DNA from: Pararhodobacter zhoushanensis
Lineage (GTDB): Bacteria; Pseudomonadota; Alphaproteobacteria; Rhodobacterales; Rhodobacteraceae
Length of the DNA stretch: 64,000 nucleotides
Assembly: GCF_003990445.1 (NCBI RefSeq)
Contig: NZ_REEZ01000017.1
Span: 1 to 64,000 of the forward strand
Direction of reading: 5' to 3'
Below the pieces are notes generated by a model. The model saw only the letters and a program-made list of their open reading frames with translations. It did not search any database and had not been told where the DNA came from. Positions within the stretch are counted from its first letter, which is position 1; each line of letters opens with the position of its first letter. Position numbers and translations under genes: made by a program. Shown piece after piece: positions 1 to 64,000 of the stretch.

Positions 1-53
1 AGGTGTTCCTCTCGGCCATCGCCCTCGCTGCGACCGTTCTCTTCTGGCTTTGA
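1..53 (+). CDS. 3' end of an unidentified (membrane?) protein
   Basis: Only the last 16 codons are inside the window. The third frame reads VFLSAIALAATVLFWL and then TGA at 51-53. The residues are almost all hydrophobic, as in a terminal transmembrane helix, and the third codon positions are G/C rich like the genes around it. The next gene starts 25 bases downstream on the same strand, so the two may be co-transcribed. All three frames contain a stop between 51 and 76, so this is probably a separate gene and not the start of the next one. No function can be assigned. Confidence 0.4.
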   Translation, partial: VFLSAIALAATVLFWL

Positions 54-78
54 AAATCAATGAGTCTGGAACCTAGCT

Positions 79-720
79 ATGTCAGGTTTGGCCTTTCTGG
101 TGAATCCAACCTTACTTCCTGACGAAATGGTCAATCTAGCGCTCTTTGTTGGCCTGTTTCCGATTCTCAACGGCGCCTTCGATACTCTCTCATACGCTGC
201 CACCCTCGGGTTCATGCGTCGCGGCCTCGCGCGATATCCGGTGTGGATGGGAGTGGCGGATCTGGCGGTGGCGGCGGTGATCTTTTTGCTGCTGGCGGCC
301 ACGCTGCTCCTGGCGGTGGCGGGGATGAATGCGCTGTCGGGGAGTCCCTGGCTGGATCTTGACGCTTTGTTCATCGGTCTGAGGAATAGTCCTGAGAACT
401 ACTGGTGGCTGTACCTGATGCTGTTCTCGACCCTGCTGCCGACGGCGGCGCATGCCACGCTGGCCCTGCTGGGGTTGCAGGGCGTGTGGCCGCGCGCGTG
501 GCGGCGGCGGGTTGCGGGGTGGGTGCGGGGCGCCGGCACGGATCCGGGGGCGGCGACCGGGGCCATGCTGGGCGTGGCGGTGCTGTGGTTTGTGCCGCTG
601 GCCGGGGTCGGCGCGCTGCTGGCGGGGGTCTGGTGGCTGGGCCTCCCGCTGTTCGGGGCGATCGGTGCCGGGTATCTGACGGCGATGGAAGCGCTGGCGC
701 GGGCGCTGGGGGCGGTGTGA
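79..720 (+). CDS. Hypothetical multi-pass membrane protein
   Basis: A 213-residue protein with about five hydrophobic segments (roughly residues 16-42, 58-84, 112-132, 160-182 and 186-205), joined by a basic loop with a WRRRVAGW sequence near residue 145. It should lie in the inner membrane. I do not recognise the family. The ATG at 79 is the first one after an in-frame stop at 61, but no clear Shine-Dalgarno sequence precedes it. The start resembles the middle of a longer membrane protein (FPILNGAFDTLS), and a hydrophobic reading-frame end lies just upstream. A disrupted longer gene is therefore possible but not shown. Confidence 0.6.
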   Translation: MSGLAFLVNPTLLPDEMVNLALFVGLFPILNGAFDTLSYAATLGFMRRGLARYPVWMGVADLAVAAVIFLLLAATLLLAVAGMNALSGSPWLDLDALFIGLRNSPENYWWLYLMLFSTLLPTAAHATLALLGLQGVWPRAWRRRVAGWVRGAGTDPGAATGAMLGVAVLWFVPLAGVGALLAGVWWLGLPLFGAIGAGYLTAMEALARALGAV

Positions 721-727
721 GCCTGCG

Positions 728-1012
728 TTACCCCTCGACCGTCACATCGCGCCAGAAGGCGACGTGATCGCGGATCGCCTCGGCCTTGGGCAGCGGGTCG
801 CGGTAGACCCAGGCGGCGTTGGCGCTGACGGTGCCGCCGTGGGAGAGCGTGTAATAGGACGCGGTGCCCTTCCACGGGCACAAAGAGGTGTGGTCCGAGG
901 CGCTGAAAAACGCTTGGTTCAGCGCCTCGGGCGGGAAATAGACGTTGTTGTCGAACATCAGAGGCGTGTCGGTCTGGGCAATAACCTGCCCTTGCCAGAT
1001 TGCGCGTGCCAT
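728..1012 (-). CDS. DUF427 domain-containing protein
   Basis: A 94-residue protein matching the small DUF427 family. The diagnostic region is LCPWKGTASYYTL in the middle (about residues 44-56), followed by AAWVYRDPLPKAEAIRDHVAFW. The family is a compact single domain of unknown biochemical role, usually cytoplasmic and 90-120 residues long, so this copy is full length. It lies 18 bases downstream of argC on the same strand and may be read from the same transcript. Nothing links it functionally to arginine synthesis. Confidence 0.85.
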   Translation of the reverse strand: MARAIWQGQVIAQTDTPLMFDNNVYFPPEALNQAFFSASDHTSLCPWKGTASYYTLSHGGTVSANAAWVYRDPLPKAEAIRDHVAFWRDVTVEG

Positions 1013-1030
1013 CGTCTTTGCCCTTTTAGG

Positions 1031-1948
1031 TTAAAGCCCGGCGGCTTCGTCCACGCCGAGCATGATGTTGAGGTTCTGCACTGCTGCCCCCGACGCGCCT
1101 TTGCCGAGGTTGTCGAGCACCGCGATCAGCGTAGCGGCACCCGTTTTCGCGTTGCCATGGACCGAGAGTTCCAGCCGGTTGGTGCCATTGAGACGCTCGG
1201 GCCAGACGCGGGGTTCGTGGGTTTCCGCCGGGACGAGGGCGATGAAACGCTCCTTCTCATAGGCGGCTTGCAGGGCGTCTTCGGCGGCTTTGAACCCGGC
1301 CTCACCCAGATCGCGCAGGTGGACGGCGACGGCCATGCCCTGCGCATACTGACCGACAGAGGGCACGAAGACCGGCACGGTCGAGAGCAGGCCGTGGGTC
1401 TGGATCTCGGGCAGGTGCTTGTGTTGTTGCGTCGCGCCGTAAAGGAACGAGCCTGTGACCTCGCCGCTTTCATACTCGGCGATCATCGCCTTGCCGCCGC
1501 CGGTGTAGCCCGAAACGCCGGAGATCGCCGGAGGATTGGCCGGGTCGATGAGGCCGGCCTTAACCAGCGGGCGGATCAGGGCGATGGCGCAGGTGGACCA
1601 GCAGCCGGGGTTCGACACGCGGGCAGCCTTTGCCACAGCGGCACGCTGGCCGGGGGCCATTTCCGGGAAGCCGAACACCCAGTCGGGGGCGATGCGGTGC
1701 GCGGTCGAGGCGTCGATCAGCCTTGTGCCATGCGGCGCGGCCAGCGCCGCGGCTTCGCGCGCGGCGTCGTCGGGCAGGCACAGGATCGCCACATCGGCCT
1801 CGGCCAGCGCGTCGGCGCGGGCGGCGGGGTCTTTTCGGCGCGCGGGGTCGACCTGAATCAACGTGATGTCGCCCCGCGCTTGCAGCCGCTCGCGGATCTG
1901 CAGGCCGGTGGTGCCGACTTCGCCATCAATGAAGACCTTGTGTGCCAT
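1031..1948 (-). CDS. argC: N-acetyl-gamma-glutamyl-phosphate reductase, short (type 2) form
   Basis: It catalyses the NADPH-dependent reduction of N-acetylglutamyl phosphate to the semialdehyde, the third step of arginine synthesis in the cytoplasm. The 305-residue protein starts [15 protein letters not shown], with a nucleotide-binding GxxGxxG at residues 9-15. The catalytic cysteine is C116 in SNPGCWSTC, and SGYTGGGK follows. The length fits the short ArgC class and not the roughly 340-residue class. The ATG at 1948 has a purine-rich AGGAACGGG upstream. The same reading frame stays open far upstream, antisense to lldD, but that extension is a high-GC shadow. The gene is divergent from lldD, and the 147-base gap should contain both promoters. 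Confidence 0.95.
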
Positions 1949-2095
1949 TGGAAAATTCCCGTTCCTGAAGTACGCGTGAGATAGGGCAAAGGGGGGCTTG
2001 GGGCAAGATTCGTTTGCCTGTGAACTATCGTCTCTGCTTGCACGACTCGCCTTGAGGCGGTAAGAAATTTTGACCAATTTGCGGAGGACTGCGCC

Positions 2096-3265
2096 ATGCC
2101 CGTCATCACCACCATTGAGGATCTGCGCCAGATCTACCAGCGGCGGGCACCGCGGATGTTCTATGATTACTGCGAATCCGGCAGCTGGACCGAGCAGACC
2201 TTCCGCGAAAACACCAGCGATTTCGCCAAGATCCATCTGCGGCAGCGCGTGGCGGTGGATATGTCCAACCGCACGACCGAGACCGAGATGATCGGCGAAA
2301 AGGTGGCGATGCCGGTGGCGCTGGCGCCGGTGGGCCTGACCGGCATGCAGCACGCGGACGGGGAAATTCTGGCGGCCAAGGCGGCGGAAAAATTCGGCGT
2401 GCCCTTCACGCTGTCGACGATGTCGATCTGCTCGATCGAGGATGTGGCCGAGCACACCACCAAGCCGTTCTGGTTTCAGCTTTATGTGATGAAGGACGAG
2501 GATTTCGTGCGCCGGATCCTGCAGCGGGCCAAGGACGCGGGCTGCTCGGCTCTGGTGCTGACGCTGGATCTGCAACTGCTGGGCCAGCGGCATAAGGATC
2601 TGAAAAACGGGCTGAGCGCGCCGCCCAAGCTGACGATCCCGACGATGATCAATCTGGCGACCAAGGTGCAATGGGGCCTTGGTATGCTGGGCACCAAGCG
2701 GCGGTTCTTTGGCAATATCGTCGGCCATGCGACGGGGGTGGGCGATCCGGCGTCGCTGGGGGCATGGACGGCCGAGCAGTTCGATTTGCAGCTGACCTGG
2801 GCCAAGATCGAGAAACTGCGCGACATGTGGGGCGGCAAGCTGATCCTGAAGGGGATCAACGACGCCGAAGACGCGATCATGGCGCAGAAGATCGGGGCCG
2901 AGGCGATCGTGGTGTCGAACCACGGCGGGCGGCAGCTGGACGGCGCGCATTCGTCGATCCGCATGCTGCCGTCGATTCTGGACGCGGTGGGGGATACCAC
3001 CGAGGTTCATCTGGACAGCGGGATCCGCTCGGGTCAGGACGTGCTCAAGGCGGTGGCGATGGGCGCGAAGTCGACGTTCATCGGGCGCTCGTTCGTCTAC
3101 GGGCTGGGCGCGATGGGGGAGGCGGGCGTGACCAAGGCGCTGGAGATCATCCATACCGAGCTGGACAAGACCATGGCGCTGTGCGGCGAGCGCGATGTGA
3201 AGGCGCTGGGCCGCCACAACCTGATCGTGCCGCAGGGGTTTGAAGACCCGACGGCGGTGATCTGA
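2096..3265 (+). CDS. lldD: FMN-dependent alpha-hydroxy acid dehydrogenase (L-lactate dehydrogenase type)
   Basis: A 389-residue TIM-barrel flavoprotein of the LldD/glycolate oxidase family. It oxidises L-lactate or a related 2-hydroxy acid and passes electrons to the respiratory chain. It is usually attached peripherally to the inner membrane. Visible hallmarks are the N-terminal [13 protein letters not shown], the FMN region [33 protein letters not shown] and the catalytic [10 protein letters not shown], with the active-site base H276. The C-terminal part has [15 protein letters not shown] and FIGRSFVYG for flavin phosphate binding. A strong GGAGG lies 8 bases before the ATG. It ends 4 bases from the convergent M20 gene. 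The exact 2-hydroxy acid cannot be read from the sequence. Confidence 0.93.
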
Positions 3266-3269
3266 GACC

Positions 3270-4670
3270 TCAGGCGGCGTCGGGCAGGACGGGCACATAG
3301 GGCCGTCCGCCGCGCCGCCGGGCCAGTTCGTCTTGTGCCTGTGCGATCGCGTCGGGCTGCTGGATCAGCGTCAGTGCGGTATGGGCCATGACGTTGGCGG
3401 CGCGGATCATCGCGCGGTGTGCGGCCGAGCTGCGGCCCTGGGCGACGGCCTGCCATGTGTGGCTGGGCGTGCCAACGGCCCAGGTCGCCAGCGCGGCCTC
3501 GACCACCGGGATCTGCCAGCTGACATCACCGACATCGGTCGAGCCGGTGCCCTGTTCAATCCGCCCGCTGAAGCAGCGCAAGCCGCTGTGCAGCGGCAGC
3601 CGCCCGTGGCCCTGCGGCAGCAGCGCGTCGGTTTCAGTCTGGGCGCGGCGGTCGGCGGCGGCGGTGTCGCCGAGGCTGTCGCGGATGGCTTGGGCAAAGG
3701 CGATCTCGTCGCGGGCAAAGTTGAGCGTTCCCAAGGCCAGCATCGCCTGATGCATGACAACGCAGAGTGCCGCATTGGGCAGCACATTGGCCGCGCCGCC
3801 CTCGCCGATGATCTCGACCTGCGTGCCGGTCATCAGCGCGGCCCCGCGCGCCACGTCATCGACGCGGGCGATCAGTGCGTGCAGGTCATCCAGTTCGGGC
3901 GCGCGGATCATGTAGAGGGATTCGGCGCGGGCCTGCACGACATTGGGCGCGCTGCCGCCCGCGTCGGTGGTGGCGTAATGCAGCCGGGCCTCTTGCGGCA
4001 TGTGCTCGCGCAGGTAGTTCGCGCCGACGTTCATCAATTCGACCGCATCCAGCGCCGAGCGGCCCAGATGCGGCGACATCGCCGCATGGGCGGCGCGTCC
4101 GGTGAAGCGGTAGCGGCGGTTGGCGACGGCCAGCGTGGCGCGGGCGCGCACGGCGTTATAGGTGCCGGGATGCCAGCCGATGCCGACCTGCGCGTCGTCA
4201 AAGGCCCCGGCGGCGACCATGCGCACCTTGCCCCAGCCGCCTTCCTCCGCTGGACATCCGTAGTATCGCACGCGCGCGGCGATGCCGGTGTCGCGCAGTC
4301 GGGCCGCCAGTGCCGAGGCGGCCAGCATCGAGGCCGCACCCAGCAGATTATGCCCGCAGCCGTGACCATTGCCGCCGTCCTCGACCGCGAGGGGGGTTGC
4401 CAGACCAGCCTGCTGGCTGAGGCCGGGCAGGGCGTCAAACTCGCCCAGAAAGGCGATCACCGGCCCGTCAGTTCCCCAGTCAGCGGTAAAGGCGGTGTCC
4501 AGCCCGGCGATGTTGCGGGTGATGGCAAAGCCCTGCGCCGCCAAGGCGTCGATCTGGGCGGCGACCGAGCGGTGCTCGGCGTAGCACAGCTCGGGCGTGG
4601 ACCAGATCGCGTCGGAAACCGCGGTGAAGGTCGGCGCGAGCCGCGTGACCTGGGAGGTGAGCGCCTGCAT
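3270..4670 (-). CDS. M20 family metallo-amidohydrolase (AbgB-like)
   Basis: A 466-residue zinc-type M20D hydrolase resembling the B subunit of p-aminobenzoyl-glutamate hydrolase and indole-acetyl-amino-acid hydrolases. It should cleave an amide bond between an acyl or aryl group and an amino acid. Metal-site features are GEFDALPG (D79), [10 protein letters not shown] (residues 102-111), the catalytic PAEEGGWG (E142-E143) and GWHPG (H167). The dimerisation domain sits between about residues 180 and 300. It is the last gene of the long minus-strand unit, and its ATG lies 2 bases after the CocE-type gene with AAGAGG in front. It probably performs a late hydrolytic step on an imported substrate. 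The substrate is unknown. Confidence 0.85.
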
Positions 4671-4672
4671 GG

Positions 4673-6577
4673 TCAGCCTCTTATGGGCAGGATAAGGCGC
4701 GAGGGATGCGCCGGGTCATGGTGGATGGCGTTGACGGCGATGCGGGTGTGGGTGTGACGGCCAATCGCCTCACCGGTGTTCGGGTTGGGGTCAAAGCGCG
4801 GGAAGGACGAGGACGACACCAGCACCCGCAGCCGGTGGCCGGGCTGGAAGGCGTTGGAAATCGGGTAGAGCGGGAAGCGGACGCGCACCACCTTGCCCGG
4901 TTCCATCATCGTCGGGCTGTCGAACCCGTCGCGGTAGCGGACGCGGAAGATGCTGTCGCACAGGTTCAGCCGATAACCGGTGGGCCATGTGTCGGACACC
5001 GGGTAGAGGTCTTGCAGCATGATGAAAATGTCGGTGTCGGGTGCGTCCGAGGACAGGAAAATCTCCACCTCGGGCACGCCGGTGACTTCGGTTTCCTGCT
5101 CGAACGGCGCGGTGGTGAAGACCAGCGCGTCGGGGCGGTCGGCCAGATCGCCGTAGGGCGGTTCGGCGAACATGCCGTCATGGGTGACTTGGTCCGCCGC
5201 CCCTTGCAGCACGATGCTCTGGCGCAGGGTGATCGGATCGCCGGTGCGCATCATGCGGGCGAAGGGTGGCAGGTTCTGCGTCATGGACGAGACGTTGCCC
5301 GCCACCGTCGGCATCGGGTGCGCGGGGTCATAGGTCAGGGTGCTGGGGGCCGAGGCCGGGGCCGTGTCACGGCTGAGCGTGGTATCGGGCTGCAGGAACC
5401 AGTCCTGCGGCTGGGTGCCGGTGGGGGGCCATTGCGTATCGGCGACCCATTTGGCGCCGTGCAGCAACTGCCCGGCGGCGTTCTTGCCGCCATCGCCGCC
5501 CATGCGGACATAACGCACCTTGGGCTGGTCGACCCAGGCGGTTTCATCCCCCTTCAAGAAGCGGTCAAAGAAGCGCAGCATCATCTGTTTGCGGTCACGC
5601 TCAAGGTTGCCCTTGATCGTCGCACCGGGGCCCATATCGACCTGACCGGTCAGGCGGTTGTCGAAATTCGGCCCGCCATGCACGCCCGCGCCCATCATGA
5701 GGTACTGGTGGCTGGCGCGGGCATCCATGGCGAGGAAATTCTCGATCGAGGCGCGGGCGTAGCTGTCGTACCAAGCGCCTGCGTAGACGGTGGGAATGTC
5801 GGCCGAGCGGTCGCGGTAGGGCGCGAAATTGCGGCTGGGGTTGCGCCAGAACGGGCCATCGTCGCCGTTGCGATACATATCCAGCGCCCATTTTTCCCAT
5901 TTGGGCAGGGGGGCGAGGGGCGAGTTGCCCTCGGACCACGGCAGGCGGCAGAACCAGTCGTACATCTGTTCGGCATTGCGGACCATGGCGGTCTGGATCG
6001 CGGGGTCGGCGTGGGCTTCCTGCGCATGGATGCCGTTGGTGACGGCCCAGCCGAACCAGCGCATCTCGAACGCGCCATTGTGGCGGATGGCCGAGGTCAA
6101 CCCGTTCGAGCCGCCTTGGTTCACCCACATTGCTTTCAGATGCGGCGGGCGCAGCAGGGCGGTGGCGTTCTGGTTCCATGCCCTGAGCGACGAGCCCTGC
6201 GTACCGATGTTGCCGTCGCAATAGGGGCGCTCGGCCAGCCATTCGATGACGTCATAGCCATCCTCGCCGTCCTGATCGAGCAGGATGAAATCGCCCTCAG
6301 ACTCGTAGCGGCCCCGGGCGTCCTGCACGAGATACAGATAGCCGCGCTTGGCAAAATACTCGCCGTTGCCCGCCTGACCGGACGGGCCCTTGCCCGAGCG
6401 CGTGTCATAGGGCGAGCGGGTGACGACTGCCGGGAAGGGGCCGGGCAGCGGTTCGCCATCCTTGGCGGGGCGGTAGATGTCGACCGACAGCAGCACGCCG
6501 TCGCGGGCTCTCACCTTGACCGACCGCGAGATCACAACGTCATGGACCGGGTCGCTGATCATGGGGGTGTCTTTCAT
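4673..6577 (-). CDS. CocE/NonD family alpha/beta hydrolase
   Basis: A 634-residue hydrolase of the cocaine esterase / Xaa-Pro dipeptidyl-peptidase type. The N-terminal alpha/beta domain has VKVRARDGVLLSVDIYRP and DARGRYESEG. The probable nucleophile is S130 in TQGSSLRAWNQ. The other triad members are likely D271 (GAWYDSY) and H300 (GAGVHGG). The C-terminal jelly-roll domain has EVEIFLSSDAPDTDIFIML and PGHRLRVLVSSSSFPRFDPNPNTG. No signal peptide is visible, so it should act in the cytoplasm on imported esters or amides. It starts at an ATGA overlap with the acyl-CoA ligase gene, which indicates translational coupling. The last G of the usual GxSxxG is replaced by A. Family members include esterases, acylases and peptidases, so the substrate is open. 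Confidence 0.88.
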   Translation of the reverse strand: MKDTPMISDPVHDVVISRSVKVRARDGVLLSVDIYRPAKDGEPLPGPFPAVVTRSPYDTRSGKGPSGQAGNGEYFAKRGYLYLVQDARGRYESEGDFILLDQDGEDGYDVIEWLAERPYCDGNIGTQGSSLRAWNQNATALLRPPHLKAMWVNQGGSNGLTSAIRHNGAFEMRWFGWAVTNGIHAQEAHADPAIQTAMVRNAEQMYDWFCRLPWSEGNSPLAPLPKWEKWALDMYRNGDDGPFWRNPSRNFAPYRDRSADIPTVYAGAWYDSYARASIENFLAMDARASHQYLMMGAGVHGGPNFDNRLTGQVDMGPGATIKGNLERDRKQMMLRFFDRFLKGDETAWVDQPKVRYVRMGGDGGKNAAGQLLHGAKWVADTQWPPTGTQPQDWFLQPDTTLSRDTAPASAPSTLTYDPAHPMPTVAGNVSSMTQNLPPFARMMRTGDPITLRQSIVLQGAADQVTHDGMFAEPPYGDLADRPDALVFTTAPFEQETEVTGVPEVEIFLSSDAPDTDIFIMLQDLYPVSDTWPTGYRLNLCDSIFRVRYRDGFDSPTMMEPGKVVRVRFPLYPISNAFQPGHRLRVLVSSSSFPRFDPNPNTGEAIGRHTHTRIAVNAIHHDPAHPSRLILPIRG

Positions 6578-8241
6578 TGGGGAACCTCGGGGGCTTGGGC
6601 GGCGTCGAGTTCTTGCTGACGCAGGACGCGGCGCTGGATCTTGCCGACGGCGTTTTTCGGCAGGTCCGAGACAAATTCGATGCGGCGGGGGTATTTGTAG
6701 GGGGCGGTGGCGGATTTGACGAAATCCTGCAGCGCGCGGGCCAGATCGGGGCTGCCGTTGTGGCCGTCATGCAGGACAACGAAGGCTTTGACCACCTCGC
6801 CCCGCTCAGGGTCGGGGCTGGGCACGGCAGCGGCTTCGCGCACGGCGGGGTGCGAGATGAGGGCGTTTTCCACCTCTTGCGGGCCGATCCGGTAGCCCGC
6901 CGAGTTGATCACATCATCGCCGCGCCCCTCATAGTAGAGGTAGCCGTCTGCATCGGCGCGGGCGTTGTCCGAAGTCAGGAAGTAGGTCACGCCGTCAAGG
7001 GTTTGCAGCGTCTTTGCGGTGCGTTCGGGGTCTTGCCAGTAGCCCAGCATCATATGCGCGCTGGGCAGGCGCAGGGCGATCTGGCCGGTCTCTCCGGGGG
7101 CGGCGAAGGTGCCTTCGGCGGTGATCAGGTCCAGCGCGATCCCCGGCAGCGGACGGCCCATGGACCCGGCGCGGATGTCCGTGTCGCGGTAATTGGCGAC
7201 CAGCATCAGGGTCTCGGTCAGCCCGTAGGCTTCCAGCACCGGGCGGCCGGTCATCGCGGTCCAGGCGTCCATCACCGGCGGGTTGAGGCTTTCACCGGCG
7301 GAAACCGTCAGGCGCAGGGCGGGCAGCGGGTGCTGGGAGAGGTCGAGCGCGACGAGGCGGCGCAGTTCGGTCGCGGCGGCGCAATAGACGGTGACGCCAT
7401 GGCGCGTGAGCAGATCGAGACGGTAGGCCGGATCGAAGGGGCCGTCGAAAAACAGCACGGTCGCGCCCCGGCTCCACGGGCCGAACAGAATAGCGGTGCC
7501 AGCCTTGGACCAGCCGGTGTCGGCGGTGCAAAACATCACGTCGGTCGGGCCAAGGTCGAGCCAATGCTCAGCCGAGCCGCGCCATGCGTGCAGGGCGCGG
7601 GCGGAATGGGTGACACCTTTGGGCAGCCCGGTGGAGCCTGAGGTGTAGAAGATCAACGCCGGGTCTTCGGCGGCGACGGTGGCGGCAAGGAAGGTGCCGG
7701 GGTCTTCGGTCAGCATCGGCTCCAGCGCTTCCCAGCCTTCAGGCGCGGGGGCGCGGGTGCCGGGCACATCGGGCGGCAGCGCGGGGTCGGTGGCGATGCA
7801 GAGCGTGCCGGGGGCGGTGGCGGCGAATTTGCCGATCTCGGCCTGCGTGGTGATCACCGCCCGCGCGCCCGAGTTTTCCAGCCGGTAGGCGATGTCCTTC
7901 TCGGTCAGCATGGTCACGCAGGGAATGGCAATCGCGCCGAGTTTGAGCGCGGCGACCATGGCGATCTGCCACGCGGGCACGCGGGGCAGCATGATCAGCA
8001 CCCGGTCGCCCTGCTGCACCCCGCGCCGCTTGAGCGCGGCGGCGAGGCGGTCGCTGAGATCAGCGATCTGAGCAAAGCTGTAGGACCGCTCGACCCCCGC
8101 CGCGTTGCACCAGATCAGCGCGGGCGCGGCGGCGTTGCGGGCCGTGTCGGCGGCGAAGGCGTCAACAACATCGGTGCCGAAGTTGAAGGTCGGCGGTGTG
8201 CGCGGGTCATAGCCCGCGCGCAGGGTTTCGTAGCGGTCCAT
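6574..8241 (-). CDS. AMP-dependent acyl-CoA synthetase/ligase
   Basis: A 555-residue adenylate-forming enzyme that activates a carboxylic acid with ATP and CoA. The P-loop-like YTSGSTGLPKG is at residues 199-209. AYGLTETL, the hinge region YYEGRGDDVINSAGYRIGP and the C-terminal catalytic lysine region LPKNAVGKIQRR follow. It is closest to medium-chain and aryl acyl-CoA synthetases. I place the start at ATG 8241 because GGGAGGAG stands 5 bases before it; an in-frame ATG at 8262 lacks such a site. It follows the alpha/beta hydrolase gene by 20 bases and overlaps the CocE-type gene by 4 bases. In this operon it would activate the acid freed by one of the hydrolases. Confidence 0.9.
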   Translation of the reverse strand: MDRYETLRAGYDPRTPPTFNFGTDVVDAFAADTARNAAAPALIWCNAAGVERSYSFAQIADLSDRLAAALKRRGVQQGDRVLIMLPRVPAWQIAMVAALKLGAIAIPCVTMLTEKDIAYRLENSGARAVITTQAEIGKFAATAPGTLCIATDPALPPDVPGTRAPAPEGWEALEPMLTEDPGTFLAATVAAEDPALIFYTSGSTGLPKGVTHSARALHAWRGSAEHWLDLGPTDVMFCTADTGWSKAGTAILFGPWSRGATVLFFDGPFDPAYRLDLLTRHGVTVYCAAATELRRLVALDLSQHPLPALRLTVSAGESLNPPVMDAWTAMTGRPVLEAYGLTETLMLVANYRDTDIRAGSMGRPLPGIALDLITAEGTFAAPGETGQIALRLPSAHMMLGYWQDPERTAKTLQTLDGVTYFLTSDNARADADGYLYYEGRGDDVINSAGYRIGPQEVENALISHPAVREAAAVPSPDPERGEVVKAFVVLHDGHNGSPDLARALQDFVKSATAPYKYPRRIEFVSDLPKNAVGKIQRRVLRQQELDAAQAPEVPQ

Positions 8242-8261
8242 AAGGCTCCTCCCGACCGCCA

Positions 8262-9116
8262 TCAAACGCGCGGCAAGGCGGCAAGGAAGTCGCGGGTTTT
8301 CTGCGCCAGAACATCGGGTTGATCGCCCCAGATGGTGTGGTTTGAGTCCGAGATCACCTCAAGCCGGGCATTGGCGAAGGCGGCGGTCAGGTCAGAGGCC
8401 TGCGTGCCCGACAGCACGTTAGAGCGGTCGGCGTTCAGGATCAGGACCGGGGCCGTGATCGCGGCGACATCGGCGCTCTGGTCGGTGGACAGGTTCAGGA
8501 ACACCTTGGTGATCGCGGGCAGATCATAGGCCCAGCTCCACTGGCCGTCGGGTTCTTGCCGGAAGTCGCCCTCCATCGCCATGTGGTGCATAGCCTCGCT
8601 CAACCCTTTGCGCTGGGGCAGGGCCATGGCGTAGGCCTCGGCCTCGGCCCGGGTGGCATAGGTACGCTTGCGGGTGTGGTGCGAGCGCAGGTATTTGACG
8701 ATCTCGCTGTCGGAACAGAAAAAGCTGGGGTCCGACAGGATCAGCCCGGCAATGCGGTCGGGGTTGGCGGCGGCGAAGGACACGGCGACCTGATTGCCGA
8801 CCGACGAGCCGATCAGGGTGATGCCGGTCAGGTCCAGCTTTTCGGCCAGTTTGGTGATGTCGCTGGCCATTTCGGCGATGGCATAGGTGGTCGCGGGTCG
8901 GTCCGAGGCCCCATGGCCGCGCATATCGACGGCGATGACGCGGGCGGCGTCTTTCAGGCTGGCGCCCAGATGGCCCCAGGCATGGGCGGTCATCGAGGTG
9001 CCGTGCAGGCAGATCACCACCGGGCCGGTGCCGCCATTGTCCAGATAGCGGATCTTCACGCCGTCCAGATCGACGATCTTCGAGGTCCAGATGCGGGCGA
9101 GGGTTTCGGTCATCAT
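8262..9116 (-). CDS. Alpha/beta-fold hydrolase
   Basis: A 284-residue single-domain alpha/beta hydrolase. The oxyanion region is CLHGTSMTAHAWGHL, the strand after it reads VIAVDMRGHGASDRP, and the nucleophile elbow is GSSVG with S105. An aspartate in LILNADRSNVLSG and the histidine in SDSNHTIW complete a plausible triad. There is no signal peptide. Family members hydrolyse esters, lactones, enol-lactones or C-C bonds. The gene lies 21 bases after the ABC ATPase gene and 20 bases before the acyl-CoA ligase gene, so it belongs to the import-and-degradation unit. AGGA precedes the first of two adjacent ATGs. The specific reaction is unknown. Confidence 0.87.
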   Translation of the reverse strand: MMTETLARIWTSKIVDLDGVKIRYLDNGGTGPVVICLHGTSMTAHAWGHLGASLKDAARVIAVDMRGHGASDRPATTYAIAEMASDITKLAEKLDLTGITLIGSSVGNQVAVSFAAANPDRIAGLILSDPSFFCSDSEIVKYLRSHHTRKRTYATRAEAEAYAMALPQRKGLSEAMHHMAMEGDFRQEPDGQWSWAYDLPAITKVFLNLSTDQSADVAAITAPVLILNADRSNVLSGTQASDLTAAFANARLEVISDSNHTIWGDQPDVLAQKTRDFLAALPRV

Positions 9117-9137
9117 GTCGTTGTTTTCCTGTAGAAC

Positions 9138-10097
9138 TTAGGTGTCGCCATTGGCGATGCAGGCCGCAACCTCGCGCGAGGCGGACCCGGTCATGCGATG
9201 GGTCAGCGTGGCGCAGGGGGCTGTGGCCAGCGGGCAGCGGCTGCGAAAGCGGCAACCGCTGGGCGGGTTACGGGGGCTGGGGACGTCGCCGGTGAGCAGG
9301 GGCACGTCCTCGATCCTTGCGTCGGGATCGACCTTGAGGGACGAGGCGAGCAGGGCGCGGGTATAGGGGTGCTGCGGCGCCGTCAGCACATCGGCGGCGC
9401 TGCCCAGCTCCATGATGCGGCCCAGATACATCACCGCGACGCGGTCGGCGAACTGGCCGACAACGGTGAGGTCATGGCTGATGAACAGATAGGTCAGGCC
9501 GTAATCGCGTTGCAGATCGACCAGCAGGTTAAGGATCTGCGCCTGTACCGACACATCGAGGGCCGAGGTCGCCTCGTCCAGCACGATCAGTTCGGGCCGC
9601 ATGGCCAGCGCGCGGGCGATGGCGACGCGCTGCTGTTGGCCGCCCGACAGCTGGTGAGGGAATTTGTGGAAGGTGCTGGGCGGCAGCTCGACCTGCGCGA
9701 GCAGGGCGTGGACCTGTTTGTCCCGTTCGGCCCCGCGCGCGATGCCGTGAACGACCAGCCCCTCGGCGATCAGGCTGCCCACGGTCCAGCGCGGGTCGAG
9801 CGAGCCGAGCGGGTCCTGAAACACCACTTGCGCCTTGCGGGCCAGCGCCTTGCGGTCCTTGGCACCGTCGGCGTCGATGCTGCCACCGGCGATGGGTTCC
9901 AGCCGCAGGATGGCGCGGCCAAGGGTGGATTTACCGCAGCCGGATTCGCCGACCAGTGCGAGGGTTTCACCGCGTTTCAGTTCGAAACTGGCGTCCTCGA
10001 CCGCGCCGACATGGCCGGTGACACGCTGAAAGAACCCGCTGCGGATGGGGTAGCGGACCGAGACATTGCGCAGGGAAAACAGCGGGTCAGCGGACAT
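9138..10097 (-). CDS. Peptide-type ABC transporter ATP-binding protein (DppF/OppF-like)
   Basis: A 319-residue cytoplasmic ATPase of the oligopeptide/dipeptide importer family. Walker A is GESGCGKST (residues 50-58), the Q-loop is VVFQDP, the signature is LSGGQQQR (150-157) and Walker B is IVLDEAT (171-177). SHDLTVV is the switch region. The C-terminal [11 protein letters not shown] cysteine motif is typical of DppD/DppF-type ATPases. Its start overlaps the end of the preceding ATPase gene by 11 bases. It should pair with that ATPase to drive import through the two permeases encoded upstream. Confidence 0.93.
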
Positions 10098-11112
10098 GGG
10101 CGGTCATTTCCTCGGCTTTGAGGCAGCGCAGGAGGCGGCCATAGGACGCGGTTTGGAACGCCGGTTCGGTCTGCGCACAGCCCGCGTCGGCGAGTGGGCA
10201 GCGGGGGTGGAAGCGGCAACCGGTGGGCATCGCGGCGGCGGAGGGGACGGAACCCGGCAGCGCCTCGATCCGCGCGCCCGGAAGGCCGGTGGGGATGCTG
10301 GAGAGCAGCGCGCGGGTGTAGGGGTGGCGCGGGTCGCGGATGATCTGCGCGACGGGGCCGCTTTCGACCACCTGGCCTGCGTACATCACCGCCACATCAT
10401 CGGCCATTGCGGCGACGACGCCGAAATCATGCGTCACCAGCACCAGCGCCAGATTAAGCTCGCGCTGCAAGCGGCGGATCAGGGTCAGCACCTGCGCCTG
10501 AATGGTCACATCCAGCGCGGTGGTGGGTTCATCCGCGATCAGCAACTCAGGCTCCGAGGCCAGCGCGATGGCGATCATCGCGCGCTGGCGCTGGCCGCCC
10601 GACAGCTGGTGCGGGTAACGGTCGAGGGCTTCTTCGGGGTCGGGCAGGCCGACATGGCGCAGCCATTCGGTGCCCTTGGCGCGCAGGGCCTCGCGGCTCG
10701 TCAGCCCGGTCAGCGAGAGGGATTCGTTCAGCTGCTGGCCGATGGTATGCACCGGGTCCAGCGCGCGGGACGGGTTCTGGAAGATCATGCCGATCTTGCG
10801 ACCCATGAGGCCCCGGCGGCGGCGTTCCTTTTCGGAAAGGCGCGAAATCTCCGCGCCCTCCAGGGTTACGGTGCCCCGGTCAATGGCTCCGCCTGCGCCC
10901 AAGAGGCCGGTGATCGCCAGCACCGTCACCGATTTGCCCGAGCCCGACTCGCCGATCAGCGCCAGCGCGCGGCCCCGCTGGACCGAGAGCGAGATGTCCG
11001 AGCAGACCTCAAGCGCGCCATAGCGCACGGCCATGCCGTCAACGCTGAGGAGCGGGGCGTCGTCACCGGCCTGCGCGGCCGGTGAGAGGGTGTTGACCGG
11101 GGCGAGGCTCAT
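10087..11112 (-). CDS. Peptide-type ABC transporter ATP-binding protein (DppD/OppD-like)
   Basis: A 341-residue ATPase. Walker A is GESGSGKS (residues 54-61), [11 protein letters not shown] forms the Q-loop region, the signature is LSGGQRQR (170-177) and Walker B is LLIADEPT (190-197). The C-terminal domain carries [15 protein letters not shown], the cysteine-containing segment found in DppD-type proteins. An N-terminal tail of about 20 residues precedes the core. The ATG overlaps the stop of the solute-binding protein gene by 4 bases (ATGA), and the end overlaps the next ATPase gene. It is one of the two motor subunits of the operon's importer. Confidence 0.93.
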
Positions 11113-12719
11113 TCGCTGACCCAGACTTCGCGCAGGCTGGGGAAGCCCTGCGTCATCATCGGGTGCCAGCCATGCACGCGGGCATGCGCCGGATGCAGCA
11201 GCAATGAGGCCCAGCCGGGCAGGGTGGTCTGCACGTTCTCCGCGATATAGCGCTGGATGTCCCAGAGCATCGCCTGACGCGCCGCCGGATCGCCGATGGT
11301 GCGCTGCTCTTCGATCATCGCGGTCAGCTCGGGGTCATCGACACCGGCATAATTGCGGATCGCGCCGGGGATATAGTGGGTCGAGAGGTACTCGTCCGCC
11401 TCGGCGAACGGGCTCATGACCATGTAGAGCGCCTCGAAATTGCCTTCACGTCCCAGCGCCATGCCCGCTGCGCGGTCAACGATGTTGATCTCGGCGGTGA
11501 TGCCGATATCGGCCAGATCCTGCTGGATCCATTCGCCCTCGCGCACCATTTCCTCGCCGTAGTTCAGCAAGGTGAACTGAAAGGTGAAACCGTCCGGGTA
11601 GCCCGCCTCGGCCAGCAATTCGCGGGCGCGTTCCGGGTTGGGGGTGCCATAGAGCGCGATACGCTCATCGTCGGGCAGGGTCTGGGTGGACAGCGCCGGG
11701 CCGACCACGCCGCCGACAGCGCCGCCGCCGCGGATCACCTCACCCATCGCCATGCGGTCGATGGCCATGTTGATCGCTTGCCGCACGCGGATGTCCGAGA
11801 AAGGCTCGAACGCCGGGTTCAGGTACATCTCGGTCTGCGTGTTCGAAATGGTCTGAATGTCTTGCAGGCCGGGCACCTGCGCCTGAATCTGCGCCATTTG
11901 CGTCAGGTTCAGCGGGCCGAACCAGATGTCGATCTGACCCGAGCGGAAGGCGATGATGCGCGCGTTCAGATCGCGGATCGGGGTGATTTCGACCGCATCG
12001 AGATAGGGCAGCTGGTTGCCCGCCGCGTCATGGCCGAAATAGGTGGGGTTGCGCACATAGGTGGTGGCCACGCCCGCCTCATCGCCGGTCAGGATGAACG
12101 GGCCGGTGCCGATCACGGTGGTGTTGCGGTCATAGCCGCCGTCGAAGGCCTCGGTCGGAAGAATCCACATGTTCTGATGCGCAAGGTTCTGCAGCAGGAC
12201 CACGTTGGGCGACGACAGGGTCAGCACGACGGTGTAATCGTCGGGCGCGGTGATCGTATCGACCGCCGACAACAACCCGCCCTGCACACCGCCCGCGCGC
12301 ATCGCTTCATAGGTCGCGACTACATCTGCCGAGGTGAAGCCACGGCCTGAGACCGGGGCGACATCCTGCCAGACGACGTCATGGCGCAGATGGAAGGTGT
12401 AGGTCAGCCCGTCGTCCGAGATTTCCCAGCTTTCGGCCAGAGACGGCGTGGGCACGAACTCGCCATACGCGATATCGGGGCCGGTGCCCCACGCGACCAG
12501 CTGGCTCAGCGCCAGACCCAGCCGCGAATGCACGGCAAATTCGGTGCTGGCGAGCGGGTCGAAATTGGGCGCATCGGCGTGCACGTTGATGCGCACTAGA
12601 CCGCCGTATTGCGGGGTCTCCTGAGCGGTGGCGGCCAGCGGCAGGGCCAGAAGCGCCCCCGCCAACAGGCTGCGCGCAAAGCGCGCGGCGCGGGTGGGAG
12701 GGGTGAAATGTCGGGTCAT
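11109..12719 (-). CDS. Peptide-type ABC transporter substrate-binding protein (SBP_bac_5)
   Basis: A 536-residue periplasmic solute-binding protein of the DppA/OppA class. A Sec signal peptide covers about residues 1-32, with likely cleavage after LPLAATA. The mature start QETPQYGGLVRINVHADAPNFDPL matches the conserved first strand of this fold. WEISDDGLTYTFHLRHDVVWQD, GTGPFIL and ARELLAEAGYPDGF are further family landmarks. AGGAG lies in front of the ATG, and a 42-base gap separates it from the permease gene, so it may be translated more strongly than its neighbours. It determines importer specificity. Members bind peptides, but also opines, nickel or glycosides, so the ligand is unknown. 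Confidence 0.93.
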   Translation of the reverse strand: MTRHFTPPTRAARFARSLLAGALLALPLAATAQETPQYGGLVRINVHADAPNFDPLASTEFAVHSRLGLALSQLVAWGTGPDIAYGEFVPTPSLAESWEISDDGLTYTFHLRHDVVWQDVAPVSGRGFTSADVVATYEAMRAGGVQGGLLSAVDTITAPDDYTVVLTLSSPNVVLLQNLAHQNMWILPTEAFDGGYDRNTTVIGTGPFILTGDEAGVATTYVRNPTYFGHDAAGNQLPYLDAVEITPIRDLNARIIAFRSGQIDIWFGPLNLTQMAQIQAQVPGLQDIQTISNTQTEMYLNPAFEPFSDIRVRQAINMAIDRMAMGEVIRGGGAVGGVVGPALSTQTLPDDERIALYGTPNPERARELLAEAGYPDGFTFQFTLLNYGEEMVREGEWIQQDLADIGITAEINIVDRAAGMALGREGNFEALYMVMSPFAEADEYLSTHYIPGAIRNYAGVDDPELTAMIEEQRTIGDPAARQAMLWDIQRYIAENVQTTLPGWASLLLHPAHARVHGWHPMMTQGFPSLREVWVSE

Positions 12720-12761
12720 ATCGGGGCTCCTGTTGGGGGAATTATGATTATGGGTAGTGGG

Positions 12762-13637
12762 TTAGCGGCGGCGCGGGTCGAGCACATCGCGCAGCGCGTC
12801 GCCGATCAGGTTCAGCGCCAGCACGCTGATCGTCAGCATCAGGCCGGGAAACACGATCAGCCACGAGGCAATGCCGATGAACCGCGTGCCCTGCGCCAGC
12901 ATGGTGCCCAGCGACGGGTTCGGCGGCGGGGTGCCGACACCCAGAAAGCTGAGCGCGGCCTCGGTCATGATGGCGATGCCGAAGGACAGCGAGCCCATGA
13001 CCAGCATCGTCGGGATCAGGTTGGGCACGCCATGGGTCAGCATGATGCGCAGGCTTGATGCGCCGATTACCCGCGAGGCGGCGATGAAATCCTGCGCGCG
13101 GACCTTGATCATCTCCGAGCGCACCACCCGCACAAAGCGCGGGATCTGCGCCAGCGTCACGGCAATAACCACGTTGCGCACGCTGGGCCCGAGCATGGCG
13201 GCGATGAACAGCGACAGCACCAGCGAGGGCAGGGTATCAAGCGCCTCGACAATCCGCTGGATGATCATGTCGGTCCAGCCGCCGAAATAACCTGAGATCA
13301 GCCCGATCATGCCGCCGATGATCATGGTGAAGGTGACCACCAGCAGGCCGACCAGCAGCGAGATGCGCGTGCCATAAAGCACCCGCGAAAACACATCGCG
13401 CCCGATGTCATCGGTGCCGAACCAATGCGCCAGCGAGGGGGCCTTGAGCACCGCGCGGCGGTCCTGAAACAGCGGGTCGTACTGGGTGATCAGCGGGGCC
13501 AGCAGGGCCAGCAACAGCACCGTGGTAAGGATCACCAGCGCCGTGCAGCCGATCGGCTCGCGCAGCAACGCGCGCAGGATGCCGAGGAAACGGTTGGGGC
13601 GGCGCTCGACCACGTCGGGCGAGGGGGCGAGGGTCAC
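12762..13637 (-). CDS. Peptide-type ABC transporter permease (DppC-like)
   Basis: A 291-residue inner-membrane permease. An N-terminal helix is followed by the DppC-type segment HWFGTDDIGRDVFSRVLYGTRISLLVGL and then about five more helices. The cytoplasmic EAA loop is EAALSFLGVG within AIMTEAALSFLGVGTPPPNPSLG. It forms the channel together with the upstream DppB-like protein. The start codon is GTG and overlaps the stop of the upstream permease gene in a GTGA arrangement, so translation is coupled. The length is normal for the family. Confidence 0.93.
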   Translation of the reverse strand: MTLAPSPDVVERRPNRFLGILRALLREPIGCTALVILTTVLLLALLAPLITQYDPLFQDRRAVLKAPSLAHWFGTDDIGRDVFSRVLYGTRISLLVGLLVVTFTMIIGGMIGLISGYFGGWTDMIIQRIVEALDTLPSLVLSLFIAAMLGPSVRNVVIAVTLAQIPRFVRVVRSEMIKVRAQDFIAASRVIGASSLRIMLTHGVPNLIPTMLVMGSLSFGIAIMTEAALSFLGVGTPPPNPSLGTMLAQGTRFIGIASWLIVFPGLMLTISVLALNLIGDALRDVLDPRRR

Positions 13638-14587
13638 GAGCGGGCCTCCCGGATGCGGGGATCGACGGCGCCGTAAGACAGATCGACCAGCAGGTTCACG
13701 ACGATGGTGATGAAGCCATAGGTCAGCACAGCGGCCTGGATGGTGGGGTAATCGCGGTTATCGACGGACTCGAACAGCAGGTTGCCAAGGCCGGGGATGT
13801 TGAAGATCCGCTCGATGATCACGGTGCCCGACAGCAGGTTGCCAAATTGCGTGCCAAGCAGGGTGATCACCGGGATCAGCGCGTTCTTGAGCCCGTGGCG
13901 CACATAGATGCCCCCCGGCGTCACGCCGCGCGCGCGGGCGGCGCGGATGAAATCGGCGCCTGTCACCTCAAGCATCGCCGAACGCGTGAGGCGCGACAGC
14001 GCCGCCGCGACGCCCAGCGACAGGGCGAGTGCGGGGAAGATCACCTGCTGCACATTCGCCCAAGGTTCGGTGGTAAAGGGGCGATAGGGCAGTGGGATGT
14101 AATAGCCGATGGCGGCCAGACCCGAGAGGGTGAGCAGCCCCAGCCACAGCTGCGGCACGGCCAGAAACACCGTCGAGGCCATACGCAGCGCCACATCGCC
14201 CGGCGTGCCGATCCACAGCGAGGCGGCGACACCGGCGCCGATGCCCAGCACCGAGCCAAAGGCGATGGCGAGGATCGACAGTTGCAACGTCGGTACGATG
14301 GCGGTGCGGATCTGGTCGGACACCGGCCGCCCGGTCCACAGCGAATTGCCCAGATCGCCGTGCAGCACCCCCGCCGCCCAATGCGCGAACTGGGTGAGCA
14401 CCGGCTGATCCAGCCCCATCTCGGCGCGTTTCTGCGCCAGCAGTTCAGGCGTGACCGCGCCGGCCTCGGACAGCTGCTGGTTGACGATGTCACCGGGGAC
14501 AAAGCGGATGGCAACGAAGAGCATGACCGACACAGCCATCAGCACGATGACGCCAAGAACCGCGCGGCGAAGGGCGAAGGTGAGCAT
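13634..14587 (-). CDS. Peptide-type ABC transporter permease (DppB-like)
   Basis: A 317-residue inner-membrane permease with six expected helices. The first reads LGVIVLMAVSVMLFVAIRFVPGD, and the family motif LGLDQPVLTQFAHWAAG appears here as MGLDQPVLTQFAHW. The EAA-type loop lies around ARARGVTPGGIYVRHGLKNALIP, and the protein ends NLLVDLSYGAVDPRIREARS, as DppB proteins do. It begins 3 bases after the rhodanese stop codon and overlaps the DppC-like gene by 4 bases. Together with that gene it makes the translocation pore. Confidence 0.93.
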   Translation of the reverse strand: MLTFALRRAVLGVIVLMAVSVMLFVAIRFVPGDIVNQQLSEAGAVTPELLAQKRAEMGLDQPVLTQFAHWAAGVLHGDLGNSLWTGRPVSDQIRTAIVPTLQLSILAIAFGSVLGIGAGVAASLWIGTPGDVALRMASTVFLAVPQLWLGLLTLSGLAAIGYYIPLPYRPFTTEPWANVQQVIFPALALSLGVAAALSRLTRSAMLEVTGADFIRAARARGVTPGGIYVRHGLKNALIPVITLLGTQFGNLLSGTVIIERIFNIPGLGNLLFESVDNRDYPTIQAAVLTYGFITIVVNLLVDLSYGAVDPRIREARS

Positions 14588-14590
14588 GGC

Positions 14591-15010
14591 TCAGCGCGTC
14601 CGCTGCCAGCGCGCGGTGGCGGCGGCGTCTTCAACGGGCAGATCGGCTTTGGTCCAGCCCGCAAACCCCTCGTCCAGATGCCAGACCTTGGTATAGCCCA
14701 TTTCCATCAGTGCCAGCGCGGCCAGCACCGAGCGGCCACCCCCGGCGCAATAGACGACGTATTCGGCGTCCTCGGTGAAGAACTCGCGGTGATAGCCCAT
14801 GGCGGGGTCGGCCCAGAATTCCAGCATGCCGCGCGGGACGTGATGCGAGTCCGGGATCGCGCCCTTGTCCAGCCGCTCCTGCAGCTCGCGCAGGTCGATG
14901 ACGGTCAGTGCTTCGCCCTGATCGCGGCGCGCCTGCAGCCCGGCGGCGTCCAGCGTCGGAACCCGGTCGCGCAGACTGTCGACCCAGCCCATGGTGTTGC
15001 GGATGGTCAT
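14591..15010 (-). CDS. Single-domain rhodanese-like protein
   Basis: A 139-residue cytoplasmic rhodanese domain. The active-site loop is YCAGGGRS with the sulfur-carrying C88. LTVIDLRELQERLDKGAIPDSHHVPRG is the conserved N-terminal part, and HLDEGFAGWTKADLPVE is the usual C-terminal helix region. Such proteins transfer sulfane sulfur or serve as redox or regulatory modules. It overlaps the GntR regulator gene by 4 bases (ATGA) and sits 3 bases before the first permease gene, so it is firmly part of this operon. That raises the possibility that the pathway substrate contains sulfur, but this is only an inference. Confidence 0.9.
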   Translation of the reverse strand: MTIRNTMGWVDSLRDRVPTLDAAGLQARRDQGEALTVIDLRELQERLDKGAIPDSHHVPRGMLEFWADPAMGYHREFFTEDAEYVVYCAGGGRSVLAALALMEMGYTKVWHLDEGFAGWTKADLPVEDAAATARWQRTR

Positions 15011-15744
15011 AGCAGCGGTTCCTTTTTGGCGGTGTCGGTGAGCGAGGCGTTGACGCCGCGCAGGTCGGCGGCAGGCGTCAAGGCCGTGTGCAACGCCGAG
15101 ACAGGGGCGTAATCGCGCGCCTTGTTGACCTTCTCTTCCCAGGTGCTCAGATGGCAGCGCATCGCTTCCTCGGCCGCCAGCGCATCGCCGCGCGTCAGCG
15201 GCTCGAAGACCGCGACATGCTCCTCATACGAGCGCTGGGCGTCATGCGGCGTCTGGTGGCGCATGGTGAACAGCGTGGTCAGCACGGTCATGTCACGCAG
15301 ATTGGCGGCGAGCACCGAATTGCCCAGACTGTTGGCCAGACAGACGTGGAAATCACCCAGCAGATAGCTGCGGCGGGGGATGTCGTCGCCCGCGACGGCC
15401 TCGGCCTGCGCGTCCAGATGGCGGGCGATCTGATCGAGCGCGGCTGTCGGCAGCGCCTGCTTGCGGCGGGCGAGGTGGCGTAGCAGCCCGGTCTCGATGA
15501 TCTCGCGCGCTACGTAAAGCTCGCGGGCCTTTTCGGTGTCGACCTCGGTCAGATACCAGCCGCGGCGCGGGCTGACCGTGGCGATCCCGCGCGCCGCCAG
15601 ATCGACCAGCGCTTCGCGCACGATGGTGCGGCTGCAGCCGAACAGTGCCGCCAGATCCTGCTCGCCCAGCCGCGTGTTGGGGGCAAGACGTTGTGACAGG
15701 ATGGCGTCAATCACCTGCGAACTGATGGTGTTGGCATTGGCCAA
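15007..15744 (-). CDS. GntR family transcriptional regulator, FCD (FadR-type) subgroup
   Basis: A 245-residue regulator. The N-terminal winged helix spans about residues 8-66 (LGEQDLAALFGCSRTIVREALVDLAARGIATVSPRRG). A C-terminal all-helical FCD ligand domain carries the metal-site-like histidines of GDFHVCLA, EEHVAVFEPL and MRCHLSTWEE. I choose the TTG at 15744, which has GGAG 7 bases upstream. A longer reading frame from 15795 would translate the operator repeats. It is the first gene of the 11-gene unit and overlaps the rhodanese gene by 4 bases. The natural model is autoregulation, with the repressor leaving the DNA when it binds the imported substrate or a breakdown product. Confidence 0.9.
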   Translation of the reverse strand: MANANTISSQVIDAILSQRLAPNTRLGEQDLAALFGCSRTIVREALVDLAARGIATVSPRRGWYLTEVDTEKARELYVAREIIETGLLRHLARRKQALPTAALDQIARHLDAQAEAVAGDDIPRRSYLLGDFHVCLANSLGNSVLAANLRDMTVLTTLFTMRHQTPHDAQRSYEEHVAVFEPLTRGDALAAEEAMRCHLSTWEEKVNKARDYAPVSALHTALTPAADLRGVNASLTDTAKKEPLL

Positions 15745-15756
15745 AGGCGGGCTCCA

Positions 15757-15798
15757 ATCTTGTATGCAAGATCTGCATGCAAGATATGAATGCAAGAT
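15757..15798 (-). promoter_or_regulatory. Predicted GntR operator: three TGCAAGAT direct repeats and a near-palindrome
   Basis: TGCAAGAT occurs at 15765-15772, 15778-15785 and 15791-15798, exactly 13 bases apart. The first copy is also the right half of ATCTTGTATGCAAGAT (15757-15772), an inverted repeat with one mismatch per half-site pair. The block lies 13 bases upstream of the TTG start of the GntR regulator gene. It therefore overlaps where the promoter, transcript start and leader should be. FCD regulators commonly bind short TTG/CAA palindromes. A TTGAAA at about 15805-15810, read on the minus strand, could be the -35 box. Binding by this regulator is inferred. Confidence 0.65.
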
Positions 15799-15815
15799 TC
15801 CCCGCAGTTTTCAAC

Positions 15816-15841
15816 AAAAAAAAGCCCGCGCCGGGCGCGGG
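15816..15841 (-). terminator. Rho-independent terminator ending the xth transcript
   Basis: Read on the minus strand, a 6-bp CCCGCG/CGCGGG stem (15825-15841) with a 5-base loop is followed by eight T residues (15816-15823). It lies only about 18 bases before the GntR operator block, so it separates readthrough from xth and the operon that follows. Confidence 0.8.
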
Positions 15842-16021
15842 AGGAAATTGGCAACATAAGAAGAGCTTACGTGACGGTTTGGTGAAATTTTCATCACCTG
15901 CACGACGTGCTAGCTGCGGCAGACAGGCCGACTCGGCAACCGATGCCGCTTCATCTTGCCAAAAATACGCACAGAACCGGGTCAGCCAGACCCCGCGTCG
16001 GGCAAGGCGCAAATGGGGATT

Positions 16022-16104
16022 TTCAAGGGGTGCGCGCACCCCTTGAAGCGGGGGCGGGTGGCAACCCGCGCGGCGCGAGCGGGCTCGATGCCCGCGAGCG
16101 CCGC
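16022..16104. repeat. Three consecutive GC-rich hairpins between GntR operon and xth
   Basis: The 319-base stretch 15796-16114 contains no gene that I can support. Its 3' half holds a perfect 26-base palindrome at 16022-16047 (half-site TTCAAGGGGTGCG). Next come a small GCGGGT/ACCCGC hairpin at about 16054-16069 and a long stem at 16070-16104 with arms GCGGCGC-GA-GCGGGC. The last stem contains GGGCATCGAGCCC on the minus strand (16082-16094). That core recurs at 58107-58119 and, with one change, at 35645-35657. They lie just downstream of the xth stop and may help end transcription or stabilise the transcript end. Confidence 0.7.
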
Positions 16105-16114
16105 ACCTACCCGT

Positions 16115-16891
16115 TCAAAGCGCCAGATCCACCCAGACCGGCGTGTGATCCGACGGTTTCTCCCAGTCGCGGGGCGCGCCCTCGACCCAGGCGTCCTGCA
16201 GCCGGTCCGCCGCCCCCGGCGACAGCAGCCAATGGTCGATGCGGATGCCATCGTTGCGCTGGCGCGCACCGGCCTGATAATCCCAGAACGAATAGATCCC
16301 TGGTCCCGGATGGCGCAGGCGAACCGCGTCATACAGCCCCAGCATCTCCAGCCGCCGGAACGCCGCGCGGGTTTGCGGCAGGAACAGCGCGTCCTCGCGC
16401 CACGCATCAGGCCGCGCGGCGTCCGCCGGTTGCGGGATGACGTTGAAGTCGCCGGTCAGCGCAAAGGGGGTCTCAAGTGCCAGCAGGTCGCGTGCCCGTG
16501 CTTCCAGCCGTTCCATCCAGGCCAGCTTGTAGTCGTATTTCGGCCCCGGTGCCGGGTTGCCATTGGGCAGATACAGCCCGCAGACGCGGAACCCGGTGTC
16601 GCCCACATCGGCCTCGATATAGCGGGCCTGTTCGTCGCTCTCATCACCCGGCAGCCCGCGCGTGACGTTGGTCAGCGGCAGTTTCGACAGGATCGCGACG
16701 CCGTTGAAGCCCTTCTGGCCGTGGGTTTCCAGCTGATAACCGCGATCTTCGATGATCGAGCGGGGGAAGGCCTCGTCAACCGATTTGATTTCCTGAAACA
16801 CCGCGACATCGGGTTTGGCTTCGTCCAGCCAGCGTTCGATGACCGGGGTGCGGGCCTTGACGCCGTTGATGTTGAAAGTAACCAGTTTCAT
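16115..16891 (-). CDS. xth: Exodeoxyribonuclease III
   Basis: A 258-residue AP endonuclease / 3'-5' exonuclease used in base excision repair. The start MKLVTFNINGVKAR is the usual ExoIII N-terminus. Catalytic elements are FQEIKS (E34), LTGDFNVIP (D148, N150) and the C-terminal PSDHTPVWVDL with the conserved D-H pair. I choose ATG 16891, which has AGCAGGA upstream; an ATG at 16918 would add nine residues with no family match. The gene lies downstream of the TRAP operon on the same strand, separated by a strong hairpin. A terminator follows at 15816-15841. Confidence 0.93.
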   Translation of the reverse strand: MKLVTFNINGVKARTPVIERWLDEAKPDVAVFQEIKSVDEAFPRSIIEDRGYQLETHGQKGFNGVAILSKLPLTNVTRGLPGDESDEQARYIEADVGDTGFRVCGLYLPNGNPAPGPKYDYKLAWMERLEARARDLLALETPFALTGDFNVIPQPADAARPDAWREDALFLPQTRAAFRRLEMLGLYDAVRLRHPGPGIYSFWDYQAGARQRNDGIRIDHWLLSPGAADRLQDAWVEGAPRDWEKPSDHTPVWVDLAL

Positions 16892-16934
16892 CGGCGCGTC
16901 CTGCTCAAGAGCTTTCATAGCATCGGTAATGGCA

Positions 16935-16965
16935 TCGGGGGCGCAGGGTGATCCTGCGCCCCCGA
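16935..16965 (-). terminator. Strong hairpin after the TRAP transporter operon
   Basis: A perfect 13-bp stem (arm TCGGGGGCGCAGG) with a 5-base loop lies 20 bases after the stop of the TRAP binding-protein gene and before xth. No T-tract follows on the minus strand. It could act as an inefficient terminator or as a 3'-end stabiliser. Confidence 0.55.
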
Positions 16966-16984
16966 CTCGTGGATAGCCTATATC

Positions 16985-18046
16985 TTAGCGCGCGGCGAGG
17001 TAGCGGCCAACAAAGGCGTTGGCATAGCCGACGGCACCGGACTGATAGGCCTCGTAGCTTTCCAGCACGCGGGCGGCATCGGGGCTGGCAGCGCGCTGTT
17101 CTTCAACGACTTCGCCCCAGGCCGATTTCATCCCGGCGATGACGTCATCGGGGAAGTTCAGGAACTCGACGCCCGCCTCTTCCAGCGAGGCCATCGCGCC
17201 GACGTTGTAATAGTCGAACTGACCCAGCGTCTCCATCGAGCATTGCAGCGCCGCCGCTTCCACGATCGCTTTCAGATCGTCGCTCAGACCGGCCCAGGCT
17301 TCGGTGTTCACCACGACCTGCAGCGCCGCGCAGGGCTCGGCATAGGCGGGGGTGTAGCACAGGTTGGTGATGCGCTGCAGGCCGAAGGCCTGATCGAGCA
17401 GCGGGCCGACCCATTCGGCGGCGTCGATGGCGCCCGATTGCAGCGACTGGAAGATCTCGGTCGGCGGCATCAGGATGGCGTTAACGCCCAGTTTGCGCAT
17501 CATCTCGCCGCCCAGACCGGCGATGCGCATGTTCAGCCCTTGCAGGTCAGCCAGCGATTCGATGCGGTTCTTGAACCAGCCACCCGCCTGCGTGCCCGAG
17601 TTGCCCGAGTAGAAGGGTTTCAGGTTCCGCTCGGCATAGATGCTGTCCCAGATTTCCTGACCGCCGCCCCATTTCAGCCAGGCGTAATGCTCGTTCGCCG
17701 TAAGGCCGAAGGGCACGCCTGTGAACCAGTGGGCCGCAGCGGTTTTCGACGCGGCGTAATAGGGCGTGCCGTGGCCGATTTGCACGTTGCCCGCCTGCAC
17801 GGCATCTTCGACCGCGAAGGGCGGCACCAGCTCGCCCGCGCCGTAGACGGTGATGACCATCCGGCCCGAGGAGAGTTTCTCGACCAGTTCGGCAAAGCGG
17901 GTCGAGTTGGTGCCGACGCCGGGTGCCGCTTTGGGGAAGCTGGACGGCATGTCCCATTCGATACGCTCTTGCGCGATGGCAGGGGCGGCGAGGGTGGTGG
18001 CAGCGGCAAGGCCCGCGCCGCTTTTCAGGAAAAGTCTGCGTTTCAT
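16985..18046 (-). CDS. TRAP transporter substrate-binding protein (DctP family, TakP-like)
   Basis: A 353-residue periplasmic binding protein. The N-terminus MKRRLFLKSGAGLAAATTLA is a twin-arginine-type signal, with likely cleavage after PAIA near residue 25. The mature part has WDMPSSFPKAAPGVGTN, GELVPPFAVEDAVQAG, NTGVQ-like GNSGTQAGGWF, LNMRIAGLGGEMMRKLG and IDAAEWVGP. This set is shared with the alpha-keto acid binding protein TakP of Rhodobacter sphaeroides. A small 2-oxo or hydroxy acid is a reasonable ligand guess. AGGAGG precedes the ATG, and the gene follows the large permease gene by 11 bases. Confidence 0.92.
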   Translation of the reverse strand: MKRRLFLKSGAGLAAATTLAAPAIAQERIEWDMPSSFPKAAPGVGTNSTRFAELVEKLSSGRMVITVYGAGELVPPFAVEDAVQAGNVQIGHGTPYYAASKTAAAHWFTGVPFGLTANEHYAWLKWGGGQEIWDSIYAERNLKPFYSGNSGTQAGGWFKNRIESLADLQGLNMRIAGLGGEMMRKLGVNAILMPPTEIFQSLQSGAIDAAEWVGPLLDQAFGLQRITNLCYTPAYAEPCAALQVVVNTEAWAGLSDDLKAIVEAAALQCSMETLGQFDYYNVGAMASLEEAGVEFLNFPDDVIAGMKSAWGEVVEEQRAASPDAARVLESYEAYQSGAVGYANAFVGRYLAAR

Positions 18047-18057
18047 GGGTGGTCCTC

Positions 18058-19599
18058 CTAGTTAAACATCAGGGTGGGCAGCCAGGTGGCGATCTGGGGG
18101 AAGAAAAACACCAGCGCCAGCGCCAGGATCTGGATCAGTACAAATGGCACCACGCCGCGATAGATGTCTATCGTCGTGATGCCCGGCGGCGCGACGGATC
18201 GGAAATAGAACAGCGCAAAGCCGAAGGGCGGGGTCAGGAAGCTGGTCTGCAGGTTCATGGCCATCATCACCGCGAACCAGACCGGCGAGATGTCACCGGC
18301 CAGCACGGCAGGGCCAAGCAGCGGCACGACGATGTAGATGATTTCCACGGCCTCAAGGATAAAGCCAAGGAAGAACACGATCACCATCACCGCCAGCATC
18401 GCGCCCATTTCGCCGCCGGGGAATTCGCGCATCAGGTGCTCGACCGCGCGTTCGCCGCCGAAGCCGCGAAACACCAGCGACAGCATCGAGGCGGCGATGA
18501 CGATGCCGAAGACCATGCCGGATATCTTGATCGTCTCAACCATCGCGCCGTGGACAAGCCGTCCGGCCATCAGCCGCCAGAGCGCGACGACGACACCCAG
18601 CGCAATGAGCAGGGCGGCGGCGACGCCGGCCATCCCGGCGAGCGTGTTCAGGTCGGCGCGGCCAAAGCCTGCGACCTTGAGCGCGACGAGGGCAAAGGCG
18701 GACAGACCCGCGATGGCAATCAGCGCGCGTTCCCAGGTGTGTTTGCTGATCGCGAAGGCGGCCATCAGGCCCGCGCCGACAGCGCCCAGACCGGCGGCCT
18801 CGGTCGCGGTGGCGATACCACCCAGAATTGAGCCGAGCACGGCGAGGATCAGCAGGACGGGGGGCAGGAAGGTATAGAGGATCTCGCTGCCCGAGACGGG
18901 TTCATTGACGCCAACCCGCTTGGTGCGGCCGGGCCGCAGGGTGATCAGCAGCCACAGGGCGTAGAGACCGACGAGCAGCAGGCCCGGAAGCATGGAGCCT
19001 GCGAAAAGATCGGCAACCGAGACGGGCTGCGGGGCGAAGTTTCCGGCGCGCTGTTGCGCCTCAAGATAGGTGTTGCCGATCTGGTCGCCCAAGAGGACCA
19101 GCAGGATCGACGGCGGAATGATCTGCCCCAAGGTACCCGAGGCGCAGATCAGCCCGGCGGCCTGCCGTTTGGGCACACCCGATTCCAGCATCGGCGTCAG
19201 CGCGATCAGCACCAGCATGACGATGGTGGCGCCGATGATCCCGGTCGACGCGGCGATGATGGTTGAGAACGCCAGCACCGACAGCGCCATGCCCAGTGGC
19301 GAGCCGCCCAGCAGTCGGGCGAGGACGCGCAGCATGTTCTCGGCCAGATTGGCGCGTTCCAGAAACACACCCATCAGCACGAAAAGCGGCACGGCCATGA
19401 GTAGGGTGTTCGACATAACCCCCTGAACGCGCGAGGGATAATTGGACAGGAAGGCGAGGTTGAACAGGTCGAACTGCCCCGCGATCACCGCCAGCACGAA
19501 TGGCACCCCGGCGATGGCCAGCATGGCGGGAATGCCCGACAGGATGCCACCAAACAGCGCGACAAACAGAACGATCAGCATCCATTCCTGACCGCTCAT
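18058..19599 (-). CDS. TRAP transporter large permease (DctM family)
   Basis: A 513-residue inner-membrane protein with about 13 hydrophobic segments, the ion-coupled transport subunit of a TRAP importer. Family landmarks are VPLFVLMGVFLERANLAENML, STGIIGATIVMLVLIALPML-like ASTGIIGATIVML, GTLGQIIPPSILLVLLGDQIG and the C-terminal MNLQTSFLTPPFGFALFYFRSVAPP. It is longer than typical DctM proteins (about 430 residues) because of extra hydrophobic segments around residues 235-345. That matches the larger class found beside TakP-type receptors. The start overlaps the DctQ gene by 4 bases. Confidence 0.93.
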   Translation of the reverse strand: MSGQEWMLIVLFVALFGGILSGIPAMLAIAGVPFVLAVIAGQFDLFNLAFLSNYPSRVQGVMSNTLLMAVPLFVLMGVFLERANLAENMLRVLARLLGGSPLGMALSVLAFSTIIAASTGIIGATIVMLVLIALTPMLESGVPKRQAAGLICASGTLGQIIPPSILLVLLGDQIGNTYLEAQQRAGNFAPQPVSVADLFAGSMLPGLLLVGLYALWLLITLRPGRTKRVGVNEPVSGSEILYTFLPPVLLILAVLGSILGGIATATEAAGLGAVGAGLMAAFAISKHTWERALIAIAGLSAFALVALKVAGFGRADLNTLAGMAGVAAALLIALGVVVALWRLMAGRLVHGAMVETIKISGMVFGIVIAASMLSLVFRGFGGERAVEHLMREFPGGEMGAMLAVMVIVFFLGFILEAVEIIYIVVPLLGPAVLAGDISPVWFAVMMAMNLQTSFLTPPFGFALFYFRSVAPPGITTIDIYRGVVPFVLIQILALALVFFFPQIATWLPTLMFN

Positions 19600-20087
19600 G
19601 CCAGTGTCTCCTTGCGCAGCAGGTTGGCGAGGCCCTGGATGATCATCAGCGCCGCGGCCAGCGGCAGGGCGGTTTTCACCAGATACATGCCGCCAAGGCC
19701 CCCCGGCGTGGTTGATCCTTCACCGATCTGCCACGAAAAGGCGATATCGCCCCAGCCCGCCCAGATGATCAGGCCGAATATCGGCGTCAGGAAGAACGCC
19801 CAGGCCACCGCATCGGCGGTCGGCAGGTAGCGGGCGGGCATGCGTTCGGCCAGCACCTCGACCCGGACATGGCCGCCGCGCGCGTGGCAGAGCGGCACGG
19901 CGAGGATCAGGAAGACGGCGAAGGCGTAGCTCGCCAGATCCTGCATCTTGATCGATCCCGACCCAAAGCCATAGCGCAGCACGACGTTGATCAGCACCAT
20001 GCCGACCAGCGTCCCGCCTGCCGCCATGCACAACCATAGCGTGAGCCGGTCAAGCAGGCGCGCCAGCGCAAGAAAGGCTTTGATCAC
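19596..20087 (-). CDS. TRAP transporter small permease (DctQ family)
   Basis: A 163-residue four-helix membrane protein and first gene of the dctQMP unit. The second helix region carries VGMVLINVVLRYGFGSGSIKMQDLASYAF, the DctQ-type R-Y-x-F signature with a following acidic residue. A GGHVRVEVLAERMPARY loop is also characteristic. The start codon is GTG at 20087 with GGGGGA upstream. It complexes with the large permease. The 66-base gap to the upstream ybaN-like gene could hold a promoter, but I cannot identify boxes. Confidence 0.9.
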   Translation of the reverse strand: MIKAFLALARLLDRLTLWLCMAAGGTLVGMVLINVVLRYGFGSGSIKMQDLASYAFAVFLILAVPLCHARGGHVRVEVLAERMPARYLPTADAVAWAFFLTPIFGLIIWAGWGDIAFSWQIGEGSTTPGGLGGMYLVKTALPLAAALMIIQGLANLLRKETLA

Positions 20088-20153
20088 AGATTGTCCCCCG
20101 TCGCCGCGCGAGGCGGTTCTTGGGGGCCACGAAACCCAAATGTCACGCTGCTG

Positions 20154-20546
20154 TCAAGGTTTAGCGTCGGGGGTGTGATGTGTGGACAGGCGCGGCGTCG
20201 GGCGGGTGAGGATGAACACGATCACCGCGCCCAGCGTCACGCCCTGAATGGCCAACACTTTGACCGGCAGGTGCAAGAACACGCTGAGCGCGACGGTCGC
20301 GCCGATGGCGATCATCGCGAAGGTCTTGGCACGCGACGAGATCGCGCCCTCGGCCCGCCAGTGGTGGATCGGGGGGCCAAGGCGGGGGTGGTCGAGCAGC
20401 CAGGCCTCAAGCCGCGGGCTGGAGCGGGCAAAGCAATAGGCGGCCAGCAAGAGCAGGGGTGTTGTGGGCACCAGCGGCAGCACGATCCCCGCCACGCCCA
20501 CGGCAAGCGAAAGCCCGCCCGCGATCATCCAGAATAGCCGCAGCAT
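20154..20546 (-). CDS. YbaN/DUF454 family inner-membrane protein
   Basis: A 130-residue protein with the DUF454 signature: GIVLPLVPTTPLLLLAAYCFARSSPRLEAWLLDHPRLGPPIHHWRAEGAI. Two hydrophobic segments lie at about residues 5-40 and two at about 72-110. The cellular role of this family is not established. A GGGGG run lies 6 bases before the ATG. It sits between the MarR-like regulator gene and the TRAP operon on the same strand, with gaps of 61 and 66 bases. The C-terminus is a short hydrophilic tail. Confidence 0.88.
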   Translation of the reverse strand: MLRLFWMIAGGLSLAVGVAGIVLPLVPTTPLLLLAAYCFARSSPRLEAWLLDHPRLGPPIHHWRAEGAISSRAKTFAMIAIGATVALSVFLHLPVKVLAIQGVTLGAVIVFILTRPTPRLSTHHTPDAKP

Positions 20547-20607
20547 CGCCGCCCCCTTTGGTTCTGGCCGCTCAGATAGGGCGCGGACAGGGGCTTGACC
20601 AGTCGGC

Positions 20608-21102
20608 TCAGAGCGCGGCGGCGGCGCGGGCGGCCTGATCGTAGCTGCCCGAGAGGGTGCGCAGAAGCGCCGCGAGTTCGCTCATCGCCTCGGTCTGCAG
20701 AGTGCCGGGGTTGAGCAGGCTGGCGCGGATCTCGGCGTAGCGCTGGCACAGCGCCGCGCCCTCAAGCGTGACGCGGACCGCCTTTTCCTTGCCCTTGCGC
20801 TCGGTCGTCACCAGCTTTTGCGCAGTCAGTTTGCGGATCGCGTAATTGGCCAGATGCGTGTCCTCGATGTTGAGCACAAGGCACAGATCGGCCAGCGTCT
20901 TGGCCCGGTCGCGGTGGGCGACCTGATGCAGGATCAGCACCTCCATCGGCGACAGCTGTGCGCCCGCCGCGCCCATGCAGCGTACGATCCAGCGTTGAAA
21001 GGCGTGGTTGGCCATGGTCAGCGCGAACTCCAGCTCGCTGAGCGCGGGGGCATCACCGGCCAGATGGGCCGAACTGACGACGGGGCCGAGGGGTTGGGTC
21101 AT
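20608..21102 (-). CDS. MarR-like winged-helix transcriptional regulator
   Basis: A 164-residue DNA-binding protein. The winged helix runs from about residue 45 to 125, with [64 protein letters not shown] covering helix-turn-helix and wing. Flanking helices would form the dimer interface. AGGAGG lies immediately upstream of the ATG at 21102. It is divergent from the 5-oxoprolinase gene with only 78 bases between the starts, where ATTTGTC repeats occur. Control of that gene and of itself is a reasonable inference. The effector is unknown. Confidence 0.87.
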
Positions 21103-21137
21103 GGGTGCCTCCTGTACAGAACCCTTGACGTGACGCT

Positions 21138-21159
21138 GACAATTTGTCAACGATTTGTC
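21138..21159. promoter_or_regulatory. Repeats in the divergent MarR/oxoprolinase promoter region
   Basis: GACAATTTGTC (21138-21148) is an 11-base inverted repeat. Its right arm ATTTGTC recurs 11 bases later at 21153-21159, about one helical turn away. A TTGACA box lies on the minus strand at 21145-21150, and TTGACG lies on the plus strand at 21125-21130. The region is a candidate operator for the adjacent MarR-like regulator, placed over both divergent promoters. Confidence 0.5.
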
Positions 21160-21180
21160 GGTAAACAGCGAGGGACAGTC

Positions 21181-24100
21181 ATGAGCGTTTGGGATTTCTG
21201 GATCGACCGGGGCGGCACATTCACCGATGTGGTCGGGCGTGACCCGGACGGCGTGCTCAAGCCGCTGAAACTGCTGTCGGAAAATCCGGGCGCCTATGAG
21301 GATGCCGCGATCGAAGGCATCCGCCGCCTGCTGGGGGGTACGATTGACCCGGCGCGCATCGGCACGGTGAAGATGGGCACGACGGTCGCAACCAATGCGC
21401 TGTTGGAGCGCAAGGGTGACCGCGTGGCGCTGCTGATCACGCGCGGCTTTCGCGATGCGCTGAAGATCGCCTATCAGGCGCGGCCCGATATTTTCGCCAA
21501 GGAAATCATCCTGCCCGAGCAGCTTTACGCCCGCGTCGTCGAAGTCGACGAGCGGCTGCGGGCGGATGGCGCGGTCGAGATCCCGCTGGATATGGACGGG
21601 GTTGAGGCGGCGCTGCGCGAGCTGAAGGCCGACGGGTTCGAGGCGCTGGCGATTGTCACCCTGCACAGCTGGAAAGCCCCCGAGCACGAGGCGGCGATTG
21701 CCGCCAAGGCGCGTGAGATGGGCTTTGCTCAGGTCTCGGTCAGCCATGAGGTCAGCCCGCTGATTAAACTGGTCGGGCGCGGCGACACCACGGTGGTGGA
21801 CGCGTACCTGTCCCCGATCCTGCGGCGCTATGTGGCGCGGGTGGCGGGCGCGCTGGGGGCGACTCCGGCGGGCGAGCCGGGGCCGGTGCTGCAATTCATG
21901 ATGTCTTCGGGCGGGATGACCGCGGCCGAGGCGTTTCAGGGCAAGGACGCGATCCTGTCGGGGCCTGCGGGCGGCGTGGTCGGCATGGTGCAGACCGCGC
22001 GGCTGGCCGGGCATGACAAGGTGATCGGCTTTGATATGGGCGGCACCAGCACGGATGTCGCCCATTGCGCCGGGGCCTATGAGCGGGCGTTCGACACCGA
22101 GGTGGCGGGCGTGCGCATCCGTGCGCCGATGATGCGCATTCATACGGTGGCGGCGGGCGGTGGCTCGATCCTGCATGCCGAGCCGGGGCGCTTCCGCGTG
22201 GGGCCCGATAGCGCCGGGGCCGATCCGGGGCCAGCCTGCTACCGGCGCGGCGGGCCGCTGACGGTGACGGATGCCAATGTGATGCTGGGCAAGCTGAACC
22301 CCGATTTCTTCCCGCCGATCTTTGGGCCCGGGCAGGATCAGCCGCTGGACCGGGCGGTCGTTGTGGAGAAATTCGCCGAGATCGCCGAGCGAGAGGGCAA
22401 GAGCGCCGAGGAGGTGGCCGAGGGCTTCCTCAAGATCGCCGTCGAGAACATGGCGAACGCGGTCAAGAAGATCAGCGTGCAGCGCGGGTATGACGTGACG
22501 CGGTATCTGCTGAACTCGTTCGGCGGGGCCGGGGGGCAGCATGCCTGTCTGGTGGCCGATGCGCTGGGCATGGAGCGGGTGCTGATCCACCCGCTGTCGG
22601 GACTGTTGTCGGCGTATGGGATCGGCTTGGCCAAGGTGGCGGTGAGCCGTCAGCAGGCGCTGCTGGAGCCGCTGGGCGAGGGGTCGCGTGGCGCGATCGA
22701 GGGGCTGATCGACAGCCTGCGCGCGCAGGTCGGGGCCGAGATGGTCGGCCAGGGCGTGCCCGAGGACGCGATTGCGTGGCGGCCGGTGCTGATGCTGCGC
22801 TATGCGGGCACGGATACGGCGTTGCCGGTGGTGTTCGACGGCGATCTGGGTGCGGCTCAGGCCGAGTTCGAGGCGATCCACAAGGCGCAGTTCGGCTTTG
22901 TCCAGCACGGGCGCGAGATCACCGTCGAAGCGATTGATCTGCAAGCCGAAGACGGGCGCGAGCAGGGCGGCGACGAAGCCGCGCAAGAGGCGGTCGAGAG
23001 CAAGCCTAAGGCGGGCGCGACGGTCGAGATCTTCTCGGGCGGTGCCGCGCATACGGCGGGGGTGTTCCGGCGGGCTGATCTGAGCCGTGGTTCTGTGATC
23101 ACAGGGCCTGCGCTGATCATCGAGGATAACCAGACGGTGGTGATTGAACCCGGCTGGCGGGCGCAGATCACCGCGCGTGATCACATCGAGATGCATCGCT
23201 ACCGCGCGGCAGAGCGCGCGCAGGTGGCGGGCTCGGAACAGGCCGATCCGATCTTGCTGGAGGTGTTCAACAACCTGTTCATGAACATCGCCGAACAGAT
23301 GGGTCTGGCACTGCAGAACACAGCACATTCGGTCAACATCAAGGAACGCCTGGATTTTTCCTGCGCGGTGTTTGATGCGACCGGCGCGCTGGTGGCCAAT
23401 GCGCCGCATATGCCGGTGCATCTGGGGTCGATGGATCGCTCGGTTGAATCGATCATCCGGCAGAATCCGGTGATCAAACCGGGGCAGGTCTTCGCGCTGA
23501 ACGCGCCCTATAATGGCGGCACCCATTTGCCTGACATTACGGTGGTGACGCCCGTCTTTGACGATGCGGGCGAGACGGTGCTGTTCTGGTCCGCCTCGCG
23601 CGGGCACCACGCCGATGTCGGCGGCACCGCGCCGGGGTCGATGACGCCGCTGGCCACCACGGTGGATGAGGAAGGCGTGCTGATCGACAACTTCCTGATG
23701 GTCGATGAGGACGGTTTCCGCGAGGACGCGCTGCGCGAACTGCTGCTCGATCACCCCTATCCGGTGCGCAACGTCGGCCAGAACATCGCTGATCTTAAAG
23801 CACAAGTTGCCGCCAACGAGCGCGGCGCGACCGAGCTGCGCCGCATGGTCAGCGATTTCGGGCTGGATGTGGTGCAAGCCTATATGCAGCACGTGCAGGA
23901 CAACGCCGCCGAGGAAGTGCGCCGCCTGCTGGGCCGGTTGAGCGATTGCAGCTATGAATACCAGACCGACACCGGGCAGGTGATCAAGGTCGCCATCACG
24001 GTGGACCGCGAGAAACGTCAGGCAACAGTCGATTTCACGGGCACGTCAGAGGCTTGGGAGAACAACTTCAACGCACCTGAGCCGGTCACGCGGGCGGCGG

Positions 24101-24780
24101 TGCTCTATGTGTTCCGGGTGATGGTCGAAGCGCCGATCCCGATGAACGCGGGCTGCCTGCGGCCCATCACCATCATCGTCCCTGAGGGCTGCATGCTGGC
24201 GCCCAAATACCCGCGCGCGGTGGTGGCGGGGAATGTGGAGACCTCGCAGCATGTGACCAACGCGCTGTTCGGCGCGCTAGGGGCGATGGCCAACAGCCAG
24301 GGCACGATGAACAACCTGACCTTCGGCAACGAGACGTATCAGTATTACGAGACGATCTGCTCGGGCTCGCCTGCGGGGGTGATGAACGACGGGCGCGGCT
24401 ATGACGGCACGTCGGGGGTGCATGTGCACATGACCAACTCGCGTCTGACCGATCCCGAGGTGCTGGAACTGCGCTTTCCGGTGCTGCTGGAGGAATTCGG
24501 GCTGCGCGATGGCTCGGGCGGCACCGGGCGCTGGTCGGCGGGTGAGGGCACGACACGCACCATTCGGTTCCTTGAGCGGATGGATTGCGCGATCCTGTCG
24601 TCGCACCGGGCGCGCGCGCCCAAGGGGCTGGCGGGGGGCGGTGACGGGCAACCGGGGCGCACGGTGGTGCGGCGTGGCGATGGCACGCGCGAAATCCTGC
24701 CCGCCTGCGCGCAGACGGTGCTGGAGGCGGGCGAGGCGGTGACGGTGGTCACGCCGACCTCGGGCGGCTACGGCAGCTGA
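21181..24780 (+). CDS. Hydantoinase/oxoprolinase family protein (ATP-dependent 5-oxoprolinase type, HyuA-HyuB fusion)
   Basis: A 1199-residue protein. The N-terminal half is the HyuA-like ATP-binding part, with [17 protein letters not shown] at residues 8-24 and [14 protein letters not shown] from residue 285. The C-terminal half from about residue 690 is HyuB-like, with [33 protein letters not shown] and [12 protein letters not shown]. Length and domain order match single-chain 5-oxoprolinase, which opens 5-oxo-L-proline to glutamate using ATP. ATG 21181 has GAGGGA upstream; the frame extends further upstream but that part is antisense to the regulator gene. It is divergent from a MarR-like gene. 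Related proteins act on hydantoins or N-methylhydantoin, so the substrate is likely but not certain. Confidence 0.88.
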
Positions 24781-25083
24781 TCAGGGCAAGGGGGTGATGC
24801 TGACCGGCGCGCCCCCTTGCGCGCCGTAAAGCAGCACCTCGCCGCCCTCGGTCACCACAACCAGCCAGTCGCGGGCGAAGGTGACGGCGGCGGCAGTCGC
24901 GCCGTCGGGCAGCGTGATCGTATCGGGCAGCACGGGCAGCGGCGCGGGTGTGGACAGCCGCGTGACAAGCAGGCCGACGATGGTTACAAGCCCGACGATC
25001 ATCACGCCCGCGAGCGTGGTGACCAGCAATTTCAGAAAACGCAGGTCTGCGGGGAGCGGTGGAATGTCGTCATCAGAAGACAT
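24781..25083 (-). CDS. DUF6476 family small membrane protein
   Basis: A 100-residue protein reading MSSDDDIPPLPADLRFLKLLVTTLAGVMIVGLVTIVGLLVTRL. An acidic N-terminus is followed by one transmembrane helix at about residues 19-43 and a periplasmic C-terminal domain with FARDWLVVVTEGGEVLLYGA. Rhodobacterales genomes commonly carry this protein next to rluD, as here. Its stop codon abuts the stop of the oxoprolinase gene. Its start at 25083 lies inside the coding region of the divergent rluD, giving a 20-base head-to-head overlap. The function is unknown. Confidence 0.85.
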   Translation of the reverse strand: MSSDDDIPPLPADLRFLKLLVTTLAGVMIVGLVTIVGLLVTRLSTPAPLPVLPDTITLPDGATAAAVTFARDWLVVVTEGGEVLLYGAQGGAPVSITPLP

Positions 25084-26113
25084 GGACGGGGATTCCCTGG
25101 ATATCGAAGTGATCATCGGCGCGAACCCGCCCGACCGACTTGATAAGGCCTTGGCGCGCGATGTGCCAGAGGAGGCCTCGCTGTCGCGTTCGCGGCTGGT
25201 CAAGCTGATCGGTGAGGGCTCGGTGTCGCGCGAGGGCGTGGTGCTGACGGATACCAAGGCGAAGGTCGCCGAGGGCGATGTGATCGTCATCGCGGTTGAG
25301 CCTGCCGAGGAACTGGAGACGCTGGCCGAGGATATTCCGCTGAGCGTTGTCTATGAGGACGGTGAGCTGATCGTCATCGACAAGCCGGCGGGTATGGTGG
25401 TGCATCCCGCACCCGGCACACCGCGCGGCACGTTGGTGAACGCGCTGCTGTATCACTGCGGCGACACGCTGTCGGGGATCGGCGGGGCAAAGCGGCCCGG
25501 TATCGTTCACCGGATCGACAAGGAGACCTCGGGGCTGTTGGTCGTCGCCAAGACCGACCGGGCGCATCACGGGCTGGCCGCGCAATTCGAGGCGCATACG
25601 GTCGACCGGCTCTACCGCGCGCTGGTCAACGGGGTGCCGGATGCGGGCGATCCGCGTCTGAAGGGCATCAAGGGGATCAACTTTGAGCCGGGCGGCGTGC
25701 TGAAAATCACCACGCGGCTGGACCGTCACCGCCACGACCGCCAGAAACAGGCGGTGTATTTCGACCGGGGCCGCCATGCGGTGACGCGGGCGAAGGTGAT
25801 CGAAAGCTTCGGCGATCCGGTGCAGGTATCGCTGATGGAGTGCCGGCTGGAGACAGGGCGCACGCACCAGATCCGCGTGCATATGGCGCATGTCGGGCAC
25901 GGGCTGGTCGGCGATCCGGTCTATGGCGGGCGGCGCAAGGTCTCGCCCAACGCGCTGCCTGCGGGCGGGGCCGAGGCCGTGGCGGCTTTCCCGCGTCAGG
26001 CGCTGCATGCGGCGACGCTGGGGTTCATCCACCCGGCAAGCAAAGAGCGGCTGACCTTTCAGTCGCCGCTCCCGCAGGATTTTCAAGCGTTGCTAGATGT
26101 GCTGACGCGCTGA
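25064..26113 (+). CDS. rluD: Ribosomal large subunit pseudouridine synthase, RluA/RluD family
   Basis: A 349-residue enzyme that isomerises uridine to pseudouridine in 23S rRNA. An S4-like RNA-binding domain lies at about residues 20-80 (DKALARDVPEEASLSRSRLVKLIGEGSV). The catalytic domain has VVYEDGELIVIDKPAGMVVHPAPG and HRIDKETSGLLVVAK, with catalytic D152. LETGRTHQIRVHMAHVGHGLVGDPVYGG is the conserved C-terminal motif. GGGGAG lies 7 bases before ATG 25064. The gene overlaps the divergent DUF6476 gene at its start and converges on a small Tat-signal protein gene at its end. Confidence 0.92.
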   Translation: MSSSEDMDGDSLDIEVIIGANPPDRLDKALARDVPEEASLSRSRLVKLIGEGSVSREGVVLTDTKAKVAEGDVIVIAVEPAEELETLAEDIPLSVVYEDGELIVIDKPAGMVVHPAPGTPRGTLVNALLYHCGDTLSGIGGAKRPGIVHRIDKETSGLLVVAKTDRAHHGLAAQFEAHTVDRLYRALVNGVPDAGDPRLKGIKGINFEPGGVLKITTRLDRHRHDRQKQAVYFDRGRHAVTRAKVIESFGDPVQVSLMECRLETGRTHQIRVHMAHVGHGLVGDPVYGGRRKVSPNALPAGGAEAVAAFPRQALHAATLGFIHPASKERLTFQSPLPQDFQALLDVLTR

Positions 26114-26127
26114 GCCAAAGGCTCAGC
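26109..26127. terminator. Hairpin spanning two convergent stop codons
   Basis: GCTGAGCC and GGCTCAGC form a perfect 8-bp stem with a 3-base loop. It includes the rluD stop (26111-26113) and the stop of the opposite gene (26123-26125). It could work for both strands, but neither side has a T-run, so factor-dependent termination or end protection is more likely. Confidence 0.45.
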
Positions 26128-26461
26128 AGCGGCGGCCACGGCCAACGGGATCGGTAAAGCGCGGGCCGACATCGCTGTCGGTGCACGAGCGGCGGCCACG
26201 GCCGTTGCCCGCCGGATCGGCACCATAGCCGCGGTCGGAATCGGTGATGCCCGAAGTGCGATACCCGGTCCCACGCCCGCCGCCGGCCGGATCGGAATAG
26301 GCGCCGACGTCCGAATCGGTGATGCCGGTGGTGACACAGCCCGCCAGGGCGGTGGTTCCGCCGAGTGTGCCGAGCAAGAACGCCCGACGGCCAATGCCGC
26401 GGCTGGTCTTGATGTCGGCGTCGGTCAGCGTGGCTTTCTTGCTCTTGGCTTCGTCTGACAT
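26123..26461 (-). CDS. Small Tat-signal lipoprotein candidate with three D-x-D-x-G repeats
   Basis: A 112-residue protein of unknown function. The N-terminus has a twin-arginine signal (GRRAFLLGTLGG, residues 24-35) ending in a lipobox LAGC, so C42 may be lipidated. The mature part is almost entirely three repeats near residues 48-64, 73-89 and 94-110 with consensus TDSDxGxxxDPxGxGR. The spaced aspartates and glycine resemble calcium-binding loops; the GRG parts are basic. A related gene lies 197 bases upstream on the same strand. Codon use looks native. No clear Shine-Dalgarno site precedes the ATG, only AAGA. An extracytoplasmic metal-binding role is speculation. Confidence 0.75.
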   Translation of the reverse strand: MSDEAKSKKATLTDADIKTSRGIGRRAFLLGTLGGTTALAGCVTTGITDSDVGAYSDPAGGGRGTGYRTSGITDSDRGYGADPAGNGRGRRSCTDSDVGPRFTDPVGRGRRC

Positions 26462-26481
26462 GTTTCTTGTCTTTCAATAAC

Positions 26482-26515
26482 GTGAATCAACTGGCCAAGT
26501 TTGGCCTCAGTTCAC
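26482..26515. promoter_or_regulatory. Nested inverted repeat upstream of the Tat-signal protein gene
   Basis: GGCCAAGTTTGGCC (26493-26506) has 6-base inverted arms around GT. It is flanked by GTGAA (26482-26486) and TTCAC (26511-26515), making a second outer inverted repeat. It lies 21-54 bases upstream of the ATG at 26461. A dimeric regulator site is plausible; no regulator is identified. Confidence 0.4.
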
Positions 26516-26597
26516 GCATTCAGTCAAGGATTTAACTTGCTGCTGCGCAGCATCGGGCGGCGACCGTTGCTGTCTTTGACGGGCCCGCCTGCTGGAC

Positions 26598-26625
26598 AAA
26601 AGCCCGCGCAGGGGCGCGGGCTTTT
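26598..26625. terminator. Bidirectional rho-independent terminator
   Basis: An 11-bp perfect stem (arm AAAAGCCCGCG) with a 6-base loop ends in a T-run on each strand. It lies 33 bases after the stop of the upstream Tat-signal protein gene and separates it from its downstream relative. Confidence 0.85.
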
Positions 26626-26657
26626 ACCGTGTTGATTGGGTGCGGTCGCAGCCCGGT

Positions 26658-26993
26658 TCAGGTGCCGCCGCGACCATTGTTCGGCTGGTCATAGACCGAG
26701 CCGTTGTCGCTGTCGGTAATCCCCGAATAGTTGCCGCCAGCTCCACGGCCCCGGCCAGCGGCGTCGGCGTACGAGCCGTCGTCGTTGTCGGTCAGGCCCG
26801 AACGGCCCCGGCCTGCCGGATCGGCACTGCTGCCGCCGTCGCTGTCGGACGCTGCCATCGCCGAGGTCGCTGCGGTCAGGGCAGCGGCCCCGCCGAAGGC
26901 GCCCAGCAGCAGCGAGCGGCGACCAATGCCGCGTCGTGTGGTGATTTCGGTTTCGCTCAAAGTTTTTCGGGATTTTTTAGCTTCGTCTGTCAT
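26658..26993 (-). CDS. Small Tat-signal protein with three D-x-D-x-G repeats (paralog)
   Basis: A 111-residue protein clearly related to the one encoded at 26123-26461. The first 30 residues align (M[ST]DEAK...RGIGRR), with the Tat-type motif GRRSLLLGAFGG. Here the signal ends in TSAMA|AS, a normal peptidase I site, and there is no lipobox cysteine. Three repeats follow near residues 49-64, 68-84 and 93-109 (SDSDGGSSADPAGRGR, TDNDDGSYADAAGRGRG, TDSDNGSVYDQPNNGRG). GGGAGG precedes the ATG. The pair appears to be a tandem duplication in which one copy is soluble and one lipid-anchored. The function is unknown. Confidence 0.75.
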   Translation of the reverse strand: MTDEAKKSRKTLSETEITTRRGIGRRSLLLGAFGGAAALTAATSAMAASDSDGGSSADPAGRGRSGLTDNDDGSYADAAGRGRGAGGNYSGITDSDNGSVYDQPNNGRGGT

Positions 26994-27096
26994 CGTGGCT
27001 TGCCTCCCATTTACGGATCAATGCGCGTCACGCTATGGTCATGGCGTAATGTCGGTCAAGCTCTAGTCCGCAGACGGCGGGGAAAAAGGGAGTTTT

Positions 27097-28299
27097 ATGA
27101 TGAAAGATACTGCGGCCGCGCCCAGTCCGGCGGATTTTGTCCGGGCCATCGCACCGATTACCCCAGAGACATTTTTTGCCGAATATTTTGAAAAGAAGCA
27201 TCTCGTCGTGCGGCGGCAGGACCCGGCCTATTACGCCGATCTGCTTACGGTTGCGGACATTGACCGGGTGCTGACCCAGACGATGGTCGGCGGTGACGAG
27301 ATGCAGCTGGTCAAACTGGGCAAGGCGCTCGAGGCCGATGATTACGTCATGCCCTCGGGGTTCATCGACCCGGTGCGCGTGGTCCGGCATTTCGATGAAG
27401 GCTCGACAATGGTGCTGCCGGGGCTGCAAAAGCGCGTGCCCGCGCTGGCTGCCTATTGCCGGGCGCTTGAGACGGTTTTCAGCTGTGATCTGCAGACCAA
27501 TATCTATTTCACCCCCGACAACGCGCAGGGCTTCAAAACCCATTATGACAGCCACGACGTGATCGTGCTGCAAGTGCACGGGTCCAAGACCTGGAACATC
27601 TATGAAAGCCCGCTCAAGCTGCCGCTGCGCAGTCAGGCGTTCAAGCCCGAAGGGTTCGAAGCCGGGGCGCTGATCGACAGCTTTACGCTGCATGCAGGCG
27701 ACATGGCCTATGTCCCGCGCGGCGTCGTGCATGATGCGCGCGCCACGGATGAGATTTCCCTGCACATCACCACCGGGTTGCTGGCCCCGCGCTGGATCGA
27801 CCTGCTGGTCGAGGCGGTGTCCGAGCTGGCACTGGAGGATCCGGCGTTCCGCCACTCGGTCCCGCCGGGCTATGCCAATGAAGGGTTCGAGCGGGCCGAG
27901 GCGCGCACGGTGTTTCAGAACCTGCTGACCCGCGCCATGGCCGGGATCGACCCCGACCGCACGCTGGACGGTTTCGCCCATGAATACCGACGTCGGCGCG
28001 TGCCCGTGGTGCCCGGCCAGCTTTTCCAGCTGTTCGAGTCCGAGGCGATCGAACCCGGCACCCCCGTACAGCGCCGCCCCGATCTGATCTATGCGATCAA
28101 GGTTGACGGTGACGAGGTGGCGCTGTCGGTCTACGGGGCCGAGATCGTCTTCCCCGCCCATGTCGAGGGGGCGTTGCGTGAAGCCTTGTTGCTGCCCGAC
28201 TTCGTCGTCGGCGATCTGAAAGCCGATCTGGACGAGGCGGGGCAGGCGGTGATGATGCGCCGTCTGGTGCGCGAAGGTGTTTTCGCCATCGCGGGTTAA
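27097..28299 (+). CDS. JmjC/cupin domain oxygenase (ribosomal oxygenase-like)
   Basis: A 400-residue protein of the Cupin_4 / MINA53-NO66-YcfD class, Fe(II)- and 2-oxoglutarate-dependent hydroxylases that modify ribosomal proteins. The N-terminus has PITPETFFAEYFEKKHLVVRR, typical of the class. The iron ligands are likely H149 and D151 in THYDSHD and H212 in PRGVVHDA. A C-terminal winged-helix-like region follows the cupin. E. coli YcfD hydroxylates L16, but substrate identity here is inferred only from class membership. AGGGAG lies upstream of two adjacent ATGs. The cardiolipin synthase gene follows by about 20 bases on the same strand. Confidence 0.82.
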   Translation: MMKDTAAAPSPADFVRAIAPITPETFFAEYFEKKHLVVRRQDPAYYADLLTVADIDRVLTQTMVGGDEMQLVKLGKALEADDYVMPSGFIDPVRVVRHFDEGSTMVLPGLQKRVPALAAYCRALETVFSCDLQTNIYFTPDNAQGFKTHYDSHDVIVLQVHGSKTWNIYESPLKLPLRSQAFKPEGFEAGALIDSFTLHAGDMAYVPRGVVHDARATDEISLHITTGLLAPRWIDLLVEAVSELALEDPAFRHSVPPGYANEGFERAEARTVFQNLLTRAMAGIDPDRTLDGFAHEYRRRRVPVVPGQLFQLFESEAIEPGTPVQRRPDLIYAIKVDGDEVALSVYGAEIVFPAHVEGALREALLLPDFVVGDLKADLDEAGQAVMMRRLVREGVFAIAG

Positions 28300-28320
28300 G
28301 GCGCGGAGATGGGAGACCCG

Positions 28321-29745
28321 ATGAGTGTCTGGCTGACACTGACGCTGCATTACGCGCTGCAGCTGGGCGTCTTGCTGCGCGCGCTGACCCGGCCAGACCG
28401 CGAGCCTGCGTCGCGGCTGGCATGGATGCTGGTCATTCTGGGCGTCCCGGTGGCCGGGGCGCTGCTGTATCTGATGCTGGGCGAAGTCTCGCCGGGCCGC
28501 CGCCGCACGGCGCTGATGCAGAAGGTCCGCAAAGCGTTGCCGGTTATGGTGCCGGGCGTTGACGAGGCAGCGGTACTGCCTGCCGCGGCGCGCGGCGCCT
28601 TCGCGCGCGGTGCGGTGGTCAACGGGTTTGCCCCGGTGCCGGGGAATACCGCGCGACTGATGGGCGATTCCGATGCGGCGATTGACGCGATGGTCGCCGA
28701 TATCGATGCCGCATGCTCCAGCGTGCATGTGCTGGTCTACATCTGGCTTGACGATGCCAATGGCGGCAAGCTGATGGCCGCGCTGGTGCGCGCCGCGCAG
28801 CGCGGGGTGGTGTGCCGGGTCATGGTCGACGGTCTGGGCTCGCGCCACCTTTTGCGCAGCGAGAGGTTTCGCGCGATGCAGGCAGCCGGTGTGAAGACCG
28901 GCGTGGCGTTCAGTACGCGCTGGGCAGCGGCGCGGTTGTTGCTGGGCCGGATCGACATCCGCAACCACCGCAAGCTCTTCGTCATCGACGGGCGGATCGC
29001 CTATGTCGGCAGCCAGAACTGCGCCGATCCCGCCTTTGCCATCAAGGCGCGCTTTGCGCCTTGGGTGGACATCATGCTGCGGTTCGAGGGCCCTGTGGTC
29101 TGGCAGACACAGGCGCTGTTTGCCGCCGACTGGATGGGGCAGGGCGGCGATGACATGGCCGACATGCTGGCCGCCCCCGCGCGCCCGGTCGCTGGCGGAT
29201 TTCCGGCGCTGGTGTTCGGCTCGGGGCCGGATCTGTCGGTCAATGCGGTGCCGGACGTGGTCGGGCTGCTCCTGGCGGCGGCGCAGGACGAGGTGGTGAT
29301 CTCGACGCCCTATTTCGTGCCGACCCAAGGGTTGCAAGAGCAGTTGCGGGCGACGGCGCTGCGCGGGGTGCGGGTGGTGCTGATCCTGCCGGCGCGCAAC
29401 GATTCGCGCATGGTGGGCTGGGCGAGCCGCGCGGCCTATGCGTCGCTGATCGGCGCGGGCGTGGACATTCACGAGTTCACGCCGGGGCTGTTGCACGCCA
29501 AGACGCTGACGGTGGATGGCGGGCTGGCCCTGATCGGCTCGGCCAATCTGGACCGCCGCAGTTTCGAGCTGAATTTCGAGAACTCGCTGCTGCTGGCGGA
29601 TGCCGGGGTGAGCGGCGAGATCCGCGCGCGCCAGCAGGCCTATCTTGCGCAGAGCGTGGCCGTGCGGGCGGATGTGGTTGCGCGCTGGTCCCTGGGGCGG
29701 CGGCTGATCTACAACAGTGCGGCGACGATCAGTCCGGTCTTATAA
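28321..29745 (+). CDS. cls: Cardiolipin synthase (phospholipase D family)
   Basis: A 474-residue membrane enzyme that joins two phosphatidylglycerols, or PG and another phospholipid, into cardiolipin. Two N-terminal membrane segments (about residues 5-22 and 32-55) precede a double phospholipase D core. The HKD motifs are NHRKLFVIDGRIAYVGSQN near residue 216 and LHAKTLTVDGGLALIGSANLDRRS near residue 392. I place the start at ATG 28321, which has GGGAG 5 bases upstream; ATG 28309 would add four residues and is equally in frame. It directly follows the JmjC gene and precedes rpoH. Confidence 0.9.
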   Translation: MSVWLTLTLHYALQLGVLLRALTRPDREPASRLAWMLVILGVPVAGALLYLMLGEVSPGRRRTALMQKVRKALPVMVPGVDEAAVLPAAARGAFARGAVVNGFAPVPGNTARLMGDSDAAIDAMVADIDAACSSVHVLVYIWLDDANGGKLMAALVRAAQRGVVCRVMVDGLGSRHLLRSERFRAMQAAGVKTGVAFSTRWAAARLLLGRIDIRNHRKLFVIDGRIAYVGSQNCADPAFAIKARFAPWVDIMLRFEGPVVWQTQALFAADWMGQGGDDMADMLAAPARPVAGGFPALVFGSGPDLSVNAVPDVVGLLLAAAQDEVVISTPYFVPTQGLQEQLRATALRGVRVVLILPARNDSRMVGWASRAAYASLIGAGVDIHEFTPGLLHAKTLTVDGGLALIGSANLDRRSFELNFENSLLLADAGVSGEIRARQQAYLAQSVAVRADVVARWSLGRRLIYNSAATISPVL

Positions 29746-29842
29746 GACCAGCGACGGAAAAACCGGGCGCGCCCGTTGAACAGGGCACAGCAGGCAGCGT
29801 GTTTCAGCCGTTCACGAACGCTTAACACTTGCCTGCCAGAGT

Positions 29843-29871
29843 GTTGAATCGCGGCTTTGGTCACCCTATGT
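29843..29871 (+). promoter_or_regulatory. Sigma-32-like promoter upstream of rpoH
   Basis: GTTGAA (29843-29848), a 15-base spacer and CCCTATGT (29864-29871) fit the heat-shock sigma-32 pattern CTTGAA-N13-17-CCCCATNT well. Transcription would start about 25 bases before the rpoH ATG. This suggests that RpoH activates its own gene. No housekeeping promoter is obvious in the same gap. Confidence 0.5.
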
Positions 29872-29901
29872 GCTGATCTCACCGCCTTCTGAGGAGAACC
29901 G

Positions 29902-30792
29902 ATGAGCGAGTATGCCAGCCTTCCAGCGCCCAGTCCCGAACAGGGTCTGAACCGCTATCTGCAGGAAATCCGCCGGTTCCCCATGCTTGAGCCGGAAGAG
30001 GAATACATGCTCGCCAAGCGTTGGGTCGAAGATCAGGACACCGGGGCGGCGCATAAGCTGGTCACCTCGCACCTGCGTCTGGCGGCGAAGATTGCGATGG
30101 GTTATCGCGGCTACGGGCTGCCGCAGGCCGAGGTGATCTCTGAGGCCAATGTCGGCCTGATGCAGGCGGTCAAACGTTTTGACCCCGAAAAGGGCTTTCG
30201 CCTGGCGACCTATGCGATGTGGTGGATCCGCGCCTCGATCCAGGAATACATCCTGCGCTCGTGGTCGATGGTGAAGCTGGGCACGACCTCGGCGCAGAAA
30301 AAGCTGTTCTTCAACCTGCGCAAGGCCAAGGCCCGGATCGGTGCGATCGAAGAGGGTGATCTGCGCCCCGAGAACGTGACGAAACTGGCCGAAGATCTGT
30401 CGGTCACCGAAAAAGAAGTCGTCGACATGAACCGCCGTCTGGCGGGCTCGGATGCCTCGCTCAACGTGACGGTGGGCGGCGAAGAGGGCGCGGCCTCGTG
30501 GCAGGACTGGCTTGAGGATACCGACGCCGATCAGGCGGGCGACTATGCCGAGCGTGACGAATTCGAAGCGCGGCAGTCGATGCTGATGGAAGCGATGGAC
30601 GTGCTCAATGAGCGCGAGCGCGACGTGCTGACCGAACGGCGGCTCGCCGAACCGCCGGTGACGCTGGAAGACCTGAGCAGCAAATATGGCGTCTCGCGCG
30701 AACGTATCCGCCAGATCGAAGTCCGCGCCTTCGAAAAGCTGCAGGCCCGCATGACCGAAATCGCCCGCGAAAAGGGCATGATCCCCGCGTAA
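29902..30792 (+). CDS. rpoH: RNA polymerase sigma-32 factor RpoH
   Basis: A 296-residue group-3 sigma factor for heat-shock and related stress genes. Region 2 reads HKLVTSHLRLAAKIAMGYRGYGLPQAEVISEANVGLMQAVKRFDPEKGFRLATYAMWWIRA. The RpoH-box QKKLFFNLR at residues 132-140 separates it from other sigma-70 members. Region 4 ends VSRERIRQIEVRAFEKLQ. GAGGAG lies 6 bases before the ATG. Rhodobacterales usually have two RpoH paralogs; which one this is cannot be settled here. A sigma-32-like promoter lies upstream, and a composite hairpin repeat separates it from the convergent lysE-type gene. Confidence 0.95.
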   Translation: MSEYASLPAPSPEQGLNRYLQEIRRFPMLEPEEEYMLAKRWVEDQDTGAAHKLVTSHLRLAAKIAMGYRGYGLPQAEVISEANVGLMQAVKRFDPEKGFRLATYAMWWIRASIQEYILRSWSMVKLGTTSAQKKLFFNLRKAKARIGAIEEGDLRPENVTKLAEDLSVTEKEVVDMNRRLAGSDASLNVTVGGEEGAASWQDWLEDTDADQAGDYAERDEFEARQSMLMEAMDVLNERERDVLTERRLAEPPVTLEDLSSKYGVSRERIRQIEVRAFEKLQARMTEIAREKGMIPA

Positions 30793-30795
30793 GTT

Positions 30796-30980
30796 CGGGG
30801 GGGCTGCGCGCCCCCCCGAACCCCCCTCGCCAGAAGGGGAAGCACGCTCCCCCTTCTGGACTTCCCCCGTGGATATTTTCAGACAGAAAATGGGCTTGGT
30901 TAACAAGACCTTATCATCTGTCCCCAAGTATCCTGGGGGGTGAATGCGCGGCACGCGCAGAGGGGGGCAAGGCCCCCCTT
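30796..30980. repeat. Composite intergenic repeat element between convergent genes (copy A)
   Basis: This stretch contains, in order, a CGGGGGGGC/GCCCCCCCG hairpin and a CCAGAAGGGG/CCCCTTCTGG-type hairpin. CCCCCGTGGATATTTTCAG and GGTTAAC follow, then AGTATCCTGGGGGGTGAATG as an inverted counterpart, and a final GGGGGGC/GCCCCCC hairpin near 30961-30980. The same order of parts recurs at 58102-58315, also between convergent genes. It probably works as a bidirectional terminator; its spread to several sites suggests a mobile or copied repeat. Confidence 0.75.
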
Positions 30981-30984
30981 CTTG

Positions 30985-31587
30985 CTACCCGGCCAACACC
31001 GGATAGAGCGTGGCGACCAAAAGCGCGGCCATGCCAAGATTGAACAGCCGCAGCGTGCGCGGATTGCGCAGCCAGCCGCGCAGGGCGGTGCCGATCAGTG
31101 CCCAGCTGGAAATGCACGGCAGGTTGACCAGTCCAAACACCACCGCCACCGCCGCGACCGACGGCCAGTCGGCGTTGGGCGCGTAGAGGGTATTGGCGGT
31201 AAGCGTCATGCTCCAGGCTTTCGGATTGACCCATTGGAACGCCGCAGCCTGCAATCCGGTCATCGGTTTGCCGGTCGCCGGGGCGCGGGCATCCGGCGGG
31301 GCGGCGTTGGCGATTTTCCACGCAAGCCAAAGCAGATACGCGACGGAAGCGACGGTCAAAACCGCGCGTGCGAGCGGAAAGGTCAGGAACAACCCCGCCA
31401 ACCCAAACCCCACGATCGCCGTCATCGCCGTAAAGCCAAGCGCGATGCCCAGCATATGCGGGATCGTGCGCGCAAAGCCGAAATTTGCGCCCGAGGCCAG
31501 CAGCATCAGGTTGTTCGGTCCCGGCGTGATCGAAGCGACAAAGGCGTAAAGGGCGAGGGCGGTGAGCAGATGGGCGGGAAGGGGCAT
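30985..31587 (-). CDS. LysE family amino acid exporter
   Basis: A 200-residue inner-membrane protein with about six helices. The N-terminal motif SITPGPNNLMLLASGANFGFARTIPHMLGIALGF is the LysE/RhtB signature (G-P-N at residues 22-24). FQWVNPKAWSMTL is the second conserved element near residue 115. Members export basic or neutral amino acids or homoserine lactones. It is divergent from an Lrp-type regulator 93 bases away, the usual arrangement in which the regulator senses the exported amino acid. The start ATG has GAGC upstream. Substrate is unknown. Confidence 0.9.
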   Translation of the reverse strand: MPLPAHLLTALALYAFVASITPGPNNLMLLASGANFGFARTIPHMLGIALGFTAMTAIVGFGLAGLFLTFPLARAVLTVASVAYLLWLAWKIANAAPPDARAPATGKPMTGLQAAAFQWVNPKAWSMTLTANTLYAPNADWPSVAAVAVVFGLVNLPCISSWALIGTALRGWLRNPRTLRLFNLGMAALLVATLYPVLAG

Positions 31588-31642
31588 GGTTCGGGCTCTT
31601 GAAAGTCTTGCGCAACGATATCGCGTCTTTCACGGCATGGGA

Positions 31643-31671
31643 TTGCTTATTGGGCTTTCCATGCGATAATT
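31643..31671 (+). promoter_or_regulatory. Predicted promoter of the Lrp-type gene
   Basis: TTGCTT (31643-31648), a 17-base spacer and ATAATT (31666-31671) form a good housekeeping-type promoter; GATAAT with 16 bases is equivalent. The expected transcript start is only 3-6 bases before the ATG at 31681, and no Shine-Dalgarno site is present. The mRNA may therefore be almost leaderless. Confidence 0.5.
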
Positions 31672-31680
31672 CCGCAATCC

Positions 31681-32133
31681 ATGACCGAGAACGATCCCCT
31701 CAACGACAAGATATTGCGCGAGCTGACGCGCGACGGCCGGATCTCGAATCTGGAGCTGGCGGATCGCGTGGGGCTTTCGCCGTCCGCCTGCCTGCGCCGG
31801 GTGCAGGAGCTTGAGCGGCGCGGGGTGATCAGGGGCTACCGCGCGGTGCTCGATCCGGCCAAGACCGGCATAGGCTTCGTCGCTTATATCAACGTCGGGC
31901 TGGGGCTGCACACCAAGGCCGCGCAGGAGGGGTTCGAGCGCGCGATCAGCGCCGCGCCGCAAGTGATCGAGTGTCACAATGTGACAGGGAATGTCGAGTA
32001 TCTGTTGCGGGTCGAGGTGGCCGATCTGGCCGCCTACAAGCATTTCCACACCGAGATTCTGGGCACACTGCCGCAAGTCTCGTCGATCACCAGTTTTGTC
32101 GTCATGGGGTCGCCCAAGGATGAACGCGCTTGA
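31681..32133 (+). CDS. Lrp/AsnC family transcriptional regulator
   Basis: A 150-residue regulator. The N-terminal helix-turn-helix spans about residues 7-60 (NDKILRELTRDGRISNLELADRVGLSPSACLRRVQELERRGVI). A C-terminal RAM ligand-binding domain follows (FVAYINVGL, VIECHNVTGNVEYLLRVEVADLAAYKHF). Such proteins form multimers that respond to amino acids. Divergence from a LysE-type exporter gene suggests that it activates export when its amino acid accumulates. No ribosome-binding site precedes the ATG, and a good promoter ends about 10 bases before it. Confidence 0.92.
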   Translation: MTENDPLNDKILRELTRDGRISNLELADRVGLSPSACLRRVQELERRGVIRGYRAVLDPAKTGIGFVAYINVGLGLHTKAAQEGFERAISAAPQVIECHNVTGNVEYLLRVEVADLAAYKHFHTEILGTLPQVSSITSFVVMGSPKDERA

Positions 32134-32236
32134 CGGATACGGCCAAACACTCCCTGCCTTGAGCATGGGGGCGATTTCGTCACGAGTCCCCAGCCGAAAT
32201 ACCGCGTTCCAAGTCATCAACCATGAGGGAACGCCC

Positions 32237-32509
32237 ATGCTGGCGCCGCATGCCTCTTTACCAGACCCCTCGTTAACGCTGATCGGCACGCCGCGCGCGC
32301 CGGTGATCAGGGTTTTCCGCTGGGCCGATACCGCGCACCCTGATCGTGTGCCCGAGGTCGCCGGGTTGCTGGGCGTCTCGCTGGGCCGGTCGCGGATGCA
32401 CACCGATGATCTGGCGCAGCCTGACGCGGCCGAGGTGGCTTCTGACGCGCGCTATCGCCGGGCGCGCGACGCACGGGGCGAGCTGCAGACATGGACGGTC
32501 AAACGGTGA
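32237..32509 (+). CDS. Hypothetical protein
   Basis: A 90-residue basic protein starting MLAPHASLPDPSLTLIGTP and ending GELQTWTVKR. No family is recognised. There is no signal peptide or membrane segment. Support for it being real comes from the strong G/C preference at third codon positions and from GAGGGA 7 bases before the ATG. It overlaps the start of the chromate transporter gene by 19 bases, so the two are probably translated together. It lies 103 bases after the Lrp-type gene. Confidence 0.55.
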   Translation: MLAPHASLPDPSLTLIGTPRAPVIRVFRWADTAHPDRVPEVAGLLGVSLGRSRMHTDDLAQPDAAEVASDARYRRARDARGELQTWTVKR

Positions 32510-33735
32510 GCGCGGGCGAGCGCGACGTGGCGGTCTGGGCGAAGATCGGGCTGCTGAGTTTCGGCGGGCCTGCGGGTCAGATCGCATTGATGCACCGCGA
32601 ACTGGTCGAGACGCGCGGCTGGATTGATGAGGCGCGGTTCCTGCATGCGCTCAATTTCTGCATGCTGTTGCCCGGACCCGAGGCGATGCAACTGGCCACC
32701 TACATTGGCTGGCTGCGCAGCGGGTGGCGCGGCGGGATGCTGGCGGGCGGGTTGTTTGTGCTGCCCGGCATCGTGGCGATCATGGCGCTGAGTTGGGTCT
32801 ATGTGCTGGCGGGCAATGTCGGCTGGATCGAGGGGGTGTTCTTTGGCCTGAAGGCGGCGGTGATTGCGATTGTCGCGCAGGCCTTGGTGCGGATCGGGCG
32901 CAAGGCGTTGAAAACATGGGGCGCGCGGGCGATTGCTGTCGCGGCGTTTGGCGCGTTGTTCGTGTTCGGTGTGCCGTTTCCGCTGGTGGTGCTGGCGGCG
33001 GCGCTGGTCGGGTTCCTGACCGCCAAGGGGGAGGCGGTCGCGCTGCCCCCGGCACGGGTGTCGACAACAAAGGTGGCGCTGGTCTGGCTTGGCCTGTGGC
33101 TGGGGCCGGTGTTGGCGCTGGTTCTGGTGCTGGGGCGCGATCATGTGCTGGCCCAGGTGGCGGTGTATTTCAGCCAGATGGCGGTGCTGACCTTTGGCGG
33201 GGCTTATGCCGTGCTGGCCTGGGTGGCGCAGGCGGCGGTCGAACAGTTCGGCTGGCTGACCGCACCGCAGATGCTGGACGGGCTGGCGATGGCCGAGACG
33301 ACTCCGGGCCCGCTGATCATGGTGACGCAGTTCGTCGGCTTCATGGCAGGCTGGGGCGCGGGTGGGTTGGCGATGGCGACGGCGGCGGCGCTGGTGAGCG
33401 TCTGGGCGACGTTTGCGCCGTGTTTTCTATGGATCTTCGCGGGCGCGCCGCATGCCGAGCGGCTGCGCGGCAACCCCGCTTTGGCCGGGGCCTTGGCGGC
33501 GGTGACGGCAGCGGTCGTCGGCGTGATCGCCAATCTGGCGCTGTGGTTCGCGATCCATGCGCTGTTCGGGCAGGTCGAAAGCGGCTGGCCGGTCTGGGCG
33601 ACGCTGGACCTGTGGGCCGCCGGGCTGACAGCGCTGGCGCTGCTGGCGGCGATCGGGCTGAAAGCCGGGCCGGGGGCGCTGATCCTTGGGGCAGCGCTGG
33701 CGGGGGTGGTGTTGCGCCTGGCGGGGCTGGCGTGA
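32491..33735 (+). CDS. chrA: Chromate efflux transporter (ChrA/CHR family)
   Basis: A 414-residue membrane protein made of two homologous CHR halves. The first half has LLSFGGPAGQIALMHRELVETRGWIDEARFLHALNFCMLLPGPEAMQLATYIGW. The second half has FSQMAVLTFGGAYAVLAWVAQAAVEQFGWLTAPQMLDGLAMAETTPGPLIMVTQFVGFMAG. Each half contains the F-G-G and P-G-P motifs of the family, with about ten helices in all. Members expel chromate, though homologs occur widely in bacteria not exposed to chromium. The exact start is uncertain: ATG 32491 lacks a good ribosome-binding site, and GTG 32506 overlaps the stop of the upstream gene. Confidence 0.9.
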   Translation: MDGQTVSAGERDVAVWAKIGLLSFGGPAGQIALMHRELVETRGWIDEARFLHALNFCMLLPGPEAMQLATYIGWLRSGWRGGMLAGGLFVLPGIVAIMALSWVYVLAGNVGWIEGVFFGLKAAVIAIVAQALVRIGRKALKTWGARAIAVAAFGALFVFGVPFPLVVLAAALVGFLTAKGEAVALPPARVSTTKVALVWLGLWLGPVLALVLVLGRDHVLAQVAVYFSQMAVLTFGGAYAVLAWVAQAAVEQFGWLTAPQMLDGLAMAETTPGPLIMVTQFVGFMAGWGAGGLAMATAAALVSVWATFAPCFLWIFAGAPHAERLRGNPALAGALAAVTAAVVGVIANLALWFAIHALFGQVESGWPVWATLDLWAAGLTALALLAAIGLKAGPGALILGAALAGVVLRLAGLA

Positions 33736-33786
33736 ACGCAGCGGCTGCGCTATCACCCGGGCGAAATTTGCGCTGGAGGCTCCCCC

Positions 33787-35133
33787 ATGTCCGCCCATGA
33801 CACCCCGATTCCGATGGTTGCGCGCCGCTCTGGCCCGCTGAAGGGCGAGGCGCAGATCCCCGGCGACAAGTCGATCAGCCACCGCGCGCTGATTTTGGGT
33901 GCGCTTTCGGTGGGCGAGACCCATGTGACGGGGCTGCTGGAGGGTCAGGATGTGCTCGATACGGCCAGTGCGATGCGGGCCTTTGGGGCGACGGTCACGC
34001 AACTGGGGCAAGGCGAGTGGACCGTGCAAGGCGTCGGCGTCGGCGGCTTCGCCGAGCCGTCGCAGGTGATCGACTGCGGCAACTCGGGCACCGGGGTGCG
34101 GCTGATCATGGGCGCGATGGCAACGACGCCGATTTCGGCGACCTTTACCGGCGATGCCAGCCTGAACAAACGGCCGATGGCGCGCATCACCGATCCGCTG
34201 GCGCTGTTTGGCGCGCGGGCGGTGGGGCGTCAGGGCGGACGTCTGCCGATGACTTTGGTCGGCGCGGACGAGCCGGTGCCGGTGCGCTACACGCTGCCGA
34301 TGCCCTCGGCGCAGGTGAAATCGGCGGTGCTGCTGGCCGGTCTGAACGCGCCGGGTGAGACGGTGGTGATCGAGCCGGAAGCGACGCGGGACCATACCGA
34401 GCGGATGCTGCGCGGCTTCGGGGCTGAGGTGACGGTCGAGGAGACGGCGGAGGGCCGGGTGATCACGCTGAAAGGCCAGCCCGAGCTGGTGGGGCAGCGC
34501 GTGGCGGTGCCGCGCGATCCGTCCTCGGCGGCGTTTCCGGTCTGCGCGGCGCTGCTGGTGCCGGGGTCCGAGATCACTGTGCCGGGCGTGTCGCGCAACC
34601 CGACGCGGGACGGGCTGTATGTGACTTTGCTGGAGATGGGCGCGGATATCGTGTTCGAGAACCCGCGGGTCGAGGGCGGTGAGCCGGTGGCGGATCTGCG
34701 CGTGCGCTTTTCGCCGGGGCTGCAGGGGGTTGAGACCCCGCCCGAGCGCGCGGCCTCGATGATCGACGAATTCCCGGTGCTGTCGGTGGTGGCCGCGCTG
34801 GCGGGCGGCACGACGGTAATGCGCGGTGTGAAAGAGCTGCGGGTCAAGGAGAGCGACCGCATCGACGCGATGGCGCGCGGGCTTGAAGCCTGCGGCGTGC
34901 GCATCGAGGAAGACGAGGACACGCTGATCGTGCACGGGATGGCGTCGGTGCCGGGCGGGGCGACGGTGGAGAGCCGGCTGGATCACCGCATTGCGATGGC
35001 GTTTCTGGTGCTGGGGCTGGTGTCGGAGCGGGCGGTGACGGTGGATGATGGCGGGCCGATTGCCACGTCCTTCCCGTTGTTCGAGCCGCTGATGGCGGGG
35101 CTGGGTGCCGCGATCAGCCGGGCAAACGGCTAA
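33787..35133 (+). CDS. aroA: 3-phosphoshikimate 1-carboxyvinyltransferase (EPSP synthase), class II type
   Basis: A 448-residue cytoplasmic enzyme of the shikimate pathway that joins PEP to shikimate-3-phosphate. Features are [17 protein letters not shown] (residues 24-40), [12 protein letters not shown] (98-109), [37 protein letters not shown] and [33 protein letters not shown] and [18 protein letters not shown] place it in the class II group. At the glyphosate-critical position it has glycine (G101), not the alanine of the CP4 enzyme. GGAGG lies 8 bases before the ATG. cmk, its usual partner, is found about 1.7 kb downstream. Confidence 0.95.
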
Positions 35134-35137
35134 GCGT

Positions 35138-35632
35138 ATGAACCGCGCGATCAGCTGGGGCCTGCCGCTGCTGACGCTGGCGGTGTATCTTTATCTGGCG
35201 GTGTATCTGGGTCGACAGCTGGGTGCCTTGGCGGACGGGCAATTGCCGTTCGATCTGCGGGTTTTCGGCTATGATCTGCACGACACGCGCAGCTATCTGC
35301 ACACGCTGCGACCGGCGGGGTATGCGCTGTATCAAGGCCCGGTCTTCTGGGTCGATACGGTGTTTCCGGCGCTGATGGGCGCGTGCTTTATGTGGTGGAT
35401 GCGGCCGTTCCGGGGTGCCTTTGGCATGGTCTGCGTGCTGGTGGCGATGAGCTATGTGGCGCTGGACTGGGGCGAGAACATGTGGGTGCAGCGTTTGCTC
35501 GACAGCGGCGGTGACTGGGTGAACCCGCGCGATGTGTGGGGCGGGAGTGCGTTCACTTTGAGCAAGTTCGCGGTTGCGGCGCTGGCAGCGGTGCTGGCGG
35601 TGCGGCAGAGTGTGCGGCGGCTGCGCGGGTAG
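35138..35632 (+). CDS. Hypothetical inner-membrane protein
   Basis: A 164-residue protein with about four hydrophobic segments (residues 5-24, 62-85, 88-108 and 137-154). A conserved-looking periplasmic or loop part reads LPFDLRVFGYDLHDTRSYLHTLRPAGYALYQGPVFWVD. A WGENMWVQRLLDSGG stretch lies before the last helix. I do not recognise a named family. The ATG at 35138 starts 4 bases after the aroA stop, so it should be co-transcribed with aroA. It is followed by a hairpin repeat and a convergent gene. Confidence 0.75.
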   Translation: MNRAISWGLPLLTLAVYLYLAVYLGRQLGALADGQLPFDLRVFGYDLHDTRSYLHTLRPAGYALYQGPVFWVDTVFPALMGACFMWWMRPFRGAFGMVCVLVAMSYVALDWGENMWVQRLLDSGGDWVNPRDVWGGSAFTLSKFAVAALAAVLAVRQSVRRLRG

Positions 35633-35639
35633 GGCCGTG

Positions 35640-35751
35640 CTCGGGGGCGTCGAGCCCCCTCGCGCCGGTGCGCGGTGCCCGCGCAGGGGGGCTTCACGCC
35701 CCCCTCGGCCTTTCGGCCTCACCCCCTGTGGGATATTTTCAGCATAAAGTT
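35640..35751. repeat. Intergenic hairpin repeat between convergent genes (partial copy C)
   Basis: It contains GGGCGTCGAGCCC (35645-35657), a GGGGGGC/GCCCCCC hairpin with a TTCAC loop (about 35686-35704), a GGCC-TTTC-GGCC stem and then CCCTGTGGGATATTTTCAG. The last part matches one half of the elements at 30796-30980 and 58102-58315. It likely ends both transcripts. Confidence 0.7.
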
Positions 35752-35757
35752 GATAGC

Positions 35758-36735
35758 TCAGGCTGGCGGGATGGCCCAGGCTTCGCCCGGGGCGAGGGCG
35801 CGGAAGCGGTCGGCGGGGATGTTCTGCTCGGCAAGGGCCTCGTCGAGGGCGGCGAGGGGGGCTTCGCGGGCTTCATCGGTGAGCTGGAAGGTGCCCCAGT
35901 GGTGGCCGATGCCCCAGCTGGCCCCCGAGAGCTGGAAGCCGTGCAGGGCTTCGGCCGGGTTCTGGTGCTGGGCGCGCATGAACCAGCGGGGCTCGTACGC
36001 GCCGATGGGCAGGATGGCGGCGCGCAGCTTGCCGTGGCGGGCGGAGAGGCTGTCGTAGGGTTTGCCACCGTCAAAGCCGGTGTCCCCGATATGCAGGATC
36101 GCCCCCGCTGGCCCCTTGATCACGAAGCTGGCCCAGAGCGCCATGGAGCGGTCGCGGGTGCCGCGCGCCGACCAGTGGTGGCAGGGTTCGAAATCGACGC
36201 TGAGCGGGCCGAGCGAGACACTCTCGCCCCAGTCGCCGGTCAGGCAGCGCAGGCCGGTAGGGCGCAGGATGGTGTCATTGCCAAGAGGGGTGATGACCAC
36301 CGGATCATGCGCGGCCTTGAGGCGTTTGAGGGTGGCGAGGTCGAGGTGGTCGTAATGGTTGTGGCTGAGCAGCACCGCGTCGATGCGCGGCAGATCGTCA
36401 AAGCCGATCCCGGGGTCGATGACCCGGCGCGGACCGGCCAGCTGGGTCGGTGAGGCGCGCGGTGACCAGACCGGATCGGTGAGCAGGTTGAGCCCGGCGG
36501 TCTGGATGAGCAGGGTGGCGTGGCCGACCATGGTGATGGTCAGATCGTCTACGGCGGGCTCGGGCCGGGCCGTCGCGGGCGCGGGGAGGCGTTTGGGCCA
36601 TTTCTGGCGGGTGCCGCCGAACTGCCAGCGCAGCGCATCGCGAATGCCGGTCGGGCCCTGACCCTGCGGGTTGAAAAACCGCGTGCCGTCGAAATGGTCG
36701 GTGATCGGGCCGGCGTAATAGGGGTTGCGGGGCAT
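35758..36735 (-). CDS. MBL-fold metallo-hydrolase (UlaG/NAPE-PLD-like)
   Basis: A 325-residue metallo-beta-lactamase-fold hydrolase. The metal motif is [18 protein letters not shown], with further ligands in [18 protein letters not shown] and [11 protein letters not shown]. The N-terminus [21 protein letters not shown] and [27 protein letters not shown] are shared with the N-acyl-phosphatidylethanolamine phospholipase D-like group. A phosphodiesterase or lactonase role is possible. AGGAGG precedes ATG 36735. It faces against aroA and cmk, between which it is inserted, and is divergent from cmk with a 94-base gap. Confidence 0.87.
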
Positions 36736-36829
36736 GTGGTCCCTCCTGTTGGTGCTATATTGGGCTGGCACCGGGGGTTTCAACCGCGCAGGGGCTGCGT
36801 TAGGCAAATCGAAACGAATGAGGGTGATG

Positions 36830-37414
36830 ATGATCTTCACAGTCGCAGTGGATGGCCCGGCGGCGGCGGGCAAGGGAACGATCAGCAAGGCTTTGGCCGA
36901 CCGCTTCGGGTTGGCGCATCTGGATACGGGGCTGTTGTACCGGGCGGTCGGGGCCAAAGGCGGCGATCCGGTGGCGGCGGCGCAGGGCCTGACGCCGGAG
37001 GATCTGGCGCGGGATGATTTGCGCAGCCTCGCGGCGGGCGAAGCGGCGAGCAGGGTCGCGGCCATTCCCGCCGTGCGCGCGGCGCTGACGCAGTTTCAGC
37101 GCGACTTCGCCCGGCGTGAGGGCGGGGCGGTGCTGGACGGGCGCGATATCGGGACGGTGATCTGCCCTGAGGCGGAGGTGAAGCTGTACGTCACCGCCAG
37201 TGCCGAGGTGCGGGCGCATCGGCGCTGGCTGGAGGTGGGCGGCGATGCGGCGCAGGTGTTGGCCGAAGTGGTCGCGCGTGATGAGCGGGATATGGGCCGG
37301 GCCGACGCTCCGCTGAGACCGGCAGCCGATGCGGTGCGGGTTGATACGTCGGCGCTGAGCATCGACGAGGCCGTGGCGCAGGCGGCGACGCTGGTGGCGG
37401 CGCGGCTGGGCTGA
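36830..37414 (+). CDS. cmk: Cytidylate kinase
   Basis: A 194-residue nucleoside monophosphate kinase that phosphorylates CMP and dCMP. The P-loop is [16 protein letters not shown] (GPAAAGKG at residues 9-16), [12 protein letters not shown] binds the nucleotide, and [24 protein letters not shown] and [19 protein letters not shown] complete the core. It is shorter than the 220-230 residues of E. coli Cmk because the NMP-binding insert is reduced. GAGGG lies 5 bases before ATG 36830; earlier in-frame ATGs at 36818 and 36827 fit less well. rpsA, often next to cmk, does not follow; a GFA-type gene overlaps its stop instead. Confidence 0.92.
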
Positions 37415-37857
37415 TGGGAGGGTGGACCGCGCGGTGCCTGTGCGGGGAGGTGCGCGTGACGGCGCTGGGCGAGCCTGTGCGCGTGGGGATCTGCCATTGC
37501 CTCGATTGCCGCCGGCATCACGGGACGCTGTTTTTCGCGGCGGCGATCTTTGCGCAGGCGGCGGTGACGGTCGCTGGAGAGACCAAGTCCTATGAGGGGC
37601 GGCATTTCTGTCCGCGCTGCGGCTCGTCGGTGTTTGCGCAAAGCGGCGATGAGATCGACCTTCATCTGGGCGCGATGGAGGCGGCTGAGTCCTTGGTGCC
37701 GCAGTATGAGCTTTGGACTGTGCGTCGGTTACCATGGTTGCCGGAGTTTCCGGACATGGTTCAGATACCGCGGAACCGGGAAAGCCCTGATAGCGTAGAG
37801 GGTTGGCGAGAGATCGAAGATGAGAGCGGTTTGGATGGACGCGGTTTGAGCGGCTGA
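37414..37857 (+). CDS. GFA family zinc-binding protein
   Basis: A 147-residue protein of the glutathione-dependent formaldehyde-activating (GFA/CENP-V) fold. Zinc-site cysteines appear as CLCGEV near residue 8, CHCLDCRR near 27 and FCPRCGS near 66. The middle carries the usual FFAAAIFAQAAVTVAGETKSYE. The family includes S-hydroxymethyl-glutathione synthase-like proteins, but most members have no proven activity. The ATG shares one base with the cmk stop (TGATG), so translation is coupled. The tail after about residue 120 is variable and hydrophilic. Confidence 0.87.
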   Translation: MGGWTARCLCGEVRVTALGEPVRVGICHCLDCRRHHGTLFFAAAIFAQAAVTVAGETKSYEGRHFCPRCGSSVFAQSGDEIDLHLGAMEAAESLVPQYELWTVRRLPWLPEFPDMVQIPRNRESPDSVEGWREIEDESGLDGRGLSG

Positions 37858-38158
37858 CGCTTAGGCGGGGCAGCAGGGCGCGGAGGTTCCGGCGGGTTGA
37901 GAACGGCGGGCTGCCTGTCGGCACGTTCAAGGTTGCACGACGCAGCGATCCTGCCCGGCCCCGGTTGCGTGACCCGCTGCGACGGCCGCGGCACTGGCTG
38001 TGCCCCCGGTGTTCGCCGGCAAAACGATGGGACGCGACGGCGGGGAACTCGATCGGCACCTGACACGTTCTCTGAGGCAAGACCCTGCTGTCGCCGAGCT
38101 TTCCCTTGCCCCCCAATGCAGGCTATAGCGGTGCAAGCGCCAGCCCACAGGAGACCCG
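37858..38158 (+). other. Intergenic region with no identifiable gene
   Basis: The 301 bases between the GFA-type gene and psd contain no supported coding frame, tRNA or clear terminator. The region must carry the psd-pssA promoter, but I cannot define convincing boxes. AGGAGAC just before 38159 is the psd ribosome-binding site. Confidence 0.4.
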
Positions 38159-38869
38159 ATGCCCGACCTCTCGCACGATTCCATGCTTTCTACGGTGATC
38201 AAGCCGGTTCACCGCGAAGGCTATCCGTTTATCGGGCTGTTCGCCGCCGTGACGTTGGTGTTGTTCCTGATCTGGCAGCCACTGGGTTGGGTCGGCGTGG
38301 TGCTCACCATCTGGTGCTACTATTTCTTCCGTGATCCTGACCGCTATACGCCGCAGCGCAGCGGGCTGATCATCAGCCCGGCGGACGGCGTCATCTCGCT
38401 GATCGAACCGGCGGTGCCGCCAGTCGAGCTGGGCATGGGCGAAACGCCGATGACCCGCGTCAGTGTCTTCATGAATGTGTTCAATTGCCACGTGAACCGC
38501 CTGCCGATCGCTGGTGAAATCACGGCGGTCAGCTATCGTCCCGGCAAGTTCTTCAATGCCTCGCTGGACAAGGCGAGCGCCGATAACGAGCGCAACTCGG
38601 TCGCGGTGCGGATCGCCGACGGGCGGCAGATCGCCGTGGTGCAGATCGCCGGACTGGTGGCGCGGCGCATCGTTTGTGACGTCAAGCCCGGCGCGGTTCT
38701 GGAGGCCGGCGAACGGTTCGGCATGATCCGATTCGGTAGCCGTCTGGATGTTTACCTGCCCGAGGGCGTGCAACCCATGGTCTCTCTTGGCCAAACCATG
38801 GTTGCGGGCGAAACGGTGTTGGCGGACCTGATGCTGGGCGAGCCTGCACGTCTGGCCGAGGTGCGTTGA
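38159..38869 (+). CDS. psd: Phosphatidylserine decarboxylase (short, PSD-A type)
   Basis: A 236-residue proenzyme that converts phosphatidylserine to phosphatidylethanolamine at the inner membrane. Two adjacent hydrophobic segments lie at about residues 24-55. [47 protein letters not shown] and [21 protein letters not shown] follow. Self-cleavage between G193 and S194 in [12 protein letters not shown] should create the pyruvoyl group. The length fits the short class. AGGAGA precedes the ATG. pssA begins 3 bases after the stop, so the two successive enzymes of PE synthesis share a transcript. Confidence 0.93.
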
Positions 38870-38872
38870 GCG

Positions 38873-39634
38873 ATGATGGATGAGCCACGCCTTGACGATG
38901 ACGGCGAGGTGGCGGACCGCCGCTCGCTGCCGCTGGTGCAATTGATCCCCAATCTGGTGACATTGCTGGGGCTGTGCGCCGGACTGACCTCGATTCGCTA
39001 CGCGCTGGACGGCTGGTATCAGACCGCCGCGGCGTTGATCGTTCTGGCGGCCTTGATGGACGGGATGGATGGGCTGTTGGCGCGCAAGCTGAACGCGTCC
39101 AGCCATTTCGGAGCCGAGCTTGATTCGCTCAGCGACTTCGTCTGCTTCGGGGTCGCGCCGGGGATCTTCGTCTTTCACTTCGTTGCGCAGGACTGGCCGG
39201 GCACCGGCTGGCTTTTGGTGCTGGTTTACGTGCTGTGCGCCTGCCTGCGGTTGGCGCGTTTCAACGTGAACCGCAACGCGCCGCCACCGCCGGGCCGGGC
39301 GCATTTCATCGGGGTTCCGGCACCCGCCGGGGCGCTGTTGGGGCTGTTGCCGGTCTATCTTTCGCTTTCAGGCTGGGTTCAGACCGAACATTGGCCGGTG
39401 CTGTCGTCGCTCTATATGGCGGCAATCGGTTTGTTGATGATCTCGCGCCTGCCAACCCCGTCGCCCAAGGCCTGGCGCGTGCCGCGCAAGCGCGCGGTGC
39501 TGGTATTGGTAGGCGTCGCGGTTTTTGCCGGCGCTTTGGCGACCAAGCCGTGGACTGTGCTGGTGCTGACCGATCTGGCCTATCTGGTGGTGCTGGCCTG
39601 GGGCAGTTGGCGCGACCGTCGTGCGTTGGCGTAA
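38873..39634 (+). CDS. pssA: CDP-diacylglycerol--serine O-phosphatidyltransferase
   Basis: A 253-residue integral membrane enzyme that makes phosphatidylserine from CDP-diacylglycerol and serine. The CDP-alcohol phosphotransferase motif DG-x2-AR-x8-G-x3-D-x3-D is visible at DGLLARKLNASSHFGAELDSLSD. About eight hydrophobic segments follow an acidic, hydrophilic start of 20 residues. IPNLVTLLGLCAGLTSIR is the typical PssA beginning. It lies 3 bases downstream of psd and supplies its substrate. Two adjacent ATGs at 38873 and 38876 are both possible starts. Confidence 0.93.
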   Translation: MMDEPRLDDDGEVADRRSLPLVQLIPNLVTLLGLCAGLTSIRYALDGWYQTAAALIVLAALMDGMDGLLARKLNASSHFGAELDSLSDFVCFGVAPGIFVFHFVAQDWPGTGWLLVLVYVLCACLRLARFNVNRNAPPPPGRAHFIGVPAPAGALLGLLPVYLSLSGWVQTEHWPVLSSLYMAAIGLLMISRLPTPSPKAWRVPRKRAVLVLVGVAVFAGALATKPWTVLVLTDLAYLVVLAWGSWRDRRALA

Positions 39635-39652
39635 AAACCGTCACATAGGCGC

Positions 39653-39681
39653 TTGACCTCACCGATGGGTGTCGGTATTGC
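39653..39681 (+). promoter_or_regulatory. Promoter of the first tRNA-Asp gene
   Basis: TTGACC (39653-39658), a 17-base spacer and TATTGC (39676-39681) lie 11 bases before the tRNA. The second tRNA-Asp gene has an equivalent promoter with the same spacing. Confidence 0.65.
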
Positions 39682-39692
39682 ACCCCTCATGC

Positions 39693-39769
39693 GCGGTTGT
39701 AGCTCAGTTGGTTAGAGTACCGGCCTGTCACGCCGGGGGTCGCGGGTTCGAGCCCCGTCAACCGCGCCA
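39693..39769 (+). tRNA. tRNA-Asp (GTC)
   Basis: A 77-base cloverleaf including the encoded CCA. The acceptor arms GCGGTTG and CAACCGC pair fully, with discriminator G39766. The D-arm contains AGCTCAGTTGG, and the T-arm contains GGTTCGAGCCC. The anticodon stem CCGGC/GCCGG encloses CTGTCAC with anticodon GTC at 39727-39729. The gene is identical to the copy at 40155-40231. Confidence 0.97.
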
Positions 39770-39779
39770 CTTTCTTCCT

Positions 39780-39807
39780 CAGGGCCCCTTATGGGGCCTT
39801 TCTTTTT
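39780..39807 (+). terminator. Terminator of the first tRNA-Asp
   Basis: An AGGGCCCC/GGGGCCT stem with a TTAT loop is followed by TTCTTTTT. It begins about 10 bases after the tRNA. Confidence 0.8.
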
Positions 39808-40114
39808 GCGCTGTTTCCCGCTGGGTTGCGTAAAATCAAAGGTATGGCGCGCGTTGTGCGCGGCTGCGTCGACGGACCTACGATCCCGTCCCACGTTCGA
39901 CCGGGGACTGTCGGGGACGCTGTGGACCCGGGGCTCTCGCACCGCCAAGCCCGCGCCATGGTTGCAGGCCGACAGGGCAGGGCCATGGGCGTCTAGTTGC
40001 AGCGCAATCGCAGGAATTATCCAGTCATGGCCGGGGTTTGGCATGCACCAGGGCTGTCGGGCGTGTGGGACCGCGACGTCAGAAAACTTTGCGCAAGTTT
40101 TGCCGTTTTCGCGC
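39808..40114 (+). other. Spacer between the tandem tRNA-Asp genes
   Basis: The 307 bases between the first terminator and the second promoter contain no gene that I can support. A minus-strand frame (HDWIIPAIALQLDAHGPALS and onwards) has moderately native codon use and could be a gene remnant, but I recognise no family. There is no integrase or transposase trace. Confidence 0.4.
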
Positions 40115-40143
40115 TTGACGCCCTGCGCCGGACCCCATAGATC
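40115..40143 (+). promoter_or_regulatory. Promoter of the second tRNA-Asp gene
   Basis: TTGACG (40115-40120), a 17-base spacer and TAGATC (40138-40143) precede the tRNA by 11 bases, the same geometry as the first copy. Confidence 0.65.
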
Positions 40144-40154
40144 ACCCTCATCGC

Positions 40155-40231
40155 GCGGTTGTAGCTCAGTTGGTTAGAGTACCGGCCTGTCACGCCGGGG
40201 GTCGCGGGTTCGAGCCCCGTCAACCGCGCCA
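40155..40231 (+). tRNA. tRNA-Asp (GTC), second copy
   Basis: Identical over all 77 bases to the copy at 39693-39769, with anticodon GTC at 40189-40191 and an encoded CCA end. The identity stops within a few bases of the tRNA ends; only the promoter geometry and a CCCTCAT motif just upstream are shared. It precedes murD by 228 bases. Confidence 0.97.
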
Positions 40232-40252
40232 CTTTCCTTAGATTTGAATGAT

Positions 40253-40278
40253 AATCCTCCCCTCTGGGGGGATTTTTT
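40253..40278 (+). terminator. Terminator of the second tRNA-Asp
   Basis: An AATCC-T-CCCC stem pairs with GGGGGGATT around a TCT loop and is followed by a T-run up to 40278. It isolates the tRNA from the murD operon. Confidence 0.8.
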
Positions 40279-40459
40279 CGTTCTGGGATCCTTCTTCCTT
40301 CAACGCATTCTTAACCGTCGGGCCTTAGCCTTGGGTGACGCTTGCGTATAGAAAGGAGGACGTTTCAAACAGCTGGCAGCCGCAGCCCCGCAGGGCAGAC
40401 CTTTCGCTTGATCCGACGCTGGGATAGCGTGCGGGCGAAACGGCTAGTCGGGGACGAAC

Positions 40460-41848
40460 ATGATCGCTGTCGAGGGATACCAGGGGCTGCGCGTGGGCGT
40501 GTTGGGGCTGGGACGGTCGGGTTTGGCGACCTGTGCGGCGCTGATGGAGGGCGGAGCCGAGGTCTGCGCCTGGGATGACAGCCCCGAGGCACGCGACAAG
40601 GCGAATGCCGAGGGCTACGGCACGGTCGATCTGACCAAGCAGGGCACGGTCGAGGGGCTGGATGCGCTGATCACCTCGCCGGGGATCCCGCATCTGTATC
40701 CCGCGCCGCATCCGGTGATCGCAGCCGCCTTGGCGGCCGGTGTGCCGGTGGACAATGATATATCGTTGTTCTTCCAGTCGCTTGAGAATCGCGATGAGCC
40801 GCCCAAGGTGATCTGCGTCACCGGCTCGAACGGCAAATCGACCACCACCGCGCTGATTGCGCATCTGCTGACGGTGGCGGGACGCGATGTGCGGATGGCG
40901 GGCAACATCGGGACAGGTGTGCTGTCGATCGAATTGCCGGGCGAGGGGGGCGTGGTGGTGCTGGAGCTTAGCAGCTACCAGACCGACCTTGCGCGTCGCT
41001 TGGCCCCGGATGTAGCGGTGTTCACCAATCTGAGCCCCGATCATCTGGACCGCCACGGTGGTATGGGCGGCTATTTCGCTGCCAAAAAGCGGCTGTTCAC
41101 CGAGGGAGCACCCGCACGGGCGGTGATTGGCGTTGATGAGGTGGAGGGGCAATACCTGGCCACCCAACTGGCGCAAAGCGTCGATGATACGCGGGTGATC
41201 CGGGTGTCGTCAGGGCAAAAACTGAACGGGCCGGGCTGGTCAGTCTCGGCGCGCAAGGGGTTCTTGTCGGAATGGCGCGGCGGCAAACAGGCGCATTCGA
41301 TTGACCTGCGGCCGATGGCGGGACTCCCGGGTGCTCATAACCACCAGAACGCCTGTGCCGCCTACGCAGCCGTGCGCGCATTGGGATTGGCCCCGCGTCA
41401 GATTGAGGCGGGGCTGGCGAGCTTCCAAGGCCTGCCGCATCGCAGCCAGCTGATTGGCGAAAAGGATGGCGTGGCTTTCGTCAACGATTCCAAGGCGACG
41501 AATGTGGACTCGGCGGCCAAGGCGCTGCAGGCATTCCCCAAGATCCGCTGGATTGCCGGCGGTCTGGGCAAAGAGGGCGGCATTGCCGCGCTAACCCCGC
41601 ATCTGGGCGCGGTGCGCAAGGCCTATATGATCGGCCACTCGGCGCGCGACTTTGCGCTTCAGCTGGGCGACACGCCGCATGAGATCTGCGAAACGATGGA
41701 GCGTGCTGTGGCGCGCGCGGCCGAAGAGGCCGAACCGGGGGATGTTGTGTTGCTGGCCCCAGCCGCGGCAAGCTTTGATCAATACCCGAATTTCGAGAAA
41801 CGCGGCGAGGCTTTTGCAGCGCTTGTGCAGGACCTGCTGGGGCGCTAA
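40460..41848 (+). CDS. murD: UDP-N-acetylmuramoyl-L-alanine--D-glutamate ligase
   Basis: A 462-residue cytoplasmic Mur ligase that adds D-glutamate to UDP-MurNAc-L-Ala with ATP. The N-terminal Rossmann domain has [15 protein letters not shown], the ATP loop GSNGKSTTT is at residues 122-130, and [24 protein letters not shown] and [22 protein letters not shown] follow. GGGGACGAAC precedes the ATG. It is the first gene of the cell-wall/division cluster here; mraY, murF and murE, its usual upstream neighbours, are absent from the window. A weak TATAGA box occurs at 40347-40352. Confidence 0.95.
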
Positions 41849-41902
41849 GGCGGCGGACGGGGCGTGAAGCCTGCGGATTTTCCGGCAATCAGGGGCGGGC
41901 GC

Positions 41903-42808
41903 ATGGCGGTTGAGGCGGAAACGGGTCTGGCCGAAGAGGGCGACAGCCTCAAAGGCTTTCTTCTGGCGCTCTCGGCCTATCTGCTGTGGGGCATCCTGCC
42001 GCTGTACCTGTCGTTGTTCGACAGCGTCGGGCTGGTCGAGGTGCTGGCGCACCGGGTGATCTGGTCGGTGCCAGTGGCGCTGATGATCCTGTTAGGACTG
42101 GGCCGAACCGGCGATCTGCGGCGCGCGCTGGTCTCGCCGCGGCTGCTGGCCATGGCCGGGCTGACCGCAATGCTGGTGACGGTGAACTGGGGCGTTTACC
42201 TTTACGCGATCCAGACCGATCAGGTCCTGGACGCGGCGCTGGGTTATTACATCAACCCGCTGTTCTCGGTCTTTCTGGCCGCCGTTTTCCTGCGCGAGCG
42301 GTTGAGCCTGTGGCAAGGGCTGGCCGTGGCGCTGGCCGTCGCGGCGGTGGTTGTCCTGACAGTCGAGGCGGGGCGTCTGCCGCTGATTTCCTTGGCGTTG
42401 ACGGGCAGTTGGGGGCTGTATGCTTTTTTCAAGCGCGCGCTGCCGATCGGGCCAAATCAAGGGTTTACGCTGGAGGTGATCCTGCTCAGCCCGGTGGCGC
42501 TGGCCTATCTGGCGTGGCTGTGGTCGCAAGGCTCGATGAGCTTTGGGTACGCGGGTGCTGGGTTGACCGCATTGCTGATGGGCGCGGGTGTGATCACAGC
42601 GGTGCCGCTGATGCTTTATGCCAACGGGGCGAAACGGCTTACGCTGAGCACGATGGCGTTGATGCAATACATCGTGCCAACGCTGGTGTTTCTGGCGGCC
42701 GTGTGGGTGTTCGGCGAGACGTTCGACGGGGCAAAGCTGATCGCGTTTCCGATGATCTGGGCGGCTCTGGTGGTCTATACCATCGACACATTGCGCCGCC
42801 GCCGCTGA
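41903..42808 (+). CDS. rarD: EamA family transporter RarD-like
   Basis: A 301-residue inner-membrane protein with ten helices from two EamA repeats. The RarD type is indicated by KGFLLALSAYLLWGILPLYLSL, EVLAHRVIWSVPVAL, VNWGVYLYAIQTDQVLDAALGYYINPLFSVFLAAVFLRERL and MQYIVPTLVFLAAVWVFGE. The substrate of RarD proteins is not established. AGGGG lies 7 bases before ATG 41903; a GTG at 41864 would add 13 residues without family support. It is inserted between murD and ftsW, on the same strand, and is not a normal member of this cluster. Confidence 0.9.
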   Translation: MAVEAETGLAEEGDSLKGFLLALSAYLLWGILPLYLSLFDSVGLVEVLAHRVIWSVPVALMILLGLGRTGDLRRALVSPRLLAMAGLTAMLVTVNWGVYLYAIQTDQVLDAALGYYINPLFSVFLAAVFLRERLSLWQGLAVALAVAAVVVLTVEAGRLPLISLALTGSWGLYAFFKRALPIGPNQGFTLEVILLSPVALAYLAWLWSQGSMSFGYAGAGLTALLMGAGVITAVPLMLYANGAKRLTLSTMALMQYIVPTLVFLAAVWVFGETFDGAKLIAFPMIWAALVVYTIDTLRRRR

Positions 42809-42928
42809 TCCGCAACGCCGAGACTCGCCGATGTGATCGCAAGTCTCTGGCCAAGATTCCGCATTCGCGCTATTCTTGCCTGAAGACCCGGCAAACGGGC
42901 TTATAACAGGCAAAGTGAGCAGACCCCC

Positions 42929-44095
42929 ATGACGGAAATGGTTCATGGCAGCATGCCCGCCCATGTGGGCGAGCCGGTGCTGTCGCGTTGGTGGCGCACG
43001 GTAGATCGTTGGACGATTTCGAGCGTCCTGTTGCTTGTCGCAGTTGGATTGCTGCTGGCTCTGGCCTCGTCGCCGCCGCTGGCCGCGCGCAACCATTTGC
43101 CCCCGTTCCATTATTTCGAGCGACACGCGATCTACGCGGGTCTGAGCGTCACAGTGATGCTCTTCGTCTCGATGCGTAATCCAGAAACGATCCGCCGATG
43201 GGGTGTGCTGGGCTTTGGCCTTGGATTTGCGACGCTGCTGGCGTTGCCCGTGATCGGCACCGACTTTGGCAAGGGCGCCGTGCGCTGGCTGAGCCTTGGG
43301 TTCACAAGCGTCCAGCCGTCGGAATTTGTCAAACCCTGTCTGGCGGTGACGGCCGCCTGGCTGCTGGCGGCGGGGCAGGATCTGAACGGACCGCCGGGTC
43401 GGCTGCTGTCGCTGGGCGTTGTGCTGACCACCGTCGGTCTGTTGGTGATCCAGCCGGATTTCGGCCAGTCGGTGCTGGTGCTGTTTGGCTGGGGTGCGAT
43501 GTATTTCGTCTCGGGCGCGTCGATCGTGATCATTCTGGGGCTGGCCGCCGCGGCGGTGAGCGGCGGGTTCGTCGCCTATATGTTCTCGGAGCACTTCGCG
43601 CGCCGGATTGACGCCTTTCTGTCGTCGGAGCTGGATGCACGCTCACAGCTGGGCTATGCGACCTCGGCCATTCAAGAGGGCGGGTTGTTCGGGCTGGGCG
43701 TGGGCGAAGGGCAGGTGAAATGGCAGCTGCCCGATGCGCATACCGACTTTGTGATCGCCGTCGCGGCCGAGGAATACGGCTTCATGATGGTGTTGATCAT
43801 CATCACGCTTTACGCGGTGATCTGCCTGCGCGCCCTGTCGCGCCTGACGCGTGAGCGCGATCCGTTCATCCGGCTGGCCGGAACCGGTCTGGTGGCGATG
43901 ATCTCGGCGCAGGCGATGATCAACATGGGCGTGGCCGTGCGGCTGCTGCCTGCGAAGGGGATGACGCTGCCGTTTGTCAGTCAGGGCGGCTCGTCGCTGC
44001 TGGCGATGGGGCTGATGGTGGGCATGCTGCTGGCCTTGACGCGCACACGGCCGCAGGGTGAAATCGGCGATCTGATGCAAACACGGGGGCGATAA
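42929..44095 (+). CDS. ftsW: Septal peptidoglycan polymerase FtsW (SEDS family)
   Basis: A 388-residue inner-membrane glycosyltransferase of the SEDS family with about ten helices. It polymerises lipid II at the division site together with FtsI. Family landmarks are [91 protein letters not shown] and [15 protein letters not shown]. The start has GAGCAGAC upstream, and a second in-frame ATG lies 9 bases later. murG follows 2 bases after the stop. Confidence 0.95.
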
Positions 44096-44097
44096 TC

Positions 44098-45210
44098 ATG
44101 GCTAACCCGGCAGGAAAGGCCCCGCTTGCGGTCATCGCGGCAGGTGGGACCGGGGGGCATATGTTCCCGGCGCAGGCATTGGCCGAAGAGCTACTGGCGC
44201 GCGGCTGGCGCGTCGTTTTGTCTACCGACGCGCGCGGCGCGCGGTACGCGGGCGGGTTTCCCGATGCGGTCGAGCGCCGCGTCGTCGGCTCGGCGACCTT
44301 TGCGCGCGGTGGCGCGGTGGCGAAGCTGGCGGTGCCCTTTCGTATTCTGGGCGGCGTGGTCAAGGCGGTCGCGGGCATGGTTTCCGACCGGCCCGCTGTG
44401 GTGGCGGGGTTCGGCGGGTATCCGTCGATCCCGGCCCTGACAGCAGCGACCGTGTTGCGCATTCCACGGCTGATCCACGAACAAAACGGCGTGCTGGGCC
44501 GGGTGAATGAGCTGTTCGCCAAGCGTGTTTCGGCTGTCGCCTGCGGCACCTGGCCGACGGTACTGCCCAAGGGCGTTGCCGGGCACCAGATCGGCAACCC
44601 GGTGCGGGGCGCGGTGCGTGAACGCGCGGCGTCGCCCTATATCGAGCCGGGCAATTATCCGATGTCGCTGGTGATCATTGGCGGCTCTCAGGGCGCGCGC
44701 GTCCTGTCGGACGTGGTGCCGGCGGCGCTCGCCGGTTTGCCTGACAGTCTGCGCCAGCATGTGCGCGTGGCGCATCAGGCGCGACCCGAGGATCTGGACC
44801 GGGTGGCGGCGGCCTATGAGGCCGCGGGCATTCCGGCCGAGGTCGAGCCGTTCTTCGCTGACATCCCGCGCCGGTTTTCCGAAGCGCAGCTGGTGATTTC
44901 ACGCTCGGGCGCGTCGACGGTGGCGGATCTGACGGTGATCGGCCGGCCGTCGATTCTGGTGCCCTATGCCGCCGCGATCCGCGGTGAGCAGGAGGCCAAC
45001 GCGCGCGGTCTGGTTGAGGCCGAGGCGGCGGTGTTGATGCCCGAAAGCATGTTCACGCCCGAGGCGCTGGCGGCGACGATTTCGACGATCCTGACCACCC
45101 CGCAGGCTGCCGCGCGCATGGCGCGCGCCGCGACGCGGCTGGGCTTGCCCGACGCTGCGATGGCGCTGGCCGATCTGGCCGAGCGCCTCGCCGGTCCCCC
45201 CGAACACTGA
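44098..45210 (+). CDS. murG: UDP-GlcNAc--MurNAc-pentapeptide-lipid N-acetylglucosaminyltransferase
   Basis: A 370-residue GT28 transferase that converts lipid I to lipid II on the inner face of the inner membrane. The N-terminal glycine loop is [20 protein letters not shown], followed by [14 protein letters not shown] and [20 protein letters not shown]. The C-terminal donor domain carries [16 protein letters not shown] and [25 protein letters not shown]. It follows ftsW by 2 bases and precedes murC by 8 bases, which fits a single operon with coupled translation. Confidence 0.95.
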
Positions 45211-45218
45211 GAGTTCCG

Positions 45219-46628
45219 ATGACGCGCTTGATGCTTCCGCCGGGTCTGGGCCCGATCCATTTCATCGGCATTGGCGGGATCGGCATGTCCGGTATCGCCG
45301 AAATCCTGCTCGGCGAGGGCTTCGCCGTACAGGGCTCGGACGCCAAGGGCAGTGCGATCACCGAACGGCTGGCCGGTCTGGGTGCGGTGATTCATGTCGG
45401 GCATGATGCGGCGCACGTGGCGGGGGCGGCGGTGATCGTCGCCTCGACCGCCATCAAGCCCAGCAACCCCGAGATGGCCGAGGCGCGGCGTCTGGGTCTG
45501 CCGGTGGTGCGGCGGGCGGAAATGTTGGCCGAACTCATGCGCTTGCGGCGCAATATTTCCATCGCCGGGACGCATGGCAAGACGACGACCACCACGATGA
45601 TGGCGGCGATGCTGGACGCGGGCGGGTTCGATGCGACGGTGGTCAACGGCGGGGTGATCCACGCGTACGGCTCGAACGCGCGGGCTGGGGCGGGCGAGTG
45701 GATGGTGGTCGAGGCGGATGAGAGCGACGGCTCGTTCAACCTGTTGCCGACGCAGATTGCCGTGGTGACCAACATCGACCCGGAACATCTTGAACACTGG
45801 GGCTGCTTCGACGCCCTGCGCGCCGGGTTCGACCGCTTTGTGCAGGGTATTCCGTTCTATGGATTGGCGGTGCTGTGTACGGATCATGCCGAAGTCGCTG
45901 CGCTGGCCGAACGGGTGCATGACCGGCGGGTTGTGACCTTTGGTTTCAACGCCCGTGCTGACGTGCGGGCTGAGGGGCTAAGGTACGAAAAGGGACAGGC
46001 CGTTTTCGATATTGCGCTGGGACATGGTGCCGAATGTCGGAAAATTGAAAGTCTGACACTTCCGATGCCGGGTGATCATAACGTGTCGAACGCGCTGAGC
46101 GCGGTGGCGGTGGGGCTGCATCTGGGGATGAGCGACGACGCCATCCGCGCCGCATTGGCCGGGTTCGCCGGGGTCGGGCGGCGGTTTACGCGGGTCGGTG
46201 AGGTGAACGGCGTCACGGTGATCGACGATTACGGCCATCATCCGGTGGAAATTGCGGCTGTTATCAAGGCCGCACGGCAGGCGCTGGGGGGCACGGGGCG
46301 GGTGATCGCCGTGCACCAGCCGCACCGCTACACGCGGCTGAGCGCGCTTTTCTCTGACTTCACCACCTGTTTTGACGGTGCCGATGTCGTGGCCATCGCC
46401 GAGGTCTATTCGGCGGGCGAAGAGCCGATTGCCGGGGCGGATCGCGACAGCCTTGTCGCGGCGATCACGGCGCATGGCCACAAATCCGCCCACGCGCTTC
46501 TGCGCGAGGCGGATCTGGAGGCATTGGTGCGGGCCGAGGCGCAACCGGGTGACATGGTGGTCTGTCTGGGCGCCGGGACGATCAGCGCCTGGGCGCAGGC
46601 GCTGCCGGGGCGGCTGGCCGAGGGGTGA
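45219..46628 (+). CDS. murC: UDP-N-acetylmuramate--L-alanine ligase
   Basis: A 469-residue Mur ligase that adds L-alanine to UDP-MurNAc. The N-terminal domain reads [28 protein letters not shown], the ATP loop is [10 protein letters not shown] near residues 116-125, and [33 protein letters not shown] is the conserved central part. [30 protein letters not shown] and [13 protein letters not shown] mark the C-terminal domain. It lies 8 bases after murG. A small membrane-protein gene, not murB, follows. Confidence 0.95.
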
Positions 46629-46692
46629 GCGTCTGCCTTGTTTTTAAGGGGGAGCCGGGCATACTCAGCCAACGGCAACCTGAGGAGGACGC

Positions 46693-46998
46693 ATGGAAAT
46701 ACTGGTCTTTGGTTTTGGCGCGCTGTGTTGCGGGGGCATCCTGGGCGGTCTGTTGGCGCGGTTCGCCTCGCCGCGCGCCGCGATGATCGGCGGGCTGGCT
46801 TTGGCTGTGGCGGCGGCGGTATCGCTGCTGATCGGCGCGGGGCAGCAGGGATGGGATGGCATGGGCTATACCATCGTGGGCGCGCTGTTGCTCGCCCCTA
46901 TGGCGCTGGCGACGACAGCGGTTGGCGCGCTTGCGTGGTTTGGGCGGCGACGGGCACGCGCTGCTGCCAGACGCGCCACAGATCCAGAGCGGCGTTGA
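46693..46998 (+). CDS. Hypothetical small membrane protein inside the mur cluster
   Basis: A 101-residue protein with three hydrophobic segments (about residues 3-22, 28-48 and 58-84) and a strongly basic tail GRRRARAAARRATDPERR. GAGGAG lies 5 bases before the ATG, and codon use is native. No family is recognised. Its last 101 bases overlap, tail to tail, a small gene on the other strand. It lies between murC and murB, where many Rhodobacterales carry a small membrane protein of the DUF2484 type. I cannot confirm membership of that family. Confidence 0.6.
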   Translation: MEILVFGFGALCCGGILGGLLARFASPRAAMIGGLALAVAAAVSLLIGAGQQGWDGMGYTIVGALLLAPMALATTAVGALAWFGRRRARAAARRATDPERR

Positions 46999-47143
46999 CT
47001 GACAGGCCGATGACGACGGCCACGGCCATGAGCCGGCCATCATAGACACCGGCATTCAGGCCGATAAGAACGACAGAGCAAGCGACCGCTGCCGCAACGA
47101 GAGTGGGCATCGCTGCGCGCAAAACTGGGTGGAGGGTTTGCAT
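46898..47143 (-). CDS. Hypothetical small membrane protein, antisense within the mur cluster
   Basis: An 81-residue protein beginning MQTLHPVLRAAMPTLVAAAVACSVVLIGLNAGVYDGRLMAVAVVIGL, with two hydrophobic segments followed by ALDLWRVWQQRVPV. Third codon positions are G/C rich in this frame, and the periodic hydrophobic pattern looks native, so I think it is real. The ribosome-binding site is weak. It runs against murC-murB and overlaps the opposite small gene by 101 bases at the 3' ends. Its start lies 79 bases before the murB start, so its promoter would sit in the murB leader. The function is unknown. Confidence 0.5.
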   Translation of the reverse strand: MQTLHPVLRAAMPTLVAAAVACSVVLIGLNAGVYDGRLMAVAVVIGLSVNAALDLWRVWQQRVPVAAQTTQARQPLSSPAP

Positions 47144-47221
47144 AATGTTTACCGCTTTTATGAGTGTTTTGCAGAAGGAACGCGTTTGTGAAGCGCTGGT
47201 TCCGACGAATGAGGCCATTGC

Positions 47222-48157
47222 GTGAAAGAACTGAGCTACACCCCCCGCGGCGCGCTGACCCCCAATCGGGCGCTTGCCGATCTGACATGGCTGCGCGTTG
47301 GTGGGCCGGCAGATTGGCTGTTTCAACCGGCGGATGAAGAGGATCTGGCGGCGTTTCTGGCGGCATTGCCCGCTGATGTGGCGGTGTTCCCGATGGGCGT
47401 GGGATCGAACCTGATCGTGCGCGATGGCGGCATACGGGCGGTGGTGATCCGGCTGGGACGCGGGTTCAACGGCATCCGGGTCGAGGGCGGACAGGTCTTT
47501 GCAGGCGCGGCGGCGCTCGACGCGCATGTGGCGCGAAAGGCGGCAGAGGCGGGGCGCGATCTGACCTTCCTGCGCACCATTCCGGGCAGCATCGGCGGCG
47601 CGGTCAGGATGAACGCGGGTTGCTACGGGCAGTATGTCGCCGACCGGCTCGAGTCGGTGCGGGTGATCACGCGGAACGGCGAGGCGCGCAGCCTCAAAGC
47701 GGCTGAACTGGCGATGCAATACCGCCAGACGACGTTGCCCGACGGCTGGGTGATCGTCGAAGCCGTGTTCAATGCGCCACAGGGGGAACCCGCTGCGTTG
47801 GCCGCGCGGATGGACGAACAGCTGGCAAAACGCGATGCCTCGCAGCCGACAAAGGACCGCACGGCGGGGTCGACCTTCCGCAATCCGGCGGGGTTCAGCT
47901 CTACCGGTAGGGCCGATGACGTTCATGACCTCAAGGCGTGGTCTGTGATCGACGCGGCTGGCATGCGCGGCGCGACGCGGGGCGGGGCGCAGATGTCGCC
48001 GATGCACGCGAATTTTCTGGTCAACACCGGGGGGGCGTCGGCCGCCGATCTGGAGGGACTGGGTGAGGAGGTCCGAAAAAGGGTGTTCCAAAACAGCGGG
48101 ATTACGCTAGAATGGGAAATCATGCGGTTGGGCGAAGCAGCCCCGTCGCAGGACTGA
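47222..48157 (+). CDS. murB: UDP-N-acetylenolpyruvoylglucosamine reductase
   Basis: A 311-residue FAD enzyme that reduces UDP-GlcNAc-enolpyruvate to UDP-MurNAc with NADPH. The FAD part has [42 protein letters not shown] and [37 protein letters not shown] holds the catalytic serine, and [23 protein letters not shown] is the C-terminal signature. The start is GTG at 47222 with GAGG 7 bases upstream. Three hairpins lie between its stop and ddl. Confidence 0.94.
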
Positions 48158-48233
48158 CCGGGCGATAGACCCGGCACCGTGGATCAAGGGGCCTGAGCAG
48201 CCCTCCACGTATAAAAATGGGGCAAAAAGCCCC
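48158..48233 (+). other. Three consecutive stem-loops in the murB-ddl leader
   Basis: Directly after the murB stop are CCGGG/CCCGG (48158-48174), CGTGGA/TCCACG with an inner AGGGGC/GCCCT pair (48178-48209), and GGGGC-AAAAA-GCCCC (48219-48233). The last lies 16 bases before the ddl start. No T-run follows any of them, so RNA processing or translational control is more likely than termination. Confidence 0.5.
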
Positions 48234-48249
48234 ACGAGAGGCAGAGTTG

Positions 48250-49170
48250 GTGGGCACGTCGAGCAGGACGCCCCCTACAGTAGCGGTTTTGATGGGCGGA
48301 CCCTCGGCTGAGCGCGAGGTTTCCCTGTCGTCGGGGCACATGTGCGCCATCGCGCTGCGGGAGGCCGGATTCACAACGGTTGAGGTCGATGCCGGCCGCG
48401 ATCTGGCTGAGAAGCTGATCGCGATGAAGCCGGATGTCGTGTTCAACGCCCTTCACGGGCGTTGGGGCGAAGACGGCTGTGTGCAGGGTCTGCTGGAATG
48501 GCTGAAGATCCCCTACACGCATTCTGGCGTGCTGGCCTCGGCTCTGGCGATGGACAAGCAGCGCACCAAGGACACGTACCGCGCCGCCGGGTTGCCAGTG
48601 GTCGAGAGCCGTCTGGCCTGCAAGGACGAGGTGCGCGCGCGGCATGTGCTGCCGCCGCCCTATGTGGTCAAACCCTTCAACGAAGGCTCATCGGTCGGCG
48701 TCTGGCTGGTGATGGAAGAGAACAACGGCCCGCCGCAGCTGGATGACGCCATGCCCGAGGTGGTGATGGTCGAAGCCTATGCGCCGGGGCGCGAGATGAC
48801 GACCAGCGTGCTGGGCGACCGGGCGCTGACGGTGACGGATATCGTGACCGAGGGCTGGTATGATTACGACGCGAAATACAAGCCCGGCGGCTCGTCGCAT
48901 GTGATCCCGGCGCAGCTGCCGCAAGAGATTTTCGATGCCTGCATGGACTATGCGTTGCGTGCCCATCAGGCGCTGGGGTGCCGGGGCCTGAGCCGCACCG
49001 ATTTCCGCTGGGACGAGACGCGCGGCCTGGAAGGGTTGGTGCTGCTGGAGACCAACACCCAGCCCGGCATGACGCCGACATCGCTCAGCCCCGAGCAGGC
49101 CGCGTATTGCGGCATCAGCTTTCCCGAGCTGATGCGCTGGTTGGTCGAGGATGCCTCATGTCAACGGTGA
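48250..49170 (+). CDS. ddl: D-alanine--D-alanine ligase
   Basis: A 306-residue ATP-grasp enzyme that makes the D-Ala-D-Ala dipeptide for peptidoglycan. Features are [79 protein letters not shown] and [10 protein letters not shown] with [21 protein letters not shown] favour GTG 48250, which has GAGAGG 8 bases upstream. ATG 48217 would begin inside a hairpin and add 11 unusual residues. The end overlaps the ftsQ start by 13 bases. Confidence 0.93.
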
Positions 49171-50441
49171 TCCGGGATGCACGGGGCGAGCGGGTCGATG
49201 CCACGCCGCGTCGCGCCGACACCAGCCAGCGTGAATGGCCCGACCGCCACGAAATGATGCCGCCGCCGGTTGCGGCGGGGCGGGTGTTGCGGGCGGCCAA
49301 GCCGATGCCCGCGCAATGGCCCGATGAGATGCCGGAATATTCTTGGCCGCCGCTGCCCGACGCCGAGCGCCACGCGCGCGCGCCGCGCCGTGCGGAGCTG
49401 CCCGCGAATGATCCGGTTGCACCGCCGGTGACTGGGCGCGGGCCTGTGCGTCCGGCGCCGGGGCCTGCGCGCCGCGTGCAGCCCGAGTCCGATCTGCTGG
49501 AGCCTGACCACCGGGCCGAAGCGCCAACGATTGCGTCGCTTGAGTGGACGATCCCCGACGCGGCCGAGCCGCGCGGTCCGGTGAACGATCCGTCGCCGAG
49601 CCGTCTGTCGTACCGGCTGAACCGGTTGTGGCTGACGCCGATGGTGCGGCATTTCGTGCGCATCGGCTTGCCGGTGATGCTGATCGCTGCCTTTGCCGGG
49701 GGATGGTTCTCGCAAGAAGAGAACCGGACGGCGCTGGTGACGTGGGTCGAGGGGGTCAAGACCACGATCCAGAACCAGCCGATGTTCGAAGTTTCGTCGA
49801 TGGATGTGCAGGCCCGCTCGCCCGAAGTGGCCGAGGGGGTGGCACAGATGTTGGGGGTCAGTTTCCCGGTGTCGAGCTGGGATCTCGATCTGGGGGCGTT
49901 GCGCGCCCGGGCCGAGGAACTGGACGCGGTCGAGCGCGCCTGGCTACAGGTCCGCACCGGCGGCGTGCTGGAAGTGCGCGTGACCGAGCGCGTGCCGGCG
50001 ATGGTCTGGCGTAATGCCGGCGGGCTGGATCTGGTCGATGCGACCGGGCACCGCGTGGCGCGTCTGGCGACGCGTGCGGCCCGTGCCGATCTGCCGCTGA
50101 TTGCCGGTGACGGTGCGCCCGAGGCCATCGCCGAAGCCCGCGCGCTGCTGGCCTCGGCCGCGCCGATCCTGCCGCGCATTCGCGGGCTGGTCCGCGTTGG
50201 TAACCGCCGCTGGGATGTGGTGCTGGACCGCAACCAGCGTATCCAGCTGCCTGCGACGGGCGCTGTCCCGGCGCTGGAGCTGGTCGTGGCGATGACCGAA
50301 GGCGCCCAGCAACTGCTTTCACGCGATGTCACAGTTGTCGACATGCGCAACCCCGACCGGCCGACCCTGCGTTTGACCGAAGACGCGATGGCCGAACTGA
50401 CCCGAAACCGCACCCTGGCAAGAGGAGCCCCCACACGATGA
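49158..50441 (+). CDS. ftsQ: Cell division protein FtsQ with long N-terminal extension
   Basis: A 427-residue bitopic divisome protein. After a disordered, Pro/Arg-rich cytoplasmic part of about 145 residues, the usual FtsQ start [18 protein letters not shown] leads into one transmembrane helix (about 167-184). The periplasmic POTRA domain ([23 protein letters not shown]) and the beta domain with [15 protein letters not shown] and [16 protein letters not shown] follow. Family members in related bacteria are near 300 residues. The extension has native codon use and an ATG overlapping the ddl end, so it is probably translated. ftsA overlaps its stop by 4 bases. Confidence 0.92.
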
Positions 50442-51772
50442 CCGACCTCTACCAATCGCAGCGCGCCATGCGGAGCATGCGGAGCCAAGCCATGCAGCGG
50501 GGCGTTATCGCGGTGATGGACATCGGCACCCACAAGGTTGCCTGTCTGATCCTGAAATTCGGCGTGTCCGACGGCCCGCGCGAAGGCTCGGGCGTCGGCG
50601 CGATGGCCGGGCAGGCGGCGTTCCGGGTGATCGGGGCGGGCACGACCTGCTCGCGCGGGGTGCGTTTTGGCGAGATCGCGGCAATGCGCGAGACCGAGCG
50701 CGCTGTGCGCACCGCGTTGCAGAACGCGCAGAAGATGGCGCAGACCCGTGTAGATCATGCGATCCTGACCTTCTCGGGCGGGGATCTGCGCAGCTACGGG
50801 CTGGAGGGTCTGGTTGAGTTGGAGTCCGAGCGCGTGTCCGAAAATGACATCGCGCAGGTGCTCGACAGCTGTCTGGTGCCGGATCTGGGCTCGGGCCGCG
50901 AAGTGCTGCACGCACAGCCGGTGAACTTCATGCTTGATCACCGCTCAGGTCTGGCCGATCCGCGCGGTCAGGCGGGGCGGCAGTTGGGCTGCGACATGCA
51001 TCTGCTCAGCGTCGATACGGATGTCGTGCAGAACCTTGTGCATTGCCTCAAGCGCTGCGACGTCGAAGTCGCCGGGCTGGCCGCTGCGTCCTATGTGGCC
51101 GGCCGGTCGTCGCTGGTCGAGGATGAGCAGGAGCTGGGCGCTGCGGCCATCGACATGGGCGGCGGCACCACCAGCCTGTCGATTTTCATCAAGGGTCACA
51201 TGGTCTTCTCGGACGCGGTGCGGCTGGGCGGGGACCACATCACCGGCGACATCGCCAAAGGCTTGCAGATCCCCTATTCGACCGCCGAGCGGATCAAGAC
51301 CTTCTACGGCGGCTTGCATGCCACGGGTCAGGATGACCGTCAGCGCATCGAGATCGGCGGCGACAGCGGCGACTGGGACAAGGACCGTCGCACCGTGACG
51401 CGCAGCGAGTTGATCGGCATCATGCGTCCGCGCATGGCCGAGATTCTGGAAGAGGTGCGCGCGCGGCTGGACATTGCCGGGTTCGACCATTTGCCCAGCC
51501 AACAGATCGTGCTGACCGGCGGCGGCAGCCAGGTGCCGGGACTGGACGGCATGGCCTCGCGCATTCTGGGGCCGCAGGTGCGGCTGGGCCGTCCGATCCG
51601 CGTGCCGGGGCTGCCGCAGGCCGCGACCGGGCCGGAATATGCCGCCATCGTCGGGCTGTGCCAGTTTGCGGCGCATCCGCAGGACGAATGGTGGGATTTC
51701 GACATTCCCGCACAGCGCTTTGCGGCGCGTCCCCTCAAGCGCGCGATGAAGTGGTTCCGCGATAACTGGTAA
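50438..51772 (+). CDS. ftsA: Cell division protein FtsA
   Basis: A 444-residue actin-like ATPase that tethers FtsZ to the membrane and recruits later divisome proteins. The phosphate-1 region is GVIAVMDIGTHKVACLIL, phosphate-2 is AAIDMGGGTTSLSIFIKGHMVFSDAVRLGGDHIT, and the adenosine motif is QIVLTGGGSQVPGLDGMASRILG. Region 1C lies between about residues 85 and 190. The C-terminal amphipathic helix for membrane binding is probably LKRAMKWFRDNW. The ATG overlaps the ftsQ stop. A 247-base gap with a strong inverted repeat separates it from ftsZ. Confidence 0.95.
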   Translation: MTDLYQSQRAMRSMRSQAMQRGVIAVMDIGTHKVACLILKFGVSDGPREGSGVGAMAGQAAFRVIGAGTTCSRGVRFGEIAAMRETERAVRTALQNAQKMAQTRVDHAILTFSGGDLRSYGLEGLVELESERVSENDIAQVLDSCLVPDLGSGREVLHAQPVNFMLDHRSGLADPRGQAGRQLGCDMHLLSVDTDVVQNLVHCLKRCDVEVAGLAAASYVAGRSSLVEDEQELGAAAIDMGGGTTSLSIFIKGHMVFSDAVRLGGDHITGDIAKGLQIPYSTAERIKTFYGGLHATGQDDRQRIEIGGDSGDWDKDRRTVTRSELIGIMRPRMAEILEEVRARLDIAGFDHLPSQQIVLTGGGSQVPGLDGMASRILGPQVRLGRPIRVPGLPQAATGPEYAAIVGLCQFAAHPQDEWWDFDIPAQRFAARPLKRAMKWFRDNW

Positions 51773-51846
51773 GCCTTTCGACAGCCCGTGTGCGCCGAAA
51801 AGCCCAATAAATTTGCTCTGAATTCAGGCGTCTGCGCCCGGCGACA

Positions 51847-51871
51847 GGCGATTTCCCGCACGGAAATCGCC
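51847..51871 (+). other. Inverted repeat between ftsA and ftsZ
   Basis: A perfect 10-bp stem (arm GGCGATTTCC) encloses a 5-base loop. It lies 75 bases after the ftsA stop and 149 bases before ftsZ. A run of seven T residues comes only 20 bases later (51892-51898), so it is not a canonical terminator. It may attenuate ftsA readthrough or serve as a protein site ahead of an ftsZ promoter. Confidence 0.5.
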
Positions 51872-52019
51872 CAGTTGTCTGTTCCGATTCGTTTTTTTGA
51901 TGACGAGGAGTCGCAGCCGGGTTAAGATTGTTATAAATCTGGCAAATCACCAACGACCGGATGACGAACCCGAGCACATCGGACCGGAAAATCCGGCAGA
52001 AAAATACAGGCGGACAGGC

Positions 52020-53801
52020 ATGGCACTCACCTTTATCGCGACCGAGAAGAAAGATTTGACTCCGCGGATCACCGTTTTCGGTGTGGGCGGAGCGGGCGGG
52101 AATGCCGTCAACAACATGATCGAGCAGAACCTCGAGGGCGTTGATTTCGTCGTCGCCAACACGGATGCGCAGGCGCTTCAGCAGTCGCGCGCGCCGATCC
52201 GGGTTCAGCTGGGTGTGCAGGCGACCGAAGGTCTGGGGGCCGGTGCGCGCCCCGAGGTCGGGGCTGCCGCCGCTGCCGAGACGCTCGAAGAGATCATGGA
52301 TCATCTGACCGGCGCGCATATGTGCTTCATCACCGCCGGTATGGGGGGTGGCACGGGCACGGGCGCGGCGCCGATCATCGCGCATGCCGCGCGTGAGATG
52401 GGCATCCTGACCGTCGGCGTCGTGACCAAGCCTTTCGCCTTTGAAGGCGCCAAGCGCATGCGTCAGGCCGAAGAGGGCGTCGAAGAGCTGCAAAAGGTCG
52501 TCGACACGCTGATTATCATCCCCAACCAGAACCTGTTCCGGCTGGCGAACGAGCGTACGACCTTCACCGAAGCCTTCGCGCTGGCCGATGACGTGCTCTA
52601 TCAGGGCGTCAAGGGTGTGACCGATCTGATGGTCCGTCCGGGCATGATCAACCTCGACTTCGCCGACGTTCGCGCGGTGATGGACGAGATGGGCAAAGCC
52701 ATGATGGGCACGGGCGAAGCGACCGGCGAAGACCGCGCGCGTCAGGCCGCTGAAAAGGCAATTGCCAACCCGCTTCTGGACGAGATCAGCCTGCATGGTG
52801 CCAAGGGTGTGTTGATCAACATCACCGGTGGCCACGATCTGACCCTGTTCGAACTGGACGAAGCCGCCAACCTGATCCGCGAAAAGGTCGATCCCGAGGC
52901 CAACATCATCGTCGGCTCGACGCTGGACGAAACGATGGAAGGCGCGATCCGTGTCTCGGTCGTCGCGACCGGCATCGAAGCGCGCGAGCAGACCGTTGAA
53001 GTCCCGCGGCGTCGTCTGGCCGAGCCGCTCACGGTTGAGGCCGCTCCGGTTGCTCCGGCACCGGTGCAAGAGCCCGCCGCCTATGAGCCGCCGATGTTCG
53101 AAGCGCCGCAGGAGCCGCAGTATCGCGAAGAGCGCTACGAAGAGGCTGCCTATGAGCCGCAGTATGACGAACAGGCTTATGAGCCGCGCTACGAGCCGCA
53201 GCCCGAGCCGCGTCAGCAGACCGCCTATCGCGAAGAACCCCGTCACGAACAGCGCCAGGAACCGCGTCACGAGCAGATGCGTGAAGCGCCTTCCGCTCCG
53301 GCACCGGTGCAGGACGATTTCTTCCTGGAAGACATCCTGCGCGAACAGCCGCGCGCCCAGCAGCGCCCGGCACCGCAGCCGGCCCGCATGGCCCCCCCGG
53401 TGCAACAGCAGCCGGTTCAGCAGCAACCCGTGCAGCAACAGCCCGAAGCGCAATACACCGCGCCGCGGCCCAGCCGCCCAGTCGGTGAGCCGTCGCCCGA
53501 GGTTCTGGCCCGTCTGCGTCGTGTGGTCGAAAAGCAGCCCGAGCAGCAGGCGACCCAGCGTCGCCCGGTCCCGGCGCCCGCGCCGCAGCCAGTTGCCCAG
53601 CAGCCCGAACAGCGCCGCAGTCTTGTCGGTGGCCTGATCAACCGGATGACCGGCGCGCAGGCCTCGCATGGTGGTCATGGTGAACAGACGGCCCGCGCCG
53701 TGCGCCAGCAGCCTGCTGTTCAGGCCTATGATGATGACCCGCATCACCGCGCTCAGGATCAGATCGAGATCCCGGCGTTCCTGCGTCGTCAGGCGAATTA
53801 A
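52020..53801 (+). CDS. ftsZ: Cell division protein FtsZ with long low-complexity linker
   Basis: A 593-residue tubulin-like GTPase that forms the division ring. The N-terminal domain has [16 protein letters not shown] and the GTP signature [10 protein letters not shown] near residues 104-113. [11 protein letters not shown] and [19 protein letters not shown] follow, and the core ends near residue 320. About 255 residues of Pro/Gln/Glu-rich linker with [17 protein letters not shown] and [15 protein letters not shown] repeats lead to the C-terminal peptide [12 protein letters not shown] that binds FtsA. Such long linkers are known in alphaproteobacteria. ATG 52020 has ACAGG upstream. A strong terminator follows. 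Confidence 0.96.
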
Positions 53802-53841
53802 GATCACGGTGGTGATCACATCGCACCGATGACCAAGACGT

Positions 53842-53876
53842 AAAGAACCGGCGAGAGCCGGTTCTTTTCTTTTGTT
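53842..53876 (+). terminator. Terminator after ftsZ
   Basis: An 11-bp perfect stem (arm AAAGAACCGGC) with a GAGA loop is followed by TTTCTTTTGTTTT. It closes the division cluster and separates it from lpxC. Confidence 0.9.
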
Positions 53877-53937
53877 TTCAAGGCATTTAGACCTGTTCAC
53901 TTTACGTGCGCGGAATGTCGCGCAGCGGTGATCTGTC

Positions 53938-53992
53938 TGTTACATCGTGTTACAAAGCGTGACTTTACCTCTGAAGGCTCGCTCCATAGATA
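53938..53992 (+). promoter_or_regulatory. Predicted lpxC promoter with upstream TGTTACA repeats
   Basis: TTTACC (53964-53969), a 17-base spacer and TAGATA (53987-53992) form a plausible promoter 38 bases before lpxC. Just upstream, TGTTACA occurs twice (53938-53944 and 53948-53954), 10 bases apart, which suggests a binding site on one face of the helix. Confidence 0.4.
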
Positions 53993-54029
53993 CCCTGTGA
54001 AGATATGCCTAACGTCCCGAGGACCCCTC

Positions 54030-54956
54030 GTGCAGACCACTTTGTCCACTCTTACGCGCTTCGACGGTACCGCCCTGCATTCAGGCGATGCCGTGACGCT
54101 GACGGTGTACCCGGCCCCGGCCGGGCATGGCATCGTGTTCGAGCGCCTCGATCTGGATCTGCCGGTCGCGGCGCGTCGCGTGGCGGTAACGCCGGATGCG
54201 TTGATCGAGGCGAATCTGTGCACGAAGATCGGCAACGATCATGGCACGACTGTGGCAACCATCGAACATCTGATGGCGGCCTTTGCGGGCTGCGGTATCC
54301 ACAATGCGCTGGTGACGCTGACCGGGCCGGAAGTACCGATCCTTGACGGGTCGTCGCGTGCCTATGTCGCGGCTTTTGTCGCGGCTGGCTTTACCACGCT
54401 GAACGCACCGCTGCGCGCGATCCGGGTGCTCAAGCCTGTCGAAGTGCGCATGAACGACGCCTGGGCCCGACTGGAGCCGGCGGATTCGCTGTCGATCGCG
54501 TTCGAGATCGACTTCCCCGATGCGGCCATCGGCCATCAGGTTTATGATCTGGAACTGCGCAATGGCACATTCGTGCGTGAGCTGAGCAATTGCCGCACCT
54601 TCTGCCGTCAGGCGGATGTCGATTTCATGCGCGCCAACGGGCTGGCGCTGGGTGGCACCTATGAGAATGCCGTGGTGGTTGAGGGCGACGCTGTTCTCAG
54701 CCCCGGCGGCCTGCGCCGCGCCAATGAGCCGGTGCGCCACAAGATGCTCGATGCGATGGGCGATCTGGCTGTCGCCGGTGCGCCGATTCTGGGCCGCTAC
54801 ATCGGCCACCGGGCGGGACATACCGTCACGGGCCGTCTGGTGCGGGCGCTGATGGCTGATCCGCTGGCCTGGGAATGGGTCACCGTGGACAGCGAGCAGG
54901 CGCATTCGATGCCGGGCGCCGGGGTCTGCGCCGCCGACCTGCTGCCTGCGGCCTGA
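54030..54956 (+). CDS. lpxC: UDP-3-O-acyl-N-acetylglucosamine deacetylase
   Basis: A 308-residue zinc enzyme that catalyses the committed step of lipid A synthesis. Zinc ligands and catalytic residues appear in TVATIEHLMAAFAGCGIHNA (first His) and in NEPVRHKMLDAMGDLAVAG (His and Asp). LDGSSRAYV and the late GHRAGHTVTGRL (catalytic His) are also visible. The start is GTG at 54030 with GAGG 7 bases upstream, giving MQTTLSTLTRFDGTALHSGD, the usual N-terminus. The order ftsZ-lpxC-bamD-recN is normal for this group. Confidence 0.95.
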   Translation: MQTTLSTLTRFDGTALHSGDAVTLTVYPAPAGHGIVFERLDLDLPVAARRVAVTPDALIEANLCTKIGNDHGTTVATIEHLMAAFAGCGIHNALVTLTGPEVPILDGSSRAYVAAFVAAGFTTLNAPLRAIRVLKPVEVRMNDAWARLEPADSLSIAFEIDFPDAAIGHQVYDLELRNGTFVRELSNCRTFCRQADVDFMRANGLALGGTYENAVVVEGDAVLSPGGLRRANEPVRHKMLDAMGDLAVAGAPILGRYIGHRAGHTVTGRLVRALMADPLAWEWVTVDSEQAHSMPGAGVCAADLLPAA

Positions 54957-55137
54957 GCAAGGCTCCGCGCAGCCGTCAACTCCCCGACACGCCGCGCGAT
55001 TTTCCCTGCATTGCCGTTTTGCGTGCGTTTGGCAAACGTGCTAACAGACGCCCTGAAGCCCCCAAGAGGGGTGGGTGGGATTCGGAGCGATGGCGCGACC
55101 ATGGCCCGCATTGTTGAAGTGAAAGATGAGGGACGGC

Positions 55138-55983
55138 ATGGGCGGCACCGGGCGCAAATACGCTTCGCTGGCGGTGACGGGGGCGCTGGTTCTGGCGCTG
55201 TCGGCATGCTCCAATAACGTCGGCGCGGATGAGCCGCTGGACGCCTTCACCGCAGAAGAGATCTTTGCCCGCGGTGAATACGTGTTGGAAAACAGCGCAC
55301 GCACGGATGCGTCGCTGCGCTATTTCCGCGAGGTCGAGCGCCTTTACCCGTATACCGACTGGGCGCGCCGTTCGATCGTGATGCAGGCCTATGCGCTGCA
55401 CCGTGACCAGCAATATGAAGAAGCGCGCGCCACCGCGCAGCGTTTCCTTGATCAGTACCCCGGCGATCCCGATGCGGCCTGGGCTGCCTATATCGTCGCG
55501 CTGACCTATTACGATCAGATTGAAGACGTGGGCCGCGATCAGGGCCTGACCTTTCAGGCGCTGACGCAGTTGCGCTACGTGATCGAGCAATACCCGAACA
55601 CCGAATATGCCCGCTCGGCGGTGCTGAAATTCGATCTGGCCTTTGACCGTCTGGCCGCCAAAGAGATGGAGATCGGGCGCTATTATCTGGCGCGCGGCAA
55701 CTATCAGTCGGCGATCAACCGTTTCCGCGTGGTGGTCGAGGATTACCAGACCACCAGCCAGACCCCCGAAGCCCTGCACCGTCTGGTCGAGGCGTATCTC
55801 GCGCTGGGTCTGCGCGGTGAAGCGCAAACGGCGGGGGCCATTCTGGGCCACAACTTCCGTTCGAACCCGTTCTACGAGGACAGCTTCCGTCTGCTGTCGA
55901 GCGCAGGTCTGACCGATGAAGCCTCGGGCGAGAGCTGGCTGAGCGAGATCTATCGCCGGACAGTGCGCGGCGAGTGGATCTGA
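55138..55983 (+). CDS. bamD: Outer membrane protein assembly factor BamD
   Basis: A 281-residue lipoprotein of the BAM complex that inserts beta-barrel proteins into the outer membrane. The signal ends in a lipobox, LSAC, with C24 as the lipidated residue. TPR-like repeats follow: AEEIFARGEYVLE, YFREVERLYPYTDWARRSIVMQAYALHRDQQYEEARATAQRFLDQYPGDPDAAWAAYIVALTYYDQI and YYLARGNYQSAINRFRVVVEDYQTTSQTPEALHRLVEAYLALGL. GAGGG lies 5 bases before ATG 55138. recN starts 18 bases after the stop. Confidence 0.94.
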   Translation: MGGTGRKYASLAVTGALVLALSACSNNVGADEPLDAFTAEEIFARGEYVLENSARTDASLRYFREVERLYPYTDWARRSIVMQAYALHRDQQYEEARATAQRFLDQYPGDPDAAWAAYIVALTYYDQIEDVGRDQGLTFQALTQLRYVIEQYPNTEYARSAVLKFDLAFDRLAAKEMEIGRYYLARGNYQSAINRFRVVVEDYQTTSQTPEALHRLVEAYLALGLRGEAQTAGAILGHNFRSNPFYEDSFRLLSSAGLTDEASGESWLSEIYRRTVRGEWI

Positions 55984-56001
55984 TCCGATAGGATAGCCTC
56001 C

Positions 56002-57651
56002 ATGCTGCGTAGCCTCGCGATCCGCGACATGCTGCTGATCGAGCGGCTGGACCTGGAGTTTCATCCGGGGCTCAATGTGCTGACCGGCGAGACCGGGGCG
56101 GGCAAGTCGATCCTGCTCGACAGTCTGGGCTTTGTGCTGGGCTGGCGGGGCAGGGCGGAACTGGTCCGTCAAGGGGCTGCGCAGGGCGAGGTCGAGGCGG
56201 TTTTCGAACTGGCCGAGGATCATCCCGGACGCGCGGTGTTGGCCGAGGCCGGTATTCCCTTTGAAGACGACCTGATCCTGCGCCGTGTGAACACCGCCGA
56301 GGGGCGCAAGACGGCGTGGATCAATGACCGCCGCGCCTCGGGCGAGGTGTTGCGGCTGCTGTCGGAAACGCTGGTCGAATTGCATGGCCAGCACGACGAC
56401 CGCGGGCTGCTGAACCCGCGCGGCCACCGCCAGTTGCTCGATGCTTATGCCGGGGCCGAGACCCTGCTGGCCGAGGTGCGTGGCCACTGGCGCGCGCTGG
56501 CCGAGGCGCGGCGCGCCCGTGAGGGCGCGGCGGCGCGGCTTGACACGCTGCGCGCCGAGGAAGACTTTCTGCGTCACGCGGTCAAGGAACTGGACCAGCT
56601 GGACCCGCAACCGGGTGAAGAGGCCGTCCTCGACAGTCGCCGCCGCCTGATGCAGGCCGCCGTGCGCCTGACCGGCGACATCCACCGGGCCCGCGCCGCC
56701 TTGGGCGAGGATGGGGTCGAGCGCCTGACACTTGACGCGCTGCGCTGGCTTGAGGACGCGGCGGACGGCGTCGAGGGGCGGCTGGACGCGGCGATCGAGG
56801 CGCTGGGTCGCGCGATGGGCGAACTGGCCGAGGCGACGGCGGGGGTCGAGGCCTGTCTGGGCGCGCTGGACACGGATCCGGGTGAGTTGGAGCGGGTCGA
56901 AGAGCGGCTCTTCGCCCTGCGTGCGCTGGCCCGTAAGCACGGTGTGCAGGCCGATGATCTGGGCACCCATGCCGACGGTCTGCGCGAGCGGCTGGAAGCG
57001 CTGGATGCGGGCGACAATGGCGTGGCCAAGCTGGCACAGGCCGAGGCCGCAGCACGGGCGCGCTACGATGCAGCCTGCGATGCGCTGACCGCGCTGCGGC
57101 GTGGGGCGGCCAAGGCGCTGGATGAGGCGATGGCGGCTGAACTGGCACCGCTGAAGATGGAGCGCGCGGTGTTCCAGACCGTGCTGACCCCGGCGGATCC
57201 GGGGCCCGAGGGTGCCGATGCGGTCAGCTTCGAGGTTGCCACCAACCCTGGTGCACCGGCGGGGGCGCTGAACAAGATCGCCTCGGGCGGTGAGTTGTCG
57301 CGGTTCCTGCTGGCGCTGAAGGTCTGCCTGAGCCGGGGTGTCACCGGCGTGACGATGATCTTCGACGAGATCGACCGGGGTGTGGGCGGGGCGACAGCCG
57401 ATGCCGTCGGTCGGCGTCTGCGGGCGCTGGCCGAGGGGGCGCAGGTGCTGGTCGTGACTCACTCGCCGCAGGTCGCGGCGCTGGGTGCGCACCATTGGCG
57501 CGTTGAAAAGCGCGTGAAGGATGGCCAGACCCTCAGCGATGTGATGCCGCTTTCCGCCGATCAACGCGTGGATGAGATTGCCCGCATGCTCTCGGGTGAT
57601 ACCATCACCGACGCAGCGCGCGGCGCGGCGCGGGCGCTTATCGGCGCCTGA
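56002..57651 (+). CDS. recN: DNA repair protein RecN
   Basis: A 549-residue SMC-like ATPase for double-strand break repair. Walker A is LTGETGAGKSILLDSLGFVLG near residue 32. The zinc-free coiled-coil arms cover about residues 150-370, with many charged heptads. The C-terminal ATPase half has IASGGELSRFLLALK (signature), VTMIFDEIDRGVGGATADAVGRRL (Walker B) and VLVVTHSPQVAALGAHHW. ELHGQHDDRGLLNPRGHRQLLDAY is a RecN hallmark. It lies 18 bases downstream of bamD. Confidence 0.95.
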   Translation: MLRSLAIRDMLLIERLDLEFHPGLNVLTGETGAGKSILLDSLGFVLGWRGRAELVRQGAAQGEVEAVFELAEDHPGRAVLAEAGIPFEDDLILRRVNTAEGRKTAWINDRRASGEVLRLLSETLVELHGQHDDRGLLNPRGHRQLLDAYAGAETLLAEVRGHWRALAEARRAREGAAARLDTLRAEEDFLRHAVKELDQLDPQPGEEAVLDSRRRLMQAAVRLTGDIHRARAALGEDGVERLTLDALRWLEDAADGVEGRLDAAIEALGRAMGELAEATAGVEACLGALDTDPGELERVEERLFALRALARKHGVQADDLGTHADGLRERLEALDAGDNGVAKLAQAEAAARARYDAACDALTALRRGAAKALDEAMAAELAPLKMERAVFQTVLTPADPGPEGADAVSFEVATNPGAPAGALNKIASGGELSRFLLALKVCLSRGVTGVTMIFDEIDRGVGGATADAVGRRLRALAEGAQVLVVTHSPQVAALGAHHWRVEKRVKDGQTLSDVMPLSADQRVDEIARMLSGDTITDAARGAARALIGA

Positions 57652-57725
57652 GCCGGCGGCGGCAGGGATCGGGGAACTGGTGCCTGTTTCGCGCGTTAGG
57701 TCAAAAACGCTGGAGAGCAGGGACA

Positions 57726-58088
57726 ATGAACAAGATCATCACGACAGGCGCGGTATTGGCCGGGTTGACGCTGGCGGGTTGCGGGGAAATGCCCGACATG
57801 CGGGGGCGGATGCCTCATCTGGGCGGCGGCGGGATGTCCGAGCCGATCAGCGCAGGGCCGACGACGATGGCCCCCGCGTCAAGCAACGCCGAGCAGGCCT
57901 GCATGGCGGCGGGCAGCAACGCGGGCTTCAACGTGCAGGGGGTCGTGGGGACGCATGAGGTGACAGGGGCCGATGGCATGGCCGTGTCGCGCGATGTGAT
58001 GCTGGATGTCGACCGCAGCGGGCAGAGCCTGCAGGTGCGCTGCAGCTATGCCTATGACACGGCCTCGGCGCGGATCATGACGCTGTAA
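57726..58088 (+). CDS. Small lipoprotein of unknown function
   Basis: A 120-residue protein with signal peptide MNKIITTGAVLAGLTLAGC; the lipobox LAGC makes C19 the likely lipidation site. A Gly/Met/Pro-rich linker (residues 20-52) is followed by a C-terminal domain AEQACMAAGSNAGFNVQGVV...DRSGQSLQVRCSYAYDTASARIMTL. Two cysteines there (in EQACMA and QVRCSY) could form a disulfide. Similar C-x-n-C domains occur in other small Rhodobacterales lipoproteins, but I know no function. GGAGAG precedes the ATG. A composite repeat follows. Confidence 0.75.
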   Translation: MNKIITTGAVLAGLTLAGCGEMPDMRGRMPHLGGGGMSEPISAGPTTMAPASSNAEQACMAAGSNAGFNVQGVVGTHEVTGADGMAVSRDVMLDVDRSGQSLQVRCSYAYDTASARIMTL

Positions 58089-58101
58089 GCAGGCGGCGCG
58101 C

Positions 58102-58315
58102 TTCGGGGGCATCGAGCCCCCTCATCGCGCGCGGGGGGCGCTGCCCCCCACCGGGCCGTTCCGGCCCGCCCCCCGGGATACTTACGGAGCAAAGAGGGGC
58201 GTTAACGAAGGGTTAACCGCGCTTTCTTTGCTCTTCAAATATCCTCAGGGGGTGAATTCGCTGAAAGCGAAGAGGGGGGCTGAAAGCCCCCCTTTGTCCG
58301 ATCCGTGATCCCGCG
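58102..58315. repeat. Composite intergenic repeat element between convergent genes (copy B)
   Basis: It contains GGGCATCGAGCCC (58107-58119) inside a longer GGGGG/CCCCC stem, a GGGGGGC/GCCCCCC hairpin (about 58134-58148) and GGGCC/GGCCC. CCCCGGGATACTTACGG, a central GTTAAC (58201-58206) and GGTTAAC follow, then CAAATATCCTCAGGGGGTGA as inverted counterpart, and a final GGGGGGCT/AGCCCCCC hairpin (58274-58292). Parts and order match 30796-30980. Both copies lie between convergent genes. Confidence 0.75.
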
Positions 58316-58321
58316 CTGCGC

Positions 58322-58561
58322 TTAGAGCAGTTCGATCTCGTAGCGTTCGATCACCGTGTTGGCGAGCAGCTTGTCGCACATCGCCTTGACCGCCGCTTCT
58401 GCAGCCTCGCGGTCAGTCTCGGTCAGATCCAGTTCGATCATCTTGCCCTGACGGACGCCCTCGACCCCGGCGAAGCCCAGAGCGCCCAGAGCGTGGCGGA
58501 TGGCTTCGCCCTGGGGGTCCAGAACGCCGGTTTTCAGCATCACATGCACGCGCGCCTTCAT
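58322..58561 (-). CDS. purS: Phosphoribosylformylglycinamidine synthase subunit PurS
   Basis: A 79-residue small subunit of the three-part FGAM synthase (PurS-PurQ-PurL), which links the glutaminase and synthase parts. MKARVHVMLKTGVLDPQGEAIRHALGALGFAGVEGVRQGKMIELDL is characteristic, with the usual ferredoxin-like pattern. GAGGGA precedes the ATG. It follows purC by 11 bases on the same strand. purQ, often the next gene, does not follow; the composite repeat does. Confidence 0.93.
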   Translation of the reverse strand: MKARVHVMLKTGVLDPQGEAIRHALGALGFAGVEGVRQGKMIELDLTETDREAAEAAVKAMCDKLLANTVIERYEIELL

Positions 58562-58572
58562 AGGATCGTCCC

Positions 58573-59334
58573 TCAGTTCATCAGTTTCGGCTTGGTGATC
58601 GGCGTGGCGTTGGTTGGCATCACGCCCAGACGCCGCGCCACTTCGGTATAGGCTTCCGACAAGTTGCCCAGATCGCGGCGGAACACGTCCTTGTCCAGCT
58701 TTTCGCCGGTCTTGACGTCCCACAGCCGGCAGCTGTCGGGGCTGATCTCGTCGGCGATCACCAGACGCTGGAAGTCGCCTTCATAGATCCGGCCGATTTC
58801 GATCTTGAAGTCGATCAGCTTGATGCCGACGCCCATCATCACGCCCGACAGGAAGTCGTTCACGCGCAGCGCAAGCGCGATGATGTCGTCGAGATCCTGA
58901 TGCGTGGCCCAGCCAAAGGCGAGGATATGTTCCTCGCTGACCATCGGGTCATGCAGCTCGTCATTCTTGTAGTAGTATTCCACGATCGGGCGGGGCAGCG
59001 GCGTGCCCTCGTCAATGCCCAGCCGTTTCGAGATCGAGCCAGCGGCGACGTTGCGCACGACAACCTCGAGCGGGATGATCTCGACCGCGCGGATCAGTTG
59101 TTCGCGCATGTTCACCCGGCGGATGAAATGCGTCGGCACGCCGATCTCGTTCAGGCCGGTCATGAAATATTCGGACAGCCGGTTGTTCAGAACGCCCTTG
59201 CCCTCGATCTGCGCCTTTTTGGCGCCGTCGCCGGCACTGGTGTCGTCTTTGAAATACTGGATATAGGTTCCGGGTTCCGGGCCTTCGTAAAGGATTTTGG
59301 CCTTGCCCTCGTAAACCTTGGTGCGTCTCGCCAT
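58573..59334 (-). CDS. purC: Phosphoribosylaminoimidazole-succinocarboxamide synthase
   Basis: A 253-residue SAICAR synthase that joins CAIR and aspartate with ATP in purine synthesis. The beginning [32 protein letters not shown] and the following [28 protein letters not shown] are typical. [23 protein letters not shown] and [34 protein letters not shown] mark the active site. It is the first gene of a purC-purS pair. The upstream 219 bases, up to the divergent zeta-subunit gene, hold no supported coding frame. Confidence 0.95.
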
Positions 59335-59553
59335 GTCAGGTGATTCCCCGAAGGGCCCGCTGCTGGCGCGGGCTGCTGAAGTCAGCGCTGGCTATACGCC
59401 AAGCTGTCGCAACCCGCAAGCGCAGCCCCCGAATGCCTGCGTTGCCCGGCCCTGCGGCACTGTGTGCGTGCAAACAAGGCTTGCAGCGCGCGGCGTCTCC
59501 CCCCATATCTGAGGCGGAAACGACCCCACGGATTTGCACGAGAGGCCAGCCCC

Positions 59554-59868
59554 ATGTCGACCTTTGACGAACGCGAAAATGCCTTTGAAGCCAAGTATGC
59601 CCATGATGCCGAAATGGCGTTCAAGGCCTCGGCACGCCGCAACAAGGCGATTGGCCAATGGGCCGCTGCGCTGCTGGGCAAGACCGGCGATGCGGTCGAC
59701 GCCTATGCGATGGAAGTGATCTCTGCCGACTTCGAAGAAGAAGGCGACGAGGATGTGATCCGCAAGCTGGTCCGCGATCTGGACGGCAAGGCGACCGAAG
59801 CCGAGATCCGCACCAAGATGGCCGCCGTGATGCTCGAGGTCAAAGACAAGATGGTCAAAGAGGGCTGA
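59554..59868 (+). CDS. F1-ATPase inhibitor zeta subunit (DUF1476)
   Basis: A 104-residue protein, MSTFDERENAFEAKYAHDAEMAFKASARRNKAIGQWAA, matching the DUF1476 family. In Paracoccus denitrificans this family is the zeta subunit, whose N-terminal segment blocks ATP hydrolysis by the F1F0-ATPase. The rest is a four-helix bundle. The length is the usual one. AGAGG precedes the ATG. It is transcribed alone, with a terminator at 59960-59985. How strongly it inhibits here cannot be read from sequence; strength varies among relatives. Confidence 0.92.
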   Translation: MSTFDERENAFEAKYAHDAEMAFKASARRNKAIGQWAAALLGKTGDAVDAYAMEVISADFEEEGDEDVIRKLVRDLDGKATEAEIRTKMAAVMLEVKDKMVKEG

Positions 59869-59959
59869 ACGCCCCTTTGCTAGCCGCTTTGTTACCGGCT
59901 GCATAACCATGATGAGCGGGCTGCATTTGCGCCGCGCCTCGGGATATGCGAAAAGATCG

Positions 59960-59985
59960 ACGCGCCGCGCTTTGCGGCGCGTTTT
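59960..59985 (+). terminator. Terminator after the zeta subunit gene
   Basis: A perfect 9-bp ACGCGCCGC/GCGGCGCGT stem with a 5-base loop is followed by a short T-run. It ends 21 bases before the next start codon, so it also lies in the leader of the methyltransferase gene. Confidence 0.75.
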
Positions 59986-60006
59986 GCATTTACCGAGGTT
60001 TCCCCC

Positions 60007-61050
60007 ATGACGAGCCCGTCCGATCCTCTGAGCCTTCTTCTGGCCGAACGCGGTGTGCTGTTGGCCGATGGGGCCACGGGCACGAACCTGTTCAACATGG
60101 GGCTTTCCTCGGGCGATGCGCCCGAGTTCTGGAACGTCGATCACCCGGACCGGATCACCAAGCTCTACGCCGACGCGGTCGAGGCGGGGTCGGATCTGTT
60201 CCTGACCAACACGTTCGGCGGCAACGCCAGCCGGTTGAAACTGCACGAGGCGCAGGGCCGCGTGCGGGAGTTAAACCGCCTCGGGGCCGAGATTGGCCGC
60301 GCGGTGGCCGACAAGGCGGGCCGCAAGGTGCTGGTTGCCGGCTCGATGGGCCCGACGGGCGAGATTTTCGAGCCGATCGGCGCGCTGACGCATGCCTTGG
60401 CGGTCGAGATGTTCCACGAGCAGGCCGAAGGTCTGAAAGAGGGCGGGGCGGATGTGCTCTGGGTCGAGACGATCTCAGCCCCCGAGGAATACCGCGCCGC
60501 TGCCGAGGCCTGCGCGCTGGCGGGCATGCCCTGGGCCGGGACGATGAGCTTTGACACGGCGGGGCGGTCGATGATGGGCGTGACCTCGGCCGATTTCGTC
60601 AAGCTGGTTGGCAAGCTGAAGCATGCGCCGGTGGCCTTCGGGGCGAATTGTGGGGTGGGGGCGTCGGATCTGATGCGCACCATTCTGGGCTTCATGGCCC
60701 AAGGGCCGGAACTGCCGGTGATTGCCAAGGGCAACGCGGGGATCCCGAAATACGTCGACGGCGCGATCCAGTATGATGGCACGCCCGCGCTGATGGCCGA
60801 TTATGCGATGCTGGCCCGTGACGCCGGGGCGAAGATCATCGGTGGTTGCTGTGGCACCATGCCCGAGCATTTGCGCGCCATGCGCGAGGCACTGGACACC
60901 CGTCCGATGGGCGAGCGTCCGACGCTGGAGCAGATCACCGCGGCGCTGGGGCCGCTGTCGTCGGCCTCGGACGGGACCGAGGCGGGCTGCGGCGATCCCT
61001 CGCACAACCACGGGCGCGAGCGTCGCGGTCGTCGGCGTCCTGCCAGCTGA
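60007..61050 (+). CDS. bmt: Homocysteine S-methyltransferase family protein (annotated as betaine--homocysteine methyltransferase)
   Basis: A 347-residue zinc-dependent TIM-barrel methyltransferase that methylates homocysteine to methionine. The start is LLADGATGTNLFNMGLSSGDAPEFWN; the zinc cysteines are in FGANCGVG and in IIGGCCGTMPEHL. FLTNTFGGNASRLKLHE and AGSMGPTGEIFEPIG are also conserved. There is no cobalamin domain in the same chain. The methyl donor may be betaine. Alternatively it is the homocysteine-binding part of a split cobalamin-dependent methionine synthase, as described for some Rhodobacterales. The tail (GRERRGRRRPAS) is basic and unusual. Confidence 0.88.
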   Translation: MTSPSDPLSLLLAERGVLLADGATGTNLFNMGLSSGDAPEFWNVDHPDRITKLYADAVEAGSDLFLTNTFGGNASRLKLHEAQGRVRELNRLGAEIGRAVADKAGRKVLVAGSMGPTGEIFEPIGALTHALAVEMFHEQAEGLKEGGADVLWVETISAPEEYRAAAEACALAGMPWAGTMSFDTAGRSMMGVTSADFVKLVGKLKHAPVAFGANCGVGASDLMRTILGFMAQGPELPVIAKGNAGIPKYVDGAIQYDGTPALMADYAMLARDAGAKIIGGCCGTMPEHLRAMREALDTRPMGERPTLEQITAALGPLSSASDGTEAGCGDPSHNHGRERRGRRRPAS

Positions 61051-61058
61051 GAGTTTTG

Positions 61059-61085
61059 CGCCCGGTCCTCAGGACCGGGCGTTTT
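61059..61085 (+). terminator. Terminator after the methyltransferase gene
   Basis: A perfect 10-bp CGCCCGGTCC/GGACCGGGCG stem with a TCA loop is followed by TTTT. It lies 8 bases after the stop codon. Confidence 0.85.
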
Positions 61086-61160
61086 CATTGGCTTGGGGGC
61101 GCAACTTGCACCGCCGGACCGGTATGATTACATCTTGGTCGACAAGAGAAAAGGTGACCC

Positions 61161-62996
61161 ATGTTCCGACTGCCTGCATTGACCGACCTTCGCCGCTTTG
61201 ACATCAACGCATCGGGCAAGGGCTTGGGCAATCTGCCGGAATGGGATCTGAGCGATCTGTATCCGTCTGAGGATTGCGTCGAGATCACCCGCGATTTTGA
61301 CTGGCTCGACAGTGCCTGCGCCGCCTTCGCCAGCGCCTATGAGGGCAAGCTGGCGGCGTTGGACGCGAGCGGGCTTCTGGCCTGCATCCGTGACTATGAG
61401 GCGATCGACATCACCGCGGGCCGCCTGATGAGCTACGCGGGCCTGCGCTATTACCAGATGACCACCGATTCCAGCCGCGCCAAGTTCATGGCCGACGCGC
61501 AGGACCGGGTAACGGTGGCGACGACGCCGCTGGTGTTCTTCTCGCTGGAACTGAACCGGATTGACGACGCGGCGATGGAGTCGATGCTGTCGGCCAATGA
61601 CGAGCTGAACCGCTATCGCCCGGTGATCGAGCGGATGCGCGCCATGCGCCCGCACCAGCTGTCGGACGAGTTGGAGAAATTCCTGCACGACCAGTCGACC
61701 GTGGGTGCTGCGGCGTGGAACCGGCTGTTCGATGAGACGATGGCGAGCCTGTCGTTCGAGGTACCGGGCGAGGAAGATCCGCTGCCGCTGGAATCGACGC
61801 TGAACCTGCTGACCGATCCGTCGCGCGACCGGCGCGAGGCCGCAGCGCATGCGCTGGCGGCGGTGTTTCAGGCCAACATCCGGCTCTTTGCCCGCGTGCA
61901 CAACACGCTGGCCAAGGAAAAGGAGATCAGCGACCGTTGGCGCAAAATGCCGACGCCGCAACACGGACGGCACCTGTCCAACCATGTCGAGCCCGAGGTC
62001 GTGCAGGCCCTGCGCGACGCCGTGGTTGCCGCCTATCCGCGCCTGTCGCACCGCTATTATGCCTTGAAAGCCAAGTGGCTGGGTCTGGAGGAACTGGAAG
62101 TCTGGGACCGCAACGCGCCGCTGCCAATGGAGACGACGCGGCTGGTCAGCTGGCCTGAGGCGCAGGAAACCGTGCTTTCGGCCTATGCCGATTTCGACCC
62201 GCGCATGGCCGAGCTGGCCAAGCCGTTCTTCTCGGACGGCTGGATCGACGCGGGCGTGAAAGCGGGCAAAGCGCCGGGGGCTTTTGCGCATCCGACGGTG
62301 ACCACCGTGCACCCGTATGTGATGCTCAACTATCTGGGCAAACCGCGCGACGTGATGACGCTGGCGCATGAGCTGGGGCATGGCGTGCACCAGCGGCTGG
62401 CAGCCGGGCAGGGCGAATTGCTCTCCTCGACGCCACTGACGCTGGCCGAGACGGCCTCGGTCTTTGGCGAGATGCTGACCTTCCAGCGCCTGCTGTCCAA
62501 GGCGACCACCAAGGCCGAGCGCAAGACGCTGCTGGCCGGCAAGGTCGAGGACATGATCAACACGGTCGTGCGGCAGATCGCGTTCTATGATTTCGAGTGC
62601 AAGCTGCACGCCGCCCGCCGTGAAGGTGAGCTGACGCCGGATGACATCAACGTACTGTGGATGTCGGTGCAGGCGGAAAGTCTGGGGCCGGTGTTCACCT
62701 TCATGGACGGGTACGAGACCTTCTGGTCCTACGTCCCGCATTTCGTGCACTCGCCGTTCTACGTCTATGCCTATGCCTTCGGCGACGGCTTGGTGAACGC
62801 GCTCTATGCCGCGTACCGCGACGCGCCCGAAGGGTTCCAGGACAAGTATTTCGCCATGCTCTCGGCGGGTGGCTCGATGCACCACAAGGAGCTGCTGGCG
62901 CCCTTTGGTCTGGATGCCTCGGACCCCGCGTTCTGGGACAAGGGGCTGAACATGATCTCGGGCTTCATCGACGAGCTGGAGGCGATGGAAGAGTAA
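61161..62996 (+). CDS. pepF: Oligoendopeptidase F (M3 family metallopeptidase)
   Basis: A 611-residue cytoplasmic zinc peptidase that degrades oligopeptides. The zinc site is LAHELGHGVHQ with H403, E404 and H407; the third ligand is in ETASVFGEMLTFQRLL. The preceding AGKAPGAFAHPTVTTVHPYVMLNYLGKPRDVMTLAHE and the late SPFYVYAYAFGDGLVNALYA are typical of the PepF group. The N-terminal helical domain has WDLSDLYPSEDC. It stands alone downstream of a terminator and converges on murQ with a 35-base gap. Confidence 0.94.
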   Translation: MFRLPALTDLRRFDINASGKGLGNLPEWDLSDLYPSEDCVEITRDFDWLDSACAAFASAYEGKLAALDASGLLACIRDYEAIDITAGRLMSYAGLRYYQMTTDSSRAKFMADAQDRVTVATTPLVFFSLELNRIDDAAMESMLSANDELNRYRPVIERMRAMRPHQLSDELEKFLHDQSTVGAAAWNRLFDETMASLSFEVPGEEDPLPLESTLNLLTDPSRDRREAAAHALAAVFQANIRLFARVHNTLAKEKEISDRWRKMPTPQHGRHLSNHVEPEVVQALRDAVVAAYPRLSHRYYALKAKWLGLEELEVWDRNAPLPMETTRLVSWPEAQETVLSAYADFDPRMAELAKPFFSDGWIDAGVKAGKAPGAFAHPTVTTVHPYVMLNYLGKPRDVMTLAHELGHGVHQRLAAGQGELLSSTPLTLAETASVFGEMLTFQRLLSKATTKAERKTLLAGKVEDMINTVVRQIAFYDFECKLHAARREGELTPDDINVLWMSVQAESLGPVFTFMDGYETFWSYVPHFVHSPFYVYAYAFGDGLVNALYAAYRDAPEGFQDKYFAMLSAGGSMHHKELLAPFGLDASDPAFWDKGLNMISGFIDELEAMEE

Positions 62997-63022
62997 TCTT
63001 CCCGGCTTTTGAACGGCTTGCT

Positions 63023-63051
63023 CGGCCGCGCTCAGTCCTTGAGCGCGGCCG
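63023..63051. terminator. Hairpin at the convergent pepF/murQ ends
   Basis: A perfect 12-bp stem (arm CGGCCGCGCTCA) with a 5-base loop spans the murQ stop codon and the gap after pepF. Neither strand has a T-run after it. Confidence 0.45.
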
Positions 63052-63910
63052 AAAGCTTTCCGCCGGTGGCCGTCAGGCGGGCTGTTGCGGCCTCGGCGTC
63101 GAGGGTCAGCACCAGCATTGCCACCGCGGTCTTGATGTCGCCCCCGGCCTTCAGCGCCTTTTCGGCGGCCTCAAGGCTCTCGCCCGTGAGGTCGGCAATC
63201 ATGGCGACAGCGCGGGCGTGGAGTTTGACGTTGGTCGGGCGCATCTCGATCATGCGGCCCCGGTAGACGAAGCCCAGCCGGATCATGATCCCGGTGCTCA
63301 GGCAGTTCAGCAGCACCTTTTGCGCGGTGCCCGCTTTCATGCGGGTCGAGCCTGCGATGATCTCGGCCCCGGTGGCGGCGGTCAGGGCAATGTCGGCCTC
63401 GGTTGCGAGCGGCGCTTCGGGGGCATTGGTGATGCTGAGGGTCAGCGCACCGATGGCCTTGGCGGCAGCGAGGCCCGCGCGGACATAGGGCGTGCGGCCC
63501 GAGGCGGCGACGCCGATGACAACATCCGTAGCGGTGAGGTGCAAGGCTTTGAGTGCCTCCGGGGCCTCGGTGACGCTGTCCTCGGCTCCCTCGACGGCAT
63601 TCACCACCGCACCGGGACCGCCCGCCATCAGGGCGATGGCGCGCTCGGGCGGCCAGTTGAAGGTGGGCGGCAATTCGGCGGCGTCGAGCACCGCCAGACG
63701 GCCCGAGGTGCCAGCCCCCAGATAGATCAGCCGCCCACCTTTCGCGAGGCGTTCGGCAGCGGCGTCAATGGCTTGCGCGAGGGCTGCCTGCGCGCCGGCA
63801 GCGGCGGAAACGGCGGCAAGCTGGGTTTCCAGCAGAGCGCTGGCGAGGTCGGCGGTCGGCCAGTCCTCGATCCCGGCGAAGCGGGCGGCGGCGTGTTCGG
63901 TGCTGCTCAT
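63032..63910 (-). CDS. murQ: N-acetylmuramic acid 6-phosphate etherase
   Basis: A 292-residue SIS-domain enzyme that splits the D-lactyl ether of MurNAc-6-phosphate, giving GlcNAc-6-phosphate for cell-wall recycling. GGRLIYLGAGTSGRLAVLDAAELPPTF is the sugar-phosphate site, and VVNAVEGAEDSV, VVIGVAASGRTPYV, AEIIAGSTRMKAGTAQKVLLNCLSTGIMIRLG and MRPTNVKL are further family elements. The ATG overlaps the stop of an upstream gene (ATGA), so the two are coupled. The length is normal. Confidence 0.94.
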   Translation of the reverse strand: MSSTEHAAARFAGIEDWPTADLASALLETQLAAVSAAAGAQAALAQAIDAAAERLAKGGRLIYLGAGTSGRLAVLDAAELPPTFNWPPERAIALMAGGPGAVVNAVEGAEDSVTEAPEALKALHLTATDVVIGVAASGRTPYVRAGLAAAKAIGALTLSITNAPEAPLATEADIALTAATGAEIIAGSTRMKAGTAQKVLLNCLSTGIMIRLGFVYRGRMIEMRPTNVKLHARAVAMIADLTGESLEAAEKALKAGGDIKTAVAMLVLTLDAEAATARLTATGGKLSAALKD

Positions 63911-64000
63911 GCGATCTCCGATCGGGCGAGGGCGGCGGCGGCGAGCGCCGCGTCAGGATGGGGGAAGCTGAGGGTCAGGCCGGGTGACCCCGCTTCTATC
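63907..64000 (-). CDS. 3' end of a gene coupled to murQ (possible amino-sugar kinase)
   Basis: Only the last 30 codons are present, reading IEAGSPGLTLSFPHPDAALAAAALARSEIA and a TGA that overlaps the murQ ATG. Codon use is native. In related bacteria the neighbour of murQ is often a BadF/BadG-type N-acetylglucosamine kinase, and the short C-terminal fragment would be compatible. It is too short to identify, so the kinase assignment rests on context only. Confidence 0.5.
   Translation of the reverse strand, partial: IEAGSPGLTLSFPHPDAALAAAALARSEIA

Follow-up and report, generated by a model that had tools for sequence, protein, structure and literature searches.

The abg operon of E. coli, which serves p-aminobenzoyl-glutamate, encodes two M20 subunits and the AbgT carrier. 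In Pseudomonas putida, the lva operon for levulinic acid catabolism encodes an acyl-CoA ligase, the LvaA kinase and the LvaC dehydrogenase for 4-hydroxyacyl-CoA (PMC12440821). The stretch of DNA analyzed here (the window, 64,000 nucleotides from Pararhodobacter zhoushanensis) carries eleven open reading frames, all on the minus strand, at 3270..15798, and a described pathway with exactly this set of genes was not found in the open-access literature searched, outside which most subscription-journal papers lie. The features, in the order of transcription, are:

15757..15796, minus strand: operator (predicted), with CTTGCAT repeated three times at 13-base spacing and the final copy within the palindrome ATCTTGCATACAAGAT
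15007..15744, minus strand: GntR/FCD regulator (Pfam GntR 7.3e-15, FCD 5.6e-18; start from homologue comparison)
14591..15010, minus strand: single-domain rhodanese (Pfam Rhodanese 1.3e-16; active-site loop CAGGGRS)
13634..14587, minus strand: DppB-like permease (BPD_transp_1 5.2e-36)
12762..13637, minus strand: DppC-like permease (BPD_transp_1 2.4e-30, OppC_N)
11109..12719, minus strand: family 5 solute-binding protein (SBP_bac_5 1.9e-73; best solved relative by sequence AgaA, 6hlx)
10087..11112, minus strand: DppD-like ATPase (ABC_tran, oligo_HPY)
9138..10097, minus strand: DppF-like ATPase (ABC_tran, oligo_HPY)
8262..9116, minus strand: alpha/beta hydrolase, esterase or lactonase type (Abhydrolase_1 9.2e-25; nucleophile motif GSSVG)
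6574..8265, minus strand: AMP-forming acyl-CoA ligase (AMP-binding 3e-76; near 3etc and ACSM2A)
4673..6577, minus strand: CocE/NonD-family serine hydrolase (Peptidase_S15 4.7e-48, PepX_C 3.1e-47)
3270..4670, minus strand: M20 amidohydrolase, HmrA/PM20D2-like (Peptidase_M20; TIGR01891 230 bits, cut-off 154)

The preliminary description of this DNA had named eleven minus-strand genes of these families, and the ORF and Pfam checks bore this out (GntR with FCD, rhodanese, BPD_transp_1 twice, SBP_bac_5, ABC_tran with oligo_HPY twice, Abhydrolase, AMP-binding, Peptidase_S15/PepX_C of the CocE/NonD type and Peptidase_M20). From GntR to M20 the junctions are -4, +3, -4, +42, -4, -11, +21, -4, -4 and +2, counted with the ligase starting at the TTG at 8265; six of the ten overlap, five by 4 bases and one by 11, and the four gaps span 2-42 bases, in agreement with the gaps of at most about 42 bases and the mostly 4-11 base overlaps reported before. 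Base 15798 was rejected as a gene boundary because no start codon begins there, and the TTG at 15795 was rejected as the GntR start because it falls within the operator. The GntR start is placed at the TTG at 15744, since in each of the eleven loci under comparison a start codon directly follows the operator.

The same gene order, which had been suggested as something to look for in other genomes, was found in ten other genomes or records with 57-86% identity per gene, and a chance arrangement is therefore excluded. The carriers are soil and marine bacteria, distant from one another, and include Devosia, Aminobacter and, on a plasmid, Ponticoccus; even so the operon is rare, being absent from all 384 further genomes sampled in the class. 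A near-identical copy with broken frames (L009) was left out of the identity, tree and operator counts, and a Spirosoma locus (L018, 33%) and an Embleya match (32%) were dropped. In the operon tree, Pseudaminobacter, Aminobacter and three Devosia formed one clade (support 98), and the three operon-bearing Devosia formed a clade of their own. Homogentisate genes were seen on the Ponticoccus plasmid, in this one record only, and were not used. The two-site operator upstream of GntR occurs at a single place per genome in all ten operon genomes searched and at none in the control genomes, and a second two-site operator, as expected of a wider regulon, was absent from all ten; the search with the single palindrome covered the window. 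The operon is thus a conserved unit behind one operator. The earlier proposal of a single import-and-degradation unit holds in so far as several hydrolases and a CoA ligase stand behind one operator and the unit is kept across families, while the bonds cleaved and the sequence in which this happens are inferred, as is the nature of the substrate.

The make-up of a five-component family 5 ABC importer is complete by Pfam; the predicted structure of the binding protein was poor (pLDDT 46) and was set aside. The active-site residues inspected in the hydrolases were conserved throughout. In the alpha/beta hydrolase, the serine motif and the His motif SNHTIWGDQ are unchanged in 11 of 11 loci. The CocE/NonD protein passes TIGR00976 (331 bits, cut-off 66), and in an alignment with 1ju3 its Ser, Asp, His and Tyr fall on matching positions, which are the same in all eleven loci; the aligned Ser-Asp-His are taken by us to be the catalytic residues. 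The ligase matched the solved structures 3etc (1.5e-101) and 2vze (ACSM2A, 2.5e-100), and its identification as the methylbutyryl-CoA synthetase MbcS was rejected (NF047394, 432 bits against a cut-off of 850). The best relatives of the M20 protein, by sequence and by fold, were 3ram and PM20D2, the latter a beta-alanyl-lysine dipeptidase, and the His and Glu of its metal-site motifs GHGCGH, EEGG, WHPG and SH, presumably the residues that bind the metal, do not vary among the eleven loci. The M20 assignment made earlier was correct, and its label AbgB-like is probably better replaced by HmrA/PM20D2-like, since HmrA and PM20D2 are closer than the aminobenzoyl-glutamate utilization protein 3io1, the comparison used.

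The rhodanese had been read as a hint of sulfur in the substrate. Its loop is identical in nine of nine copies. However, the gene is missing from two of the eleven loci, and the two genomes concerned carry only distant rhodaneses (42-43%), so that by itself it is a weak hint and was not accepted as strong evidence. More in favor of sulfur is a relative of the PatB-type C-S lyases adjoining the operon in five of the eleven loci, in two divergent forms (Pseudaminobacter, Aminobacter and the three Devosia). Two of the Devosia, and Aminobacter as well, have a Blh-like persulfide dioxygenase (MBL) gene near the operon; it was rejected as a partner and treated as background, because it is common in Devosia regardless of the operon (45 of 61 genomes of the genus, with or without it). 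A SulP gene stands beside the Blh-like gene in two Devosia.

Malonyl-CoA decarboxylase and synthetase (MatA and MatB) were found beside the operon in four of the same five genomes. In Pseudaminobacter and Aminobacter, M20 is followed by MatA, MatB and PatB in the same orientation, and an inverted repeat before MatA may mean separate control there; in one of the three Devosia, MatA is at another, unlinked place. Both MatA and, at ortholog level, PatB occur in 3/3 operon-bearing Devosia vs 0/58 other Devosia for each, which does not represent three independent events since the three belong to one clade. Across the operon genomes, MatA was found in nine of ten, a match not being found in the MAG (G683), and GntR-MatA-MatB sets were seen in several. 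Between Pseudaminobacter and Devosia, MatA is only 48% identical and the two forms of PatB only 34% (TIGR04350 scores of 405 and 282 bits, respectively, cut-off 340), whereas the core genes are 63-83% identical. The link to the operon therefore probably arose at least twice, and judging from these identities the two sets of copies look separately recruited. A 4-hydroxyacyl-CoA cassette of ACAD11-like type is near the operon in four of the eleven loci and lies elsewhere in the genome in Aminobacter and the MAG; for both the ACAD and the APH of Pseudaminobacter, ACAD11 was the second-best solved relative. Propionyl-CoA carboxylase, methylmalonyl-CoA mutase and thiolase genes beside the Pseudaminobacter operon, seen in this single genome, were not used.

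The flanks of the operon showed no accessory gene in Corticibacterium (about 3.5 kb inspected upstream, <1 kb downstream), Aquamicrobium, Oryzicola, Ponticoccus or the MAG (3-5 kb). The MatA of Oryzicola was rejected as a linked gene, being about 20 kb off with unrelated sugar genes between. In the window genome, the matches to MatA (48%), PatB (62%) and, more distantly, APH (46%) all lie away from the operon; the window starts at the first base of its contig, which leaves just 3.3 kb visible past M20. A MatA-MatB-M20 neighborhood in this genome (L051) was set aside, its M20 belonging to another branch (PRK07079; BLASTP E 0.05 against the operon M20).

These results make it fairly probable that the operon is a self-contained catabolic unit, induced by its substrate, whose products take up a malonate-releasing acyl compound with ester and amide linkages, hydrolyze it and activate it with CoA. 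The GntR/FCD protein would act on its own predicted operator upstream of its start, most likely being released by the substrate or a breakdown product. The binding protein and the DppBCDF-type importer would take in a small compound containing an ester or lactone and an amide, at least one of each; the ester or lactone bonds would be opened by the alpha/beta and CocE-type hydrolases and the amide by M20. The acid set free, of medium size, branched or aryl, would be coupled to CoA by the ACSM-like ligase. The resulting acyl-CoA probably enters beta-oxidation in several hosts, by way of a kinase-dehydrogenase route of the ACAD11/LvaAC type that serves 4-hydroxy acids. Malonate is probably one released product, which MatB and MatA would handle; another may be a cysteine-type thioether, which PatB would split while the rhodanese deals with sulfane sulfur. 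N-malonylated cysteine S-conjugates are a plant storage form of glutathione-detoxified lipids and xenobiotics, and perhaps occur in algae too. That the operon is a route for such conjugates, with M20 removing the malonyl group, PatB splitting the thioether, the hydrolases acting on an ester or lactone, and activation and oxidation of the (4-hydroxy) acid so released, seems improbable; a bacterial route of this kind was not found in the open-access literature searched.

The neighbors could also be uninformative on the substrate. MatAB, PatB, ACAD and APH may have hitch-hiked on one mobile island in the Pseudaminobacter-Aminobacter-Devosia clade, as the single clade of these five genomes and the generic nature of the Blh-like gene would suggest; the far greater divergence of MatA and PatB than of core genes between the halves of the clade, and the unlinked MatA of the third Devosia, speak against this. 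It is a serious possibility, somewhat short of an even chance, and is compatible with the core of the catabolic operon proposed above. A rather unlikely explanation takes the operon to scavenge peptides or N-acyl amino acids (hippurate-, IAA-amino acid- or p-aminobenzoyl-glutamate-like), M20 freeing an acid that the ligase activates, the serine hydrolases acting on side-chain esters and the malonate and PatB genes being unrelated neighbors. The Dpp-type importer, the TIGR01891 subfamily of M20, the closeness of the ligase to ACSM2A and the six of eleven loci without an adjacent accessory gene (some with short flanks) are all in its favor. However, two serine hydrolases of different families with active sites kept in all eleven loci exceed what such a pathway needs, and the apparently separate recruitment of MatA and PatB, together with their co-occurrence with the operon in Devosia, opposes chance neighbors.

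Serine hydrolases are common in drug inactivation, and the CocE protein has alpha-amino-acid ester hydrolases among its relatives of solved structure, so that the CocE relative and M20 might instead act on an acylated natural antibiotic, with the ligase salvaging the side chain. We regard such a detoxification operon as very improbable: a full importer with binding protein, a CoA ligase and, in four genomes, acyl-CoA genes nearby point to use as food, and no efflux or target-protection gene was found among the eleven. If the preferred reading of a catabolic operon is followed, this compact and well-bounded unit, made up of a single regulator, operator and importer together with four enzymes, and with several isolated strains among its carriers, is a practical target for an unrecognized natural or man-made carbon source, and the links to malonate and C-S lyase genes narrow the chemistry to screen.

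Compared with the described systems, the operon has an M20 amidohydrolase in common with the abg operon; it combines a single M20 with an ABC importer, a ligase and two serine hydrolases, and its identification as an abg system was rejected, an AbgT-type carrier being absent among the eleven genes. MatA is shared with the mat operon for malonate in rhizobia, though in the operon genomes it is accessory and outside the eleven. To our knowledge, the lva operon is without such an ABC importer or hydrolase set. By its description (PMC12440821), it would share an acyl-CoA ligase and the LvaA/LvaC-like logic, the latter only in genomes that carry the cassette, which lies outside the eleven genes and, in the window genome, not beside the operon. 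The Dpp, Opp and Gsi peptide importers are alike in having a family 5 binding protein, two permeases and two oligo_HPY ATPases; however, the binding protein and both ATPases of the operon, the three importer components scanned, score below threshold with each of the NCBIfam models listed. Similarly, the cocaine esterase CocE and the alpha-amino-acid ester hydrolases share domain make-up and triad residues with the operon hydrolase, but the relationship is distant in sequence, the best match being split in two pieces, and the operon hydrolase is embedded in a full uptake operon.

The eleven ORFs of the operon are present on the minus strand and fall, by Pfam and NCBIfam, into the families named in the preliminary description. 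Its tight packing is borne out by the ten computed junctions, which range from −11 to +42 bases and measure, in gene order, −4, +3, −4, +42, −4, −11, +21, −4, −4 and +2 bases. On the upstream side in the window are an endonuclease/phosphatase-family gene and a TRAP transporter. The features are as follows.

2096–3265, plus strand, FMN-dependent dehydrogenase, the next downstream gene, convergent with the M20 gene
3270–15798, minus strand, the operon: GntR/FCD regulator, rhodanese, two peptide-type permeases, family 5 binding protein, two ATPases, alpha/beta hydrolase, AMP-forming ligase, CocE/NonD hydrolase and M20 amidohydrolase
16985–20087, minus strand, TRAP (DctPMQ) transporter, upstream of the operon
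20818–24777, plus strand, fused 5-oxoprolinase/hydantoinase A-B protein, upstream of the operon

The preliminary description had proposed a search for the same gene order elsewhere, and the operon was indeed recovered in other genomes. One genome per species, 84,980 in all, was scanned with peptide patterns taken from the alpha/beta hydrolase, a search that detects close relatives only. It gave ten loci, nine of them with the operon; the tenth, in Spirosoma (33%), was without it. One of the nine, L009 (record title Novosphingobium sp. MW5), is mostly 92–99% identical to the window in both operon and flanks, with one operon gene at 85% and several frames broken; it appears to be DNA from the same kind of organism as the window, mislabelled or a contaminant. 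Further copies outside that scan were found on a Ponticoccus alexandrii plasmid and in G728, the third Devosia-genus genome with the operon. The comparison set, with L009 left out, thus comprised eleven loci including the window. Identity to the window ranged from 57% (GntR) to 86% (DppC), and the rhodanese was missing from the Corticibacterium and Oryzicola loci, where a spacer of about 140 bases lies between GntR and DppB.

The operon is rare: five carriers were counted among the 297 genomes of Pseudaminobacter's family and three among 61 in the Devosia genus. Across the class, a sample of 384 further genomes gave no alpha/beta hydrolase match above 33% (E 1e-25), and CocE matches in the window's own family (294 further genomes) did not exceed 41% (E 1e-50). 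This patchy spread, together with the copy on a plasmid, suggests horizontal transfer. CocE (4673–6577) forms two groups, the window copy being 79–84% identical to those of Ponticoccus, Corticibacterium, Oryzicola and Aquamicrobium and 69–73% to the others; this split, absent from the identities of the other operon genes, perhaps reflects replacement of the gene. The Ponticoccus plasmid also carries homogentisate genes downstream of the operon and, beyond repABC (L028:88–3086), another binding protein and another M20 enzyme, relatives of the operon's own.

The residues inspected, which by family knowledge we take to be catalytic, were identical in all eleven loci for CocE (Ser, Asp, His; aligned to 1ju3), the alpha/beta hydrolase (nucleophile and His) and the M20 metal-site motifs (His and Glu; aligned to 3ram). 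The rhodanese loop CAGGGRS was identical in 9/9 copies, and the ligase motifs were conserved, with small changes in the MAG G683 and Ponticoccus. The predicted M20 structure (pLDDT 64) best matched HmrA and human PM20D2. The ligase was closest to 3etc and ACSM2A, a group accepting medium, branched and aryl acids.

The GntR start codon is better put at TTG 15744 than at the ORF start first proposed, because the operator fills the upstream part of that ORF and the compared loci show a start codon at the equivalent position. In 6/11 loci a CTTGCAT repeat, then 13 bases to CTTGCATACAAG, stands immediately before the GntR start; CTTGCAT occurs three times in the window, and variants are found in the three Devosia, the MAG and Ponticoccus. 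A 25-base pattern derived from these loci (at most two mismatches) was scanned through ten operon genomes, excluding that of L009 and the Ponticoccus plasmid. It hit a single place per genome, the operon promoter, in 10/10, positives that are built in since the pattern was made from the same loci; the informative outcome is that no second place was found in any of the ten, and GntR therefore seems dedicated to this operon. The backward control gave no places in these genomes. In Pseudaminobacter and Aminobacter, an inverted repeat GACA(C)...(G)TGTC between M20 and MatA (about 15875–15945 in L014 and L016) is possibly an additional candidate operator.

The flanks, together with further stretches, were compared all-against-all. 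In Pseudaminobacter and Aminobacter, genes for malonyl-CoA decarboxylase (MatA; Pfam MCD match), malonyl-CoA synthetase (MatB; NF005702, 851 bits against a cut-off of 558 in the Devosia copy) and a PatB-type C-S lyase lie immediately 3' of M20 on the same strand, and in two Devosia all three are upstream of the operon. In the third Devosia only PatB is found there, MatA being on another contig, adjoining MatB and a Dpp-type importer. A cassette of TetR, SDR and an ACAD11-like dehydrogenase/kinase pair (ACAD, APH) lies a few kb at most from the operon in the three Devosia and Pseudaminobacter; it is away from the operon in Aminobacter and in the MAG, where no TetR was seen. Between Pseudaminobacter and Devosia, core operon genes are 63–83% identical, cassette genes 82% (ACAD), 70% (SDR), 67% (APH) and 65% (TetR), and MatA, MatB and PatB 48, 60 and 34%. 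The cassette, within the core range, therefore probably travelled along with the operon, whereas the lower MatA and PatB look to have been recruited separately in the two lineages.

Among the 61 Devosia-genus genomes, MatA (E 1e-60) and PatB at ortholog level each occur in 3/3 with the operon and 0/58 without, with a 35% PatB match in one operon-less genome; these counts exaggerate independence, because the three carriers form one clade. The negative control, a Blh-like MBL gene that lies close to the operon in two of the Devosia, occurs in 45/61. APH (E 1e-40) is likewise in 3/3 operon genomes and 0/15 operon-less ones within Devosia; outside it, at 60% identity or more, it is in 3/7 (one being the query source) and 4/18, so the APH–operon link is not general.

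The reading of the operon as a dedicated uptake, hydrolysis and activation unit, proposed at the outset, is well supported. That its pathway releases malonate is supported by the two apparent separate recruitments and the Devosia co-occurrence, the background rate coming from Devosia only; against it, MatA in the window genome stands away from the operon. There, another contig (L051:9984–14286) holds a second malonate–M20 neighbourhood, in which a PRK07079-group M20 peptidase comes after MatA and MatB. The earlier hint of sulfur in the substrate, drawn from the rhodanese, now draws on the PatB relatives as well; the case is weaker than for malonate. An N-malonyl-cysteine conjugate would combine both hints, as a hypothesis of low probability for the substrate.

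The literature searched, as titles and abstract openings, yielded no described pathway with this gene set, in line with the preliminary description; malonyl is absent from the passages of PMC11449216 available. For both ACAD and APH the second-best solved relative is ACAD11, and, according to the accessible parts of PMC12440821, ACAD10/11 and LvaA/LvaC of the lva operon alike convert 4-hydroxyacyl-CoA via a phosphate to a conventional acyl-CoA intermediate.
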